The notes below the pieces were generated by a model. The model was not told the DNA's origin. It did no database searches and saw only the letters and a list, made by a program, of their open reading frames with translations. 64,000 nt of DNA from Methanomicrobiales archaeon. GTDB lineage: Archaea > Halobacteriota > Methanomicrobia > Methanomicrobiales > Methanospirillaceae. Within the stretch, counting starts at the first letter, position 1. Each line of letters begins with the position of its first letter. Both the position numbers and the translations under genes were made by a program. The stretch is taken from contig JAAYCY010000055.1 in assembly GCA_012729535.1 (NCBI GenBank), positions 1 through 64,000 on the forward strand, read 5' to 3'. Of the stretch, positions 1 through 64,000 are shown in pieces.

Positions 1-813
1 ATTATCGTGAAAAAGGAGAAAGCTGTTGTTGAATGCAGGCTGCTTTATAAAGACGGGTCATGGAAGTGGCATTCTCTGAATGTCATACCAGTTCTGGACG
101 AAGAAGGAAATGTTGTTCTTCTCCAGGGAATATCCCATGATATCAACGAACGAAAGCGGAATGAAGATGCGTTAAAGAAAGCAAACCGGCAGCTTAGTCT
201 TCTTACGGGAATAACACGACATGACATACTCAATAAGGTATCGATTATTTTCGGATTTTTAGAGCTGATGGAGAAGGGAATTCTGGATCAATCTGCTATG
301 GAGTATTTATCAATCATAGTAAACACTACCCGTGATATCCAGACTCAGATTGAATTTACCCGTATCTACGAGGAACTCGGTTCTCATGAACCACTGTGGA
401 TACTCCTTGATCTGGTCATCCCCCGCAATCAGGTTCCCTCTGATATCATTCTCTCCACAGATATTGCGGGAATTGAAATCTTTGCTGACCCCATGTTTGA
501 AAAAGTCTTTTTTAATCTGCTAGATAACTCCCTCCGTCATGGGATGACGGTATCAGAGATACGGGTTTCTGCCCGAAAGGAGAATGATTTCCTGATTGTG
601 ATATGGGAAGACAACGGAGTAGGTATTGCAGAGAAGGAGAAAGAGAAGATCTTTCATCGGGGATTTGGGAAAAATAACGGCCTTGGGATGTTCCTTGTCA
701 GGGAGATATTGTCACTGACAGACATCACCATTACAGAAAACGGAAAACAGGGGACCGGAGCACGGTTTGAGATCCGGGTTCCTTACCAGTCATACCGGTT
801 TACCATGCCCTGA
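1..813 (+). CDS. PAS sensor histidine kinase, C-terminal part (5' end outside window)
   Basis: Reading frame is open to the left edge, so the gene starts outside the window; the first in-window start codon is GTG at 7 but it falls inside a PAS/PAC segment. Counting from that GTG, the visible part has the end of a PAS domain (to about residue 50), the DHp motif TRHDILN with phosphoacceptor His72, N-box FNLLDNSLRHG (about 169-179), G1 box EDNGVGI (about 201-207) and G2 NNGLGMFL. It is therefore a complete DHp plus HATPase_c core. The last PAS and kinase core closely resemble the C-terminus of the kinase at 19693-22770, so the two are recent paralogs. Its 3' end overlaps the convergent kinase at 790-3471 by 24 bases. 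A soluble enzyme is likely from the visible part; any receiver or membrane domain would lie upstream. Confidence 0.9.
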   Translation: MIVKKEKAVVECRLLYKDGSWKWHSLNVIPVLDEEGNVVLLQGISHDINERKRNEDALKKANRQLSLLTGITRHDILNKVSIIFGFLELMEKGILDQSAMEYLSIIVNTTRDIQTQIEFTRIYEELGSHEPLWILLDLVIPRNQVPSDIILSTDIAGIEIFADPMFEKVFFNLLDNSLRHGMTVSEIRVSARKENDFLIVIWEDNGVGIAEKEKEKIFHRGFGKNNGLGMFLVREILSLTDITITENGKQGTGARFEIRVPYQSYRFTMP

Positions 814-3471
814 CCAGTTCGTACTTGAGCCGAACCGGTACCCTCCTTTTGGTACATGAATCTCAAACCTGGCTCCGATTCCTTCCTCCCCGGTCTCTTT
901 GATTGAAATACCAGTAAGCGAGAGTATCTCCCGTACTAAGAATAATCCAAGACCAGTATTTTTTCCAAATCCCCGCTCGAAGATCTGTTCTTTGTCACCA
1001 ACCGGGATCCCAACCCCGTTGTCTTCCCATACGATGATTAGATGAGAACCTGATTCATACGCATGGATTCGGATTTCGGTAACCCGCTGGCCATGCCGCA
1101 GAGAATTATCCAGCAGATTTAAAAATACCTTTTCGAGCATGGGATCTGCAAATACGTAAACACCCTGAACGTCCACTGTGAAAGTAACAGAGTCAGGAAT
1201 ACTATCCTGTGAGAGTATCGCATCCGGAGATACCCAGATAGGATTCTGACCAAGTTCCTCAAATACCCGTGTAAATTCTATCTCCGTCTTGATCTTTTTT
1301 ATTGAATTGTTGATTAACTCCAGATATTGATGCTGCAGATCTCCAGTAGCCTCAGATTCCAAAAGGCTTATAGACGCTTTAATAACCGTGATCTTATTAA
1401 GGATGTCGTGCCGGGTGATACCGGTCATCAGGTTTAACTGACGAGTCAATTTCCGGTATCTTGCCTCACTTTCAACAATCCTTCTTTCTGCCTCTTTTTC
1501 CTCAGTGATATCCTGGATAATACCACAAAATCCTGATAAAGTGCCATCATCATCAAAGACTGGTGTTCCACTTGTCTTTATGATCACTGGAAACCCGCTT
1601 TTATGAGTGCAGACCGAGATAAAATTACGAAACGGCTCTTGGGATCTGACAATTTCCATGGCCGAAGGTATGAGTTTTTCCTTCTCCTGATAGTTAAAGA
1701 ATTCATAAAAATAAAATTTACCGACAATCTCCTCTGGTCCGAATCCGAGAATATCTTCTATTGCGTTACTAATAAAGGTGATATTTCCCTGCCCGTTAAC
1801 CTCCCAGATAGCGGTCCGGTTATTCAGGGAAGCTGCAAGGAATCGTCGTTCGTTTCTCCGGAGTTCATTTTCTGTAGTCTTTTGTCTCGTAACATCTGTA
1901 ATAATTCCTTCAAGTGCCACAATCGTGTCATTTTCATCAGTAACTATCGATTTTCTATGATTAAACCAGCGAAGGGTTCCTGCCCGGTCAATAATCTTAA
2001 ACTCAGAGGTGAGGGAGTATTCTTGCTTCTTAAATACTTCACTTTTCGTGTGAAAAAATTCCTTCCCGGATGGAGCGAGCAGTCTCCGTACAATGTCTGG
2101 ATCAGCATAGAACTCCTCCGGTGTATACCCGGTGAGTGGTAATGATGCCTGATTCACGTATTCGAACCTTCCGTCAGGAATTGACATCCGGTAAATCAAA
2201 TCCTGGGCATTTTCCGTTAGCCGCAGGTATTTATTCTCACTCTCCATAACCGCCTCCTCTAGTCGCTTTCGCTCTGTAACATCCCGTATGGTACCGGATA
2301 TACCTGTAACCGTCCCGGAGGAATCGACAACAATTGCTCCGTTGTCCTCCACCCAGTGAAGATTGCCCGCCTTATCTACAATTTGGAAGAGCGTCATCGT
2401 CGGGACCCGGGTTGTGAGGGTCTTTTCCAGGTCCGCCATAACATCCGGCAAATCCTCTTGAAGAATGAAATCAGTAATCGGTCGTGAGATGACCTCTTCA
2501 GGAGTATACCCATACCGGGAGATTTGGGGACTGATATGAGTAATAATTCCCTGGTTATCACACATATAGACGATATCCTGAATGACTTCAGTCAGGAACC
2601 GGAATTTCTCTTCACTCTCATGGAGGCTTTTCAGGAAATTGAATCGATCAGTCACATCGGTAGTAACTCCTCTGAACCCGATATGGTTTCCATCTGAATC
2701 TAACTGGATATATGACCTGATATTTAATACACGATGACTCCCATCCTTGTGGATGGCAGTTATGTCAAACGAAACCAGTCCGGCTCCTCTCGAGATACCC
2801 TCTATGAGATGTGTTTTGACCTGCTCAGCATCTTCCGAAGGGAGGTATGATAAAACTGAGGTTCCTACCATTTCTTCAGGAGAATATCCAAGTATTTCAG
2901 TACTCCGGTGACTCATATACAAAAATGTCCCAGAAAGATCGGTATCCCAGATCATATCAGGAGAGGTCTCAATTATTGAACGAAATTTTTGTTCGCTCGC
3001 CTGGAGGGCATCGTTGAGAGATGTAAGTTTTTCCAGATGAATCTGAAGTTCTTCTTCTGCCTGTCTTCTCCGTACCGCCTGGCTTATTTTGTGTGATAAC
3101 TCAGCAAACTGTGACTGTGGATCTCCTCCTTTCTGGATGTAAAAATCAGCACCGTTATTAATGGCCTCTATAACTATCTCTTCACGACCCCGCCCGGTAA
3201 AGAGAATGAAGGGGATATCTTCAGATTGTTTGCGAACTTCCTTGAGAAATTCTATCCCGTCCATTCCCGGCATCAGAAAATCGGAGACTATGGCATCATA
3301 CGTATGAAGAAGAGACGATTCAAGGGCCTTTTTTGCAGAGGTCAGGGTATCAACTCTGTACGTTCCTGTCCGTTCGAGGAAGATCTTCGCGATCATGAGA
3401 AGATCCGATTCATCATCCACATACAGGATATTAATTTTCGGCTCTTTTTGTTGCAATTCTTTGTCTGTCAT
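790..3471 (-). CDS. Receiver-first multi-PAS histidine kinase (REC-PAS4-HK)
   Basis: 893 aa, no membrane segment. Order: receiver at about 13-130 with acidic pair DD19-20, phosphoacceptor Asp64 (VSDFLMPGMDG) and Lys114; four PAS domains (about 160-280, 285-405, 410-535, 540-660); DHp with TRHDILN, His688; HATPase_c with FLNLLDNSLRHG, EDNGVGI and NTGLGLFL. Putting the receiver in front of the sensors is the reverse of classical hybrid kinases. The output partner is unknown, since no DNA-binding domain is present. The first PAS matches PAS2 of the 22770 kinase, the third matches PAS5 of the 63276 kinase, and the fourth matches PAS2 of the 50635 kinase, which shows module exchange. ATG at 3471 is preferred because the receiver fold begins directly after it. 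The last 24 bases overlap the convergent kinase on the plus strand. Confidence 0.93.
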   Translation of the reverse strand: MTDKELQQKEPKINILYVDDESDLLMIAKIFLERTGTYRVDTLTSAKKALESSLLHTYDAIVSDFLMPGMDGIEFLKEVRKQSEDIPFILFTGRGREEIVIEAINNGADFYIQKGGDPQSQFAELSHKISQAVRRRQAEEELQIHLEKLTSLNDALQASEQKFRSIIETSPDMIWDTDLSGTFLYMSHRSTEILGYSPEEMVGTSVLSYLPSEDAEQVKTHLIEGISRGAGLVSFDITAIHKDGSHRVLNIRSYIQLDSDGNHIGFRGVTTDVTDRFNFLKSLHESEEKFRFLTEVIQDIVYMCDNQGIITHISPQISRYGYTPEEVISRPITDFILQEDLPDVMADLEKTLTTRVPTMTLFQIVDKAGNLHWVEDNGAIVVDSSGTVTGISGTIRDVTERKRLEEAVMESENKYLRLTENAQDLIYRMSIPDGRFEYVNQASLPLTGYTPEEFYADPDIVRRLLAPSGKEFFHTKSEVFKKQEYSLTSEFKIIDRAGTLRWFNHRKSIVTDENDTIVALEGIITDVTRQKTTENELRRNERRFLAASLNNRTAIWEVNGQGNITFISNAIEDILGFGPEEIVGKFYFYEFFNYQEKEKLIPSAMEIVRSQEPFRNFISVCTHKSGFPVIIKTSGTPVFDDDGTLSGFCGIIQDITEEKEAERRIVESEARYRKLTRQLNLMTGITRHDILNKITVIKASISLLESEATGDLQHQYLELINNSIKKIKTEIEFTRVFEELGQNPIWVSPDAILSQDSIPDSVTFTVDVQGVYVFADPMLEKVFLNLLDNSLRHGQRVTEIRIHAYESGSHLIIVWEDNGVGIPVGDKEQIFERGFGKNTGLGLFLVREILSLTGISIKETGEEGIGARFEIHVPKGGYRFGSSTNWSGHGKPV

Positions 3472-3861
3472 GTAAATGGGAAGGAAAGAAGTGTTATCAT
3501 TCCTTTTTTTAATACTATTCGCCGGGATGAGTAACTATTGAGATATTTATTTTATCAGCCATATGAGGATTGCTCATACCCACCTCCCAACATATTGGGG
3601 TTTATATTTTTTTGGAAAACTGAGATCAAGAAAAAGGGTTTTTTGACTACCCTTTATATATTTACTTTGAATGCCGAAGTTGAAGGCACTCCTAGTAGGG
3701 TAGAAAAGATGTTCGGTCAAATAGTGTTGTGCGTCCAGTCAATAGTGGGAGTGAGTCACTAACAGGAAAAAAATACCAGACCTGGGTTTTTTCCTCACCT
3801 CATAGATCCCGTCGATACCAGGGATATCAACTAAGGAGACCGGAGCCTTAAAATCCCGGGT
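3472..3861. other. Intergenic region between two minus-strand kinases
   Basis: 390 bases without a convincing gene. On the minus strand an AT-rich TATA-like stretch near 3510 could serve the kinase starting at 3471. Another TATA-like run (TTTATATATTTA, about 3652-3663) lies further up. Downstream of the kinase ending at 3862, the transcript would carry a seven-U run (complement of 3764-3770), a candidate archaeal terminator. An 11-base palindrome AGTGAGTCACT sits near 3750. A 74-codon plus-strand open frame here has no protein-like features and is left out. Confidence 0.5.
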
Positions 3862-6800
3862 TTAATGCTGTTGAAATCTGAATAATCCTTGAGGCACAAC
3901 AATTTCAAATCGTGCTCCTTTCCCTTTTTTTCCTGTTTCACGAATCTCTAGTCCGGTGATTGAAAGAAGCTCTCTTACCAGATACAGCCCCATCCCGTAA
4001 TTTTTTCCATACCCATGTTCAAAAATTTTCTCCTTATCTTTTTCCTCAATTCCTATCCCGTCATCTGAATAGACAACCACGATGTTTTTGCCTTTTTTTT
4101 CTGTTGTAATTCTGATGGCAGAGATAGTGGTGCCATGCCTGACAGAGTTTTCAAATAAGGTGGAAAAGACCTTCTGGATAATGGGATCTGCAAAAATCTC
4201 AATTTCAGGAGAGATTGAAATTTCAGCGGTGATATCTCCTAAGTGAACACCAGATCTCGCTGTATTTACAATCGAGATCAGGTGCATCCACCGGCTTGAG
4301 AGAGATCCGAAATCCTCACATTCTCTGGTAAATTCTATGGTATTCTTAAGCGTCTCCCCGGCTGTAAGGGCGTTGGTGATGAATTTCTCTTGTTCTCGTG
4401 TCAAATCCGAGTCAAGTACCAAATCCAGTGATACCGTGATGATGTTTAAATCATTGATTATATCATGCCTGGTTATTCCGGTGAGAATTTTGAGTTTTTG
4501 CAGGGCTTCCATGAGAGAATATTCAAGTCGTTTCCGCTCACTAATGTCCCGAATAATGATGAGATCTACCGGAGCACCATGATAAAAAATCAATGCTCCA
4601 TTTACCTCAACTGGAATTTCTGATTGATCTTTTCGAAGCAGATTGGTTTCAAACATCCTTGGTAATGATTCTCCTGCCAGTCTTTTACGGATAATTTCTG
4701 CCACCGCTTCCTGTTTATCAGGAGGGAAAAGAGTCCGGAAATCACGTCCGGTAAGGTCATTAATCGTGTACCCGGTCATTCGTGCAAACGATTCATTTAA
4801 TAATACCAGGTGGGAGTCCTGAACAATGACAATACCGTCCAGGGCCTGCTCAACGACATTGCGGTATTTCTCCTCACTTTCTTTCAGAGCGATCTCATTC
4901 TGTTTTCGCCCTGTTATATCACGGATAGTGCTAATTAGAAATGACTGGTTCTCCAGGGCTAATGTTTCAGCTGAAATTGATACAATAAAGGGTTTTCCTG
5001 ATTTTGAATGAGTAATCATTTCAAACCCTTTTACTTGCCCATGTTTTTTAATCAGATCAATAAATTGTTCCCTTTTTTCCTGTGAACTCCATATATCAAG
5101 TTCTATTGTATTCTTACCGATCAATTCCTCATAAGAATATTCCATGTTCAGGGATAATGCATCATTTACTTCAATGATTTTCCCACTTTCAAGGTCTGAA
5201 ATGATGATGGCATCCGGACTGGAACGGAATAATGTTGAATACTTCTCCTTGGATAACCTGAGAGCCTTTTCTGTCTCTTTTAGTTCGGTGATGTCCCTGA
5301 TGGATTCTATGGCACCAACCACGTTCCCTTCTGCATCGGTGAGAGGGGTAGTCATCCCCCAGAGGACTATTTCCATACCTTTTGGTCGTGCATTCGTTGT
5401 TTCAGCAACCAGAATTCTCCCCTCGTGCCGAATGGACTGGTACTTCTGCTCTACCAGTTCGGAAGGCTTAAGTGAGAGATCAATGAGAAGGGGTCTCCGC
5501 TCGCCATAAAAGGGGATGGCATATTCATAATCTCCTTTTCCCAGCATATCTTCTGCTAATACCCCGGTCATCTCCTCCATGGTCCGGTTCCATGCAATCA
5601 CCTTTCCATCGGAATCGATAGCAAAGGTGGCATCAGGTAAAAAGTTGATGATATCAGATTCACGCCGTTTTAAATCCAGAATTCTCTCTTCTGCCTTTTT
5701 CTGTTCGGTAATATCTGAAAAGATCCCAAGGAGATAGAACTGCCCATCCAGTTCCAGGATTGAAGAATGGATTTTTACTGGAAAATTGCTCCTGTCCTTT
5801 CGTATTACTGGTATATCCTGGTATGATTCTAAAAAACCCGATGCCATCTGATCAAATATTTTACTGATACGGGGATAATCATCAGCGGGATGGATATCCT
5901 GAACTGTCATCCCGACAAGTTCATCACCGGTATATCCCAGCATCCTGCAGATTGCTTCATTTGCAAAGGTTAATCGCCGGGTTTTCCCGTCTGCCATGAG
6001 GATTCCGTAGGGAATTTTCTCAAGTAATGTCCGAACCCGCAGTTCTGAAGCCTCGAGTGCTTTTTTAGCCTTCTTATTGGTGGTAATATCAGTCCCGATT
6101 TCCATTCTGACAATTCTTCCGTCGCTCCACCTGATCGCCCTGTCCCGACAGTCATACCATCTCCCGGTCACGGGACTTTGAAACTCCCATTGGTACAATC
6201 CGGTCGGACCGTTTTCATCCACCAGAAGATGGTTGGTACAGAAAGGACAGGGACTATCCCGGCCATTTTGCATGTAAAAGTAACATTTTTGTCCGAATAT
6301 TGGCCCTAAATTAGTTTTCAATGATTTATTTGCATATAATATCTCATAGGTATCCATATCTGCAACATAAATCAGGACATCCATACTATCGAGAATGGCA
6401 TAGAGTTGTGCCTGTACTTCTTCAATGAGTATTTCTTTCTTATTTGCTAAAGATCCGGACTTTTCAGTTAGGATTTGACCTTGAGTATCCTTGCTATTCA
6501 TTTCCCCGGACCTGGTATCCTTTCTGACTGAAACTTCGATATTATAGTGTTTCCGGATCATATTCAGGACTTTTTCAGACTCGAGCCATCGTTTATCCAG
6601 CTGAGTGACCAGTTTATCAATCCGGCCTACCTCATTATCGATAATATCGGCAGTCACCGGATCATCAAGCATAGATGCAGTAGCCATGATTATTGCAAGC
6701 GGATTTCTTATCTTGTCATTGAGAATTGCAAGAATCGCCAGATTTTTTTGAATCTGTTTTAATGCACTGTCTTTTTCACGCTCAAGCTGGTTCTTTTCGG

Positions 6801-8949
6801 TGACATCATAGCCCTGGGCGATAGTGGCGAGGGGTGTCTGACCATCTGCAGTGTATAGTGTAGCAGAATTCCAAAGCAGTGTCCTGGTGGTACCATCACT
6901 CCGGATAACGTTTATCTCAGTAGTTTCCCATCGTACACCGTCCAGGGTTGTGTGTAAGAGCCTCATGGTTCTGTCAGCGGTGTCCGGGGGAAACAGAATT
7001 CGTATTGACTTTCCAATCATCTCTTCTGCAGATCTTCCAATGAGGAGTTCAAAAGACCTGTTTACTCGTTTGATATGAAATAAGGGATCCCAGATAATGA
7101 TGGGGACATTTGCATATGTAATTAGGTTTTCAAGATATTCATTTGTCTCCCTGAGACTTACCTTGGAAGTTTTCAATGCTTCATTCTGGTTTTTTAACTC
7201 CTGTTCAGTCAGCATTAACTGTTCGTTCACGTCATTGAGTTCTGCATTGCTCTCTTTGATAGTTGTAATAAGACGTTCACGTTCTATCTCTGCCTGTTTG
7301 CGTTCAGTAATGTCCTGGACAGTTCCAAGGGATGACAGTGGATTCCCAAAAGCGTCATACTTTGTTTCGCATCGTTCAAGAACAAATTTTATTCTGCCAT
7401 CCGGTAGAAGAAGACGATGCTCAATCTGGTAGGGAGTTTTCTCTTTTAACGAAGTTGAATAGGCCTCATCTACTGCTTTTTGATCATCAGGATGTATGGC
7501 ATTTAAAAAAGCCTCATATGATGCACCAAATTCCAGTGGATTAATTTCAAAAATTTCAAAGATGACATCAGACCATGATAGATAGTTTGAAGGAATGTCC
7601 AGTTCCCAGCTGCCTGTCTTTGCAAGATGTTGCGCTTCATTCAGGCGGCGTTCGCTCTTTTGTAATGCTTCTTCAAATAACCTGCGTTCGGTGACTTCCC
7701 TACTCACCCCGATGAGAACATCCTGGTCATCCCATCGTCCCCTGGTAATTTTTGTATCTACCTCGATACGGGTACCATCCTTTGAAATTATTGGGATGGA
7801 ATTATCCTTCCCTGTTCCATCGACCATATTATCATAGAATAAGAGTGCTTCTTCTCTTTTACCGGGATCCAGAATGTCAAGAATACTCCTGCCGATGAGT
7901 TGCTTTTTTGAATAGGATAATCTCTCCTCTGCAGCGGTATTCATGGTGAGGATATCTCCTTTCAGGTCGATAACAAAGACAATATCATCGATAGACTGAA
8001 ACAGAGTTCTGATATTTTGTGCACTCTTCTGTTTTTCTTCTTCGGCACGAAGTCGCTCGATAGTACTCCCAAGTTCTCTGCTTATTGAGATGAGTGTCTC
8101 CTTTTCATCATCACTGATAATATACCGACTCATACTGGCAATATTTAATACCCCGATGGCTCTTCCTTCTGAAATGAGTGGGAGCGTTGTAATTGAGCAT
8201 AATCCATATTTCTGTGAACGTTCCGGGCTTACCTGGGCATAATTTTCGATAAAAAGCGGTTGGTTTCTAACAAACATCGTGTTATAAGGCTCTTTATCGA
8301 TTGAAACGTTATCGACTTCGGAAATGAACCCGGAAGGGAGATTTTGTGAATGAACAATATGAGCAGTCCGGGAATCAGGGTCGACGAAATATATTCCTCC
8401 TGCATCAAAGTTTAAGAGATGTATTGATTTATCCAAGATCTTTACCAGGAGATCTGAGAGATTTTCTGCATTATTTACCTCGGAAATAATCTCATTGAGG
8501 ATCCCAAGCATTGCTGAACGGTGCTTTAGTGCCTCTACCTCGGAGTTGAGATTATCCAGTCTGATTTCCGGGTGATTTCTCTGTACTAATTGTTTGATTT
8601 TCCGTGCCAGTAAAGAGAACCTGAACTCCTCATCCCCCTCTTTCCAGGGGAAAATATCGGCATCATTTTGGAATACTAAAAGGAGGTCTTCCTTATCATC
8701 AGTACTTGTTAGAAGGATGAATGGGATAATACCCGACTCTTCCCTGACCGCTCGTAAAAAGGCAATTCCATCTATCCCAGGTTTAGAAAATCCGGATATG
8801 ATTATATCATATGCATGATGGTGTAATTTTTCCAGGCCTTCATGTATCGATGAACAGGTATCAACAGAGAATTCACCCTGTTGCTCCAGGATTTTTTTGC
8901 CTAAACGGAGCAGGCCGACGTTATCATCTGCATAGATAATGGAAATCAT
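3862..8949 (-). CDS. Giant fused sensor kinase with degenerate receiver (pseudoREC-GAF-PAS3-pseudoDHp-PAS5-HK)
   Basis: 1695 aa, soluble. An N-terminal receiver-like domain (1-120) keeps the acidic pair DD8-9 and a Lys near 100, but the phosphoacceptor position is Gly53 (ISGFSKPGIDG where paralogs read SDxxMP). Then come a GAF domain (about 150-300) and PAS1-3 (about 312-720). Next is a DHp-like helical segment with LNDKIRNPL in which Asp745 replaces the usual His. Then PAS4-8 (about 835-1465), the true DHp TRHDIIND with His1495, and HATPase_c (LFENSVRHG, DDGIGI, YGMGLYLV). PAS4 carries a Cys-rich motif ending CPFC. The layout looks like two sensor proteins joined end to end at about residue 800-830. 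PAS3 plus the pseudo-DHp resemble the C-terminus of the membrane protein at 23004-26099. ATP-dependent autophosphorylation on His1495 is expected; phosphorylation of its own receiver is not. Confidence 0.92.
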   Translation of the reverse strand: MISIIYADDNVGLLRLGKKILEQQGEFSVDTCSSIHEGLEKLHHHAYDIIISGFSKPGIDGIAFLRAVREESGIIPFILLTSTDDKEDLLLVFQNDADIFPWKEGDEEFRFSLLARKIKQLVQRNHPEIRLDNLNSEVEALKHRSAMLGILNEIISEVNNAENLSDLLVKILDKSIHLLNFDAGGIYFVDPDSRTAHIVHSQNLPSGFISEVDNVSIDKEPYNTMFVRNQPLFIENYAQVSPERSQKYGLCSITTLPLISEGRAIGVLNIASMSRYIISDDEKETLISISRELGSTIERLRAEEEKQKSAQNIRTLFQSIDDIVFVIDLKGDILTMNTAAEERLSYSKKQLIGRSILDILDPGKREEALLFYDNMVDGTGKDNSIPIISKDGTRIEVDTKITRGRWDDQDVLIGVSREVTERRLFEEALQKSERRLNEAQHLAKTGSWELDIPSNYLSWSDVIFEIFEINPLEFGASYEAFLNAIHPDDQKAVDEAYSTSLKEKTPYQIEHRLLLPDGRIKFVLERCETKYDAFGNPLSSLGTVQDITERKQAEIERERLITTIKESNAELNDVNEQLMLTEQELKNQNEALKTSKVSLRETNEYLENLITYANVPIIIWDPLFHIKRVNRSFELLIGRSAEEMIGKSIRILFPPDTADRTMRLLHTTLDGVRWETTEINVIRSDGTTRTLLWNSATLYTADGQTPLATIAQGYDVTEKNQLEREKDSALKQIQKNLAILAILNDKIRNPLAIIMATASMLDDPVTADIIDNEVGRIDKLVTQLDKRWLESEKVLNMIRKHYNIEVSVRKDTRSGEMNSKDTQGQILTEKSGSLANKKEILIEEVQAQLYAILDSMDVLIYVADMDTYEILYANKSLKTNLGPIFGQKCYFYMQNGRDSPCPFCTNHLLVDENGPTGLYQWEFQSPVTGRWYDCRDRAIRWSDGRIVRMEIGTDITTNKKAKKALEASELRVRTLLEKIPYGILMADGKTRRLTFANEAICRMLGYTGDELVGMTVQDIHPADDYPRISKIFDQMASGFLESYQDIPVIRKDRSNFPVKIHSSILELDGQFYLLGIFSDITEQKKAEERILDLKRRESDIINFLPDATFAIDSDGKVIAWNRTMEEMTGVLAEDMLGKGDYEYAIPFYGERRPLLIDLSLKPSELVEQKYQSIRHEGRILVAETTNARPKGMEIVLWGMTTPLTDAEGNVVGAIESIRDITELKETEKALRLSKEKYSTLFRSSPDAIIISDLESGKIIEVNDALSLNMEYSYEELIGKNTIELDIWSSQEKREQFIDLIKKHGQVKGFEMITHSKSGKPFIVSISAETLALENQSFLISTIRDITGRKQNEIALKESEEKYRNVVEQALDGIVIVQDSHLVLLNESFARMTGYTINDLTGRDFRTLFPPDKQEAVAEIIRKRLAGESLPRMFETNLLRKDQSEIPVEVNGALIFYHGAPVDLIIIRDISERKRLEYSLMEALQKLKILTGITRHDIINDLNIITVSLDLVLDSDLTREQEKFITNALTAGETLKNTIEFTRECEDFGSLSSRWMHLISIVNTARSGVHLGDITAEISISPEIEIFADPIIQKVFSTLFENSVRHGTTISAIRITTEKKGKNIVVVYSDDGIGIEEKDKEKIFEHGYGKNYGMGLYLVRELLSITGLEIRETGKKGKGARFEIVVPQGLFRFQQH

Positions 8950-9571
8950 GTTTTGATTCTATTATATCTGATTAGTCTGTATACACTCTCTTACATCCAA
9001 ACCATTATCGGATGGGGTCTAATCCGGATATTCTGCTCCCTTTTTGTGGCATGGAAATGTAATAAACCAATGCATTTGTTTTGATGATGTATTTCTTATT
9101 CATCGTGGTTTATATCTCTATACTTCATACCTCTAGTTAAATATTTAGGGAAAAAAAATGGTTGTCCCCTTATAAACTTTATGAGAAAACCATCTAAAAT
9201 CCTGATTATTATTCAGTCTTGTTTATATATCTCAGGATTGGTAACTATTCAGGCATGCTGAGAACAGATTCTCATGTGCGTCATCTTTTATCACGGGATT
9301 CTATATCAATAAAACGGGCTCACCACATATGAGTTATTATGAGATATTCACAGAAAATCAGGTATATACCCATTATGGGAGGGAAGTGTCGGTTGCGTAA
9401 TGAATCCATATGGGAAAGAAGGTCTCTCCTTTTTTTAGGTTATTCACTGGTTGACCCGGCAGGTATGCGTTATGGAAAAGGAAAAAATTTTGATAGAAAT
9501 CCTTAAAACCGGTAATAGTGCAGGTATTTTTCACGTTCTGTTTTTTCTTCTAAAGAACGAACCGTTGAGCA
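8950..9571. other. AT-rich intergenic region
   Basis: 622 bases upstream of the 1695-aa kinase and downstream of the 1151-aa kinase. Several TATA-like runs are visible (for example TTATAAAC near 9170 and GTTTATATATC near 9220, plus strand). Only short open frames occur, the longest reasonable one being a 54-codon plus-strand frame (about 9340-9504) without recognisable features. No RNA gene was recognised. An untranslated RNA or short-peptide transcript from the plus-strand TATA runs cannot be excluded. Confidence 0.4.
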
Positions 9572-12500
9572 TCAGAGTTCAGATCCAGGTATGGTATCCC
9601 CATGTCTATATTCATTCATGGGAATGCGGATCTCAAATCTTGCACCCTTCCCTTCTTCTCCTGTCTCCTCTATGGACAACCCGGTAATAGATAAAATTTC
9701 AGCCGTGAGGAAGAGCCCAAGACCGGTATTTTTGCCAAAACTCCGATTGAAGATCTTCTTCTTATCTGCCTTGGCAACTCCTACTCCATCGTCTTCAAAG
9801 ATAAGGATCCCATAATCCACTTCACTCTTCCATGATACCGTGATCCGGGTGACCCGTTTACCATGACGGAGTGAATTTTCTAACAGATTATAACAGACTT
9901 TCGAGAACATCGGATCAACAAATACCTCGATATCGCCGGTCGTGATTTCAATTGAGATATCTGAAAAGATCTTATTTGCCTGCTCTTTCATTACAACTTC
10001 TTTAACCTGTACCCAGACCGGCGATGCAATTCCCATATCCTGGTAATCTTTGGTAAAATTTATTTGTCTGTAAATGGTATCAACGGCCTTTGTAAGCAGG
10101 GTCAATTCCCCCCGTGCTGCAGAATCCTCCGGAATCTTCATTTCAAGAAGTTCCTTCACAAAAAAGAGGGCCTGGACCTGATTGAGGATATCATGCCGGG
10201 TGATGGAAGAGAGGAGGTTTAATTTTTTGTTTGCAGAAAGCAGGGCATCACTCAGCCGGATCATCTCAGTGACGTCATTCATTATGGTTAGGAGAGCTTC
10301 TTTATCCTGGATTTGAATAATGTCTGCAGAGAAGATACCGGTTAAAATCCGTCCATCTTTCCCTCGTACCAAAACCTTCAAGTTTCTGCAGTATCCCTTT
10401 TCCTGAATCTCTTTAACAACCTGGTCTCTCTCACCGTCTTCAACAAAGATATCCAGATCCATTGAGCTTTTGCCGATCACTTCATCCCAGGTGTAACCAA
10501 GCGTATCAAGGAATGTTTTATTGACATTGACAAAGACCGAATCTATGGAGATTGCCATCAGAGACCCGCCTGCCTGGAATGCTTTTGAAAACTTCTCTTC
10601 AGATAATGTAATCTCTGATATATCCTTTGAGACTCCGAACAGGGCAGGCTGTCCATCCCAGACTCCGGGAACCACCCGGGTCTCCACCGGTATCTGGGTT
10701 CCATCTTTGGCAACCAATGGAATCGGACAGAAATCACAGGTTCCAGAAAGCATAGCGGCCACCTTTTCTCCTGCCTCTCCTCTTCTTTTTTCGGGATGAA
10801 CCATGAGAACTGATTCGCCAATTAATTCTTCTTTTCGGTATCCGAGCCGGCTGATGACCGTATCATTAACTTTTATCATCATTCCCTGCATGTCAAGTAC
10901 AAACAGAAAATCATCGATGGTATCAAAAAAAGTAGAGAAGTTATTCTCTCGTATTTTTACCTCTTCTTCAGCTTTCCGTCTGCCAAATGATGCTCCAAGA
11001 AGCCCTGCTGCTGCCTCCAGAGTCTCAATCTCCACATGGGTCCATTCATGATCCTTTATGCAGTGATCAAATCCGATAAATCCGAAAAAGTCGTTATGTG
11101 AAAAAATTGGCATGGCAGCGAGGGATTTGATATCCTGTCTGATAAGGAGAGTTTGCTCCTCTTTCGGAAAATCCCTGACGATTCCTGAAATGATACCTCT
11201 CTGCATGAGAACAGAGGCCCATCTTTTATACCCCATATTCTGCCATTCCAGGTTTTGAAGAAGGGGATCATTCATCTGGGGATTTATTCCTTCTGATACC
11301 CACTCATATGAATAACTAATGATTGATCTCCCTTCAGCGGTATAGGAATGAGTAAAGATGTAGGTCCGGGAGGCATCAACGGCTCTTCCAATTCTGGCAA
11401 GAACATTGTTTATTGCATCATCACTCAGTGAGGACATCAGGGTGGTTGCAGCATAACTGATTGCATCAAGAATATTCTTCTTATGGATGAGTAGTGCTTC
11501 GTTCTCTCGTTTTTCTGTAATATCCCTCGCTGCTGCATAAATTGAATCCTTAACGGGAGCCGATCTCCATTCTATCCACCGATAGGTACCATTCCTGCAC
11601 CGGTACCGGTTTACAAAATTAATAACATCTTTTTGATTCGCAAGGTCGGAAATTGCATCCAGCGTGGCATTGATATCTTCAGGGTGTACAAAATCGAGGA
11701 ATTTTCCTGCCATAAGTTCATCTTTGGTCCATCCAAGAGTCAGTTCCCAGGCAGGATTGAGCAGCGTAAATTCCCCCTCTGTATTTGCAATACAGAGCAT
11801 ATCAAGGGCAACGGAAAAGAACTGATCCAACTCCTCGGTTTTTTTTCTGATCTCTTCTTCTGCTCTTTTTCTCCCTGATATATCAGTATGAGTTCCCACC
11901 ATCCTGACCGGTTTGCCTTCACTGTCCCACTCAGTAACGTTTCCCCGATCATGAATCCACACCCATTCCCCGTTTTTGTGTTTCATCCTGGCTTCATATT
12001 CATAAAATGGCAGATCTCCTGAGAAATGCTTCTGAATCAGATCAGAGGAATCCTTGAGATCATCAGGATGGGTCAGTCGATTCCAGGTCTGTATTGAGAT
12101 GGGCTTTAATTCATCAAGCGTGTACCCGATAATATCAGCCCATCGTTCATTTACGGTCAATTCGCCGGTCTGGACCTCCCAGTCCCAGATTCCGATTTGC
12201 GATCCGGTGATTGCCTGACTGAGCTGTTCACTGGTTTGTAAAAGTGCTTCTTCTGCCCGGTATTGTGCAGTGAGATCAATTATCTGGACATAATATTCTG
12301 ATATTGTTCCATCTTTGTTGAGATGAGGAATAATAGAGATATCTGCATAGATGAGGCCGTGCCTGGTGCCGGGATACGAGTTGACAGGAACAATATCATC
12401 AATATTCAGAATTTTTGAATACCTGAGAGTTTTTCCCGAATATAGATCGGCGATGTTCTCATCCGAAATCGTGTGTTGCATAAAGAGAGGAGTACCCTTC

Positions 12501-13027
12501 ATTTCTGCAGCTGAAGGGAGCCCGAACAATGAGAGAGCGGCCGGATTAATATCAATCAGAATTCTATCTGGATTATACATCATCGTCGCTATCGAAGAGT
12601 TTTCAAATAATTCCCGATATTTTTGGTCCTTTTCTTGTATCCGTTCTTCAGCAGATTTTTTGTCTGCTGCCTGCCGGATCATATGGGTAAGTTTTGCAAA
12701 CAGGATATCAGGGTCGTCTCCTTTTTTCAGATAAAAGTCAACACCCTGATTTATTGCTTCAATGATGACGTGTTCATTCCCTTTCCCGGTGAAAAGAATA
12801 AACGGGATGGATGAGGATCTTCTGATTTGGGTAAGTAGTTCGAAACCATTCATATCAGGCATGGAATAATCCGAGACAATTACATCATACCGGGAATGAT
12901 TCAGTTTTTCGAGGGCTTCCTCGGCAGATGATGTTAAATCAAAGATAAAATCTTCATTATGAGCCAGGGAATCCCGAACTGCATGAAGAAATGATACTTC
13001 ATCGTCTACCAGAAGAATGTGTATCAT
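9572..13027 (-). CDS. Receiver-first multi-PAS/GAF histidine kinase
   Basis: 1151 aa, soluble. Receiver 1-120 has DD8-9, Asp53 (VSDYSMPDMNG) and the FTGKG and Lys positions. PAS1 to PAS3 occupy about 130-520. A GAF domain (about 530-690) starts near the segment KKNILDAISYAATTL. PAS4 and PAS5 (about 700-930) follow. DHp is TRHDILNQ with His945, then HATPase_c with YNLLENSLRHG, EDDGVGV and NTGLGLFLTAEIL. PAS4 contains a CDFCPIP motif, another Cys-bearing PAS variant. The GAF and PAS mix suggests several small-molecule or redox inputs converge on one kinase core, but ligands cannot be read from sequence. Start ATG at 13027 fits because the receiver beta-strand IHILLVDDE begins at residue 2. The downstream partner is unknown. 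Confidence 0.93.
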   Translation of the reverse strand: MIHILLVDDEVSFLHAVRDSLAHNEDFIFDLTSSAEEALEKLNHSRYDVIVSDYSMPDMNGFELLTQIRRSSSIPFILFTGKGNEHVIIEAINQGVDFYLKKGDDPDILFAKLTHMIRQAADKKSAEERIQEKDQKYRELFENSSIATMMYNPDRILIDINPAALSLFGLPSAAEMKGTPLFMQHTISDENIADLYSGKTLRYSKILNIDDIVPVNSYPGTRHGLIYADISIIPHLNKDGTISEYYVQIIDLTAQYRAEEALLQTSEQLSQAITGSQIGIWDWEVQTGELTVNERWADIIGYTLDELKPISIQTWNRLTHPDDLKDSSDLIQKHFSGDLPFYEYEARMKHKNGEWVWIHDRGNVTEWDSEGKPVRMVGTHTDISGRKRAEEEIRKKTEELDQFFSVALDMLCIANTEGEFTLLNPAWELTLGWTKDELMAGKFLDFVHPEDINATLDAISDLANQKDVINFVNRYRCRNGTYRWIEWRSAPVKDSIYAAARDITEKRENEALLIHKKNILDAISYAATTLMSSLSDDAINNVLARIGRAVDASRTYIFTHSYTAEGRSIISYSYEWVSEGINPQMNDPLLQNLEWQNMGYKRWASVLMQRGIISGIVRDFPKEEQTLLIRQDIKSLAAMPIFSHNDFFGFIGFDHCIKDHEWTHVEIETLEAAAGLLGASFGRRKAEEEVKIRENNFSTFFDTIDDFLFVLDMQGMMIKVNDTVISRLGYRKEELIGESVLMVHPEKRRGEAGEKVAAMLSGTCDFCPIPLVAKDGTQIPVETRVVPGVWDGQPALFGVSKDISEITLSEEKFSKAFQAGGSLMAISIDSVFVNVNKTFLDTLGYTWDEVIGKSSMDLDIFVEDGERDQVVKEIQEKGYCRNLKVLVRGKDGRILTGIFSADIIQIQDKEALLTIMNDVTEMIRLSDALLSANKKLNLLSSITRHDILNQVQALFFVKELLEMKIPEDSAARGELTLLTKAVDTIYRQINFTKDYQDMGIASPVWVQVKEVVMKEQANKIFSDISIEITTGDIEVFVDPMFSKVCYNLLENSLRHGKRVTRITVSWKSEVDYGILIFEDDGVGVAKADKKKIFNRSFGKNTGLGLFLTAEILSITGLSIEETGEEGKGARFEIRIPMNEYRHGDTIPGSEL

Positions 13028-14007
13028 GATACTACCAACCTGAATGACATGAAACGGAGATCTCCCCTGGAGGGATACACAATTCCTGATATAACAGAAT
13101 GGGAAACAGATATTGCCATTTTTTTTCCCCGTTATGAATGTGATACGACGTTAATGCGTATAAATATACCTTCCATGCCGATTGCCGCCCTTGCAGCGTC
13201 TTAAGTACTGCCAGCGCTCTTAAAAAAGAGGAAATATTTCGGTTCTTCGTCAGTTTTAGCTGGTATGATGTGGGTGACTCTAATGGTATATAGGGAACCT
13301 TGAAACCTGATGTGGATGAAAAGGCTGAAGGGTGTGAGAATTGTGTCGTGATGGAAGATTACATCAGAGAAGTTACACCACCTGGAACGTTTGAACTGGT
13401 ATTGGATGATGGACGGTTATGCACCTCTTCGGATAATAAGGGAAGCCTTTCCTTCTTTGGAATTGAAGGTATCCCCATCACTTCTCCTTCGAACGAAGCA
13501 TAAATCTCTTTTTTTTGAGATTACTCAATAATCCGTGGGATAATGGGTTGAATGAAATTATTGTTCAGCAATAGTCATCGTGTTTTTTTTAAGATACTCA
13601 AATAGAATCTTTAAGAATCCTTCAGGTTAAGGCAACTAGAAAATATTACCTGACAGGAATATGGAACTACTTTTACATCAACATGTATATAATGGTAGAT
13701 GTTAAATTTTATTATTAATACGAGATTTGACAATGAGATTTGAAGTAATTACTATTGCGACATCTTATGGAGAACATAAAAAAATCAGTTGTTTTAATTC
13801 ATTATTCAAATTTCTCGATCAGAACTGCTCTGACCTCCATGGACCCGTTAATAGTAAAATAATAGCTGATTTGTATCACTCCTCAGTTATACTATTGAAG
13901 AGCTCTATTTTCTTCCTTTCTTCGCGTTCTTTATTGATGCAGATATTCCCGTATCAAAAAATCGATGGAAGAGCGATTAGCACAAAAAAACAAATCCGTG
14001 GTATATC
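13028..14007. other. Long low-GC intergenic region upstream of the chemoreceptor
   Basis: About 980 bases between divergently oriented genes. It holds a candidate 67-codon ORF (13300-13503, listed separately) and a plus-strand TATA-like box GTATATAATGG near 13685-13695. That box would give a long leader for the 39-aa ORF and chemoreceptor downstream. Overlapping open frames at 13727-14044 read AT-rich and unconvincing. The kinase starting at 13027 must have its promoter in the left part. No RNA gene recognised. Confidence 0.4.
13300..13503 (+). CDS. Possible small acidic protein, 67 aa
   Basis: TTG start at 13300 with a TATA-like GGTATATAGG about 12 bases before it, so if real it may be leaderless or start at GTG 13312. 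The translation is acidic near the N-terminus, has two Cys three residues apart (CENC), a second motif LVDDGR-like segment (LVLDDGRLCTS) and no membrane segment. It has no recognised family and no supporting neighbour. It could equally be a chance open frame in a long intergenic gap. Confidence 0.3.
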   Translation: MKPDVDEKAEGCENCVVMEDYIREVTPPGTFELVLDDGRLCTSSDNKGSLSFFGIEGIPITSPSNEA

Positions 14008-14127
14008 ATGTCAATGCAAAAACAAAACAACAAAAAATTATTGATTGAAATTCAGGGTTTTTCACCGTATCAATCAAAACTGGTATTAAAAGCACTTTTA
14101 AAAAAAATTGAGGTAAAAAATGGTTGA
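14008..14127 (+). CDS. Small basic protein, 39 aa, overlapping the chemoreceptor start
   Basis: ATG at 14008, stop TGA at 14125-14127; it overlaps the start codon of the chemoreceptor (14120) by 8 bases, an arrangement that often gives translational coupling. The product is Lys-rich, with a helix-like core LLIEIQGFSPYQSKLVLKAL and no Cys. Codon use resembles coding sequence more than the surrounding AT-rich DNA. There is no strong ribosome site (GTGG about 8 bases upstream). It might be a real small partner, or a leader peptide controlling expression of the receptor. It is unrecognised. Confidence 0.42.
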   Translation: MSMQKQNNKKLLIEIQGFSPYQSKLVLKALLKKIEVKNG

Positions 14128-16996
14128 AATTTCTAATCCTTCTAATCTGGATGATTATTCTATGATCAGACATATGCCATGCCCGATTGTGCTTGTTAAG
14201 GCAGGTACTATCAGGGAGATTTCTCTGCCTGCATTACGTCTTATCGGAGGCGAAACCCCTGAGCGGTATGTGAATATGGACTTTTGTACAGCATTTCAGA
14301 TACTACCACAGGAGAGAGAGTTTTTTCAAACAATGTACCTTCAGGCTGTAAACAATCCACAGAGTAAAAGTGAAATTTCTGGAAAATTTCAGGTGAAAGA
14401 TCCAGATATGAGTTCTGGAGAAATTCAACTGAGTTTCTCATCTTATTCATCAAATGATCCGAATATGGTACTGATTGGTGTCAGGGAGGATACTGGGATA
14501 AACCCTGATCTGGATGTATATGGGGCATCTTTTGGTGAAAAAGATGTGATTTTCAAAAAAAATCCCGCCCTTATGCTAATCCTGGATCCTTCTTATGATA
14601 TTATTGATGTGAATAATGCATGGGTACAAAAGAGTGGGTATTCACGTGAACAACTCCTTTCAATGAACTTAAAGGATCTTACCGTCCTCTCCCGTTCAGG
14701 TGACACTATTGATCGTGCAATCAGGGAGAAAATTGCGATATCAGGGGAGATGGTCCTGGATACTCCGAACGGAAGACTTGCTCTTGTATATCATTACACC
14801 CCGGTTTTTTCCCCAATGGATGAAAATACCATTGAGAGCCTTCTCGCCGTATACTTTGATGTCACTGAAAACCGGAGACTGCAGAGAAAGAGCCAGTTAA
14901 TGATCGATAAAAATCCCACTCTTTTCTTCATACTGGATAAAACCCTGAAGGTTATTGAAGCGAACCCTTCCTGGGAACCTATCAGCGGTTACACACGGCA
15001 ACAATTACTCTCCATGAAACTTACTGATTTCAAGGTCTATCATCGCCAGGGGGGGAATGTCATGGATTCATTCACAAAGGGTGTTGAAGTGACCGGTGAG
15101 CTTGGAGTTATCGTCCCGAACGGGAGGCTGCACTTACAATATCATTATGTGCCTTTTATTTCAGAGGACGGTCAGATAGACGAGATCCTTGCTGCATATT
15201 TTGATGTCACCTCATTAAATGCTCTTGCTCAAAGAAATCGCCTTCTTATTGAAAAAAATCCCACCCTGTTCTTCATACTGGATAAAACCCTTCAGATTTC
15301 GGAGGCAAATCCTGCCTGGGAGGCTGTTTCCGGATACTCCATGGATCAGCTTCTCTCCATGAAACTTTCCGATTTTAAAGTGTATGAACGTTCGGGAGGG
15401 AATTTCATGGATGCATTCACAAAAGGTGTTGAAGTAACCGGTGAACTGGGGGTTGTGGTCCCGAAGGGAAAACTTCATCTGCAATTTCATTATGTTCCTC
15501 TTCCCTCTGAAGATGGTCAGATCAATGAGATTCTTGCAGCATACTTTGATATTTCGTCCATCAAAGCCCTTGAGAAGAAAAATCAGATGATTATTGAAAA
15601 TAATCCCGGACTGATCTTTATTCTTGACAAGGATCTCCGGATTATCCGTGCCAATAAGACCTGGGTTGATTTGAGTGGATATTCCCTTGAACAGATCCTC
15701 TCAATGAAACTGACCGATTTTAAGATTCTGGATCGAAAAGGGGAGGATTTCATACTTGCTTTTACAAAAGGGCTCACAGTATCCGGAGAACTCGTAGTTG
15801 ATACTCCAAAGAGTAAGTTATACCTGACAGCGTATTATCTCCCGTTGCCGGATGAAAATGGGAACATTGATGAGGTTCTTGCAGTATATTTTGACATCAC
15901 CACCATTCGGGAGCTTGAACAAAAGCTGCAGAAGAGTATTGGTGAGTTAGCCGATACGCTATCCGCTCTTGCGAATAAGGATCTTTCTACCTCTGCTCTG
16001 ATATATGATGAAGATCCCCTTATCGGGGTGAAAAGAGATCTGAATTCTTCAATATCGGCAATACAGGAAGTTCTCGTCACCATTCTCACTCAAAGTCAGT
16101 CACTCACCCATTCAATTGAAGATATCAGCAGGGCAACGAGGGATCTCACAGTGGGTACTGAGCAGGTTGCCCTGATAAGTCAACAGGCATCACAGGAGAC
16201 CTCGGATCAGTTGGAGGAGTTGGATCGTGTTTCGAATGAGATAACAGACCTTTCTGCATCAATTGAAGAGATTTCTGCAAGTGCCCAGGATGTTCAGAAA
16301 TTAATCACCCAAATTGCCTTAAATGGAAACCAGGCTGTTCATCAGGGTGAAGATGCAACAGAAAAAATGAAGATCGTTGAAAAAATCTCCCGTGAAGCGA
16401 CTGATCAGATAATTATCCTGAATAACCGGATGAACGAAGTAGGAAAAATTGTTCAGATGATCGGGGATATTGCGAATCAGACGAATTTATTGGCACTGAA
16501 TGCAGCAATTGAAGCCGCCCGGGCCGGAGAGCATGGAAGAGGATTTGCGGTTGTTGCCGGAGAGGTTAAGAACCTGGCTGGAGAATCCAAAGAAGCAACG
16601 GGCAAGATCGGGGAACTTATCTCCACTCTTATGAAGGAGAGTGAACTGACAGCTGAATCTATGAAGAATGCTTTTGATAGCATTATTTCAGGTTCATCGT
16701 CAGTGGGAAATGCTTTATCATCGCTCAATCAGATTGCAAAAGACATTGAAATTGCTGAAAGTAATGTGTCTGAGATTACCCGTGCCACGGAAAACCAGGC
16801 AGAGGCAACCAACCGGGTTACGGAGAATGTCGGGAAAATTCAACAGATGGTCGCAGGAGAAGAGCAAAAAATGACCGGTCTTGCAGCGGTTGCTGAAGAG
16901 TCCAGTGCATCAACAGAGGAGATTGCGAGTGCCTCAGGAGAGATCTCAGACATGGCCAAGGAATTAAAGAAAGAGATCGAGAAGTTCTCTCTTTAA
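14120..16996 (+). CDS. Soluble methyl-accepting chemotaxis protein with tandem PAS repeats
   Basis: 958 aa without transmembrane helices, so a cytoplasmic chemoreceptor that should signal to CheA/CheW and the archaellum. An N-terminal degenerate PAS-like region (about 15-130) is followed by four tandem PAS domains starting near 148, 264, 380 and 495. The spacing is a regular 115-116 residues; the second and third are nearly identical (both with NPTLFFILDKTL and GYxxxQLLSMKL). A HAMP-like linker (about 610-660) leads into the long coiled-coil signalling domain with the diagnostic hairpin tip (about 784-817) containing NQTNLLALNAAIEAARAGE and GRGFAVVAGEV. There is no C-terminal CheR-tether pentapeptide. 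GAGGT six bases before ATG 14120 is a good ribosome site. It follows a 39-aa ORF with which it overlaps. The next gene starts 248 bases downstream. Confidence 0.95.
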   Translation: MVEISNPSNLDDYSMIRHMPCPIVLVKAGTIREISLPALRLIGGETPERYVNMDFCTAFQILPQEREFFQTMYLQAVNNPQSKSEISGKFQVKDPDMSSGEIQLSFSSYSSNDPNMVLIGVREDTGINPDLDVYGASFGEKDVIFKKNPALMLILDPSYDIIDVNNAWVQKSGYSREQLLSMNLKDLTVLSRSGDTIDRAIREKIAISGEMVLDTPNGRLALVYHYTPVFSPMDENTIESLLAVYFDVTENRRLQRKSQLMIDKNPTLFFILDKTLKVIEANPSWEPISGYTRQQLLSMKLTDFKVYHRQGGNVMDSFTKGVEVTGELGVIVPNGRLHLQYHYVPFISEDGQIDEILAAYFDVTSLNALAQRNRLLIEKNPTLFFILDKTLQISEANPAWEAVSGYSMDQLLSMKLSDFKVYERSGGNFMDAFTKGVEVTGELGVVVPKGKLHLQFHYVPLPSEDGQINEILAAYFDISSIKALEKKNQMIIENNPGLIFILDKDLRIIRANKTWVDLSGYSLEQILSMKLTDFKILDRKGEDFILAFTKGLTVSGELVVDTPKSKLYLTAYYLPLPDENGNIDEVLAVYFDITTIRELEQKLQKSIGELADTLSALANKDLSTSALIYDEDPLIGVKRDLNSSISAIQEVLVTILTQSQSLTHSIEDISRATRDLTVGTEQVALISQQASQETSDQLEELDRVSNEITDLSASIEEISASAQDVQKLITQIALNGNQAVHQGEDATEKMKIVEKISREATDQIIILNNRMNEVGKIVQMIGDIANQTNLLALNAAIEAARAGEHGRGFAVVAGEVKNLAGESKEATGKIGELISTLMKESELTAESMKNAFDSIISGSSSVGNALSSLNQIAKDIEIAESNVSEITRATENQAEATNRVTENVGKIQQMVAGEEQKMTGLAAVAEESSASTEEIASASGEISDMAKELKKEIEKFSL

Positions 16997-17244
16997 TTTT
17001 CCAGGGAAATGGTTCTAGTGGGTAGTCATGATTTGATTTCATTATTTACATATTACTCAATGCTGATTTGGAGGGTTTAATCTTCGGGATAAGATCAAAA
17101 TAAATTGCCGGAATTCTTGAAATAAACAAAGTTTAACGAAGGTTATTTAAAGATGTGCTCGCTAATAGCACTTCATTATTATATGCTAAATTTCTGCATA
17201 ATTGCTGAAATTTTGCTTTATTCTGTATAAGGTGGTGGAGACAT

Positions 17245-19527
17245 TTGCCCAGGATGAGTGAAAAGTTACATTTTTCCAATCTTATCATGGGAATTATTTT
17301 TATTATCATAGTTACCGTTCTCCTCGCTGGTATCTGGGCGAATTACGAATCTTCAAAGAACAATTTTGAAGCGAATGCAAACCGTCTCCATGCAATAACA
17401 GAATCCTATATCAATAATTCCTTTCGTATGATTGATGCCGGACTGACAATCTACGATAATACCTACAATGACAAAATGAGGGACGCATTTGTCATTGTAA
17501 TGGAGGAATATAATCGTTCTGACGGCGAACCGTCTCTTATTGACCTTAAATCCCTGAAGACCCGTATCGGGGGGATGGACATCTATATCATCAACAAACA
17601 AAACATTATCGAACACACAACAAATCCAGGCGACCTGGGGCTTAATTTTTCAATAATCTATCCTGATTTTGCTGAATATCTTAATGTCATCCGGAACACA
17701 TCAGGGTTTTACCCTGACAGGGTCGTGCAGGACTGGACCAAGGGGATACTGACTAAATATTCTTACATGCCGACCCCTGATCATCAGTATATCATTGAAC
17801 TCGGGCTGATATCTGATAAGTTCGCTGGTGAGCGGATGGTAGTCCAGTATAGCGACGTTGTGGATGACATCATGGTTTTCAACCCGTACCTTGAGGATGT
17901 GCTGCTTTTCCAGAAACAAAAGAGACTGGTTTACAATACCAGTTACATACCGACACCTGAAGAATCAGCCATGCTTGACTATCTCCTCATGGAGAACCGG
18001 ACTACCCAGGTGGTCAGGGACCAGGCATTACAAAAGACCATCATATGGATTCCCGTTGACCTTCGTAGTCCGGAATACCCCGCCGACATGAGCATTTTTT
18101 CTAAACTCACCTACGACGACTCCATACTATCCGGAGAACTGAGACAAATGGCACTTCTCCATGGATTTACCGCCATGCTTGTGTTACTTCTCGGAGGATT
18201 CATCGCATTTATGGTGTCAAGGAAGCTCTCAAAACCCATAGAACAGTTAGCCGCCGACGTTGATGCCATTACTGCCGGAGACCTCAACCATCCCATTCGG
18301 CAGGTCCAGGGGTATGAGCTGTCTAACCTGGCAGAGAAAACAAGAATAATGGTCGAGCGGCTCAAGGAGCAGATCAGGAAACGGGAAGCAAGTGAGCAAC
18401 GGTTCATGGATCTCGTCCAGTTCCTCCCTATCGGTGTTTTCGAATCCGATCTTGATGGAAACGTTACATTCGCAAATCCCGCAGCCTTTGAACTCTTTGG
18501 ATCAGATTTTAACAATTCTTTTCATGGTATCAATATATTTTCATCAATAATCCGGCAAGACCTCGATAGGGCAAAAGAGATCTATACTGCTATCATTCGT
18601 GGAGAAAAAACCGTAGGATCTGAGTACACATGCCTGCGAAAAGATGGAACTTTTTTCCCTGTTTTAGCTTATATTGCACCAAGATCTGAAAACGGTGCCG
18701 TAATTGGGGTCAGAGGAAGTGTAGTTGATGTAAGCCGGCTGAAACAGATAGAAGCAGAGGTTCGTCTCCTGAATGTCGAGCTGGAGAAACGGGTGGCACA
18801 GCGGACTTTTGAACTTGAAGAGGCTACCGATGAATTGAAGGCATTTACGTATTCAGTCTCTCATGATCTCAGGGCTCCATTACGAGCCATTGATGGATTT
18901 TCAGCGCTGCTTTCGATAAAAGTCGAATCTCGTTTGGAACCTGATGAGCGTGAATATTTCGAAAAAATCCGCCAGACCGTACTTTATATGTATGATCTGA
19001 TAGAAAGTCTCCTCTATCTCTCTCATTTAAACTGGCAGGAGTTGGTCCGTGAAGATTTCTCACCCACCCATCTTATTTCAGACGTTGTATCGTCTGTAAA
19101 AGAGCAGAATCCTGATAGTAACGTTATCATTATCGTCGATGAACTTCCTTCATGTTACGGGGATATGATGATGATACGGCAGGTTTTTACGAACCTGATT
19201 AATAATGCAGTGAAGTTCTCCAGGAAGAGAAGCGATCCAAGGGTGGAGATCGGTGCGATAAAAGACGGAACTGGAACGGTCTATTTTGTCAGGGACAATG
19301 GCATCGGATTTGATATGGCATTAGCCGATCAGATCTTCAAACCATTTTTCCGGCTTGTTAGAACTGACCAGTTCGAAGGGTCAGGAGTAGGTCTTGCAAT
19401 CGTTTACCGTATCATCAGGCGACATGGAGGGAAGATCTGGGCAGAGTCTACCCCAGGAGCAGGAACGACGTTCTTTTTCACGATTCCTCCTCACGAGGAT
19501 ATTATGATGCAAAACTCTTCAGAATAG
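17245..19527 (+). CDS. Membrane sensor histidine kinase (extracytoplasmic sensor-HAMP-PAS-HK)
   Basis: 760 aa from TTG 17245; GGTGGTGGAG ends 4 bases before it, which favours TTG over ATG 17254. TM1 about 10-32; extracytoplasmic sensor about 35-295, probably Cache-like; TM2 about 303-325; HAMP about 326-378; PAS about 385-505. The kinase core is of bacterial type: VSHDLRAPLRAIDG with His540, N-box FTNLINNAVKFS, DNGIGFD, and the C-terminal GSGVGLAIVYRIIRRHGG. This kinase core is quite unlike the TRHDILN group around it and was probably acquired from bacteria at some stage. TATA-like runs occur at about 17143-17152 and 17175-17185. It ends 165 bases from the convergent kinase ending at 19693. 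Confidence 0.93.
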   Translation: MPRMSEKLHFSNLIMGIIFIIIVTVLLAGIWANYESSKNNFEANANRLHAITESYINNSFRMIDAGLTIYDNTYNDKMRDAFVIVMEEYNRSDGEPSLIDLKSLKTRIGGMDIYIINKQNIIEHTTNPGDLGLNFSIIYPDFAEYLNVIRNTSGFYPDRVVQDWTKGILTKYSYMPTPDHQYIIELGLISDKFAGERMVVQYSDVVDDIMVFNPYLEDVLLFQKQKRLVYNTSYIPTPEESAMLDYLLMENRTTQVVRDQALQKTIIWIPVDLRSPEYPADMSIFSKLTYDDSILSGELRQMALLHGFTAMLVLLLGGFIAFMVSRKLSKPIEQLAADVDAITAGDLNHPIRQVQGYELSNLAEKTRIMVERLKEQIRKREASEQRFMDLVQFLPIGVFESDLDGNVTFANPAAFELFGSDFNNSFHGINIFSSIIRQDLDRAKEIYTAIIRGEKTVGSEYTCLRKDGTFFPVLAYIAPRSENGAVIGVRGSVVDVSRLKQIEAEVRLLNVELEKRVAQRTFELEEATDELKAFTYSVSHDLRAPLRAIDGFSALLSIKVESRLEPDEREYFEKIRQTVLYMYDLIESLLYLSHLNWQELVREDFSPTHLISDVVSSVKEQNPDSNVIIIVDELPSCYGDMMMIRQVFTNLINNAVKFSRKRSDPRVEIGAIKDGTGTVYFVRDNGIGFDMALADQIFKPFFRLVRTDQFEGSGVGLAIVYRIIRRHGGKIWAESTPGAGTTFFFTIPPHEDIMMQNSSE

Positions 19528-19692
19528 TCTGAATGAGTTACTTTACCGATGAAGTGCAATTCAAGTCCAATTTTTGAAATAATCCATTACTTCTGTCGAT
19601 TATGGTAAACCGGGGTGCTGGGTATCATTCTTCCTCTCACCCGGATGAATCTCTTTCCGGGATCGTTTTGGTAAATTTTCATACAAACGCAT

Positions 19693-22600
19693 TCAGGATT
19701 CTATCCGGTATGATTCCCGGGGAATCCTTATCTCAAATCTGGCTCCGAATCTTGGTTTTCCGTTCTCAATAATCGTAATATCAGTCAGGGACAAAATCTC
19801 CCGTACCAGGAACATGCCAAGTCCGGTATTCTTCCCATACCCACGTTCGAAGATCTTTTCTTTTTCGTCATCGGGAATTCCGGTTCCGTTATCCTCCCAT
19901 ATCAAAACCAGATCTTCACCTTCTTTCTGGGCTGATACCCGTATTTCAGAGACTCTTTCCCCGTGCCGGATGGAGTTATCAAGCAGGTTGAAGAAAACTT
20001 TTTCCAGCATCGGATCCGCATAGATAGAAATCCCATGGATATCCGAAGTGATTCTGATATCATCAGGAGGATGCAGGAAGGAAAGAGTTGATTCGACAAC
20101 CGCCCATTGTGGGTTTTGGGATCCTATCGTCTCGTATATCCTGGTAAATTCAATCTGGGACTGAATCTCCTCGGTTGCAGATTTCATGACTCTGAAAGAT
20201 TCGAGCAGTGTTTCGCTCGTAATCTGCGACTCCACTATTCCAAGATATGCATAAATGATACCAATCTTATTGAGGATATCATGCCTTGTTATTCCCGTGA
20301 GCAGACCTAGCTGCCGGTTTGCTTTCTTCAAAGCATCTTCGGTTCGTTTACGTTCATCGATGTCATGTGATATTCCCTGGATAAGAACTACGTTACCCTG
20401 AGCATCTAAAATTGGAGAATAACTTAAGGAATGCCACCGCCATGAACCGTTTTTATGGAGCAGCCGACATTCAACGGTGCCATAATTTTTTTCCTCGATC
20501 ACCTTTTTTCTGACAAAAACAACGATTCGGGTATTATCATCAGGATGGATAAAAAGTGATGCGTGATTCCCAATTACTTCATTATTTTCATATCCAAACA
20601 ATTCGGTCCATTTTTCAGGGATGTAGGTAATAATACCATTCGGTGTTATTGAAAAGACAATATCGTTGGCATTCTCCACGAACGATCTGAATTTTTCCTC
20701 ACTCTTTCGAAGGAGTCTTTCTGCCTGTTTTCTTTTACTTATGTCTCTTGTTACTCCGACAAATCCGGAGAAATTTTTATTGGTATCAAAAGCCGTTGAC
20801 ATTATCATCTCGGCCCAGACAGGTGTTCCCTTCTTCCTTTTGAATTCCAGTTCCAGGACTACTCTTTGCTTAAGAGGCTTTCCTGATTTACTCAGCGCAA
20901 TCCCCTGATTTTGGATATTTTTAAATGTCTGCCATGAAGCCGGAGTTAAAAAATCTTCAACTCCCATCTCCAATGCTTCTTCCTGTGTGAAACCAAGACC
21001 CCGGGTGATGGATGGGGAGATATAGGTAAGATGCATATCCTTATCTGATGTCCAGATAACATCATGGATATTTTCTGCAAGCAGCCGGTATTTCTCTTCA
21101 CTTTCAAAGAGGGCGGCTTTAATCTCTTTCACTGAGGTAATAACCCGCATAGAGACCTGGACACCGGTCATGTTATCCTGGTGGACAATGGGTGTCGCAT
21201 AGAGGTTGACAAATACAGATTTTCCTGATTTTGTCTGTATTCTAATATTTACATCCTCTACTGCTTCTTTTCTCTGCAAGGTGTGGAAAATCCTTTTAAA
21301 TTCGGCAATATCTGAAGGAAAGAGTAAAGATCCGGCATAATCACTTGATTTTCCAACCATTTCCTGTGATGTATATCCGGTAATAGTGAGAATTGACGGG
21401 GAGATATACGTTGCACAGAGATTGTTATCGAGGAGAATTATCAGATCAGAAGATCGTTCAGCTATTAATCTGAAACGTTCCTCAGACTCCCGTAGTGCCT
21501 GTATCATGACAGATCGCTCAGTCACATCACTTGTAATACCCCTGAATCCTGTCCGGTTTCCGTCAATATCCTCAAGGGGAAATGATCTGATATTAAGAAT
21601 CCGCTGACTTCCATCCTTATGAACAGCAGGTATTTCAAAGGTGAGCAGCCCTGGTTTTCTTACCATCCCTTCCCGAAGAACACCCGTCATTACTTCCCTC
21701 CCTTTTGGAGTCAGAATGAGTCCCAGGTTTTTCCCAACCAGTTCTTCTGGAGAATATCCAATGATAGCACTACACTGGGGACTTATATACGTAAAAACTC
21801 CATCAGGGTTCATATCCCAGATTATATCCGGAGATGTCTCTACAATCGACCTGAATTTTTTTTCACTCTCCTGGAGTGATTCCTGCAATATCCTGAGTTC
21901 ATCATACCGCTGGCGTAACTCATCCTCAGTTCCGGCAATCTGTTCATATGCAGCGAGAAGATCATTGTGAACACGCTCCTGCTCAGAATAATCAAAAAAT
22001 GTTTCAAGGAGGCACTGTCTACCCTGAAAGGTAAAAGGAGCAACGGATTTTATTATGGGAATAAGTGTCCCATCAGCGGTGATAAGCGTTCGTTTTGAGT
22101 GATCTACCATCTGATGCAGAGAGCTTACCGGGCATTTCCCTTCTTCTTCAGGACAGAGAAACGAATAGCAGGGACGATTGATAATATTGCTTTTTTTTGC
22201 CCCGATAAGGTCTTCTGCTGCAGGATTCACGTCCAGGATCTCATGTTTGTAAGCATCGATAATGGCGATACCTTCTTTAACCGATGAGAATATCTTGTCC
22301 AGATAATCGCTTTTTTCTTTAAGCTCATCAATTGCTTTCCTTCGTTCAACTGCTTTCAAGATCTTATCGGAGAGCTCGGCAAATTGTGTCTGTGTTTCTC
22401 CTCTTTTCTGGATGTAGAAATCAACACCGCTCTCGAGAGCTGTGATAACAACCTCCTCTCTTCCTTTTCCCGTAAGAAGGATGAAAGGAATGTTTTGATA
22501 CTGCTTTCGTACCTGCTGGAGAAATTCCAGCCCGTCCATACCTGGCATCTGATAATCTGAGACGATGGCATCATAAGAGTGAAGTCGGGGTGATTTAAGG

Positions 22601-22770
22601 GCTTTTTTTGCAGAGGTTAACGTATCAACCCGGATCTCTCCTGTTTGCTCCAGGAAGTGTTTTCCAATCTCGAGATGATCCTCATCATCATCCACATAGA
22701 GGATTGAGATAGGAAAAGCTCTCTGAGGCTGTATCCCTGCTTCATTCTCCTGAGTATTCGTATGTGGCAC
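19693..22770 (-). CDS. Receiver-first multi-PAS histidine kinase (REC-PAS5-HK)
   Basis: 1025 aa, soluble. Receiver about 20-137 with DDD27-29, Asp72 (VSDYQMPGMDG) and Lys at YIQK. PAS1 (about 150-270) carries a Cys pattern (PCYSFLC then KCPV), suggesting metal or redox chemistry or merely structure. A coiled-coil linker precedes PAS2-PAS5 (about 310-800). DHp TRHDILNK with His830. HATPase_c has FFNLLDNSIRHG, EDNGTGIP and NTGLGMFLVREIL. The last PAS and kinase core are close to the truncated kinase at the left edge of the window. PAS3 resembles PAS4 of the 63276 kinase. It is divergent from the membrane PAS protein at 23004. The receiver begins near residue 20, so a shorter start cannot be excluded, but ATG 22770 is the only clear one. 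Confidence 0.93.
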   Translation of the reverse strand: MPHTNTQENEAGIQPQRAFPISILYVDDDEDHLEIGKHFLEQTGEIRVDTLTSAKKALKSPRLHSYDAIVSDYQMPGMDGLEFLQQVRKQYQNIPFILLTGKGREEVVITALESGVDFYIQKRGETQTQFAELSDKILKAVERRKAIDELKEKSDYLDKIFSSVKEGIAIIDAYKHEILDVNPAAEDLIGAKKSNIINRPCYSFLCPEEEGKCPVSSLHQMVDHSKRTLITADGTLIPIIKSVAPFTFQGRQCLLETFFDYSEQERVHNDLLAAYEQIAGTEDELRQRYDELRILQESLQESEKKFRSIVETSPDIIWDMNPDGVFTYISPQCSAIIGYSPEELVGKNLGLILTPKGREVMTGVLREGMVRKPGLLTFEIPAVHKDGSQRILNIRSFPLEDIDGNRTGFRGITSDVTERSVMIQALRESEERFRLIAERSSDLIILLDNNLCATYISPSILTITGYTSQEMVGKSSDYAGSLLFPSDIAEFKRIFHTLQRKEAVEDVNIRIQTKSGKSVFVNLYATPIVHQDNMTGVQVSMRVITSVKEIKAALFESEEKYRLLAENIHDVIWTSDKDMHLTYISPSITRGLGFTQEEALEMGVEDFLTPASWQTFKNIQNQGIALSKSGKPLKQRVVLELEFKRKKGTPVWAEMIMSTAFDTNKNFSGFVGVTRDISKRKQAERLLRKSEEKFRSFVENANDIVFSITPNGIITYIPEKWTELFGYENNEVIGNHASLFIHPDDNTRIVVFVRKKVIEEKNYGTVECRLLHKNGSWRWHSLSYSPILDAQGNVVLIQGISHDIDERKRTEDALKKANRQLGLLTGITRHDILNKIGIIYAYLGIVESQITSETLLESFRVMKSATEEIQSQIEFTRIYETIGSQNPQWAVVESTLSFLHPPDDIRITSDIHGISIYADPMLEKVFFNLLDNSIRHGERVSEIRVSAQKEGEDLVLIWEDNGTGIPDDEKEKIFERGYGKNTGLGMFLVREILSLTDITIIENGKPRFGARFEIRIPRESYRIES

Positions 22771-22846
22771 CGTCCCTAAAAAAAATGTTCTGTTTTCTGA
22801 TATCTTTTTTCTGAATTGATTTTCTGGATTGATATCCTTTTTGACT

Positions 22847-22862
22847 CTGTTTTAATTAAAAG
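22847..22862 (+). promoter_or_regulatory. Candidate TATA box for the membrane PAS protein
   Basis: An AT-rich TTTTAATTAAAAG run lies in the 233-base gap between the divergent kinase (22770, minus) and the preferred ATG 23004 of the membrane protein. A TATA box here would place the transcript start near 22885, giving a leader of about 120 bases. This argues against the longer frame that begins at TTG 22872. Confidence 0.35.
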
Positions 22863-23003
22863 ATTTCGCCATTGTATATTCCATGTGTAGTAACAATTCA
22901 TTCAACCTCCGGGCCATCTGAATCTTATCCTTATCCACACCGCAACATTAAAAAATCTTGTCGTAAGACTATACCACATTGCTGTTCTGATCAGGACTAC
23001 AAT

Positions 23004-26000
23004 ATGGAACTATCAATATCTTCAAGGCAGGTTTCCAGGGGATGTGGGATAGCAATCACTCTCTTTGGCATCTATGGTATTATCGGGTCTATTATCAGTT
23101 CCAGCATGGTCGCCCTGTATCAGGGATCATATGTTCCGGTTTCACCAATCAGTCCGATTCTTTTTATTTTCCTTGGAGTTGCCCTGATTGTTTCAGACCT
23201 TCATTATCCTGCGGTAAAACCATACTCTCTCATTATTTCTATCATCACTATCCTGATGGGAATTAATTATCTTGCTGAATCAGGTGGAGGTATTAACACC
23301 GGTTTTCATTCAACCCTCCTGACCTTATTTCCTTCAGTTATTGTTGAGAAAGCAGGAATGATGTCACCTGTCTCTGCCTTAAGCTTTATTTTCATTGGGA
23401 TTTCTGCTTTCTCTCTCATAAAAGGGTATAACACCTATGGAGGACTGCCGGCAACCATCGTTCTTGCAATAAGCAGTACATTCATTTTTGGTTATATCTT
23501 TGGTTCTCCCCTTATGCACCAAAGCTCCTTCATTCCGGTGTCTCTTCCCTCTGCAATTGGATTCATTCTCCTGTCAGTCGGATATATAACACAGGCAGGA
23601 ACAAACTTTCCGCCTCTTTCCCTTTTTTCTGGTGAATCCTCCCGGGCAATCCTGATGAGATACCTGCTTCCGGTAATCATCTGCCTCGTCATTAGTTTAA
23701 AATTTATAGATCATCTCATTACTGAATCATTCCAGTTGAATCCAGCGATAATGGTTTCAATTGAGGTCCTGATAGCCCTTGTCATCATCACTGCCGTAGT
23801 GATTATTCTTTCAGCAACTCTGGGAAGAAGGCTTGATACTATCAATGTATCACTTGTTGAGAGTGAGGAGAAGTTTCGAACCCTGTTTGATATGGCTCCA
23901 ATAGCTTGTTCTGTCATGAACACTCAGGAGGATCTCATCCTGATTAACAAATACCTGGAAAACATGACTGGCTATTCGTCTTCTGAAATTCTTGGGAGGC
24001 GGGGCGATGAAGTAGGGCTTTTTTCTTCAGATGAGCGAATCCATCTTTCGGAAAAATTAAAGAAGCAGGGATATCTCAGGGATGAAGAGATTACCGTTCT
24101 CACTCGTCTGGGAGAGGTAAGAAGTCAATTGGCATCTTCTTCCCTGGTAATGCTACAGGGAGAACGCCATATTCTCTCGACCATGGTCGATATAACCGAC
24201 AGGAGAAGAATGGAAGATGATCTCAGAAAAACAAAAGACCAGGTAACCGGTATTGCAGAAACTATACCCGGTGTTGTATTCCAGTTCTATGCGAAAAATT
24301 CTGGAGAAATGGGTCTTTCCTATGTGAGTAAAAGGGCTTTTGAAATCTTTGGTGAACAAGGGGATCTCTCATCTTTTCTACAGAAACTTATCTCCGGCCT
24401 GGTTCCAGATGACCGGGAACCTTTTCTTGCATCAATAAATCAGGCGATAAAAGAGGAAACCAGATGGTATTTTGAAGGAAGGTTTGTAAAACCATCAGGA
24501 GATCTTCTGTATTTCCGTGGGGTTTCAGCGCCAGTACGGGAAGGGGATGAACTGGTTTTCAGCGGGGTTATCCTGGATATTACCGGTCAAAAAGAAACGG
24601 AATCTGCTCTTCTCGAAAGTGAAAGAGCATATCGTGAACTATTTAATAATTCAATACTGGGAATTTTCCGGATTACAGCAGAAGGAGAATTCATCAATCT
24701 GAATCCGGCGTTTGCCCGTATGTATGGATATGACTCTACAGAGGATATGAAAAGAGAATTAAAGTGTTTTGGCGAGTCACAGTATTTAGTTCCTGATGAA
24801 TGGAGAACAATACGGGATATTCTTGCCCGTGACGGAGAGATTCAGAAATATGAATGTGAACACCGGCGAAAGGATGGGAGTAATCTCTGGGTTTCTATCA
24901 ATGCAAAGGTAATCCGCAATGATTCAGGGGACCTTCAATATGTTGAAGGGACGGTTGAAGATATTACCAAGAGAAAATTTGCCGAATCTGAACTTATCCG
25001 GAAACAGAATGAACTGCGGGCAGCATATCTGCAACTTGCAGGAGTGGAGGAAGAGCTGAGGCATCAATATTCCGAGATAGTAGATGCTCAAAATGAGATT
25101 GAAAAGAGAGAGAAGAAATTTCGCCAGCTTTTTGAAGCAAATATTGCCGGCATTGTCCTGCACGAGATAATAACCGATGAATCCGGCATTCCCTGTGACT
25201 ATCGCTATCTTGATGCCAACTCCGCATTCGAACGGATTACCGGGCATTCTTTCGCTGATATCGCCCTAAAGACTATCCGTGAAGTGAAACCTGACTGTGA
25301 TCCTGAATGGATAAAAAAATACGGAAAGGTAGCCCTTACCGGTGAACCGATTCATTTTGAGAGTTATGATGTAAACAAGGAATTGTATTTTGATGTGAAT
25401 GTATATTCTCCAGAGAAAGGACAGTTTGCCACGGTCTTCCTTGACATGACTGCAAGAAAACTGGCCGAAAATGCCATCAGCGAGACAAACGCATACCTGG
25501 AAAACCTCATCTCCAATGCATTCGGTCCGATTATGGTCTGGGATAATGACTTTATCATCACCCGGATCAACCGTTCCTGCGAGAATCTCCTTGGAAAAGG
25601 TGCAGATTCATTAATTAGTAAAAACCTATTAGATCTCCTGTCTGCTGATCAGGCAGAGGCCCTGATACAGAAGATAAATCTCTTCCCTGATCACAGGGTT
25701 CGGGATACGATTGAACTCAAGATGGAGCATCAGGATGGGACTACCCGTACGGTTGTATGGAGTATGTCAACGATTATGGACCCGAACAAAGAATATCCGG
25801 TGGCGACGATTGCCCAGGGATGGGATGTTACCTCTGAAAGAGAATTAGAAAAAGAGCGGGTTATGGCTATCGAGAAGATCAATGAAAACATTGCAAAAAT
25901 CGCCATCCTGAACGATGGAATCCGAAATCCTCTCAGCATTATGGCATGTATTATTGATTCAACAGATGATCCTGAAATCATGAAATTACTCAACAATGAG

Positions 26001-26099
26001 ATACAACGGATAGATCAGATGGTTACCAATCTTGATATCGAGTGGATTAATTCTGAAAAGGTACTCAACTTTCTCAGAAGGCATGATTATGGACATTAA
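23004..26099 (+). CDS. Membrane multi-PAS sensor ending in a His-less DHp-like segment, no ATPase domain
   Basis: 1031 aa from ATG 23004. The frame extends to TTG 22872, but those 44 codons lack protein character and may precede transcription. The N-terminal 260 residues form about eight hydrophobic helices with a VSPISPILFIFLG motif, like integral sensing regions of other methanogen PAS proteins. PAS1-PAS5 follow (about 275-910), with a coiled coil between PAS3 and PAS4. The protein ends with a helical segment carrying LNDGIRNPL, where Asp971 stands at the position of the phosphoacceptor His (compare SHELRTPL), then MVTNLDIEWINSEKVLNFL and a stop. There is no HATPase_c domain, so it cannot be an autonomous kinase. 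PAS5 and the tail resemble residues 600-800 of the 1695-aa protein. It could be a dimerising sensor that acts on another kinase. Confidence 0.9.
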   Translation: MELSISSRQVSRGCGIAITLFGIYGIIGSIISSSMVALYQGSYVPVSPISPILFIFLGVALIVSDLHYPAVKPYSLIISIITILMGINYLAESGGGINTGFHSTLLTLFPSVIVEKAGMMSPVSALSFIFIGISAFSLIKGYNTYGGLPATIVLAISSTFIFGYIFGSPLMHQSSFIPVSLPSAIGFILLSVGYITQAGTNFPPLSLFSGESSRAILMRYLLPVIICLVISLKFIDHLITESFQLNPAIMVSIEVLIALVIITAVVIILSATLGRRLDTINVSLVESEEKFRTLFDMAPIACSVMNTQEDLILINKYLENMTGYSSSEILGRRGDEVGLFSSDERIHLSEKLKKQGYLRDEEITVLTRLGEVRSQLASSSLVMLQGERHILSTMVDITDRRRMEDDLRKTKDQVTGIAETIPGVVFQFYAKNSGEMGLSYVSKRAFEIFGEQGDLSSFLQKLISGLVPDDREPFLASINQAIKEETRWYFEGRFVKPSGDLLYFRGVSAPVREGDELVFSGVILDITGQKETESALLESERAYRELFNNSILGIFRITAEGEFINLNPAFARMYGYDSTEDMKRELKCFGESQYLVPDEWRTIRDILARDGEIQKYECEHRRKDGSNLWVSINAKVIRNDSGDLQYVEGTVEDITKRKFAESELIRKQNELRAAYLQLAGVEEELRHQYSEIVDAQNEIEKREKKFRQLFEANIAGIVLHEIITDESGIPCDYRYLDANSAFERITGHSFADIALKTIREVKPDCDPEWIKKYGKVALTGEPIHFESYDVNKELYFDVNVYSPEKGQFATVFLDMTARKLAENAISETNAYLENLISNAFGPIMVWDNDFIITRINRSCENLLGKGADSLISKNLLDLLSADQAEALIQKINLFPDHRVRDTIELKMEHQDGTTRTVVWSMSTIMDPNKEYPVATIAQGWDVTSERELEKERVMAIEKINENIAKIAILNDGIRNPLSIMACIIDSTDDPEIMKLLNNEIQRIDQMVTNLDIEWINSEKVLNFLRRHDYGH

Positions 26100-26239
26100 A
26101 AGGGCTGAAACCAGGATAATACCTGTTCGTTCTTTTCCATGACGGTATCATTGCCCCGGTTAAACTCCAGTGTTGATTCACTTAATTCCTCTGTCAAGAG
26201 GTCTAAAGCGTCTTTACCACGGAGACAGATTTTAGGCAC
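26096..26239 (-). CDS. Possible small protein or gene remnant, 47 aa
   Basis: GTG start at 26239, TAA at 26096-26098, overlapping the end of the convergent membrane PAS gene by 4 bases. The translation is balanced and helix-like (core ALDLLTEELSESTLEFN, C-terminus VLSWFQPF). GGAG lies 17 bases upstream, too far for a normal ribosome site. Directly upstream the same strand stays open in another frame, so this may be the 3' end of a decayed gene. Unrecognised. Confidence 0.3.
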   Translation of the reverse strand: MPKICLRGKDALDLLTEELSESTLEFNRGNDTVMEKNEQVLSWFQPF

Positions 26240-26685
26240 ATTTTATGGATTAAATCTCCATATTCTGTAAAATTCGCAGGCTGTATGATAATACAGGAAC
26301 GATCACTGGTGTATGGGAGTATAATACCAATATAAACACACCATGAGGTTTTGCAGAATACCTTAATATTTTTGGATTTACGCCTGTTGCAGGAGATTAT
26401 TTGAGGAAAAATTTATTATCAATTCCTGATCGTGATTTAGTTTGTCATGCATTCGTGGATCTGATTGAACATGATACATTGAGATATTACCTTTTTTCTA
26501 AAACCCTGCTGATGGATCTAAATACTTGTATTCAATCACAGGCAATATGTGAACAGAACAGAGAGAAAAAACCATCCGTCTTCTCGATTATTCAGGTTAA
26601 TACAAGGTTGAGATCTCCAACCCGGATATTTGATCTTACCCTGGGGGAAACTGCGGTCACCTATACCTCTTTGTATCTCACATAT
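26240..26685. other. Probable eroded coding DNA upstream of the MerR gene
   Basis: 446 bases. The plus-strand frame that runs into the MerR gene reads protein-like from about 26225 to 26540, interrupted by one TGA near 26343 (segments RLYDNTGTITGVWEYN and GFAEYLNIFGFTPVAGDYL). It then loses protein character before the MerR start. The family is not recognised. The minus strand is also partly open. The segment is best read as the remnant of a lost gene, not as the N-terminus of the regulator. Confidence 0.35.
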
Positions 26686-27525
26686 ATGAGTAACACTATG
26701 ATCCAGGATAAGATTCCGATTGGCCGGTTTTCAATGATCACCCGGCTGACCTGTAAGGCACTTCGTCTCTATGACGAAACCGGTCTTCTTTCGCCAGCAG
26801 CTAAGGACAGGTTTACCGGATACCGGTATTATCAGCTCTCACAGATTGAGCGGGGTGTATTGATTCGGTCCCTTGTTGACCTTGGTTTCCCCCTTGCCCG
26901 GATTAGCGAGATGATAGATGCAAAATCCAGTGGTGATAGTAAGAAAATGTGTCAACTCCTTGAAGATCAACGGCAACGGGTTTCTTCAGAGATCGAGCGG
27001 TTACGATCCATAGACCGACTTTTAGAGCGTCAACAAAAGGAGATGTTTTCAATGATTATTGCAGAACCAAAATTCAAAGATATTGAACCTCTTCGTGTCC
27101 TTTCTATCAGGGATAAAGGAGAATATGGAGAGACTATTACCCGGCTCATTTCCCGTTTGTGTGAATTTTTAGGTTCACCTGATGTCCGGAACACCCAGGT
27201 TTCGGTAACCGGCCCTGTTATGACTATCTATCATGATGGTGAATATCGGGAATTTGATGCAGATGTTGAGGTTGCAGTTCCGGTTACCGGGAGACTTCCA
27301 GACCATATCCCGGGTATTGAGGTTAAAACGATTCCGGGAGGCAGATTTGCATCTGCAATCCACAAAGGGCCATACCAGGATGTTCATGAATCCTGGGGTA
27401 AATTGTTTGAGTGGACAGTAAACCAGGGTTATGAACCAAAAACACCGTGCAGGGATAATTACCTGAATGATCCAAATGATGTTATGGAAGAGGAGTTGCT
27501 GACCGAGTTACTCATTCCGGTATAA
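26686..27525 (+). CDS. MerR-family transcriptional regulator with GyrI-like effector domain
   Basis: About 279 aa from ATG 26686 (ATG 26698 is equally possible). The open frame reaches back to 26401, but the added 95 residues do not belong to the family. The winged-helix MerR domain (IGRFSMITRLTCKALRLYDE, then TGYRYYQ) covers about 10-80. A dimerisation coiled coil (RQRVSSEIERLRSIDRLLERQ) is next. A C-terminal GyrI/BmrR-type ligand pocket (about 120-279) contains VEVAVPV and AIHKGPYQDVHESW. Proteins of this kind bind promoter spacers and respond to hydrophobic compounds. No adjacent efflux gene is seen, so the target is unknown. It is followed by a weak hairpin and T-run. Confidence 0.88.
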   Translation: MSNTMIQDKIPIGRFSMITRLTCKALRLYDETGLLSPAAKDRFTGYRYYQLSQIERGVLIRSLVDLGFPLARISEMIDAKSSGDSKKMCQLLEDQRQRVSSEIERLRSIDRLLERQQKEMFSMIIAEPKFKDIEPLRVLSIRDKGEYGETITRLISRLCEFLGSPDVRNTQVSVTGPVMTIYHDGEYREFDADVEVAVPVTGRLPDHIPGIEVKTIPGGRFASAIHKGPYQDVHESWGKLFEWTVNQGYEPKTPCRDNYLNDPNDVMEEELLTELLIPV

Positions 27526-27552
27526 ATCTATGCGATTTTGGATGCCTATCGT

Positions 27553-27592
27553 CATCGTATGGACGACGATGTGGTAATCTTAATTCTTTTTT
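27553..27592 (+). terminator. Candidate terminator after the MerR gene
   Basis: A 6-bp stem (CATCGT/ACGATG, loop of 7) at 27553-27571 is followed 14 bases later by a run of six T. In archaea the T-run alone can stop transcription. The stem is short, so this is a weak call. Confidence 0.35.
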
Positions 27593-28030
27593 CCACGAAC
27601 ATTTAGTATTATTCCCGTGATTGAAAAAATTAGTTTTGGACTTTTTCTCATTACTGAGAAATGATACTCCATCCGGATAAATATTAGAAAAGAATTGATA
27701 GTTTTTTTCGAATTTATATATGCAGGAATTCAGATTGGTATATAATTATGAAAGAGGCCTTTTGTGCGGGTTTTGAAGAAAGAGTTAAATATCCTGTTTA
27801 ACAGCCTACGCATGAAGAAGAAACTAAAAAAAAATCACCTGAACTACCTGAAATTTTTATCTATTATTACTTTTAAGGCAAAAATATCCGATTTTATACT
27901 TGTAAGTGCGATAATGGCAAATCCGGAGGGAGATGGAAGGTTCAGTTTACATTTTTTTAAAATATCCGGCCTCTTGGAAGATATAATTACTCCCCTGGGT
28001 TATCTGGCCGGACGGCTGGAACGCCGGGGT
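27593..28030. other. Intergenic region with TATA-like runs, no convincing gene
   Basis: Plus-strand AT boxes TTTATATATG (about 27711) and GGTATATAATTATG (about 27735) precede a 17-codon frame starting ATG 27748. That frame continues protein-like after its TAA, which suggests an eroded gene. The longer plus-strand frame at 27764-28117 lies opposite the better supported minus-strand 58-aa gene and is not accepted. Confidence 0.35.
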
Positions 28031-28207
28031 TTAGATGATACAATCAATTATTTCGTGTGCTCGTTCAGTCTGCCCTTTCTTATAGAATTTTTTGGCATTC
28101 TGAATCCATCCGTTTAACTCGGCACACCGGGCATCATTCGTTCCCTCATATGTTTTAGCAATCTCAGTTGCCTTTTTTATTTTGTCTTTAAACTTTATCT
28201 CACTCAT
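28031..28207 (-). CDS. Small helical protein, 58 aa
   Basis: ATG 28207, TAA at 28031-28033. A strong TATA box (TATAAATATA, minus strand, 28264-28273) would start the RNA near 28242. The leader contains GGAGGAG, but 22 bases before the ATG, which is unusually far. The product is charged and predicted all-helical, with segments KDKIKKATEIAKTYEG, CAELNGWIQNAKKFYKK and ERAHEIIDCII and two Cys. It looks like two or three short helices in a TPR-like pair. It has no known family. It is the best small-gene candidate in this region. Confidence 0.55.
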   Translation of the reverse strand: MSEIKFKDKIKKATEIAKTYEGTNDARCAELNGWIQNAKKFYKKGQTERAHEIIDCII

Positions 28208-28682
28208 GTCTGCTATTACGTGTTATTGCTCCTCCTAAAGAAAACCTTCTAAAAAAATGCCTCTATATTTATAGTTTTTTATTATTGCTATGAAAATTTA
28301 GTTGTATTGGTGCCATAATGTTAACCGCTTAGAGTGTTACATGGTATACTCGCATCTATGAATATGGTTTAGAGCAAAGAATATCCCGGATTAATTCTGA
28401 CTTCCCTGGTGTGTATACTACTTTGAAAAACTCTGGAAGGATGTAGAAAGAATCTATCAGAGTCAATTGACAGGTGGCTGATTATCCGTTTACGCCTTGG
28501 CATGCGTATTCATCCGGTTCAGGGAGTTAGGTATTGAATAAATCCATCCCGTTGATGTCCATGCCAGAGTATGGATTAAAGCCTAAAAATAGGATGAACT
28601 TTGTAAAACGTAATAGATTGGGATTTTACGGTTCATTTCAAGGATGAAAAGAAAACCATCTCAATTAATTGTCACAAAATCA
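28208..28682. other. Intergenic region, possible eroded gene on the plus strand
   Basis: 475 bases. One plus-strand frame reads protein-like for about 110 codons (about 28312-28650) with four in-frame stops (segments RIYEYGLEQRISRINSDFPG and PEYGLKPKNRMNFVKRNRLG). This suggests a degraded coding sequence of unknown family. The promoter of the 58-aa minus-strand gene lies at 28264-28273. Confidence 0.3.
28264..28273 (-). promoter_or_regulatory. TATA box of the 58-aa gene
   Basis: Minus-strand TATAAATATA, centred about 61 bases before the ATG at 28207. It matches the archaeal TATA consensus well and predicts a leader of about 35 bases. Confidence 0.55.
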
Positions 28683-29408
28683 TCATGATTTCTTTCTCTT
28701 TTTCTTAACCGGTGTAGAAGATTCTGTTACACTGAGTTTGCACGATTCACCGTCTTTGATGTTCATGTTCCCTTCATCCTTCACTGGTGCAAGGGCCGGA
28801 GTAATAAAACGGAAGAATTCATTGGTAAACTGTTCAAATCTAAATCCTTCTGCCTCAATTACAAGTTTCCATTTCTGTTCCATGGAAAGGATGTTCATAA
28901 AGGAGATCATGAGGTACATCGAGGTCAGGAATGGGTCTAAATCAGACCTGATTGTTCCATCTTCTATTCCCTCCTGTATGGCATCCTGCAGAATAAGACG
29001 ACAGGTGCCATATCCCTTTCCAATCTCTGCAGTATACGGATTTTCTTTTGAAAACCGTTCGGAACCGTAAAAGTGAATCATGCGAAGATAGTCAGGATAT
29101 TCCTGAGCGAACTGGTAATAAGCCTGGCCCATGAGGGTAACTTTAACAATTCCAAAAACCTCCTTTTCCATGCACTCCGTGTATTTTTCCTTCAGTATTT
29201 TTATGCCCCGGAGCACGATGCTGGCGTATAGTGCCTCCTTATTTTTAAAATACAGGTAAATGGTGGCTTTATTCAGTTCTACCTCCCTGGCAATCTCATC
29301 CATGACAACTGCTTCATAACTCCGGGAAAAAAAGAGACGCTCAGCTGCATCAAGTATCTCTGTCCTTCTTTTCTCTTTCTCCCGTTGTCTTCGCTCAGAT
29401 ATTCCCAT
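28683..29408 (-). CDS. TetR/AcrR-family transcriptional repressor
   Basis: 241 aa from ATG 29408. The frame reaches ATG 29438, but the shorter start is preferred because its first residues (MGISERRQREKEKRR) align with those of the paralog at 41761 (MTISERKEREKELRR), and the longer one overlaps nudC. The helix-turn-helix (ILDAAERLFFSRSYEAVVMD through TIYLYFKNKEALY) covers about 18-65. The rest is an all-helical ligand-binding and dimerisation domain with a basic tail (KKKRKKS). It is the last gene of an operon with an EFR1 flavodoxin-ferredoxin and nudC, with 8 bases between nudC stop and this start. It probably represses that operon by binding dyads at about 31189-31259. Confidence 0.92.
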   Translation of the reverse strand: MGISERRQREKEKRRTEILDAAERLFFSRSYEAVVMDEIAREVELNKATIYLYFKNKEALYASIVLRGIKILKEKYTECMEKEVFGIVKVTLMGQAYYQFAQEYPDYLRMIHFYGSERFSKENPYTAEIGKGYGTCRLILQDAIQEGIEDGTIRSDLDPFLTSMYLMISFMNILSMEQKWKLVIEAEGFRFEQFTNEFFRFITPALAPVKDEGNMNIKDGESCKLSVTESSTPVKKKRKKS

Positions 29409-29416
29409 AAATGTTT

Positions 29417-30259
29417 TCAGATCTCCCTTTGAATCCATGCCTCAATGAGTAAACCGCTGATACTCGCATTTTTGGGGTGGGAAGGCAGGTTATCACGCGT
29501 AAACCAGCCTGCCTCGATTATTTCCTGGTTATCAATCTGGATCTCTCCCCCGGCATAGTCTGCAACAAACCCTACCATGAGCGAATCAGGAAACGGCCAG
29601 GGTTCACTTCCGAAGTACCGCAAATTCCTGACCGTGATGCCAACTTCCTCTCCTACTTCCCGGTGGACTGTCTGCTCAAGGTTCTCACCCGGTTCATTAA
29701 AACCGGCAAGAATCGAAAAAAAGTCTGAAGGAAACCGGGGTGAGCGGGCCAGCAGAATTTCCTCACCTTTTTTTATTAATACAATAATTGCAGGAGAGAT
29801 CCGGGGATACACAATTCTGCTGCATTCTGTGCATATCCTGGCCCGTTCGGTTGTAAGCGGACGGGTTTTAGCACCACAACTCCCACAAAAGGAATGTGAC
29901 CGGTCAAAGTCCAGGATTCGCACCGCATAGGCGGCAATAGCCATGTCAGTATCCAAAACCTGTCCTGAAAGTTCCCTTACCGGTGAAAGTTCCCATCCGT
30001 CAGGCAATATGGCGTTATCCTCAATTTTTCCTGCATAATAGACTATTTCGTCCCTGATGCCTAGGTATACCGGATCACCTGCTATCAGGCCGCAGGGAAG
30101 AGGTTCCTGCATTATAACGGTTCCGGACTTTGCTTTTTTAAAAAAAAATACTGAATTGCCACTGACCAGGATCCAGCGTTTTTGTGCGGGTGATGGATTT
30201 TCAGGTTCAGGGTATATTGGGAGGAGAGGTCTGACTGAATAAAACGGACAATACTCCAT
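29417..30259 (-). CDS. nudC: NADH pyrophosphatase (NudC-type Nudix hydrolase)
   Basis: 280 aa. The enzyme cleaves NAD(H) to NMN(H) and AMP, and some members remove NAD caps from RNA. The Zn ribbon has the Cys pairs CGSCG and CTEC (about 122-143). The Nudix box GFNEPGENLEQTVHREVGEE plus VGI (about 190-212) fits GX5EX7REUXEEXGU. The NADH-family signature is SEPWPFPDS (family form SQPWPFPxS). Length and order agree with the family. It sits between an EFR1 ferredoxin gene (58 bases upstream) and tetR (8 bases downstream), so nicotinamide turnover is linked to a redox operon. GGAG lies 11 bases before ATG 30259. Confidence 0.94.
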   Translation of the reverse strand: MEYCPFYSVRPLLPIYPEPENPSPAQKRWILVSGNSVFFFKKAKSGTVIMQEPLPCGLIAGDPVYLGIRDEIVYYAGKIEDNAILPDGWELSPVRELSGQVLDTDMAIAAYAVRILDFDRSHSFCGSCGAKTRPLTTERARICTECSRIVYPRISPAIIVLIKKGEEILLARSPRFPSDFFSILAGFNEPGENLEQTVHREVGEEVGITVRNLRYFGSEPWPFPDSLMVGFVADYAGGEIQIDNQEIIEAGWFTRDNLPSHPKNASISGLLIEAWIQREI

Positions 30260-30317
30260 ATGATTAGTCTTCTCCAGTATTGGTTATAGTATCTGGTTTG
30301 CCTGATTTTGATGTGTA

Positions 30318-31112
30318 TTACAGGTAGTATTCCGGCATTTTCTGTTCTGCATATAACGTGTGCAACCTGACTGAAGCATCCTGCACCGGCCCGGGTTTCA
30401 TAGTTCTTGCATTCTCCGGACAGTTTTTGATACAGGCACAACAGGTGATACATTTATCTTTTTCAATATTTGCACTGTTTTCTGAATCAATCGCACCGGT
30501 TGGACATATTTCTGCACAATGCCCACACGAGGTACATGAATCATCGATGGCGATAAAATCAACAACCCATAATTTTGGATCTCCTCTATAGGGATATTCA
30601 CCAGGCACCTGCAGATCAGACACTACAGTACCTGATGAAACAGACTCTAGTTTTCCACGTATCTTCCGCCCAAATTCCTTTGCATGCTCCAGATCATCGG
30701 CGTTGGGACGTCCGGCTGCAGTTGGTGTTTGGGAGGAAGAAAATGAGTGTTCCCCGATATATGCTCCTCCGGCAACTGGAATGCCCCCACATTGGAGCAC
30801 AATATTTCTGAGTTCAAGTAAAGCATCTTCAAAGGTCCGGTTGCCATAAACAACCACACAGACTACCAGAGTATTTTGCAATCTCATTGCATGCAGCCAT
30901 TCTGTAATAAGTGCCGGGACTCGTCCCATGTATACCGGAACACCGATAACCAGTAATTCATCTTCTGAAGTTTGTAATGGTTTTTTTCTGGCTTCCGGCA
31001 CGGTAATGTCTATCCATTCCGTGGTATCCGGTTTTATTCCTTGCTCAATACCGTTAAGAACCGCTTTTGTTGTCCCCGTTGGAGAGAAAAATACAAATTT
31101 TACCTGTACCAT
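30318..31112 (-). CDS. EFR1-family flavodoxin-ferredoxin fusion
   Basis: 264 aa. The flavodoxin-like domain (about 1-165) has the FMN phosphate loop FSPTGTTK and the GVPVYMGRVP segment. The ferredoxin domain (about 180-245) has two [4Fe-4S] motifs, CTSCGHCAEICP and CITCCACIKNCP. Expected role: cytoplasmic electron transfer between FMN and ferredoxin-type partners, as in oxidative-stress flavoproteins. It is first in an operon with nudC and tetR. GGAG lies 10 bases before ATG 31112. Dyad elements upstream (31189-31259) probably bind the operon's TetR. Confidence 0.92.
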   Translation of the reverse strand: MVQVKFVFFSPTGTTKAVLNGIEQGIKPDTTEWIDITVPEARKKPLQTSEDELLVIGVPVYMGRVPALITEWLHAMRLQNTLVVCVVVYGNRTFEDALLELRNIVLQCGGIPVAGGAYIGEHSFSSSQTPTAAGRPNADDLEHAKEFGRKIRGKLESVSSGTVVSDLQVPGEYPYRGDPKLWVVDFIAIDDSCTSCGHCAEICPTGAIDSENSANIEKDKCITCCACIKNCPENARTMKPGPVQDASVRLHTLYAEQKMPEYYL

Positions 31113-31188
31113 TTTTTTTAAAACTCCGTTTTTTTAGTATGAAGCTAAACTGTTCCTTTTCTCCTGTTTCATATTCAGGATTCCAGGA

Positions 31189-31259
31189 ATTACTTTCACT
31201 AGTAATATGTTACTTTGAGTCAATATATAACTTATGGTTACTTACTAACTGCTAGTTAG
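31189..31259 (-). promoter_or_regulatory. Cluster of dyads upstream of the EFR1-nudC-tetR operon
   Basis: Three inverted repeats: ATTACT/AGTAAT (31189-31206, spacer 6), an imperfect GTTACT/AGTCAA (31209-31223, spacer 3) overlapping a minus-strand TATATA box, and CTAACT/AGTTAG (31245-31259, spacer 3). The ACT-N3-AGT core is the same as in the perfect dyad before the other TetR operon (42552-42572), suggesting operators of paralogous repressors. Confidence 0.5.
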
Positions 31260-31462
31260 AATGTTGTTGTAATGGAAGGTATTTGATATCAAAACAAGGT
31301 TTTTGGTTGTGTTTACCGATAAATCATTCTTCCCCGGAGATATTTTCAAGGGAAAAAACCTATCTCAAATCTGAATCTCATGTGGCAAACACTGCATGGA
31401 GCCCGGATGTGTGAGTTCCACTGGCCTGTCAGAATGTAATGAGATTCGTTTAAAAAAAAGAA

Positions 31463-31870
31463 TCAGGAGATCCGAAAGAACCTGTCTATCGCTACACTAA
31501 TGGGTTCGTTGTCAGTAAGATAGGTGAGTTCAAGTTCATCTGGTCCGATGATTCTTCCAGTTGAGTATCCGTTATCCTGCTCTGTAAGAGAGACCTGTGT
31601 TCCGTCGGCACTGATAACTCCGGCAACATCATGTGTAACTTTCGTACCGTTGTTGGAATACATGGAATAGCCGATAAAAATCCGGTCTTTCTGTTCGGTT
31701 ATGTTAATGAAGAAAAAACCACTATCCTGCTCGTGAAATCCTGTATCACCAGTATACTCGGTGTATGGTCCGGTCCAGTTACCGACAAGATCGGGTATAT
31801 CAGCCTCTACAATACCTGCTATACTGAAAATGGCTACAATGAAGATAAATCCAGTTACCAGAGTTTTCAT
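31463..31870 (-). CDS. Small exported beta-rich protein
   Basis: 135 aa from ATG 31870; the frame extends to 31912, but the shorter start gives a clean signal peptide (MKTLVTGFIFIVAIFSIAG, cleavage near Glu22-Ala23). The mature part is beta-rich with NWTGPYTEY near its start, several glycine turns and no Cys. It resembles, in layout, the exported protein at 39690-40376 (one NGTW/NWTG module against two). It is probably a secreted or surface lipocalin-like domain; function unknown. GGTGA lies about 15 bases upstream. Confidence 0.7.
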   Translation of the reverse strand: MKTLVTGFIFIVAIFSIAGIVEADIPDLVGNWTGPYTEYTGDTGFHEQDSGFFFINITEQKDRIFIGYSMYSNNGTKVTHDVAGVISADGTQVSLTEQDNGYSTGRIIGPDELELTYLTDNEPISVAIDRFFRIS

Positions 31871-31974
31871 AGGATATAATCTCTTCACCAGGTAATAATC
31901 TTTAGCAATCATTCCTGACTGGATCGATTGTCAGTGGTCAAAACCAGTATACCGTTATAGATACCAATGAATGT

Positions 31975-33267
31975 ATGGTGGATGAACCTGAACCAGATAT
32001 TCCCTATAACAACCTCAGGGAATGGGTGGAACAAGAGGGATTTAGATTATCACCAGATGAAGAGAGTTCATTTCATACAGCAATAGACCAGATTATTTGC
32101 TCCTGCAGTCCTTACCTTCAGGTTCTCGGACTTGGAGAACCATTTCATGGAGGAAGGGACATTCTGAAATTTCGAAACCGCTTGTTTTTCTACCTGGTTG
32201 ATAACTATGGGTTCCGGTCAATAGCCATTGAAAGCAGTTTTACTCGTGGACTCATGGTCCAGGAATATATATGTGATAGTGGTAAATCCGGATATGATAA
32301 TATCCTTGATACTGGATTTAGTCATGGATTTGGCTATTTTCCTGAAAACCGCGAACTTGTCGAATGGATGAAGGCCTACAATAATAATTTGTCCAACACT
32401 GAAAAATTGCGGTTTTACGGGTTTGATGCTCCAGCAGAGATGACCATGACAGACAGTCCCCGGCTGGTTCTTATCCGGGCTATTGACTACCTGATGATGG
32501 TTGACAAACAGGCAGGCCAGGAATATCTTGACCGGATTATCCCTCTTATTGGTGATGATGATGCCTGGGAAAACCCTGATGCAATGATGGATCCTTCGAA
32601 ATCTATCGGCCTTTCACCTACTGCGGCTGCTTTACGAATAGCGGTCGAAGAACTTGTCACTGACCTTGATATCCGCCGTCCGGAATATGTACCTCTTACC
32701 GGTGAAGAAGGTTATACGGCTGCACACATATCTGCCACACTGGCACGGCTGCTTCTCACCTATCATGCCTGTATTGCACGAAAAGCAGAAAACCGGATTG
32801 CACGCTGTCTTGGTATCCGGGATCTTATGATGGCCGAAATTTTAGAATATATTGTAAGAACCGAAGAGAATAGGGGCAAGATTTTCGCGTTTGCACACAA
32901 TAGTCACCTGAAATGCGGAAAATCTGAGTGGAATCTTGGAAAAAACCTGCTGACCTGGTGGCCGGCAGGCTCTCATCTCAGGGAACGTATCGGGACCGGA
33001 TATGCGGTTATCGGGTCTGGTATTGGAAAATCTCAAATTCATGGTATTGGAGATCCTGAACCTGGCACGATTGAAGGTGAACTGGCAAACTATCCTGGTC
33101 CGATAACTATGATTCCTACTAAAAACGGGAAATCGCTGGTATCAGGTATATCCAGGGATATCCCTGTCAGGTCCGTGTGTCAACAAAACCCGGGATATTT
33201 CCCGTTTACGAATGAGAGCATCAATGAATATGATTGGCTTGTCTTTTTTCCAAATCTTATAGCCTGA
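31975..33267 (+). CDS. Erythromycin esterase-like hydrolase
   Basis: 430 aa. The family motifs are visible: LGEPFHGGRDILKFRNRLF (about 55-74) with the conserved Glu, His and Arg, then GFRSIAIESSFTRG (about 82-96), and FAHNSHLK (about 300-308). In characterised Ere enzymes these residues hydrolyse a macrolide lactone; in archaea the natural substrate is unknown, and succinoglycan-biosynthesis-like paralogs exist. It has no signal peptide, so it is cytoplasmic. There is no clear ribosome site before ATG 31975. It is divergent from the small exported protein at 31870 and stands alone. Confidence 0.87.
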   Translation: MVDEPEPDIPYNNLREWVEQEGFRLSPDEESSFHTAIDQIICSCSPYLQVLGLGEPFHGGRDILKFRNRLFFYLVDNYGFRSIAIESSFTRGLMVQEYICDSGKSGYDNILDTGFSHGFGYFPENRELVEWMKAYNNNLSNTEKLRFYGFDAPAEMTMTDSPRLVLIRAIDYLMMVDKQAGQEYLDRIIPLIGDDDAWENPDAMMDPSKSIGLSPTAAALRIAVEELVTDLDIRRPEYVPLTGEEGYTAAHISATLARLLLTYHACIARKAENRIARCLGIRDLMMAEILEYIVRTEENRGKIFAFAHNSHLKCGKSEWNLGKNLLTWWPAGSHLRERIGTGYAVIGSGIGKSQIHGIGDPEPGTIEGELANYPGPITMIPTKNGKSLVSGISRDIPVRSVCQQNPGYFPFTNESINEYDWLVFFPNLIA

Positions 33268-33405
33268 TCAGTCCTTGAAAAAAACCTGGTATCATCTCAT
33301 GAACCAGATAAACCAGTTCCGGGAGTTTTCTTTGGCTTTTTTTAGAAATTTTATCACTACTCTCTGTACATGAAATGTGCATATCTGTTGCCTACAAAAC
33401 AACAA

Positions 33406-33414
33406 TTTTAAATA
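33406..33414 (+). promoter_or_regulatory. TATA box of the propeller kinase
   Basis: TTTTAAATA, centred about 33 bases before ATG 33443. It predicts transcription start within about 8 bases of the start codon, so the mRNA may be nearly leaderless; no ribosome site is seen. Confidence 0.5.
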
Positions 33415-33442
33415 TTATTACTGAAGAGAAAAATCTGGTATT

Positions 33443-36400
33443 ATGATCGATACAAGTCTTCCTCGTATTATAACCAGGATACTATGTATCATCATCATTG
33501 CGATCTTTTTAATGCACCCCGTTTCTGCTGAAAAAATTTCTGATCTCACGGTGTCGCAGCTCTCCATTCAGGAAGGGCTCTCTCAGAATACGGTTAATAC
33601 CATTTTACAGGATGAAAAAGGATTTATCTGGTTTGGGACACAGGACGGACTGAACCGGTATGATGGCTATACGATCAGGGCTTTTCGAAGTGATCCGTCA
33701 TCAGTTAGCAGTATTAGTAGTGGTTATGTAACCGATTTGGAACAGGGCCCTGACGGGATTATGTGGATAGGAACACTGAGCGGGCTGAACCGGTTTAATC
33801 CAAAAACTGAAGAGTTTACCCGGTTCTTTTATCATCATGGACAGGAATCATCCCTCTCTGACAACCTGATACATGATCTCTGCATGGACATAGCAGGACG
33901 GCTGTGGATTGCAACAGACCAGGGAGGACTCAATGTTTTAGACCCTGAGACCGGTCGGTTTACGAATTGGATACATCATGACGATGATGAACATTCCATA
34001 ATTTCAAACCGGATATGGCAGGTGACTCATGATCCAACCGGGAAGATATGGCTGAATACACCATCCGGTCTTGATTGCTTTATCCCGGAAACAGGAATCT
34101 TCAGACACTATGTCCATGACCCGGATAATCCTGCCAGTTTATACGTGAATGAGACCCTGGCTTCATTATGGGACGATAACGGTTTTTTGTGGGTGCTTTC
34201 CCCGCTCGGCCTAGATAAACTGGACCTTGAAACAGATGAGGTTACTCACTTCCTCTTTGCGATTTCCGGAGCGGAAAGTGGAATCGGTCTGAAAGAAGGG
34301 GCAATAATAGCGTCATCTGATAACAATATCTGGATTGGGACCAGGGGATCTGGTCTGCGAGTGTTCGATCCGGTATCTGAAACATTTACGTATTATCCTG
34401 GTGAAAGTCATGACCCGGGTTTTATCCAGTCAAATGCAGTTCGATCGCTGTATGAAGACGCTTCAGGATCTATCTGGATAGGTACCGATGATTCCGGGGT
34501 ATACCTGTTTAATCCGAGGGTTGAGCAGTTTACTGTTTACCGTAATAGCCCGCTGGATCCTGATTCACTCAGTACTAGCGACATTTTTGGCATTTACGTT
34601 GATGGCGATATCCTGTGGATTGGAGGAGCAGACGGTTCCTTAAACCGGTTTGACCGCAGGACCAATACAAATCAGATAATCCCGCAGGATGCAGACAATC
34701 CCCTTGCACTCGCTCCAAGCAGAATTCTTGGTCCGATTATTCCGGATAAAAATGGCAATATGTGGATTGGGACCGGTGGTGGAGAGGGGCTTTTCAGGTT
34801 TTCCCCACACTCGGGAATTTTTACCCGGTACAGCCATGACCCGGATAATCCCCGTAGTATCAATAATAACAATGTTATCTGCATGTATGAGGATTCTTCT
34901 GGAAACATATGGGCCGGAACAGATGCCGGGCTGAATTTGCTGGACCAGACCACAGGTAATTTTACCTCATGGAGTCATGATCCGGACAACCCTGGCAGCA
35001 TCAGCTCTAATGACATCAGGGCAATCATTGAAGATAGTGACGGGACATTTCTGGTTGGCACACTTGGTGGAGGTTTAAACCGTTTTAATCTTTCTACCGG
35101 GGTATTTACCCGGTTTTTGCATGATCCAAATGACATTGACAGTCTGTCAGATAACGAAGTCCTGGCAATCGTTAAGGATCATGAAGGTTTCTACTGGATT
35201 GGTACAGGAAACGGGCTGAACAAATTTGATGGTAACCGGTCGTTTCTCAAGTATACCATCGAAGACGGGCTTCCAAACGCATGTATATATGGAATTCTTG
35301 AGGATGATAACGGGAAGTTGTGGGTATCCACGAACAGAGGGATTGCAAGTCTTGATCCGGATTCTAACAAAGTAAATACGTACACAACCCATGACGGTAT
35401 TGCAAGTGACGAACATAACAGCGGGGCGTATTACCTGGCTACCGATGGGGAGATGTTTTTTGGCGGAATATCTGGGATTACTTCATTTTATCCTGACCGG
35501 ATAGTGCCTAACCCAAATGTCCCGCCTGTAGTCCTCACATCTTTTCTCCTTTCAAATAAACCGGTTTCCATTGGCAATTCATCCGTTTTATCCCGTTCTA
35601 TTACCTATTCCAATGAAATCACCCTTTCATACCTGGATAGTATCTTTTCAATCGAGTTTTCTGCTCTGAATTTTGTAAATCCGAAGGAAAACAGATATCG
35701 ATATAAACTTACTGGATTTGAAGAGGACTGGAATGAAGTGGACAGTTCACGGAGAATTGCAACGTATACAAACATGAGGCCCGGAACGTATGAATTTACC
35801 GTGGAGGCCTCAAATGATGATAATGTCTGGAATACTACCGGAACATCCCTGCAAATTGCTATTACTCCGCCATGGTGGGAGACCTGGTGGTTTCGTTCAC
35901 TTCTTGTTATTTCTCTTTTTGCCCTGGTCTACATTGTGTACCGGGCACGTATTGAAAATTTTCGCCGCAGAAACGAGGAACTCAAAAACCTTGTAAAAAC
36001 CAGAACAATGGAACTAGAGACTGCTAAAGAAAAGGCTGAACTTGCAAACAAGGCAAAGACTGATTTCATTTCAAACATGAGTCATGAGCTCAGAACACCA
36101 CTCAACGCCATTCTTGGGTATGCACAGATTCTTTCCCGTCAGTATAACCTTACTGATACACAAAAGAAACAGGTCGGAACTATCCAGAAAAGCGGAGAAC
36201 ATCTGCTCCGGCTTATTAATGATATCCTGAACATGGGGCGGATAGAATCAAGGAATATTGAACTGCAGGCCAGTGATTTTCTTCTCCCCTCCATGATCCA
36301 GGAGATTATCAATATTATTCGTGTGAAAACGGATGAAAAGGGATTAGCTTTTAATTATGAGAAATCTGGTCAGATGCCGGATTTTGTGCATGGAGATGAA

Positions 36401-37420
36401 CGGAAAATCAAACAGGTTATGTTAAACCTTCTTTCCAATGCAGTTTTGTACACACATACCGGTTTTGTATCCCTTGATATCTCCTATGAGGATAATATTC
36501 TTACCGTATCGGTATCAGACTCCGGTATTGGTATTCCTCCTGAAAAACAGGTTCAGATCTTTGAGCCTTTTACCCGCCTTCAGGTTAAGGGACACATATC
36601 TGATGGAGTGGGTCTTGGTCTTTCCATCACGAAAGAGCTGGTAAATCTCATGCATGGCACCATTTTTCTGGAGAGTGAGGAAGGAAAGGGAAGCAGGTTT
36701 ACGGTCAAAATTCCTCTTCCAAAAGTCAATGGCGGAAAAATTACGGATGATAACCGTCCTGAAATTACCGGATACCTTGGAGATAGGAAAACAGTCCTTG
36801 TCGTTGATGATCACCCGGAAAATGCAGGACTGATGGTATCATTTTTAGAGCCTCTTGGGTTTATTGTACAGGTAGCCTACAATGGAAATGAGGCTTTGCT
36901 TATGATACAACAGGAAGTCCCATCATTGATCCTTCTTGATTTTGTGATGCCAGGAATGAATGGCCTGGACTTTTTAACCATTCTAAAGCATGATCCTGAA
37001 TTGATGAATATCAGGGTCATTGGTGTTTCTGCATCAGTGCAGGGAGATGACCGTAAGGATGCCTTTATGAAACTCTGTGATGATTTCATTGATAAACCGG
37101 TTCGTTATGATCGGGTTCTTGATGGAATTGGGAGGGTTCTTGGATTATCATGGATATCGGATAAGAGAACAGACCGGAAAGTTCCAGAAAGCAGCCCGGA
37201 TGCCACCGAAGAAATATCTTTTCCTCCTGGGGATGTCCGTGAAAAAATCCGAAAACTGGTTCAGGTAGGAGATTACCGAGGGCTTGAACAGGTTGTCAGC
37301 GGTCTTTCAGAGTCTGAAGACGATTATTCTGCATTTTGCAAAAATATTAGAAAGTTCATGGAAAAATATGATGATACTTCAATTATTGAGTTTCTTGATT
37401 CGGTTGATAATAACCGGTGA
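33443..37420 (+). CDS. Hybrid two-component system: 14-blade propeller sensor, Y_Y_Y, kinase, receiver
   Basis: 1325 aa. A signal/anchor helix (about 8-28) is followed by 14 propeller repeats, each ending in an (I/L/M)W(I/V)GT-like strand (about 40-690). Fourteen is the number that makes two seven-bladed propellers, as in Bacteroides HTCS carbohydrate sensors. A Y_Y_Y domain (about 725-795) ends MRPGTYEFTVEASNDD, then a TM helix about 815-835. The kinase is of bacterial type, FISNMSHELRTPLNAILGYA with His881, N-box MLNLLSNAVLYT and DSGIGIP. A C-terminal receiver has Asp1166 (LLDFVMPGMNG), and a helical tail (about 1255-1325) follows. Unlike bacterial HTCS there is no AraC DNA-binding domain, so output must pass to a partner. 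The gene ends 1 base from the convergent TPR gene. Confidence 0.94.
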   Translation: MIDTSLPRIITRILCIIIIAIFLMHPVSAEKISDLTVSQLSIQEGLSQNTVNTILQDEKGFIWFGTQDGLNRYDGYTIRAFRSDPSSVSSISSGYVTDLEQGPDGIMWIGTLSGLNRFNPKTEEFTRFFYHHGQESSLSDNLIHDLCMDIAGRLWIATDQGGLNVLDPETGRFTNWIHHDDDEHSIISNRIWQVTHDPTGKIWLNTPSGLDCFIPETGIFRHYVHDPDNPASLYVNETLASLWDDNGFLWVLSPLGLDKLDLETDEVTHFLFAISGAESGIGLKEGAIIASSDNNIWIGTRGSGLRVFDPVSETFTYYPGESHDPGFIQSNAVRSLYEDASGSIWIGTDDSGVYLFNPRVEQFTVYRNSPLDPDSLSTSDIFGIYVDGDILWIGGADGSLNRFDRRTNTNQIIPQDADNPLALAPSRILGPIIPDKNGNMWIGTGGGEGLFRFSPHSGIFTRYSHDPDNPRSINNNNVICMYEDSSGNIWAGTDAGLNLLDQTTGNFTSWSHDPDNPGSISSNDIRAIIEDSDGTFLVGTLGGGLNRFNLSTGVFTRFLHDPNDIDSLSDNEVLAIVKDHEGFYWIGTGNGLNKFDGNRSFLKYTIEDGLPNACIYGILEDDNGKLWVSTNRGIASLDPDSNKVNTYTTHDGIASDEHNSGAYYLATDGEMFFGGISGITSFYPDRIVPNPNVPPVVLTSFLLSNKPVSIGNSSVLSRSITYSNEITLSYLDSIFSIEFSALNFVNPKENRYRYKLTGFEEDWNEVDSSRRIATYTNMRPGTYEFTVEASNDDNVWNTTGTSLQIAITPPWWETWWFRSLLVISLFALVYIVYRARIENFRRRNEELKNLVKTRTMELETAKEKAELANKAKTDFISNMSHELRTPLNAILGYAQILSRQYNLTDTQKKQVGTIQKSGEHLLRLINDILNMGRIESRNIELQASDFLLPSMIQEIINIIRVKTDEKGLAFNYEKSGQMPDFVHGDERKIKQVMLNLLSNAVLYTHTGFVSLDISYEDNILTVSVSDSGIGIPPEKQVQIFEPFTRLQVKGHISDGVGLGLSITKELVNLMHGTIFLESEEGKGSRFTVKIPLPKVNGGKITDDNRPEITGYLGDRKTVLVVDDHPENAGLMVSFLEPLGFIVQVAYNGNEALLMIQQEVPSLILLDFVMPGMNGLDFLTILKHDPELMNIRVIGVSASVQGDDRKDAFMKLCDDFIDKPVRYDRVLDGIGRVLGLSWISDKRTDRKVPESSPDATEEISFPPGDVREKIRKLVQVGDYRGLEQVVSGLSESEDDYSAFCKNIRKFMEKYDDTSIIEFLDSVDNNR

Positions 37421-37421
37421 T

Positions 37422-38954
37422 TTATCTTTCTAATTTCATTTTTAATGCTTGTTCATATGCTTTTACTGCTTCATCGAATCGGTCAAGAGCAACCAGGGCA
37501 TCTCCCCGTTTTTTCCAGACATCCATGTCTTCCGGTGTATTTTCTTCAGCAAATCCATATGCAATGAGAGCTTTTTCGAATTCCCCAAGTCCTAACAGTG
37601 CATCACCTTTTCCTTTCCAGTACGATCCTTTATCCGGATTTATAATAATGGCATATTGAAATGCTGAAAGTGCCTTCATATACTCCCTAATGCCGAGATA
37701 TGCCTTTCCTTTTCCTTCCTGTAAATCACCGTTCTCCGGATGTTTTTTAATCGCAGATTCGTAGGTATTAAGAGCATTTTCAAACTGCCTGAGTTTTAGC
37801 AGCGATGTGCCTTTTTCTTCCCATGACTCTGGATCATCAGGATTTAGTCCGATGGCCATGTCATACGCATCAATTGCTGTTTCCAATTTTCCTGACTTTT
37901 GTAACGCATCTCCTTTCTGTTTCCATGAAAATGGATTATCTGGATCGGTATCAATGGCCTTTTCGTATGCAGATATCGCTTCTTCATATTGTCCCCGGCC
38001 CAGGTACGTGTTTCCTTTCCGAATCCAGAATTCCTCATTATCCTGACTCATTTTGAGGATTTTATCGTATATGTCCAATGCCTCATGAGATTTTTCTAGT
38101 TTCTCAAGAGTATCAGCGATACATACCAGGTATTCAGTATCTGTGGGGTTTAACTGGTAAGCTTTCTCATAGGCTGACAGGGCTTCGACGAATTTTTCAA
38201 GTCCGGTGAGTGCATCTCCTTTTTGTTTCCATATAACGGCATTTTTCGGTTCAAATCCAAGGGCCCTGTCATATGCAATAATCGCTTCGCGGAATTCATG
38301 TAATCCCAGGAATGCGTCTCCTTTCAGTTTCCATGACTCTCCATTGTAAGGTTGCAATCCGCTTGTCTGGTTAGATACATTCATAACCTCGTCAAATTGA
38401 CCTAATTCCTGCAATACATCTGCCTTACTTTTCCAGAACTCGGAATTGTCCGGATTAATTTCAATTGCGGTATCATACGCGGATATTGCATCCGGAAATT
38501 TTCCAAGCCCTGATAGAGCATCTCCTTTTCCTTTCCAGGCTTCTGCCATATCCTGATTCATGAGTATTGCGGTATCATATGCCTTTTCTGCATCCAGGTA
38601 TTTGAAAAGTCCCAGATTTGCATCCCCTTTCTTTTTCCAGAAGAGAGGCTCCTCCGGGTTTAATTGGATGGCTGTTTCATACGAGGAGCGTGCTTGATCA
38701 AATCTTCCTAGTTTGGAAAGAGTATCACCCCTTTGTACCCACATTGATGCATCTGTCTTGTTATTTTGGAGAATCAGTTCAAAAACAGGCAACGCTTCTT
38801 CATAGTTACCTTTATCAAGCATTTCTTCAACCGTTTTAGCAGCATTATCCAGAAGTTCATCTCCCGGGCAGGAAACCGGTATTGCAATACCTATTAGAAA
38901 AATTATCACAAATGAGGACAATGAGAAATGATTCGCTTGTTTGATCTTCTTCAT
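37422..38954 (-). CDS. Exported TPR protein with 14 repeats
   Basis: 510 aa from ATG 38954 (ATG 38978 is possible). A hydrophobic N-terminal helix (FVIIFLIGIAIPVSC) with a Cys directly after it suggests a signal peptide, or possibly a lipid-anchored N-terminus. The rest is 14 tetratricopeptide repeats of 34 residues, most reading WKxKGDALxxLGxFxEA and AYDxAIxxNP, which form a long superhelix for protein binding outside the membrane. The gene converges with the propeller hybrid kinase with a single base between the stop codons. A functional link is possible but not shown. Another TPR protein of similar repeat style is cut by the right edge. Confidence 0.9.
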   Translation of the reverse strand: MKKIKQANHFSLSSFVIIFLIGIAIPVSCPGDELLDNAAKTVEEMLDKGNYEEALPVFELILQNNKTDASMWVQRGDTLSKLGRFDQARSSYETAIQLNPEEPLFWKKKGDANLGLFKYLDAEKAYDTAILMNQDMAEAWKGKGDALSGLGKFPDAISAYDTAIEINPDNSEFWKSKADVLQELGQFDEVMNVSNQTSGLQPYNGESWKLKGDAFLGLHEFREAIIAYDRALGFEPKNAVIWKQKGDALTGLEKFVEALSAYEKAYQLNPTDTEYLVCIADTLEKLEKSHEALDIYDKILKMSQDNEEFWIRKGNTYLGRGQYEEAISAYEKAIDTDPDNPFSWKQKGDALQKSGKLETAIDAYDMAIGLNPDDPESWEEKGTSLLKLRQFENALNTYESAIKKHPENGDLQEGKGKAYLGIREYMKALSAFQYAIIINPDKGSYWKGKGDALLGLGEFEKALIAYGFAEENTPEDMDVWKKRGDALVALDRFDEAVKAYEQALKMKLER

Positions 38955-39055
38955 GGACAGAGGAAACCCGGATTTCATGAAAATTAATAGATCTTAGGAA
39001 GTAATAAAGGTTCAATTTTCATTTACTAAAAAAGAGAAAAAAGATGAATATATGG

Positions 39056-39065
39056 TATATAAATA
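39056..39065 (+). promoter_or_regulatory. TATA box upstream of the broken mntA
   Basis: TATATAAATA, 24-33 bases before ATG 39089, a near-consensus archaeal promoter. It suggests that the decayed toxin-antitoxin pair may still be transcribed. Confidence 0.5.
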
Positions 39066-39088
39066 ATCATAAGAATCCGGAGAGGCGG

Positions 39089-39519
39089 ATGACCAGTTTA
39101 AACACGACCACATCAAAAATACAGGAATTCATTAAAACCCTCAAAAATTTCCTGATTTTAACCATATACGGTTTATAATACTCTATGGTTCAGTCGCGAA
39201 AGGAACACATGATACAGGTTCTGATATTGATATTGCGATATCAACGGATTTGGGCTCTCTTGAGGCAGAAAAATTACGGATGTTTATTCTTGGCAGAGTA
39301 CCTGATATATTTGATGTTCATATTTTTGAGCACCTACCATTATTCGTTCAGATCAATGTTTTTAAAGGAGAAGTTCTGTACATGACCGACAAAGATGAGT
39401 TATATGATATTGCGTACAGGACAATCAAGGAGTATGAGTTGTTTAAACCTCATTATCTGGATTATGTTGGGGAAAAAGGTACTATAATAACTAATAATCA
39501 CATTGTCAGAAGAGTGTAG
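39089..39519 (+). pseudogene. mntA: Frameshifted MntA-type nucleotidyltransferase antitoxin
   Basis: ATG 39089 has GGAG 9 bases upstream. The first frame gives 29 residues and stops at 39176-39178. The remainder is in another frame, open from 39136, and contains the minimal nucleotidyltransferase signature GSVAKGTHDTGSDIDIAIS followed by the DVHIFE acidic strand. Loss of one A in the A5T3 run at 39143-39150 explains the break; restoring it gives a continuous product of about 143 aa. In MntA-HepT systems MntA adds AMP to the HEPN toxin HepT. Here the catalytic GSx10DxD region is intact, but translation is broken. A sequencing error is the main alternative. Confidence 0.82.
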
Positions 39520-39657
39520 ATCCGTTTTTTACTCTGTGAAATCGATGATTCCCTTGCCCTGATCAGGGATAATCTGCCTAAGGATAATAATCTGGATGAT
39601 TTTATTGCACTCGGTCTATTAAAAGATGGATTAAACAACCTCTGGTATTTGGATTAA
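39520..39657 (+). pseudogene. hepT: Truncated HepT-type HEPN (DUF86) toxin remnant
   Basis: It continues in the same frame directly after the mntA stop (39517-39519). The 45 codons contain the DUF86-like sequence CEIDDSLALIRDNLPK and DDFIALGLLKDGL, then diverge (NNLWYLD) and stop at 39655-39657. The RX4-6H RNase motif that makes HEPN toxins active would lie further on and is absent, and there is no proper start codon. With the frameshifted mntA upstream this is a decayed type VII-like toxin-antitoxin module. Confidence 0.6.
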
Positions 39658-39689
39658 TGTGAATTTGGGAAAAATCAATGATAAGAAAA

Positions 39690-40376
39690 TTACATTATTT
39701 TCTTCCCGTTCCATGTGTCTGTTCCTGTTGGATCATTCAGGGTAATATCGTAGGTTCCGGTAAATGCCATCAAATCATCATCCAGTGTAAATGAGAAGTT
39801 ACCAGCCTCTATCCATTTTCCTTTCAAGGAATTCCCATCGCCTGAAACGGTTCCTTCCGAAATACCCGGTTCATCATCAATATCTGGCAGAGGCGAATAT
39901 GTCCCACTTACAAATGTTCCATTCTGTATCCATGTTGTAATGGTCCTTTCACCTCTCCATGTTCCGTTCCAGGGATTTTCCGGGTCAAATGAATCCTCCA
40001 TTCTTGTTCTTGTTGTTGGATACATATCTGATTCAGTGAGTTTTTTATCGATACGTATTCCATAACTCCCAGAAATACTCATTCCATCATCTGAAAGAAC
40101 AACGGATAATGGTCCTGATTCAGTCCATATTCCAGAAAATGTTTTGCCATCTTCTGACAACATTCCTTTCAGAAGTCCGGGATCATACAGAGTACTATCT
40201 TTCGGTTCATAACTACCTGAAATTGCTGTCCCGTTCTGGTAGATAAGCAGAATATAATATTCTGATTCCCATGTCCCGTTCCAGGCATTTTCTATTGGAT
40301 CTGAGTCTGCCTGGCTGGTAGTCGTTGCACACATTGCCAAAAGGAAAATAAAAATTGATATTGCGATTTTTTTCAT
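39690..40376 (-). CDS. Exported protein with two beta-rich WNGTW modules
   Basis: 228 aa from ATG 40376, chosen over the longer frame (40463) because GGTGA lies five bases before it and a signal peptide follows at once (MKKIAISIFIFLLAMCATTT). The mature part holds two homologous modules starting WNGTWESEYY and WNGTWRGERT, each with GTxxSGSY/GTY turns and a paired SEDGKTFSGIW/SGDGNSLKGKW strand. This resembles lipocalin-like antiparallel sheets. It is probably secreted; function unknown. Related in style to the smaller protein at 31463-31870. Confidence 0.75.
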   Translation of the reverse strand: MKKIAISIFIFLLAMCATTTSQADSDPIENAWNGTWESEYYILLIYQNGTAISGSYEPKDSTLYDPGLLKGMLSEDGKTFSGIWTESGPLSVVLSDDGMSISGSYGIRIDKKLTESDMYPTTRTRMEDSFDPENPWNGTWRGERTITTWIQNGTFVSGTYSPLPDIDDEPGISEGTVSGDGNSLKGKWIEAGNFSFTLDDDLMAFTGTYDITLNDPTGTDTWNGKKIM

Positions 40377-40519
40377 GAAAATCACCATATAGGTATACCT
40401 TATACTCAATCGGCCTCTAGATAAGCGTTTCCATGATGAGCGATATGAATCCGGACTATTCATCAGAAAAAAAAATCAAAATCCTGATGAAACCGGACTA
40501 TCGATTATTTTCCCTGTTG

Positions 40520-41060
40520 TTATCGTTGAAGCGGAATTAAGGCTCCAGAGGGACATCGGAGAAGACATAACCTATATCCGTCACATATCAAGAGATACAT
40601 AACCGGTCCTTTATTAGTCATAGAAAGTGCCTGATATCCGTCATCCCTGCAGCTGATAATACAGGCTCCACATCGTTGACACAGGTCAATTCCTAGAACT
40701 TTTGGGTATATTCTTTTTGACCGGTCCAGAGTATGGTAAGGAATAATCCGTGAGAGTGACAAGCCGGTTAATTGGTCAGGAGATGTTTATCCTTTCCTGG
40801 TCAGGTATTCCGCCAAATCCTTAATTCATATCCCTGACAATCCCACACCCGTTCCACATGACTGCCGTGCATACAATTACGGCTGCAAACCGGGGATAGA
40901 GATCTGATATACTCATTCCATCAGGACGGATGGTTTTAATGACTGCACCGGCCTACTCTGCTTGAAAACCCCGCATTATCATCTCCGTAGAAGCATTGGG
41001 GGGATTGGATGCAAGAATATCGGAATTTTGTTCTGCAAGGTACCTAATGTGGTTTATAGT
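40520..41060 (-). pseudogene. Eroded PreA-like dihydropyrimidine/dihydroorotate dehydrogenase
   Basis: Three pieces on the minus strand recall PreA. First, an N-terminal barrel part with STEMIMRGFQAE, stop TAG at 40953-40955, then AGAVIKTIRPDG and YPRFAAV. This joins without a gap to VCTAVMWNGCGIVRDMN, which belongs near the end of the barrel, so roughly 200 codons are deleted. A stop at 40821 and a frameshift follow. Last is an 80-codon piece (40520-40762) with TLDRSKRIYPKV and a ferredoxin domain keeping CQRCGACIISCRDDGYQAL, but with the second cluster damaged (CDGYRLCLLRCP). Intact PreA is about 400 aa with FMN and two [4Fe-4S] clusters. It directly follows tetR in the same direction and was probably the last gene of that operon. 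Confidence 0.78.
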
Positions 41061-41074
41061 TTTTTTTCAAAAAT

Positions 41075-41761
41075 TCATAGATATTCTCTCATATCAGGGT
41101 TGATATCAGAGGTTTTTTTTCCTGCGATCATCGATGTCATAAGGGTGAAAAATGTATCAATTATTTTTTCTTCAGAAATGGTATGCTCTCGTAACATCCA
41201 TCGGATTTCAGGATTTATGTCCATGACACTGCCGGTGAGCATACGGATGATGATCCCAAGTTCAATCGGGTCAATATCATCTCTGAATACCCTCTTTTGT
41301 ATTCCTTCCCTGACAATGTTCTCCATAAATCCTGAAAGCCGTCGGGAATATTGTAGTATTTCCCTGGTTTCTTCTCCGGTCTCTGACTGCTTTTCCAGAG
41401 AAAACCTTCCGGATTTAAAAAGCCTGATGGCCGACAGATAACCAGGATATTCACGGGAAAACATGATGACTACTTCTCCCATGGTCCTGAGTTGATCGGA
41501 TGGAGAATCGCTGTATTTTTCACATGCATCAGATACCATCTCATAAAAGAGTCGGATTCCCCTGAGGACTATCGTAATGAACAACGTCTCCTTGTTCTTA
41601 AAATAAAAAAAAATTGTCCCTTTTGATAATTCAGCTGCACGTGCTATCTCTTCCATCGAGACGTGGTCATATCCTGACCGGAAAAAGAGGTTCTCAGCTG
41701 CAGTAATTATCTGCATCCGACGAAGTTCTTTCTCCCGTTCTTTTCTTTCAGAAATCGTCAT
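41075..41761 (-). CDS. TetR/AcrR-family transcriptional repressor (paralog)
   Basis: 228 aa. N-terminal MTISERKEREKELRRMQII, helix-turn-helix AAENLFFRSGYDHVSMEEIA and TIFFYFKNKETLF (about 20-62), and a helical ligand domain. It closely resembles the TetR at 28683-29408, and both are distal genes of redox operons. It starts 10 bases after the polyferredoxin stop (41771), so it is co-transcribed. The perfect 21-bp dyad at 42552-42572 upstream of the operon is the likely autoregulatory operator. Its ligand is unknown. Confidence 0.92.
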   Translation of the reverse strand: MTISERKEREKELRRMQIITAAENLFFRSGYDHVSMEEIARAAELSKGTIFFYFKNKETLFITIVLRGIRLFYEMVSDACEKYSDSPSDQLRTMGEVVIMFSREYPGYLSAIRLFKSGRFSLEKQSETGEETREILQYSRRLSGFMENIVREGIQKRVFRDDIDPIELGIIIRMLTGSVMDINPEIRWMLREHTISEEKIIDTFFTLMTSMIAGKKTSDINPDMREYL

Positions 41762-41770
41762 AAAAAGGGT

Positions 41771-42493
41771 TTATAAAAATCTAAAGGTAATGGCATCCCT
41801 CGGGCAAATATCTGCACAGGAGGCACAGAGGATACAGTCCGGGTTTTCCATTTTGCCTTCGTTTACCATCCCTTTCACATCAAGGCCCATGGGACAAGTT
41901 TTTGAACATTTATTGCACTGGATACACAATGATTTGTCTGCATCCAGGTGTAATGCCGGCCACCGGATAAGGTTCCTGATTTTTCTGGCTATGATGAAGT
42001 TGACACATATCGGACAGACGTAATGACAGAACCCCCGTTTTCCTGCAATTACTGCAAAAAGGAATAATACTCCAAGAAGGATGAAATATACCATGAATGC
42101 ACCAGGCTCTGTGACCGAAATACCGGAATCGGTATCATAGAACACATCTGCAGCATAAAGCCCTCCTGCATTATAGATGACAAATCCAATAATGAGAATC
42201 CAGAGCAGCCATACTCCGTACTTGATACAGTTCAGTTTCCCTCCGGATACCGGACTTTTCTGAATTTCTGCACATAATTCCTGTTCAGCTCCCATGGGAC
42301 AAAACCACCCGCACCACACACGTCCAACAAAAAATGATGCGATGAATGTGAGGGTGATGAGAATCATGCTTCCGGTAATAATACCTTCTGATGCCCCTTT
42401 GACCAGGATAACCGGTGACACATAGATCAACGTAACCGGGAGGGAAATGAACATCCAGAAGAGGAGTATTTTACGTATCTGTTGTCTGTTCAT
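41771..42493 (-). CDS. Membrane polyferredoxin (NapH/CcoG-like 4Fe-4S protein)
   Basis: 240 aa. Membrane helices lie at about 8-30, 38-58, 90-112 and 133-153. Two CxxxCP motifs follow helices (GRVWCGWFCPMG and GFCHYVCPICV), typical of NapH-type electron carriers. A C-terminal ferredoxin domain has CIQCNKCSKTCP and CILCASCADICP. It probably moves electrons between the membrane and cytoplasmic ferredoxin-type partners, perhaps originally the PreA-like enzyme now decayed downstream. It is first gene of an operon with tetR. A 21-bp dyad lies 59 bases before its ATG. Confidence 0.9.
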   Translation of the reverse strand: MNRQQIRKILLFWMFISLPVTLIYVSPVILVKGASEGIITGSMILITLTFIASFFVGRVWCGWFCPMGAEQELCAEIQKSPVSGGKLNCIKYGVWLLWILIIGFVIYNAGGLYAADVFYDTDSGISVTEPGAFMVYFILLGVLFLFAVIAGKRGFCHYVCPICVNFIIARKIRNLIRWPALHLDADKSLCIQCNKCSKTCPMGLDVKGMVNEGKMENPDCILCASCADICPRDAITFRFL

Positions 42494-42551
42494 TCTTTAT
42501 ATCCTAAAGTTTTTTTTGATAATTGCATGATTATTATGATCATTGCACATC

Positions 42552-42572
42552 ATATTGACTCGTAGTCAATAT
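42552..42572. promoter_or_regulatory. Perfect 21-bp dyad, probable TetR operator
   Basis: Arms ATATTGACT (42552-42560) and AGTCAATAT (42564-42572), spacer CGT, perfectly complementary. It overlaps a minus-strand TATA-like TTTATATT, so binding would block TBP. It lies upstream of the polyferredoxin-tetR operon. The size and symmetry fit TetR-family operators. Confidence 0.7.
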
Positions 42573-42666
42573 AAAATCAGCGGTCAATGCGTGTGATCAA
42601 ATACTTCGTTATTCTTATCATTTCCCATACCTGATTACCTGTATCGGTAGACGATTTAGCATTCCG

Positions 42667-43836
42667 TTATTTTTTTCCAAAATGGAAAAATATGCATGTA
42701 CAGAAAAGGGTGACTGTTGCTGACAGGTAAAAAACCATGCTGATTCCTGAGCAGTCCATTACCGCACCAGAGAGGAGGGGTGCAATGATAAGACCAACAG
42801 CTAGGGACATGTTGACCATTCCTGAAGCACTTCCCTGACCAATATCCTTTCCTGCCCTGTATACCAGGGTATAGAGAGCAGGAAGTGAAATTGCTCGTCC
42901 GATTCCTAACAGTAGAGCAGAAAGAAGGTAATATTCTATTCCCCCTGACAGTGGGACCATGAGAAGAGCAATCCCAATCAACAAGACTCCTGCTCCAATA
43001 AGATGGTATTGTCTGAATTTATCTGATATCCTGGAGAAAAAATGTTGAAATACCGGGGTTGAGATGACCGACATGAGAATAATCAGACCGGTCTGTGAAG
43101 ATGAGATGTCAGGATCCTGTATTGCAACGAGTGGAAGAAATACCATGAATGTGCCGTTTGCAAGGGCATACATAAGCTGATAGAGTATTGGCCCCCGGAG
43201 TGCTGTATGAAAGATTACATCCCTGAATGATGAGGTTTTCACTCGTTTTATCGCAATATCCGGAAGATAATAAAGACTTGTTAAGAGGGCTATCAGAGAG
43301 AAGAATGCCATGGCCAGAAAGACAGCATTCATGGAGAAGAGATCGTTTATCACTCCTCCAAGAAATGGTCCGAAACTCATGCCCAGGTAGATGGAACTGA
43401 CAAATGATCCGATAAATTTCCCTTCTTCCCCTTGTGGGGCGATATCGTTTATGTATGCTATTGCAATAGGAATAATCAGGGCAGAGGCCATGCCATGAAA
43501 AAACCTGAGTGCAGTCAGTTCATAGACCGTTCCAGCCAGGAGATAGAATACTGAAAGAATTGCATAAGAAGAAAGTCCAATCAGAATCAATCGTTTTCTT
43601 CCTACATTATCTGATATCCTGCCAAAAACTGGAAGAAATATTATTCTGGCCAGTGCAAAGGAAGAAAAGATGGTTCCTATCCATATACCTGTTGCTCCCA
43701 TCGTGACTGCATAGCGAGGGAGAAGAGGAATGACGATTCCTACACCTATCATTGCAGAAAAAACAGCAGCATATAGTGAGAAGTAAATCCTGTTACGCGT
43801 TTTCTTATCAACACCAGATATCAGTGAAGCAGTCAT
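42667..43836 (-). CDS. Major facilitator superfamily exporter
   Basis: 389 aa from ATG 43836. The open frame extends to GTG 43887, but a TATA box (43891-43899) lies right against that codon, so the shorter start is favoured. Twelve hydrophobic helices are expected. The MFS loop motif A is seen after helix 2 as GRISDNVGRKRLILIG, and the second half has SRISDKFRQYHLIG. The first helix carries GVGIVIPLLPRY, the pattern of DHA1-type drug/proton antiporters and related sugar exporters. Substrate unknown. It stands upstream of, and in the same direction as, the polyferredoxin-tetR operon but with its own promoter. Confidence 0.92.
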   Translation of the reverse strand: MTASLISGVDKKTRNRIYFSLYAAVFSAMIGVGIVIPLLPRYAVTMGATGIWIGTIFSSFALARIIFLPVFGRISDNVGRKRLILIGLSSYAILSVFYLLAGTVYELTALRFFHGMASALIIPIAIAYINDIAPQGEEGKFIGSFVSSIYLGMSFGPFLGGVINDLFSMNAVFLAMAFFSLIALLTSLYYLPDIAIKRVKTSSFRDVIFHTALRGPILYQLMYALANGTFMVFLPLVAIQDPDISSSQTGLIILMSVISTPVFQHFFSRISDKFRQYHLIGAGVLLIGIALLMVPLSGGIEYYLLSALLLGIGRAISLPALYTLVYRAGKDIGQGSASGMVNMSLAVGLIIAPLLSGAVMDCSGISMVFYLSATVTLFCTCIFFHFGKK

Positions 43837-43890
43837 GTAATTGAATAAAACCCAAATGAAATCCCTTACCGCGGGATGATAAAACACTTT

Positions 43891-43899
43891 TTTTATAAA
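43891..43899 (-). promoter_or_regulatory. TATA box of the MFS gene
   Basis: Minus-strand TTTATAAAA about 59 bases before ATG 43836; it predicts a leader of about 34 bases and supports the shorter start. Confidence 0.5.
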
Positions 43900-43999
43900 C
43901 GGTGCAATCGTTCTTTAAGGTATGGTATCGTCAGAGGGGGCACTACAATTTTTGATCAGGCTGCCGTTTTTGCTATAAAGGATTTGTATTCCTGATATA

Positions 44000-44737
44000 T
44001 CAAAAGGGTATCTCATTTATAACGTAGAAATTGAGGATTTCTGCTATCTCTTTTGCTTTTACGTTTTCATTTTCCGGGACCGGTACGGTTATGGTAAAGG
44101 GATCATATATCCTTCCCCCGGTGACCTGGTAAAATGAAAAATTCAGGGTCTTTTCAGGTTTATCTTGAAAATGAACTCCATTACATCCATATAAAAATCC
44201 CGAGTACGGATACACTGATCCTTCGTAGACAAGACCTTTTCTGCTGATCCATACCTCCGGAGGCACTTTCTCTTTTAATCTCCTGAAATATCCGGGTGTA
44301 ATTTTTGCCACGATATAGAGCAGGACTGCTATTCCTATCAATATGATGCCGGTCACAAGTCCTCCATCCTCAACAAACGCGATAAAAATTATCGCAAAAA
44401 CAAGAAACATCCCGTCTATAATTATTAACAGGGCGAAATTTCGTTCCTTGTGTTCATGGTACTCGCGTTCAACAATACGGGCATACCAGGCGGGATCGTA
44501 CGTCCAGTGTGCAAGAATTTCTGTATCTGTGGTAACTTCATCAAATATTCGTGCCCTGGGATAGTAAACAAGTCCTGCAACTGCAAGGGCAGTAAAAAAG
44601 AGGAAAATACTAAGAAACATGAGTGCACAACCACCGTCAAAACACGAGATACAGGTAAGTCCGATATAAAAGAGAAGTGCAGCAACTCCGGCGATGATGA
44701 AACACTGGTATAACCGTTTTCTACTGGTATTTTCCAT
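44000..44737 (-). CDS. Four-helix membrane protein of unknown function
   Basis: 245 aa. Two helices at about 11-33 and 38-58, a cytoplasmic segment of about 45 charged residues containing WTYDPAWYARIVEREYHEHK, and two more helices at about 103-122 and 126-146. A soluble beta-rich C-terminal domain of about 100 residues (WISRKGLVYEGSVYPYSGF onwards) follows. Two Cys pairs occur near the first helices (CISCF and CAL). The architecture is shared with uncharacterised methanogen proteins that may be PH-like membrane modules; I do not recognise a named family. A 42-aa gene lies 35 bases upstream on the same strand. Confidence 0.75.
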   Translation of the reverse strand: MENTSRKRLYQCFIIAGVAALLFYIGLTCISCFDGGCALMFLSIFLFFTALAVAGLVYYPRARIFDEVTTDTEILAHWTYDPAWYARIVEREYHEHKERNFALLIIIDGMFLVFAIIFIAFVEDGGLVTGIILIGIAVLLYIVAKITPGYFRRLKEKVPPEVWISRKGLVYEGSVYPYSGFLYGCNGVHFQDKPEKTLNFSFYQVTGGRIYDPFTITVPVPENENVKAKEIAEILNFYVINEIPF

Positions 44738-44772
44738 GATCCAGCGAAAAGAATTGTAATGACTGGTATTTA

Positions 44773-44901
44773 TTAGTTCTCCACAGGTCTGTTATTATCA
44801 TTATCCGGGAGGTTTTCGGTATCTGGTTGTTTTTTGTTGGCAAACATACCTGCATATGTTTTAATTAATTTCTCAACTTTTTTCATCATATTCCGTTTCA
44901 T
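44773..44901 (-). CDS. Small hydrophilic protein, 42 aa
   Basis: ATG 44901, or ATG 44889/44886. Stop TAA at 44773-44775. The N-terminal half is a basic amphipathic helix (MMKKVEKLIKTYAGMF) and the C-terminal half an acidic, Asn-rich tail (LPDNDNNRPVEN). A minus-strand TATA-like CATATAAT (about 44911-44918) lies 22-29 bases before ATG 44889, so translation may begin leaderless there. The membrane protein gene starts 35 bases downstream in the same direction, so they may form an operon. Unrecognised. Confidence 0.45.
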   Translation of the reverse strand: MKRNMMKKVEKLIKTYAGMFANKKQPDTENLPDNDNNRPVEN

Positions 44902-44989
44902 GGCAATAGAAAATTATATGGTGCGATACATGTTTAGTACCTCTGGACAAATTATTCATGAATAGTCAGGATTACAATTGAGGTAAACA

Positions 44990-46636
44990 ATGAATCAACA
45001 GTCAGGAATTGAACCAATCTATATTCTAAAAGAAGGAACCAGCAGGACACGGGGGCATGAAGCCAGGGCTATGAATGTTGCTGCAGCAAAAGCAGTATCA
45101 AATGCGGTCCGTTCTACTCTTGGGCCTAACGGAATGGATAAAATGCTTGTAGACGGACTTGGTGATGTTATTATCACCAATGACGGTGCGACCATTCTGA
45201 AAGAAATGGATATCGAACACCCGGCTGCAAAAATGATTGTTGAGGTTGCAAAAACCCAGGATGAAGAGACTGGTGATGGAACCACAACTGCAGTGGTTAT
45301 TGCCGGTGAATTACTCAAGCAGGCAGATGAATTGCTGAGTCAGGAAATCCATCCGACAACAATATGCGAAGGGTACTATGCTGCCGCAAAGTATGCAAAA
45401 GAGGTGCTGTCAGAGATTGCGTTCCCGGTAAAACCTGAGAACAAAAAAATTCTTACCTCTATTGCTGAAACGGCACTTACCAGTAGAATTTCAGAGACTG
45501 CCAAGAATGCTTTTTGTGACATGATAGTTCAGGCGGTATCTCTCGTCGCTGAAAAGGATGGCAAAATTAATCCTGATCATATCAAGATGGTCCAAAAGGT
45601 TGGTGGATCTATCCAGGATTCCATGGTTGTTCATGGGATGGTTATCGATAAAGAGAGAGTTCATTCCGATATGCCAAAAGAAGTAAAATATGCAAAGATT
45701 CTTCTTTTGAATGTTGCACTTGAACTGAAAAAACCAGAACTGAATGCAACGATCCAGATAAACAGTCTTGGGGAAGAACAGGCGTTTATTGATGAAGAAA
45801 TTCGCATGATACGGAAGATGGCAGAAGTGATCATTGCAAGCGGAGCAAACGTGGTATTCTGTCAGAAGGGGATTGATGACATTGCACAGGGTTACCTGGC
45901 AAAAGCAGGTATTTTAGCCGTTCGTCGGGTGAAAAAGAGCGACATGGATAACCTGGCCCGGGCAACCGGAGGAAAAGTCCTGAATACAATAAAAACAATT
46001 AACAGGATGGATCTTGGCTCTGCTGACCTGGTTATTGAAAAGAAGATCGCCGGAGAAGAGATGATCCAGATATCCGGGTGTAAAAATCCAAAAGCCGTGT
46101 CAATTATTATCCACGGAGGGACGACCCATGTTGTTGATGAACTCGAGCGTTCACTCCATGATACCCTGATGGTTGTTGCTGATACCATCTCGAATAAAAA
46201 GGCTGTATCCGGGGGTGGATCTATTGAAATAGAACTTTCACTTCGTTTGATGAAGTATGCAGCCAGGCAGGGTGGCAGGACCCAGCTTGCCATAGAGGCG
46301 TTTGCACGTGCACTGGAGATAATTCCAAAAACACTTGCTGAAAATTCAGGATATGACACCATTGATGTTCTGGTGGGACTGAAAAAATCCCATGAGGAAG
46401 GACGAGTGTCATATGGTCTTGACGTGTTTACCGGCACCCCTGCTGACATGAAAAAATACGGGGTTGTTGAACCTCTGAAAGTTAAAATTCAGTCAATTAT
46501 GAGTGCAACTGAAGCAGCAGTAATGATACTCCGGATTGATGATGTTGTTGCTTCTTCAAAAACAGGAGAAGGAGGAGGCCCTGAGGGCATGGGTGGAATG
46601 CCACCAGGTATGCCTCCCGGAATGGGCGGATATTAA
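44990..46636 (+). CDS. thsA: Thermosome subunit (group II chaperonin)
   Basis: 548 aa; an ATP-driven double-ring protein-folding machine in the cytoplasm. Motifs: [10 protein letters not shown] (about 45-54), [11 protein letters not shown], the ATP/Mg loop [11 protein letters not shown] (about 92-102), the GGGSIEIEL segment with the conserved Glu after VSGG, and the flexible C-terminal Gly/Met tail [15 protein letters not shown]. Length is normal. GAGGT lies six bases before ATG 44990, a strong ribosome site. AAATTATATGG (about 44909-44919) may serve as TATA box. Poly-T tracts at 46654-46672 end the unit. It is monocistronic here. Confidence 0.97.
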
Positions 46637-46653
46637 TTCGCAGTTTATTTCCG

Positions 46654-46672
46654 TTTTTTTCGTATTTTTTTT
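46654..46672 (+). terminator. Poly-T terminator after the thermosome gene
   Basis: T7 at 46654-46660 and T8 at 46665-46672, 18 bases after the stop codon, without a hairpin. This is the typical archaeal intrinsic terminator. Confidence 0.65.
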
Positions 46673-46898
46673 ATTATCTATCTCCGACAGGAGGAGTAAT
46701 TGAAACAATATAGTCAGAAACTGACTGAGGTCCGGTCAAAATTGTAGTATTGTTGCTATCCCCTGAATGGTATACCGGGTTAGATGAGATACCCCGGGTA
46801 TTTTTTGGACCGGTTATCTGCTGCATGAATGCTGAGGCGTCTTTATATTATCCTGGTATTGAAAAAGGGTAGCATCAGGTTATCCGGACAGTACCTGA

Positions 46899-47474
46899 TT
46901 ATGCTGAAATTTTTTTAAGCAACCAGGCCATGTTTCTTCCCAGGGTTTTCATGGTCTCAAGACCTTCTCCGTCATTTTTCACATCTCCGGGCAGGAGACC
47001 TGTTCCAAGGTTCCAGTAATTGGATCCCACAGTGAACATTCCGCTAATTCCAAAGAGGTGGTTTATCGTATCAAATGCATGAATGGCACCTGCCCGCCTC
47101 ACAGCTACGACAGCTGCTCCTGCTTTGCGGGTAAATTTTCCTTCATTAGCCATGGCAACAAATCCGGCACGGTCAATCAGTGCTTTTACTTCAGGGGAAA
47201 CATCCGCGAAATAGGTCGGAGTTCCGATAATTATTCCGTCAGCATCTATCATTTTACGAATATATTCATTCATATTATCATTATCGATTGAACAACGGTT
47301 GTCTGCACTTTCAAAACATTTCATGCATGCTGTGCAACCATGGATCTGTTTTCCCCCGATCTGAACAATTTCTGTTTCAATTCCTTCCTTGTTCAGTTCA
47401 TCACATACGGCTTTCAGTAATATGCTGGTATTTCCTTCTTTTCTTGGACTTCCATTAAATGCGACTACTTTCAT
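46899..47474 (-). CDS. NADPH-dependent FMN reductase / iron-sulfur flavoprotein-like
   Basis: 191 aa. Flavodoxin-like FMN fold: phosphate loop FNGSPRKEGNTS (about 5-16), Cys cluster CTACMKCFESADNRC (about 47-61) and GTPTYFADVSPEVKAL (about 84-99). The compact Cys motif is that of the archaeal iron-sulfur flavoprotein group, which passes electrons from ferredoxin and helps detoxify O2 or peroxide; with four Cys (CxxCxxC plus one) a [4Fe-4S] cluster is possible. GAGGT lies 8 bases before the ATG. It is divergent from an HxlR regulator, which probably controls it. Confidence 0.88.
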   Translation of the reverse strand: MKVVAFNGSPRKEGNTSILLKAVCDELNKEGIETEIVQIGGKQIHGCTACMKCFESADNRCSIDNDNMNEYIRKMIDADGIIIGTPTYFADVSPEVKALIDRAGFVAMANEGKFTRKAGAAVVAVRRAGAIHAFDTINHLFGISGMFTVGSNYWNLGTGLLPGDVKNDGEGLETMKTLGRNMAWLLKKISA

Positions 47475-47560
47475 GTATTTACCTCATGGTTGTTAATGAT
47501 GTATTTTCCATCAGACCAGGTTTTTGAATAAAAACTGGTACACCACTCCTATTTGAATTA

Positions 47561-47576
47561 ATATAATAAATTATAT
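47561..47576. promoter_or_regulatory. Inverted repeat, candidate HxlR operator
   Basis: Arms ATATAAT (47561-47567) and ATTATAT (47570-47576) with a 2-base spacer, in the 142-base gap between the divergent flavoprotein gene and hxlR. It is AT-rich, so it could also be overlapping TATA boxes. Confidence 0.4.
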
Positions 47577-47616
47577 GCAGTATCTATTTTAGGATATAAT
47601 CTCATAAATAATACTA

Positions 47617-48027
47617 ATGGCAAAAAACCACAAAAAACAAATATATAACTGTCCTGTTGAAGCTTCCATAGATATTATCGGGGGAAAATGGAAACCTGTA
47701 ATATTATGGCATATTCGTGATAAACCACTAAGGTTTACTGAAATACGTACTATTCTGCCAGATATTACCCAGGGTATGCTGACGCGTCAGCTCAGGGAAC
47801 TTGAGGCTGATCTCGTAATTAACAGGAAGGTTTTTGCAGAAGTTCCTCCCCGGGTGGAATACTCTCTTACAGACTTTGGAAAAACGGTGATACCGATTTT
47901 AGATACCCTTTGTGAATGGGGAAAGAGATATCTTGAAATGAACAGTGAAATGACAACCGATGATATCTGCCATTCTCTACAGGCATATAAACAAAAACCA
48001 CCAACTAATAACCTGACAGGTATCTGA
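47617..48027 (+). CDS. HxlR-family winged-helix transcriptional regulator
   Basis: 136 aa. Family hallmarks: CPVEASIDIIGGKWKPVILWH (Cys near residue 12, often a redox sensor), LRFTEIRTILPDITQGMLTRQLRELEADLVI (recognition region) and VEYSLTDFGKTVIPILDTLCEWG. These regulators bind as dimers and often sense electrophiles or quinones through the N-terminal Cys. The gene is divergent from an FMN flavoprotein and followed, after one base, by an MscS channel gene, so one regulator may serve both sides. A TATA-like GGATATAATC lies about 24 bases before the ATG, implying a very short leader. Confidence 0.92.
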   Translation: MAKNHKKQIYNCPVEASIDIIGGKWKPVILWHIRDKPLRFTEIRTILPDITQGMLTRQLRELEADLVINRKVFAEVPPRVEYSLTDFGKTVIPILDTLCEWGKRYLEMNSEMTTDDICHSLQAYKQKPPTNNLTGI

Positions 48028-48028
48028 A

Positions 48029-49039
48029 ATGATTGGATTACTAATCCTGATTACCGGGCTTTGCCTGACTTCTCTTCTGCATTTTATGGGAAAGTGGTTG
48101 AAAAACCGAGTACAAAAGACCTCGATAAAAATAGACGATATTATCCTGAGTGCTTTTGGACGGCCGCTTCTCATCCTGGTCATGGGTTCGACTATCTGGT
48201 CTGCAATTTTTTACGGGACATCGCTACCAGAGAAGTACCCGGATTTCTTTCGGACAGAGTACCTGACAACGTTTTACATTGTTATCGGTGCCTGGATTAT
48301 CACCCATGTCATCCGTGACTTTTTTAGGGTGTACGGATTTGAAATTGTCAGGGAACAAGGTAAAAAGGAATTAAACACCTTCCATTTCCTGCAAAAAGGA
48401 ATAGTCACGTTAATCTGGATAATCTGTTTTCTTCTTATTCTTTCAACTCTGAAAATAGATATTGGTCCCCTTCTTGCAACCGGTGGAGTAATTGGTCTTA
48501 TTATCAGTCTGGGCGGACAGGATGTAATAGGAAATTTTCTTTCCGGAATTGTTATTGCAACAGATAAACCCTTTCGAATTGGAGACAGGGTTAAAGTTGG
48601 TCAATACTTAGGTGACATTGAGGATATCGGATCGTATAGTACCCGGATTAGAACTCTTGACAGCCAGATAATCATTGTTCCTAATGAAATGCTGACAAAT
48701 GACATGGTTATAAACTATGCCATCCCGAATGAGAAATTAAAGGTTCGTGTCAATATTGGTGTTGCATATGGAAGTGATGTACAGAAAGTAAAGGAAATAC
48801 TCGTCTCTATTGGAAACAAAACTATAGAAAAGGGATTATGTCTGCAGGAGTACCCGCCAGAAGTGTACTTTTTAGAATTTGCTGCTTCCAGCCTTAATTT
48901 CCAGTTAATTATGTGGACAAACAGTTACACACGGGTTTGGGAGGTTACTGATTATATCAACTGTGAGATTGATACGGCATTTAAAGCTGCAGGAATTGAA
49001 ATTCCATTCCCCCAGATGGATGTTCATATGAGAGGATAA
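48029..49039 (+). CDS. MscS-family mechanosensitive ion channel
   Basis: 336 aa. Five helices: about 2-22, 48-66, 79-98, 119-138 and the pore-lining TM3 at about 145-175. The pore helix contains ATGGVIGLIISLGGQDVIGN and is followed by the beta domain motif DKPFRIGDRVKVGQYLGDIE and the IVPNEML segment. The C-terminal alpha/beta domain ends at 336. It opens on membrane tension to release osmolytes. The start codon lies one base after the hxlR stop (TGA at 48025-48027), so the two are translated from one mRNA. Confidence 0.95.
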   Translation: MIGLLILITGLCLTSLLHFMGKWLKNRVQKTSIKIDDIILSAFGRPLLILVMGSTIWSAIFYGTSLPEKYPDFFRTEYLTTFYIVIGAWIITHVIRDFFRVYGFEIVREQGKKELNTFHFLQKGIVTLIWIICFLLILSTLKIDIGPLLATGGVIGLIISLGGQDVIGNFLSGIVIATDKPFRIGDRVKVGQYLGDIEDIGSYSTRIRTLDSQIIIVPNEMLTNDMVINYAIPNEKLKVRVNIGVAYGSDVQKVKEILVSIGNKTIEKGLCLQEYPPEVYFLEFAASSLNFQLIMWTNSYTRVWEVTDYINCEIDTAFKAAGIEIPFPQMDVHMRG

Positions 49040-49161
49040 TACAGGGATGCTCGTATGGGCGAAAATACCTGGGTATGGTACACCGTTAAACCATACCTTT
49101 CCTGAATAATACGAAAAAATAAGGGAAAAATTGTCCTGTTTTTTAGAATTCTTTTCTTTTA

Positions 49162-49371
49162 TCAGACAATTTTTTCAGCAGCCATCTCAATATCTTCTTC
49201 TTTGAGAGTTTTCCTTCCCGCATGGGCGGCAAGTTTTACTGCTTCCTTAACCAGTTTTCCAAGATAATCTTCTGTCTTTGCAACAAGGATTTCTGAAGCG
49301 TCGCTTCCAACACGCTCAGCACCACTGTTCTTTGCAACCCGTACAACTGCTGCAATCGGTAAGTCTGCCAT
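49162..49371 (-). CDS. Archaeal histone
   Basis: 69 aa from ATG 49371; AGGTAA ends about 5 bases before it. The open frame is longer (to 49470) but upstream residues are unlike histones. It has the histone-fold residues MADLPIAAVVRVAKNSGAER at the N-terminus, GSDASEILVAKTEDYL in helix 2, and HAGRKTLKEEDIEMAAEKIV at the end, including the DNA-binding R and K positions of HMfB. It wraps DNA as dimers and larger stacks. A TATA box lies at 49404-49412 (minus). It is convergent with the MscS gene. Confidence 0.96.
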   Translation of the reverse strand: MADLPIAAVVRVAKNSGAERVGSDASEILVAKTEDYLGKLVKEAVKLAAHAGRKTLKEEDIEMAAEKIV

Positions 49372-49820
49372 AGTATTACCTGAATATAAATTATTGTACC
49401 ACTCATATAAAAAAAATTGCATTGAAGTGGTAGATCCAGCTTCCTGAAGTTGAATTGTGGATAGGCACATTCCATCATCCTGATTCTTAAGGTTTTTTTT
49501 CCGTGAAGATTCACATTGGTGAATTTGCTATGTAACCGGCATCCTTCATGGGTAACCATGGACTAAAAATATCTGAAAGTAGCGTAAAACCTGAACAATT
49601 TTAATATTTGTTACAAATTTTCCTGGGTTTTAATTTCCATTCATTGACCCAACTGGGGTTGAGGTTACGGGTATGAATACCCGGTGTTTTGTACATGGTA
49701 TGTTTTATCTGCATATAATGAGTCAATGCCGCATGAAATCCCATGGAGTGCGCAAAACCATGATAATGAATGGTGGCAGGCACCAGTAACCCTTTGTGAT
49801 ATACCATCATATCATCATTC
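49372..49820. other. Intergenic region between histone and exported protein
   Basis: 449 bases. The histone promoter (49404-49412) lies at the left end. Toward the right, a plus-strand ATATAATG near 49713 may be the promoter for the gene at 49821. A 123-codon minus-strand open frame (49601-49972) overlaps that gene and reads as low-complexity shadow. No RNA gene recognised. Confidence 0.4.
49404..49412 (-). promoter_or_regulatory. TATA box of the histone gene
   Basis: Minus-strand TTTTATATG, 33-41 bases before ATG 49371, predicting a leader of about 10 bases that still includes the AGGTAA ribosome site. Confidence 0.5.
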
Positions 49821-50369
49821 ATGGTTATGAAAAAAGTTCTTATGATCTTTTTCGTGCTTGTAGTAGTGGGTACTACATATGGTGTAGCTTCCATGGCAAC
49901 CATGCCACAGGTCCAGTTACCCCTGGCTCCGGTTGCGGTTACTCCTCCATATGACGATGAAGATTTTTTCAATATGGCGAATGGAACGATTGAGGAGATA
50001 TGTAATGGAAAGATCCTGCCTGCAGGAAAAATGAATGATGCAGTGTATGATTCCCTGGCAAGTACGTATTATTCTCTCATTCGTATGAATATCAGTGAAG
50101 AAAACTATCCACAGGCTGAAAAGATTGTTTCATTCTTATCGTATACACTTACTTTCCTGGAGAAGTATGATGATTATGAGACAGAAAAGGCTAAACGAAT
50201 CCCGGTGGATATGGGTCTTATTACTGATAATGAACTGGAATCATGGTATAATGCAGCAGAGGAAGCATTCCTGTCACTATCAGACAGGTATCCAAACGCA
50301 AAGATGTATGGTATGCCTCCCCTTCTTGAAAGGATAGACTGGATACCAGGTCAATTTCCTGTAATTTAA
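49821..50369 (+). CDS. Exported protein of unknown function
   Basis: 182 aa from ATG 49821 (ATG 49827 equally likely). Signal peptide MKKVLMIFFVLVVVGTTYG, then a proline-rich stretch (QLPLAPVAVTPPY). The mature part is helical with acidic patches (YDDEDFFNMANGTIEEIC; EKIVSFLSYTLTFLEKYDDY), one Cys, and a C-terminal GMPPLLERIDWIPG. It looks like a small alpha-helical extracytoplasmic domain. No family recognised. No clear ribosome site. Confidence 0.7.
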   Translation: MVMKKVLMIFFVLVVVGTTYGVASMATMPQVQLPLAPVAVTPPYDDEDFFNMANGTIEEICNGKILPAGKMNDAVYDSLASTYYSLIRMNISEENYPQAEKIVSFLSYTLTFLEKYDDYETEKAKRIPVDMGLITDNELESWYNAAEEAFLSLSDRYPNAKMYGMPPLLERIDWIPGQFPVI

Positions 50370-50634
50370 CCCTCCCTTTATTAGGTCATTTGGTTTGTGT
50401 TTTTATTTCTCATCTGGTAGATTTCTTCGTATTTTACCATCCCGGTAATGATGGTAAATTATTTTTTATCTGGTTTTCCTATATGGTAACATTTTTATTG
50501 CTTCTCTGATATCTGTAATATACGGACAAAGGGTGTTCATCTCTTTTTTCAGATGATCACCAGAGAGTACAGGGTTGCCATGTATTTTGTTATGCATAAG
50601 CCGGATTAAGCCCTTTGTCTGGCGGGATTAGATA

Positions 50635-52455
50635 ATGTCAGATGTATATACACAGAATGGAGACAATTACGGAAAAATATCTGTTCTGTATGTGGACGAC
50701 GAAGAGGATTTACTGGACATCTCCAAGATATTTCTTGAAAGATCCGGTGATTTTAGTGTTGAAATTATGGCCTCTGCAATAGAAGCGTTACAGTCTGACA
50801 ATCTGTTATCATTCGATGCCATTATAGCCGACTACATGATGCCGGAAATGGACGGGATAGAATTTTTAAAAGCCGTTCGTGCTTTGTCACATGACATTCC
50901 ATTTATTCTTTTTACGGGCAGGGGTCGTGAAGAGGTCGTTATTGAGGCAATTAATAATGGGGCAGATTTTTATCTTCAGAAAGGCGGAAATCCAAAAGCC
51001 CAGTTTGCTGAACTAATGCACAAAATTCGCCAGGTGGTCAGAAGACGACGTGTCGAGAAAGAGTTGAATTTTCAACGCGTTTTTAACGATGCTATCTTTA
51101 ACAGTGTTCCCGGCCTGCTCTATCTCTACGATGTATCCGGCCATCTGGTCCAGTGGAACAAAAACCACGAGACATATACCGGTTTTAGCCCTGAAGAACT
51201 ATCCGGAAAGTATATTCTTGACTGGTTTAAGGAACCAAAAGAGCGGGAACGTATAGAAAATGCAGTTAACGCGACGTTCCAGGATGGATATGGTTATGCA
51301 GAGGCAACCTTGTCGGGAAAGGATGGAAGAAAGATAACTTTTTATTTTACTGCAGTTAAGGTTGAAATTGGGAATAACAAGTATTTCACCGGAATAGGTA
51401 TTGATATCACTCGTCTTAAAGAGGCTGAAATAGAGTTAAGGCGAAGCCAGGAACGTTTTGATGCGGTGACAATGAATGCCGGTTCATGGATTTGGGAGAT
51501 TGACAGGGAGGGGATATTCCAGTATTCAAATCATGCGGTTACCGACATCCTTGGATACAGGCCTGATGAACTTATTGGCAAAATGCACTTTTATGACCTG
51601 TATGTTCAATCGGTTCAGGAAGAACTAAAAGCATACACTCTTAATGGTTTTGATCTGCATGAACCGTTTAAAAATTTTGAAAACCTGAACCTGCATAAGA
51701 ATGGATCTCCGGTCCTCCTGAATTCCTGTGGAACCCCGATTTTTGATCAAAACGGGGAGTTTCAGGGGTACTGGGGAGTGGATGAGGACATTACTGAGCG
51801 GAAAAAAATCCAGGAATTACTCCGCCAGGCAAACCAGAAATTATCCATGCTGGCTACTGTTACACGGCATGATATCCTGAACAAAATATCTGTCATTAAA
51901 GGCTATCTTGCGGTTGTACAGATGGAATATGATGATCCCCCTCTTCATGAATATGTCCGGATGATGAAATCTGCAACGGAAAATATCCAGTCCCAGATTG
52001 AATTTACCCGGACCTACCAGAACCTGGGGACACAGGACCCGGTATGGATAGATATCCGGTCAATAATTCCCGAATCTCATATTCCTGATAACATCCTGCT
52101 CACATTGGATCTTATAGACGTTGAAGTTTTTGCCGATCCGATGATTGAAAAAGTCTTATTAAACCTTCTGGATAACTCAACACGGCATGGTGAGCATGTG
52201 ACTGAACTACATCTCACTGCAAAACTGAATGGAGACGGACTCCTGGTAACCTGGGAAGATAACGGGACAGGAATCAGTGATGATGAGAAAGAGATGATAT
52301 TTGAACGTGGGTATGGCAAAAATACCGGTCTTGGGATGTTTCTTGCTCGTGAGATAATATCCCTGAATGGCGGCATCATCACTGAAACGGGAGAGTTTGG
52401 AAAAGGTGCACGATTTGAGTTATTTTTCCCCAAAGGAACGTTTCGTCTCTTGTAA
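50635..52455 (+). CDS. Receiver-first PAS histidine kinase (REC-PAS2-HK)
   Basis: 606 aa, the shortest complete member of the group. Receiver about 14-133 with DD21-22 (YVDDEED), Asp66 (IADYMMPEMDG) and Lys at YLQKGG. PAS1 about 142-262; PAS2 about 268-390, close to PAS4 of the 893-aa kinase. DHp TRHDILNK with His412. HATPase_c with LLNLLDNSTRHG, EDNGTGIS and NTGLGMFLAREII. Soluble. It is the only receiver-first kinase here on the plus strand. A ferredoxin-nitroreductase gene starts 67 bases downstream in the same direction, perhaps co-transcribed. Confidence 0.93.
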   Translation: MSDVYTQNGDNYGKISVLYVDDEEDLLDISKIFLERSGDFSVEIMASAIEALQSDNLLSFDAIIADYMMPEMDGIEFLKAVRALSHDIPFILFTGRGREEVVIEAINNGADFYLQKGGNPKAQFAELMHKIRQVVRRRRVEKELNFQRVFNDAIFNSVPGLLYLYDVSGHLVQWNKNHETYTGFSPEELSGKYILDWFKEPKERERIENAVNATFQDGYGYAEATLSGKDGRKITFYFTAVKVEIGNNKYFTGIGIDITRLKEAEIELRRSQERFDAVTMNAGSWIWEIDREGIFQYSNHAVTDILGYRPDELIGKMHFYDLYVQSVQEELKAYTLNGFDLHEPFKNFENLNLHKNGSPVLLNSCGTPIFDQNGEFQGYWGVDEDITERKKIQELLRQANQKLSMLATVTRHDILNKISVIKGYLAVVQMEYDDPPLHEYVRMMKSATENIQSQIEFTRTYQNLGTQDPVWIDIRSIIPESHIPDNILLTLDLIDVEVFADPMIEKVLLNLLDNSTRHGEHVTELHLTAKLNGDGLLVTWEDNGTGISDDEKEMIFERGYGKNTGLGMFLAREIISLNGGIITETGEFGKGARFELFFPKGTFRLL

Positions 52456-52522
52456 TTGGTGTAATGCATACAGACCGTGGAAATAATTATCATAGCTGGG
52501 TAATTACTATTTCTGATAAATT

Positions 52523-53332
52523 ATGGCGATTACTATTCAATCTGATCAGTGTACCCGGTGTGGGATATGCAGTAAAGTATGCCCGATGGGTATACTTACC
52601 CCGGTTGATGCACAAAACCTTCCCGGATTGTTACCTGGTTTTGAATCGTACTGTATTTCATGTGGTCAGTGTGAAGCGTTCTGTAATCCTGGAGCGATTG
52701 TTGTTAAGCCTGGACATCAGATTCAGAAAGCATGGGACGGGACTGGTATTACTCCATCAGGTCTCAGTCTATATCTGAAAAGCAGACGCTCAATACGTCA
52801 GTTTAAAAGTGATCCGGTATCACGTGAAACCATTCTTGACATTCTTGATGTCTGCCGGTATGCTGCATCAGGAGCCAATGGTCAACCGGTAGAATGGCTG
52901 GTTATCCATAACCCACAGGAAGTCCGATGTGTTGCAGATCTCACCATTGAGTGGATGAGATCTCTGGTAAATTCTGATCATCCGATGAGTTTACTTGTTT
53001 CTGGTTTACTTGAAGGATGGGATGCCGGAGCCGATGTTATCTGCCGTGGTGCTCCCAATCTGCTTATTGCACATATCGAAGAGAATAATCAGATGGCATA
53101 TATTGACGGGATTATCGCTATGACCCATTTTGACATTGCTGCTCCTGTCTTTGGTGTCGGGACGTGCTGGGCAGGATTTGTTGCGATGGCCTCCAAGTCC
53201 TATGATCCCATAAAGAAACTGTTCGACCTTCCTGAAGGTCGTATCCCATTATATGCCCTCATGGTAGGATATCCGCTGTATAAACCCTCGAATATTCCGG
53301 AAAGAAAAAAATTACCGGTTACCTGGCATTGA
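52523..53332 (+). CDS. Ferredoxin-nitroreductase fusion
   Basis: 269 aa. N-terminal 2x[4Fe-4S] ferredoxin (CTRCGICSKVCP and CISCGQCEAFCNPGAI, about 10-55), then a nitroreductase-like FMN domain with SRRSIRQF (about 87-94, FMN phosphate contact), RYAASGANGQPVEWLVI, and the C-terminal GVGTCWAGFVAMASKS and PLYALMVGYP. It likely reduces an electron-poor substrate with ferredoxin as donor, in the cytoplasm; the substrate is unknown. Proteins with this fusion are frequent in anaerobic archaea and clostridia. No clear ribosome site before ATG 52523. Confidence 0.92.
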   Translation: MAITIQSDQCTRCGICSKVCPMGILTPVDAQNLPGLLPGFESYCISCGQCEAFCNPGAIVVKPGHQIQKAWDGTGITPSGLSLYLKSRRSIRQFKSDPVSRETILDILDVCRYAASGANGQPVEWLVIHNPQEVRCVADLTIEWMRSLVNSDHPMSLLVSGLLEGWDAGADVICRGAPNLLIAHIEENNQMAYIDGIIAMTHFDIAAPVFGVGTCWAGFVAMASKSYDPIKKLFDLPEGRIPLYALMVGYPLYKPSNIPERKKLPVTWH

Positions 53333-53384
53333 AATAGTTATTTTCTGAAAAAGGATCAAAATCAGGAATATATAGATCTCTGTG

Positions 53385-55679
53385 TCAGAGATGGGTGTTA
53401 AGATATCCTATCATTTTTTTCATATAATACGGATCATAATTCAAATCATGGTTTTTGTTGGTGAAAATGAACATATCAAACTCTTTCCCTGCTTTTTGTA
53501 GTGAATCAGCGAGTTGTATGGTCATGGACGGGTGGACATTATCATCCATGTCACCAGTCAGGAGTAACAGTTTTCCGGCTAGATTCTCTGCTTTTAATGC
53601 AGTCACCTGTTCGTCATATGTTCCTAAATCCGGGTATCCTTCATACTTTTCTCCCCAGAATGATCCGTATAACCTGCAGTCCAGGTCCCCTGATGCTGCA
53701 ACACCAACCTTGAAAAACTCAGGATAGGTGAGCATGGCCTGGGCAGCCATGAATCCCCCGGCTGATTTCCCATATATCCCGACACGGTTTATATCCATGA
53801 ATGGCCGTTTTGCAGTAAGTTCCTTAATCCCAGCAATATGATCCGGAAGACCACAGTCACTGAGATGACCATAACTATAATTATGAAATTCCTTTGACCG
53901 GTAGGCTGTACCCATTCCGTCCATGGTCACGACAATAAAGCCTAGTTCGGATAGCATCTGGCATGTCCAGAATATCTTGGAATTCCAGCTCAGGTCTGCA
54001 GGATACCTGGTTGCGGTCACGATGGTATATGGGCCGGGATAGACCACGTCTATTACCGGATATTTTTTGGTTTTATCAAAGTTAGTGGGTTTGAATAGGA
54101 GTCCATAAAGATCAGTTGTTTTATCTCTTGCCTTTACTGAAAATCTCTCCGGTGATATCCAGTTTTTTCTCTGCAGGTCTGAATCATCTGCGGTTGCAAG
54201 GTGCATAAGAAGGTTTCCTTCCATGGACCTGAGAACTGTGACCGTTGGAAGGTCAGTCCTTGAATATGCGTCAACAAAACAGGAAAAATCCGGAGCTAGT
54301 GATACCTGGTGGTCAGCCTGACCCTTTGTTAATAATTTCAGGTCATTTCCATCGGTCTGAACCCGGTACAGGTATTGATAGTAGGGATTTCCCTTTTCTT
54401 TTCCGCTGGCGATAAAGTAAATATGACCGTTCTTTTCATCGACTGCGAGTATCTTTCTGACAACCCATTCACCTTTTGTAATCTGGTTTTTTAAGGTTCC
54501 TTTTGCATCGTACCGGTACAGGTGTCCCCATCCGTCCCGTTCTGAAAACCAGATGATATCACCGTTTGAGAGGATTTTGATATTTGGATTATCTGCATAG
54601 GTGAGAGTTGATTCGATATAGGTGGTTCCATCTTCGCGAATCAATTCTCTGACTTCCCCGGTTTTCGGATTAGCAGAAAGAAGCCGTAGTATCTTCTCTC
54701 CCCGTTCAATAAAAAGTGAATAGGTCGTATTTCCAGTACTGTCCCACCATTGAAGCACGTTCTCTTCAGTATCCATCATACTTACCTCCGGTTGTGCCCG
54801 GTATTTTATTGGGACTATCTGCCTTGCATCGACCTGGATAACCATCGGTTCATACAAGGGAACATGAGTATCCCCCGGGTATGCAAACCGGTAACTATAT
54901 AGAACAGGTCTTTTTCCTGTTTCGGGAGCATTCTGAACCAGCCAGAGGGGGCTGACATTTCGCTGGTCTACCCGATATGTTGCAATGTTTTCAGAATTAG
55001 GTGACCATACCAGGTATGGAGTGGGATATTCGCGTAGCCGTGTTTCTGATGCTGCATATCTAACTGCATCAGAACGTTTGCTGTAAAAGTAATTATCTGT
55101 CCCGTCATTGGTAAGTGGAGTCTTCGTTCTGGTACTGGTATTGTATATCCAGAGATCTGATCCATTGATATAAGCAATTGCAGATCTGTCCGGTGATAGT
55201 ATTCCTGCCTGTATTTCTGGCGGAAGCGACTGTTTTGTTATGAAATAATTAGAAAGGTCGCAGGACCACTGATCATTATATGCAGAAAATGAAAAGAAAT
55301 TTTCATCAGATGAAAGGTCCATATCATGGAGCGGAAGACGTGCAGTTTTAACCTCTTTGCCTGTTGCTTTTTCAAAGGATCGGGTAAACTTTTTTGAATC
55401 AAACAGGCGTTTTTTAGTTCCCTGAGTGACATTGACAGAGTAAAAGGAACTACCGTCACGTGCTGTGTCCTCGTACCAGAACGCGTCAGGTCGAACCCAG
55501 TCTGGCTGAATATCCGCATGGTAGATGTGAGAAACAGCATTATCCGGATAAAAGAACTCTGTCATTTCTATCTCATGCTGAAGGAGAGGGTTATGGGTAT
55601 CTTTCGCTGTCACCGGGCACATGAGCAAAGCGAAAATGAGGAAAGGGAGAATAAGGAATAATGATGATCGAAATGTCAT
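53385..55679 (-). CDS. Exported S9-family prolyl-oligopeptidase (DPP-IV-like)
   Basis: 764 aa from ATG 55679, chosen because a signal peptide follows directly (SSLFLILPFLIFALL); the frame extends to 55823 but would overlap lysE. N-terminal beta-propeller (about 60-500) with DPP-IV-like segments (LVWSPNSENIATYRVD, ERDGWGHLYRYD). The C-terminal alpha/beta hydrolase has the nucleophile GKSAGG with Ser639, the Asp in TGDMDDNVHP and the His in NKNHDLNYDP. It cleaves dipeptides or short peptides after Pro or Ala outside the cell. Some S9 proteins of this layout are acylaminoacyl peptidases, but the Asp/His contexts and the propeller favour DPP-IV type. Confidence 0.92.
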   Translation of the reverse strand: MTFRSSLFLILPFLIFALLMCPVTAKDTHNPLLQHEIEMTEFFYPDNAVSHIYHADIQPDWVRPDAFWYEDTARDGSSFYSVNVTQGTKKRLFDSKKFTRSFEKATGKEVKTARLPLHDMDLSSDENFFSFSAYNDQWSCDLSNYFITKQSLPPEIQAGILSPDRSAIAYINGSDLWIYNTSTRTKTPLTNDGTDNYFYSKRSDAVRYAASETRLREYPTPYLVWSPNSENIATYRVDQRNVSPLWLVQNAPETGKRPVLYSYRFAYPGDTHVPLYEPMVIQVDARQIVPIKYRAQPEVSMMDTEENVLQWWDSTGNTTYSLFIERGEKILRLLSANPKTGEVRELIREDGTTYIESTLTYADNPNIKILSNGDIIWFSERDGWGHLYRYDAKGTLKNQITKGEWVVRKILAVDEKNGHIYFIASGKEKGNPYYQYLYRVQTDGNDLKLLTKGQADHQVSLAPDFSCFVDAYSRTDLPTVTVLRSMEGNLLMHLATADDSDLQRKNWISPERFSVKARDKTTDLYGLLFKPTNFDKTKKYPVIDVVYPGPYTIVTATRYPADLSWNSKIFWTCQMLSELGFIVVTMDGMGTAYRSKEFHNYSYGHLSDCGLPDHIAGIKELTAKRPFMDINRVGIYGKSAGGFMAAQAMLTYPEFFKVGVAASGDLDCRLYGSFWGEKYEGYPDLGTYDEQVTALKAENLAGKLLLLTGDMDDNVHPSMTIQLADSLQKAGKEFDMFIFTNKNHDLNYDPYYMKKMIGYLNTHL

Positions 55680-55783
55680 AAAAAATGAGGGAGTGAATAA
55701 GGTAAATAAGTGACTATCCTGAAACATTGCAAAAACGCAATAAAAATGACTTAAGCAGGCTGCAATGATGTTCTTTTCCGGAT

Positions 55784-56407
55784 TCAAATGCCTATCATCT
55801 GAGTACATGTCAGAATTCCACATACCAAAAGAAATAATCCGGAAATTTTGTTTATCCAGTTCATACCTCTAATGGTTATCGATGTCTGGACTGCACCAGC
55901 ACCATAACTGAGAAGTATCCACCAGAGTATCGATCCAAGACATATTCCTGTGGCCAAAAAGACCGGGTTTTCAAATCCTGTTCCTGGTATCCATGCCCCT
56001 AGTCCTGCCAATGTTCCTGCATAGAGAAGAATTGTCAGGGGATTTGAAATCGTGAGAAGAAAACCTGATCCATATGCACTCATAAGACCCTTTCCCGTTA
56101 CCTGAATGTTTTTTACTGATGGTTTTGCAACCATTATCCTGATTCCCAACAAGCAGAAAAAAATGCCACCTATTATCTGTAGCCCATCAGAATGAATCAG
56201 AAACTGGTTGGTAAGTGCGGTAAGTCCGAATGCTGCAACAGTCCCGTATATTCCATCTGCAGTTGTTATCCCAAGTCCGAATACCAGGCTGGTTAACCGT
56301 CCTTCAGATAATGCCCGTTTCAGACATAGCAGCCAAATCGGACCGGGCAATGCCGCAATGATAAATCCTGTGATGATTCCGTACCCAATAAATTCCGATC
56401 CATTCAT
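55784..56407 (-). CDS. LysE-family amino-acid/metabolite exporter
   Basis: 207 aa from ATG 56407, 28 bases after the CDF gene stop; the frame extends to 56518 but would overlap that gene. About six helices; N-terminal family motif GFIIAALPGPIWLLCLKRAL followed by GRLTSLVFGLGITTADGIYG. SNPLTILLYAGTLA is the second family motif. GGGATGA lies close to the ATG. It exports amino acids or similar compounds by an ion-coupled mechanism; substrate unknown. It is probably co-transcribed with the CDF transporter. Confidence 0.88.
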   Translation of the reverse strand: MNGSEFIGYGIITGFIIAALPGPIWLLCLKRALSEGRLTSLVFGLGITTADGIYGTVAAFGLTALTNQFLIHSDGLQIIGGIFFCLLGIRIMVAKPSVKNIQVTGKGLMSAYGSGFLLTISNPLTILLYAGTLAGLGAWIPGTGFENPVFLATGICLGSILWWILLSYGAGAVQTSITIRGMNWINKISGLFLLVCGILTCTQMIGI

Positions 56408-56435
56408 CCCAAAAATATCAGATTTACTAGAATTC

Positions 56436-57377
56436 TTAATCCTTTTCCTTTCGCCTGCATCCAAATTTCCCGGTACAGGGCATAATAGTGACCGAACTTC
56501 TTGGGATTTCTTTCTCAAGAGATTCTTTTATTTTGTCAATGGAAGATTGTATCTCTTTTAATTTTTTCTCTTCATCAAATTCCAGGAATAACTCAATATA
56601 TATAAAATTTCCTGATTTACGTGATCTGATACCGTGAAAAGCTTCGTATTCATCGAAAAAATCTGCCAGTGAACGGACTACAACCAGTTGTAGTTCTTCT
56701 TCAATGGTTCTGTCCAGAAGGTCAGGCAGTGAGGTTGAAATGGTCCGGTATCCGGAGATAAGAAATGAACCGATAACAATAAAGGAAGCGAGTGGGTCAA
56801 TATATTCTGCCCACGAATGATGTTCAAAAAGAACAGCCAGAATGAGAGCAATAAGAACGATAAGGTCTGTTCCTGCTTTTGTCTTAAACAAGGTAATTTG
56901 TGCTTCCAGTACTGGAGAATATTCATTTTTAGCAATATGGACTTTTTCTCTCCAGAGCACGGTGCTAACACAGACTCCGATGATGAGCACAATCATTGCA
57001 ATAATTGTCGACTCTTCATGGAGCATCCCCGGGTTTAGGAGATTGTAAACGGTATGGGCAAACACCAGAACAAGAGAGAGAAACATAACAACTCCGGTAA
57101 TTATACCAGTTATGCTTTCAAATTTACCCATTCCGTAGTCATATGTATTTGCCCCCCCTTCTACCATTTTTTTAAGAGCAAGCCATGAGAAAAAGGTGGA
57201 GAGGATTTCATTGCCTTTTTTAATTGCATCCGTATATAATGTTACAGATCCTGATAATAATGCAAGAATTACTGATGGAAACCAGAATAACGTATCTATT
57301 ACAAGACTTTTAAAGATTACCCGCTCTTTTACCAGTGGAGAGGTCTGACCTGGTATTGTATCCTTTTTACTATCCAT
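56436..57377 (-). CDS. Cation diffusion facilitator (CDF) family transporter
   Basis: 313 aa from ATG 57377, preferred over 57464 because the preceding residues are unlike the family. Six helices. Family features: SGSVTLYTDAIKKGNEIL in TM2 region, YDYGMGKFESI (family HPYGYGKxE), and DPLASFIVIG in TM5. The usual histidine/aspartate metal site is altered: the second-helix site reads D-x3-GNE and the PYG histidine is Tyr, so metal choice may differ from Zn (Fe, Mn or another) or the protein may be non-canonical. The cytoplasmic C-terminal domain (about 215-313) carries a CTGKFGCRRK end with two Cys. lysE follows on the same strand. Confidence 0.88.
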   Translation of the reverse strand: MDSKKDTIPGQTSPLVKERVIFKSLVIDTLFWFPSVILALLSGSVTLYTDAIKKGNEILSTFFSWLALKKMVEGGANTYDYGMGKFESITGIITGVVMFLSLVLVFAHTVYNLLNPGMLHEESTIIAMIVLIIGVCVSTVLWREKVHIAKNEYSPVLEAQITLFKTKAGTDLIVLIALILAVLFEHHSWAEYIDPLASFIVIGSFLISGYRTISTSLPDLLDRTIEEELQLVVVRSLADFFDEYEAFHGIRSRKSGNFIYIELFLEFDEEKKLKEIQSSIDKIKESLEKEIPRSSVTIMPCTGKFGCRRKEKD

Positions 57378-57535
57378 AAGGTATGCCTGTTTGTCTGTAC
57401 TTGTATGTGATAAAGATAGAAAAATCTGTATTCCATATGAAAAATTATCGATTACCAAATACAATGATATAAGGGATATTTGCCGGTATGTAAAGTTTAA
57501 AATTATTTCTGCCTGCAGGCAGGTTAATTTTGGTT

Positions 57536-58081
57536 TTACAAGATTGTCAGTGATGTTGGTATTTCATTCATTTTTTCACGGTATATCTCCATCATGTCAT
57601 CAGAAGGATATGCCAGCCAGAGATAAACAATGGTCTTTTTGGATCCAGCCAGGATAAGGTGGAGGATTTCATCAGAATTCGCGTTATCCCAATTTGAAAG
57701 AGAGAAATATGGAAGTTTGGAGTCTCCCCCATACTGTGTTTCATCAATCTGGATGTATTCCGGATAGTCCTTCATAAGAGAACTGCTCAGTTCGTCAAGA
57801 ACATCTTTATCTGGAACCTGGTAAATAGGGTTGTCAATAATCATGACGATAGCATATAATCCTGCTGTTTTTGGATCCCCTACGAGAAAGGCGTTCATCC
57901 AGTCATAATTCATATTAATCTCCTGCCATTTCCAGTCTGAGGGAATATCTAATTCTACTCTTTCATCTACACGAAAGGGGGTGAGTTCATAATTAGAAAG
58001 TGCATTAACCGGCATTATGAGAAATAATGCAAGGACTAGGAATACCAGTACCGACTTCATGCTTGTTGCTCTGTCATTCAT
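57536..58081 (-). CDS. Exported protein of unknown function
   Basis: 181 aa (ATG 58060 would give 174). Signal peptide MKSVLVFLVLALFLIMPVNA. The mature domain of about 150 residues starts YELTPFRVDERVELDIPSDW and alternates beta strands and helices, with WKWQEINMNYDW, PYFSLSNWDN and VYLWLAYPSDD. It has the feel of a PsbP/Mog1-like sandwich, which would bind another protein, but I cannot assign a family. No partner gene adjacent. Confidence 0.72.
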   Translation of the reverse strand: MNDRATSMKSVLVFLVLALFLIMPVNALSNYELTPFRVDERVELDIPSDWKWQEINMNYDWMNAFLVGDPKTAGLYAIVMIIDNPIYQVPDKDVLDELSSSLMKDYPEYIQIDETQYGGDSKLPYFSLSNWDNANSDEILHLILAGSKKTIVYLWLAYPSDDMMEIYREKMNEIPTSLTIL

Positions 58082-58129
58082 CTATTTAGATATATTCTCC
58101 GTGTTAAATGGATGCAATATAATTAGCAA

Positions 58130-58423
58130 TTATATTTCTCTTATTTCAAACAAAGGAAGATCAAAGTCTGGGTAATTCGGATTATTTTCAGTAGGATAGA
58201 CGGCATTTTTCTTTATTTCAAACCATGCGGTTTCTTCATTACTATTGTCCGGATTACCTGGCAGTGGAAATATTTTGTTATCGCGTATCTCAAACCATGG
58301 TTCTGGTTCCTGGGGGTGAGTTGGATGGTAGAGCGTAGTATACATCTCGGTTTCAATTATCTCAAACCAGGGAACAGGTTCAGAGGGATATTCAGGATGG
58401 AATGATGATGTGTAAACATTCAT
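58130..58423 (-). CDS. Four-repeat WFEI protein, 97 aa
   Basis: Built from four consecutive units of 22, 24, 24 and 24 residues, each ending WFEI (LFEI in the last), plus a three-residue tail. The unit reads roughly: charged start, (I/V/M)(Y/F)xT/P, xxP-x-xP-x-EP-x-P-W-F-E-I. No Cys, no signal peptide, no membrane helix; rich in Pro, Glu, Trp and Tyr. Four equal short units suggest a compact four-fold beta structure. A TATA box lies at 58459-58467 (minus) and ATG 58423 has no clear ribosome site. Unrecognised. Confidence 0.75.
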   Translation of the reverse strand: MNVYTSSFHPEYPSEPVPWFEIIETEMYTTLYHPTHPQEPEPWFEIRDNKIFPLPGNPDNSNEETAWFEIKKNAVYPTENNPNYPDFDLPLFEIREI

Positions 58424-58458
58424 TGCTATGAAAAAAACTTCAAAGTACTTAAAAGTTC

Positions 58459-58467
58459 TTTATATAT
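58459..58467 (-). promoter_or_regulatory. TATA box of the WFEI-repeat gene
   Basis: Minus-strand ATATATAAA about 40 bases before ATG 58423; it predicts a leader of about 14 bases. Confidence 0.55.
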
Positions 58468-58512
58468 CTCAATTTTCTGTTCTGTACCTGTAAAGTTCCT
58501 TAAATAATATTC

Positions 58513-58528
58513 TGAATTAATTAATTCA
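58513..58528. promoter_or_regulatory. Perfect 16-bp palindrome
   Basis: TGAATTAATTAATTCA in the divergent gap between the WFEI-repeat gene and the 76-aa gene, about 50 bases from the minus-strand TATA box. It is a candidate binding site; AT-richness means chance is possible. Confidence 0.4.
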
Positions 58529-58651
58529 AACCGCATATCTTAAAAAAAAGTGTTCCTTATTAGTAGAATTCATTTTATTAAGATGCTGGGAATAATTCCC
58601 TGACCGATACTATTATGGTGGTTTAAATTAGTGTATCAATGAGGAAAGACT

Positions 58652-58882
58652 ATGGGATTATTAGATGGTATTGGTGGTGCACTGGGAGGCATGCTCTCAT
58701 CACCAGAAGGAAAAGAACAGATTATGAAATTTATCACATCCCCTGAAGGAATGGCCATGCTTCAGCAGTTCCTTGGTAGTTCAGACGGTAAAAAGGTTGC
58801 AGGGCAGGTTCTCATGCCAATTCTCGGTAACTTAGGGGTTCCTGACGAGTTAAAAAAGTCAATTGAACCATTTATCAAATAA
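58652..58882 (+). CDS. Small conserved-looking protein, 76 aa
   Basis: GAGGAAAG lies about 4 bases before the ATG, a good ribosome site. The N-terminus is Gly-rich (MGLLDGIGGALGGML). Two related units follow, SSPEGKEQIMKFITS and SPEGMAMLQQFLGSS, then DGKKVAGQVLMPILG and a charged end PDELKKSIEPFIK. All helical, no Cys, no signal peptide; the Gly-rich start might dock on membrane or pack as a short hairpin. A T8 tract follows (58887-58894). Family not recognised. Confidence 0.72.
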   Translation: MGLLDGIGGALGGMLSSPEGKEQIMKFITSPEGMAMLQQFLGSSDGKKVAGQVLMPILGNLGVPDELKKSIEPFIK

Positions 58883-58886
58883 CCCG

Positions 58887-58894
58887 TTTTTTTT
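58887..58894 (+). terminator. Poly-T terminator after the 76-aa gene
   Basis: T8 tract four bases after the stop codon (58880-58882), followed by further T-rich sequence. Confidence 0.55.
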
Positions 58895-58954
58895 CAATTT
58901 ATATTTTCAGATGCATTTTTTAGTTACACTATTCATTTCACCGGGTGGTTAAGC

Positions 58955-58964
58955 AAAAAAAAAA
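58955..58964 (-). terminator. Poly-T terminator of the 1428-aa kinase
   Basis: Ten consecutive A on the plus strand give a U10 run in the minus-strand transcript 26 bases after the stop codon at 58990. Confidence 0.55.
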
Positions 58965-58989
58965 TTCCTGTGCCCTGTTCTGTCAGGTT

Positions 58990-61900
58990 TTATGATGTAT
59001 CAGATATCCTGAGCCGATAGTTTTCTTCCGGTACGGTAATGAGAAATCTTGCACCAGATCCCGGCTCACCGTTTTCACTAATTTCGATATCTGTCAGAGC
59101 TAGTATTTCCTTTGCTAGAAACATTCCAAAACCAGTATTCCTCCCAAATCCCCGATCAAATATCAATTCTTTATCTTCCTGGCTGATTCCTGCTCCGTTG
59201 TCTTCCCATGCAATTACCAGTTTTTGTTGTAACTGTCTGGCTGATACCCGGATTTCTGTTACATGTTCTCCATGTCGGATAGAATTATCCAGAAGATTGA
59301 AAAATACCTTTTCCAGCATCGGATCAGCAAGGACTGATATCCCTTTAATATCGGCGACCATGGTGACAGACGGGGGAAGGGATGATTGGGGCATAATGGA
59401 CTCGAGTTCTATCCACGTCGGTTCAAGAAAGCCGATATCCTGGAAAACCCTGGTAAATTCTATCTGTGACTGCATTTTTTCCGTACTTTCTTTCATATTC
59501 TGGAAGTATTCCAGGATTTCGGGATCTTTTGTATTCATTTCTCCAAGTGCGAGGTATGCATTGATTATCGACAGATTGTTTACGATATCATGTCTCGTGA
59601 TGCTGGAGAGCAGTTTCAGCTGGTGATTGGCCCTTTTTACAGCCTCTTCAGCATGTTTTCGTTCGGTAATGTCCTGGTTTACTCCGTATGACCGAATTGT
59701 TCTGCCCTGATCATCCTTGATAATGCCTATCCGGACAGTAATGTACCGAACCTTACCGTCCCTGTTGATTATCCGGTGTTCCAGGTCGGTTGTATATCCG
59801 GTGTCAGTTGCCTGTATCGCTTTTTCTGTTTCTCTTGAAACCATATCGACATCAGCAGGATGGATAAACTTTCTGGCATATGCTTCAGATGACATCTGGT
59901 ATCCTCCTTCTGTTTCAGCATCTGTCCCGTATAGTGTGTAGAACTGATCATTAAATGTAAACAAATCATGCTCAATGTCATATTCCCAATGAACAAGATG
60001 GGCCATGTCCATTGCTTTTGAGAGGATGTTCTGGTTTTCACGCAGTTTTTTTTCGATTTGATCCCGTTCGATGTCTGCTGAAATTTTTATCCCGATGATT
60101 TCTATTATATCACTTAATACCGGATCGATTTTAATTGGTTTTCGAAATAAGAGGCAAATTGTTCCAAACACTATTCCATCTGAATTAATCAGCGGTGCTC
60201 CGATATATCCCTGTATTTTTAATGTTTTAAGGTTTTCACAGTCTGGAAAATATTTTGTAGTATTATCCTGGTACAGAGATATTCCTTTCTCTATTACCTG
60301 TTCACACGGAGTTCCCTGCAGTGAGTAGCAGGTGTCAGGTTGTTTTTCTCCGTCAAGGTACATTGAAAGCACCCTGATTTTATCCTGTTCATTGGTTATT
60401 TCACCAATCATTACACCGTCTGCACCAAGGAATTGACAAATGGTTTCAGAAATTACTTCTAGTGAATTTTTTTCAGAGACTCCTACCATGGTTTTAACTA
60501 AAGTTCGGGTCGGGATTTCTGATTGCATTCGCAGTGTAACGTCCCGTATTTGGATGAATATGGATGGAACCCCTCCAAAATTAATAGTTTTCCCGATGCA
60601 TTCAACCCAAATTATTCTCTTATCAACAGTTTCTAATTGGTAGTAATCTATTGAATCATCTAATACGGTCTTTATTTGATTGAAATTTTGAATCGCAGCA
60701 TCCCGGTATTCAGGCAAAAAAAACGAAAAAACTACTTCATTTCCTACCAAATCCATGACCCGGGGATGGGCTATGATCCTTCCAAATCCGGGATTGACAA
60801 AGAGGATGGTTCCTGAATAATCGGTAATGATCAATCCGTCCAGGGATTGTTCGGAGATAATGCGGAATTTCTCTTCGCTTTCTTTCAATTTCTGCTCTGC
60901 AATTTTCTGTCCGGTAATATCTGTGACAATCCCTTCAACGGCAAATGAATGCTCATCATCCCCTTCGACCAGGACATTTCTCTGGTTGACCCATCGGATG
61001 TTTCCACTCCTGTCTATTATCTGGAATTCATAGATGGGGGAGACCTTCCTATTAAGGGATGCTTCCCATTGTTCCTCGAAGTATTTGTGCCATGCTGGAT
61101 GAATTAAGGATTTTAAGAGTCCCGGATCTGTGTAAAAATCTTCTGGACGATAACCGGTAAGGCTGAATGAAGCTTTACTGATAAATTCATAGGTTCCCTC
61201 GGGAAATTTCATCCGGTACAGCATATCCTGTGCATTATCTGCGAACCGGTGGAATTTTGCTTCTGCCTTAATTAACGAAGTTTCGGCATTTTTGGTTGAG
61301 GTGATATCTCTCATGGAGACCTGGATACTGGTCACCACTCCATTCTGCTCCACGGGAATTGCCACCAGGTCAATATATACCGGTGTTGTATCTTTTTTCC
61401 TGATTACCATATTAACATTTGAGAAAGTTTCTCCTCTCATTACCCGGAGCATTGCATGGTAAAATTCTTCTGAAGATGCTGAAAAGAAGGTATGAGCAAA
61501 ATCTTCAAGCGTTATTCCTACCAGGCCATCAGGATCATAGTCAATAATGGTCCGTGCAGATGGAGATACATAAACCAGTTTCTTTTCGTTGTTGAAGACT
61601 ACGATGAGATCTGATGATCGTTCGGTCATACCCCGGAACCATTCCTCACTTTTCTTTAAGTTTTCCTCGTAAATCTTCTCGCTGGTACAATCATAGGCAA
61701 CGAATCCGAACTTATAGCCATTTTCACTTTTTATAGGAAACATGCTCTGACTGGCATATACCTGGGATCCATCAGGGCGTTCTATTTCGATTGTCCGTGT
61801 TTGAGTGAAAAATGGTTTGCCTGTTTTCAGGGATTCTTTGGTTTCTTTCTCGATACTGTTACGATAATCTGGGGTTTGCCGTGACTGAGTTGTTAGATGG

Positions 61901-63276
61901 TACGCTATGTCCCAAAAATATCTGCCAAGCGCTTCATTTTTTGGTATTCCTGATAAATTTTCACTTCCCTGGTTCCATTCGATTATTACTCCCTCTTCAT
62001 CGATCATTATCACCGATTCATGGGCACTTTCAATAAATGAACGAAGCCTGGATTCACTATCCAGAAGGGCTGTCTCAGTTTTTTTTCTCTCGGTAATGTC
62101 CATGATAATAGCGATAAAGACCCTTTTTGTCCCATATTCAGCGATCTGGAGATGTACCTCTACCGGATAGGTGGTCTTGTCTTTTCTTTGGTGAATCGTG
62201 AGAAAAATAATTTTGTCTGATTTGCCATTTCGAAGAGGGGTAACCTTTAATTCAAATGATTCATCGGTAAATTCAGGCTTGATATCCAGGGGTGTCATCT
62301 CTTTAAGTTCTTCAAGGGTAAACCCAAGGTTTGTTATGGCACCCTTGTTGACATACAAAAATAACAGGGTATCAGAGTCGAATATGTAAATCTCATTTAA
62401 TGATTTGTCCAGAATATCTCCCAGTTGTTTCTTTTCTTCAATGCGTTCAGAGAGTTCGGTAATATCTCTGATTGATTCTATTGCACCGGTTATTTCTCCT
62501 GCCTGGTTGTAGAGGTTACTGACCTTTATCAGGGTGGTTATCTGTTTTCCTTTTGGATGTGGGAGATTTGTCTGTGCAGTTACAGAATTTCCTGTGCGAT
62601 ATATATTGGAATAATATTGTGCAACCTTTTCATCTGGTTCATTGATAAGATCGATGAGAAGGGGTCTTTTCTCACCGTAAAAAGGGATCGCATATTCAAG
62701 ATCCCCTTTTCCAATCATAATTTCCGAAGTAATCCCGGTCATTTCTTCGATAGCCCGGTTCCATGCAATGATCCGGCCTTTTTTATCGATTGCAAAGGTT
62801 GCATCCGGAAGAAATCCAATGATATCCGAGAGTTTTTTTTCTGACTCCTGAAGTGATAGTTCAGCCTGTCGTCTTCGCGATGCCTGCTGAATCTTGTGTG
62901 ATAACTCGGCAAACTGGGCCTGTGGTTCTCCTCCTTTTTGCAGGTAAAAATCAGCTCCGTTATTGATGGCCTCGATTACAACATCCTCACGGCCCCTGCC
63001 GGTGAAAAGAATAAACGGAATATCCCCGTGCAACTCCCGCACGGTTTTTAGAAAAGAAATTCCGTCCATTTCTGGCATCAGGTAATCAGAGATGATACAA
63101 TCAAATGTATGCTGCTCTATTAATGTAAGAGCTTTTTTTGCTGAAGAAACAGTTTCAATGGTAAATTCACCTGTTCGTTCGAGAAAGATCTTGCAAAGCA
63201 TCAGGAGGTCCTGTTCGTCATCTACATACAGGACGGAAATTTTTTGCCTTTGATTGGTGGGGCCAGTTTCATTCAT
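58990..63276 (-). CDS. Giant receiver-first multi-PAS/GAF histidine kinase (REC-PAS6-GAF-PAS-HK)
   Basis: 1428 aa, soluble. Receiver about 13-130 with DD19-20, Asp64 (IISDYLMPEMDG) and Lys in YLQKGG. PAS1-PAS6 about 135-905. PAS1 (FLPDATFAI, AIPFYGEKRPLLIDL) is almost the same module as PAS6 of the 1695-aa protein. A GAF domain lies at about 910-1070 (LGADGVMIGE, YIGAPLINSDGIVFGTICL). PAS7 about 1080-1210. DHp TRHDIVNN with His1229. HATPase_c with FFNLLDNSIRHG, EDNGAGIS and NTGFGMFLAKEIL. The GAF residues with Cys at TCYSLQGTPCEQ are of the type seen in sensors of small molecules. A U10 terminator follows. It stands alone, 377 bases from the 76-aa gene's T-run and about 300 bases from the TPR gene. 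Confidence 0.93.
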   Translation of the reverse strand: MNETGPTNQRQKISVLYVDDEQDLLMLCKIFLERTGEFTIETVSSAKKALTLIEQHTFDCIISDYLMPEMDGISFLKTVRELHGDIPFILFTGRGREDVVIEAINNGADFYLQKGGEPQAQFAELSHKIQQASRRRQAELSLQESEKKLSDIIGFLPDATFAIDKKGRIIAWNRAIEEMTGITSEIMIGKGDLEYAIPFYGEKRPLLIDLINEPDEKVAQYYSNIYRTGNSVTAQTNLPHPKGKQITTLIKVSNLYNQAGEITGAIESIRDITELSERIEEKKQLGDILDKSLNEIYIFDSDTLLFLYVNKGAITNLGFTLEELKEMTPLDIKPEFTDESFELKVTPLRNGKSDKIIFLTIHQRKDKTTYPVEVHLQIAEYGTKRVFIAIIMDITERKKTETALLDSESRLRSFIESAHESVIMIDEEGVIIEWNQGSENLSGIPKNEALGRYFWDIAYHLTTQSRQTPDYRNSIEKETKESLKTGKPFFTQTRTIEIERPDGSQVYASQSMFPIKSENGYKFGFVAYDCTSEKIYEENLKKSEEWFRGMTERSSDLIVVFNNEKKLVYVSPSARTIIDYDPDGLVGITLEDFAHTFFSASSEEFYHAMLRVMRGETFSNVNMVIRKKDTTPVYIDLVAIPVEQNGVVTSIQVSMRDITSTKNAETSLIKAEAKFHRFADNAQDMLYRMKFPEGTYEFISKASFSLTGYRPEDFYTDPGLLKSLIHPAWHKYFEEQWEASLNRKVSPIYEFQIIDRSGNIRWVNQRNVLVEGDDEHSFAVEGIVTDITGQKIAEQKLKESEEKFRIISEQSLDGLIITDYSGTILFVNPGFGRIIAHPRVMDLVGNEVVFSFFLPEYRDAAIQNFNQIKTVLDDSIDYYQLETVDKRIIWVECIGKTINFGGVPSIFIQIRDVTLRMQSEIPTRTLVKTMVGVSEKNSLEVISETICQFLGADGVMIGEITNEQDKIRVLSMYLDGEKQPDTCYSLQGTPCEQVIEKGISLYQDNTTKYFPDCENLKTLKIQGYIGAPLINSDGIVFGTICLLFRKPIKIDPVLSDIIEIIGIKISADIERDQIEKKLRENQNILSKAMDMAHLVHWEYDIEHDLFTFNDQFYTLYGTDAETEGGYQMSSEAYARKFIHPADVDMVSRETEKAIQATDTGYTTDLEHRIINRDGKVRYITVRIGIIKDDQGRTIRSYGVNQDITERKHAEEAVKRANHQLKLLSSITRHDIVNNLSIINAYLALGEMNTKDPEILEYFQNMKESTEKMQSQIEFTRVFQDIGFLEPTWIELESIMPQSSLPPSVTMVADIKGISVLADPMLEKVFFNLLDNSIRHGEHVTEIRVSARQLQQKLVIAWEDNGAGISQEDKELIFDRGFGRNTGFGMFLAKEILALTDIEISENGEPGSGARFLITVPEENYRLRISDTS

Positions 63277-63572
63277 GATTACACATGGGATTAATGCCAG
63301 TTTTCCTTAAAAATCCGATATTATTATCACAATTTAGACCGGACGTAGTACATATTGAATTATACTAATATATGACTAATGATAAGCGGGAAAGGTCAAA
63401 AAGGTATTTGCCGGTATTATGCCTGAGTGTTATATCAGGAATGGTTATGGAACGCACAAGATATCTGTCACCCGGTTTTCTTTAAAAGTAGAATCATTTC
63501 CTCGCTTAAAATGGTAATACTAATTATTTTTCTGGAACACATGGGTGTTCTTTCTCAATTACCATATTTCCG

Positions 63573-64000
63573 TTATGCATCGGACTTTTCCTGTATTGGT
63601 TGTGTCGTCCTGCAATCATAAACGGGCCTTAAGATCGGAGTTATCTGAAGGGCATGGTCATAAGCTTTTATAGCCTCCGAATACCTTCCAAGTCTGCTCA
63701 GAGCCACCCCTAAATTATTCCAAGCACTAGTATATTCCGGCTTTACATGAATTGCCTGTTCATAAGCTTTTATTGCCTCAGGATACTTTCCAAGTCTGCT
63801 GAAGACTACTCCCTTATTATTCCATGCACTGGCATAATCCGGGTCCAGCACCGTTGCCTGTTCATAGGCATCCAGGGATTCAGCGTATCTGGAGAGTCTG
63901 CTCAGCACGACTCCTTTATTAAACCAGATAATCGCATTACTTATCTCACCCCCTGACTTTTGTTTTGTGTCATCTGTATTATTTTCGGATTCAATTATTG
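63573..64000 (-). CDS. TPR protein, 3' part (5' end outside window)
   Basis: The minus-strand frame is open to the right edge, with no acceptable start in the window except an internal GTG at 63908, so the gene begins beyond 64000. It contains about three and a half TPRs of 34 residues (WFNKGVVLSRLSRYAESLDA, AWNNKGVVFSRLGKYPEAIK, AWNNLGVALSRLGRYSEAIK), then a short tail LRPVYDCRTTQPIQ. Upstream of the repeats is a polar stretch with KSGGEISNA. It probably scaffolds protein contacts. Repeat style differs from the exported TPR protein at 37422 (NN instead of KGDA). Confidence 0.82.
   Translation of the reverse strand, partial: IIESENNTDDTKQKSGGEISNAIIWFNKGVVLSRLSRYAESLDAYEQATVLDPDYASAWNNKGVVFSRLGKYPEAIKAYEQAIHVKPEYTSAWNNLGVALSRLGRYSEAIKAYDHALQITPILRPVYDCRTTQPIQEKSDA

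Follow-up and report, generated by a model that had tools for sequence, protein, structure and literature searches.

The window, a 64,000-nucleotide stretch from a Methanomicrobiales archaeon, encodes on its forward strand a protein of 1,031 amino acids (P0001; 23004..26099), for which a longer version starting at a TTG at 22872 is possible. The protein has a hydrophobic, membrane-type N-terminus (judged by eye), PAS domains (Pfam PAS_9, PAS_3 and PAS are matched) and a C-terminal tail of 87 residues (25836..26096, forward strand), supported by alignments, AlphaFold2 and Foldseek, that we call the pseudo-DHp (or "IRNPL") domain. The end of the translation reads KIAILNDGIRNPLSIMACIIDSTDDPEIMKLLNNEIQRIDQMVTNLDIEWINSEKVLNFLRRHDYGH, followed by the stop codon. 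Within the tail, L-N-D-G-I-R-N-P-L (25908..25934) is the equivalent of the H-box when aligned to SHDLRTPL of EnvZ, and is followed by a short turn, a second helix and the stop. Asp971 (codon 25914..25916) falls on the phospho-His position by alignment and by an H-box-blind search, Asn975 (25926..25928) on +4, the phosphatase position of HisKA, by alignment of the genome's own copies, and a second-helix signature, LDxxWxxSEKVxxFLRR (26031..26081), identified from conservation in 85 tails, lies beyond the usual HisKA end (all forward strand). Pfam HisKA scores the P0001 tail alone below threshold (E 0.1, residues 967-1017), and Pfam finds no HATPase_c domain in P0001.

Divergent from this gene, on the reverse strand, is a histidine kinase of REC-PASn type with a TRHDILNK H-box and a HATPase domain (19693..22770; HMM and open reading frames). 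The same divergent pair, a P0001-type gene and a REC-PAS kinase, is kept in Methanospirillum stamsii (locus L063), the closest named relative among the matches listed (81% over the full P0001 protein). Just downstream of the P0001 gene, an open reading frame at 26401-27525 encodes a MerR-like regulator whose C-terminal part is of effector-binding type; its real start, judged by eye, is probably well inside the listed frame. The 64-kb window is rich in two-component proteins, with nine HATPase_c domains, and several of its kinases use a TRHDI.N box instead of the classical H-box.

The original prediction described the P0001 tail as DHp-like, without the His and without an ATPase domain, and this is confirmed by the translation and by HATPase_c searches. 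It had also named the finding that would make P0001 a broken kinase, an ATPase domain in an adjacent or shifted frame; we looked for one downstream and found none in any frame. When the entire genome (3.09 Mb, 86 contigs) was searched for HATPase_c in six frames with stops tolerated, 20007-36392 of the window contig gave no match, and an ATPase HMM made from the window's own kinases, run on all open reading frames of at least 60 amino acids, gave none downstream of P0001. Because both searches were empty there, a frameshifted downstream ATPase is excluded. The tail is under purifying selection, with a dN/dS against the M. stamsii orthologue of 0.18, compared with 0.20 for the remainder of the protein.

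Eleven copies of the domain are encoded in this genome. Two had been predicted, one terminal and one internal, and both are real, but the number was an undercount. The internal copy (6547..6792, reverse strand; E 2.4e-21) lies in a protein of 1,695 amino acids (3862..8949, reverse strand) and reads ...LAILAILNDKIRNPLAIIMATASMLDDPVTADIIDNEVGRIDKLVTQLDKRWLESEKVLNMIRKHY... As predicted, it resembles the P0001 tail: AILND and EKVLN occur in each, and an 82-residue alignment of the two shows 48% identity (E 2e-21), far above chance. The architecture of this protein is REC-GAF-PASn-pseudoDHp-PASn-HATPase (HMMs; GAF by eye), and its ATPase has a separate His box (TRHDIIND), far downstream of the pseudo-DHp. 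In nine of the 11 copies the domain is C-terminal, with a short stretch after it, and in the other two it is internal to giant proteins of 1,695 and 1,805 amino acids. Both giants (window 3862-8949 and L012:3368-8785) are chimeras, with a REC-PAS-pseudoDHp unit fused to a complete PAS histidine kinase. Architectures in the genome, assigned by eye and with REC and ATPase HMMs, comprise REC-PAS-tail, REC-coil-tail and sensor-TM-PAS-tail, and one protein of the last type has an extracellular solute-binding domain (by eye and HMMs). At another locus of the same genome (L017:5052-8550, contig C25), genes for a histidine kinase, a REC-only protein and a REC-PAS-tail protein follow each other in this order with short overlaps, and likely form an operon.

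The D, I, R, N, P and L of the H-box are invariant across the 11 copies, so that Asp stands at the phospho-His position and Asn at +4 in 11/11. In a PDB profile alignment to EnvZ (nDeIRNPLtvi vs SHDLRTPLTRI), the D likewise falls on the phospho-His. Asp was also present in 88/88 sequences from a scan of genome contigs, a count that is partly by construction as the scan pattern contained Asp; the H-box columns of an alignment of 85 tails, which have zero entropy, are to be read in the same way. Because of this bias, we masked the eight H-box residues with X and searched two genomes blind to them. Every one of the 29 sequences returned has Asp (position 0), Arg (+3) and Pro (+5), and the +4 residue was Asn in 17, Gln in five and His in seven, with Gln and His confined to one methanogen genome. 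The Asp substitution is thus genuine and not an artefact of selection. In a Methanomicrobiales genome (G080; L191-L215), 12/19 tails have RQP or RHP and not RNP, always with the D kept, and by sequence appear to form a subfamily with an altered +4 residue. The acidic +1 residue of histidine kinases is not kept: this position is Gly in P0001 and variable across the family, with H, Q, K or R in the blind set and H, G, E, Q, N, K, S or T in the pattern-selected set. A shift of the phospho-His to +1 was considered and is ruled out for P0001 by its Gly, which it shares with 22 others of the 85 tails; His at +1 is inconsistent across the family (38/85), and occurs in many Methanomicrobiales and some Archaeoglobus fulgidus copies. 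By contrast, 55/59 nonredundant HATPase open reading frames at the examined loci have an upstream His box.

Kinship with DHp domains is supported by several comparisons. Pfam HisKA (PF00512) is matched by 39/69 full-length carriers, with a best E-value of 6.7e-10. EnvZ DHp leads the histidine-kinase matches in a PDB profile search (E 0.02), in which the unrelated TSG101 coiled coil scores equally. AlphaFold2 monomer models were made, that of the tail from 85 tails, and it has helices at domain residues 2-40 and 46-86 (pLDDT 86). In Foldseek the best matches of the tail alone are CpxA DHp chains (probability 0.98, TM about 0.6, E 0.24); designed hairpins also match, and no E-value for the tail alone is significant, as expected for a hairpin. 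In a model of PAS plus tail (pLDDT 87), a helix of 42 residues leads without a break from the last PAS into the first DHp helix; the model matches WalK, LOV-HK and YF1 over 207-223 columns with E-values to 5e-11, much of the score being supplied by the PAS. On these profiles and models we assign the domain as a predicted helical hairpin homologous to the HisKA, EnvZ/CpxA-type DHp, and by analogy it plausibly dimerises as a DHp-type four-helix bundle. Residues outside the H-box are also conserved (Q14, N18, I59, D60, L66, D67, W70, S73 and H83 in domain numbering; D67 in 84/85, W70 in 78/85 and S73 in 84/85 tails), and the window copy departs from this set at position 14. This conservation indicates that the second helix runs well beyond the usual DHp end and bears a motif of its own, LDxxWxES...RKH, which sets the family apart; to our knowledge, such an extension is not familiar from DHp domains.

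The original prediction suggested a motif search of Methanomicrobiales, and the tail is matched in 113/150 genomes and 32/35 genera. A search of the phylum gave strong matches in a second family, f9. DsrA was found in 5/6 sampled f9 genomes, and in one of them (G248) it is identical over 418 residues to PDB 3mm5; we therefore name that genome A. fulgidus and, from both findings, take f9 as the Archaeoglobaceae, A. fulgidus included. The Archaeoglobus copies, those of A. fulgidus among them, likewise carry Asp. Scanning the genomes of 84,980 species with a pattern containing Asp returned 229 relatives, and the 80 of these that were listed are from Methanomicrobiales or unassigned Euryarchaeota bins. 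No match to the domain was found in 72,556 plasmids. Weak haloarchaeal matches were rejected as ordinary HisKA kinases, with AHDIRNP or SHDLRNP followed by about 150-250 amino acids. The genome counts, searches and alignments thus strongly support the predicted distinct domain family, which is conserved, His-less, DHp-derived and without an ATPase of its own.

Domain content was counted with Pfam in 69 full-length carriers. PAS is found in about 60 of them, REC in 15, HAMP in nine, GAF in seven, CHASE4 in six and SBP_bac_3 in three. HATPase_c occurs in one carrier and is missing from 68/69; where carriers do contain an ATPase, a TRHDI.N-type box stands directly before it, hundreds of residues from the pseudo-DHp. 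A two-component gene adjoins 20/69 carriers, in ten cases one with HATPase (raw counts, and a weak signal), and 49/69 carriers are not beside two-component genes.

The closest published description is that of archaeal "HisKA, no HATPase" or "Nonenzymatic HK-like proteins" (Galperin et al., 2018; PMC5847659). That work places the class chiefly in Archaeoglobi and Methanomicrobia, names A. fulgidus among its carriers, reports that most members are wrongly annotated as histidine kinases, and discusses them as possible phosphoacceptors or phosphatases. Like our family, it has sensor domains and a C-terminal HisKA-like domain without HATPase in the same lineages, and going by its description the two sets are likely the same. 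Its description gives a conserved His, whereas we find Asp throughout, in A. fulgidus too, and His only inconsistently at +1. Compared with canonical HisKA DHp domains (PF00512; EnvZ, CpxA, HK853, CrdS), the pseudo-DHp shares the hairpin, the H-box pattern xRNPLxxI, the +4 Asn and the +5 Pro, but has Asp for His, has lost the +1 acid and the CA domain, and has a longer helix 2 with LDxxWxES. The spacing of an acid and an amide by four residues along a helix recalls DxxxQ of CheZ and NarX; the likeness to these and to ExxN of CheX is one of motif geometry, not homology, and the corresponding activity here is putative. DivL (PMC4211667) is likewise a DHp protein with PAS sensors and no phospho-His, and a comparable role apart from kinase activity is putative for our family; DivL differs in having Tyr and not Asp, in retaining CA, and in being a single bacterial protein and not an expanded family. 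The MA_type 2 kinases RdmS and MsmS of Methanosarcina acetivorans (PMC11784639) are also archaeal, with sensor domains and no H-box His, but they keep HATPase_c and bind and hydrolyse ATP, whereas the pseudo-DHp family is without ATPase.

Our preferred reading, drawn from sequence and analogy and given a probability of roughly 45%, is that the pseudo-DHp is a signal-controlled output domain that docks receiver domains and acts on them as a phosphatase. The domain would descend from HisKA by replacement of the phospho-His with an invariant Asp and loss of the CA/HATPase domain. Its hairpin would form a four-helix dimer, serving as the C-terminal output of sensors with PAS, GAF, CHASE4, solute-binding or receiver domains. 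Receiver domains in the kinases and REC proteins of the cell would dock on the tail and lose their phosphate depending on the sensed signal, with Asp (0) and Asn, Gln or His (+4) as the putative catalytic pair, a DxxxN/Q arrangement like the DxxxQ of CheZ or the HxxxT of bifunctional HisKA proteins. In effect, the sensor would control the switching-off of kinases whose genes lie elsewhere. Because the phospho-His is replaced by Asp and the ATP-using half is missing, carriers probably make no phosphate signals but read those of true kinases or reset them. In CrdS and HK853 the +1 acid is needed for the kinase only and the +4 N/T for the phosphatase only, His-to-Ala lowers phosphatase activity modestly in HisKA kinases, and the phosphatases CheX, CheZ and NarX use acid and amide pairs, ExxN or DxxxQ (PMC3510030). 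Neither the His nor the +1 acid nor the ATPase remains, while the acid at 0, a residue of water-positioning type at +4 and the Pro at +5 do; on the simplest reading, docking would be retained, dephosphorylation probably so, and kinase activity lost. Which H-box residues were kept and which lost fits receiver domains as the target better than it fits kinases. An acid and amide pair is present, as a motif, on the docking helix (DxxxN, sometimes DxxxQ or DxxxH), and ties to phosphotransfer come from the REC domains of 15/69 carriers, the gene order at L017 and the 20/69 carriers with a two-component neighbour.

Several points weigh against a phosphatase. Asn-to-Gln at +4 abolished the phosphatase activity of CrdS (PMC3510030), and by analogy the Gln or His at this position in 12/19 copies of one genome would count against such a role. 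In one study, the EnvZ DHp domain alone gave no phosphatase activity in human cells (PMC8971529), and in DivL, whose DHp likewise has no His, binding of the REC partner does not lead to its dephosphorylation (PMC4211667). Most carriers (49/69) are encoded away from two-component genes, and the conserved W, S and H of the second helix are left unexplained by a phosphatase role.

The main rival, doubtful but the most credible of the alternatives, takes the tail by analogy with DivL as a non-catalytic reader, which would bind REC~P and either inform another partner or protect or sequester the receiver. DivL, with Tyr for His, binds DivK~P via a response-regulator docking face and is without kinase or phosphatase activity (PMC4211667). 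Invariant D, R and P beside a free +1 and a variable +4 would suit such a binding face, and the extra helix-2 motif might be where another partner binds, but DivL retains its CA domain, which the pseudo-DHp tails lack, and the limitation of +4 to N, Q or H suggests chemistry over mere docking. That helix-2 extension, LDxxWxES..RKH, with its strong additional conservation, and the orphan status of most carrier genes are also what a general dimerisation or signalling cap with a lineage-specific partner outside two-component signalling would predict; we consider this improbable, given that the entire H-box save the His is retained and that a fifth of carriers have REC domains. The original prediction proposed that the domain might dimerise with or sequester kinases. 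In favour of mixed dimers with true histidine kinases, or their sequestering, through the DHp bundle, both partners are DHp-type bundles, the domain is joined to a full kinase in two large proteins encoded here, and the divergent kinase neighbour is conserved in M. stamsii. However, the neighbouring and fused kinases have another H-box type, TRHDI.N, which makes a shared dimer interface less likely; a bundle that merely dimerised would not account for the H-box D, R, N and P being so strongly conserved; and kinase neighbours occur at 10/69 carriers only. We rate an adaptor of this kind, sequestering included, improbable as well.

Two further readings are the least probable. A phosphoacceptor using the Asp or the +1 His, with a separate ATPase protein acting on it in trans, could appeal to the 38/85 tails with His at +1, but it is highly improbable: P0001 and 22 others have Gly there, and the ATPase-only partner proteins anticipated by the original prediction are absent from the genome, in which the shortest open frame among 73 HATPase_c matches is 270 amino acids. 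Asp-phosphate is also not known to be made by HATPase_c kinases. That P0001 is a broken or truncated histidine kinase, as HisKA homology without an ATPase might suggest, is scarcely credible and refuted for practical purposes: HATPase_c is absent downstream in every frame, the same architecture is conserved in dozens of species, and the 11 paralogues, broad conservation and purifying selection show that the family is not the product of decay.

The general class without HATPase is already known (PMC5847659). What seems new against the literature searched is the replacement of His by Asp, how widely it holds, the signature of the extended helix 2 and the functional reading to which these lead. 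Phosphoacceptance through a conserved His fails for the pseudo-DHp family because the His is Asp throughout. It is possible, and we propose it tentatively, that these proteins form a large family in archaea whose members, driven by their sensors and without using ATP, dephosphorylate or read receivers by means of a DHp with His replaced by Asp. If the tail removes or reads phosphate, many archaeal sensors would only reset or report the signals of separately encoded kinases, and signalling in these archaea would be set by dedicated off-switch sensors as much as by kinases.

Carriers reach up to about twenty copies per genome. At two loci, L133:2575-8088 and L142:4600-12189, two and three carrier genes, respectively, are clustered on one strand, which suggests local duplication. 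Short carrier open reading frames of about 120-150 amino acids, with little beyond the tail, occur in other genomes (L121, L143 and L171), and may be fragments or genuine short proteins.
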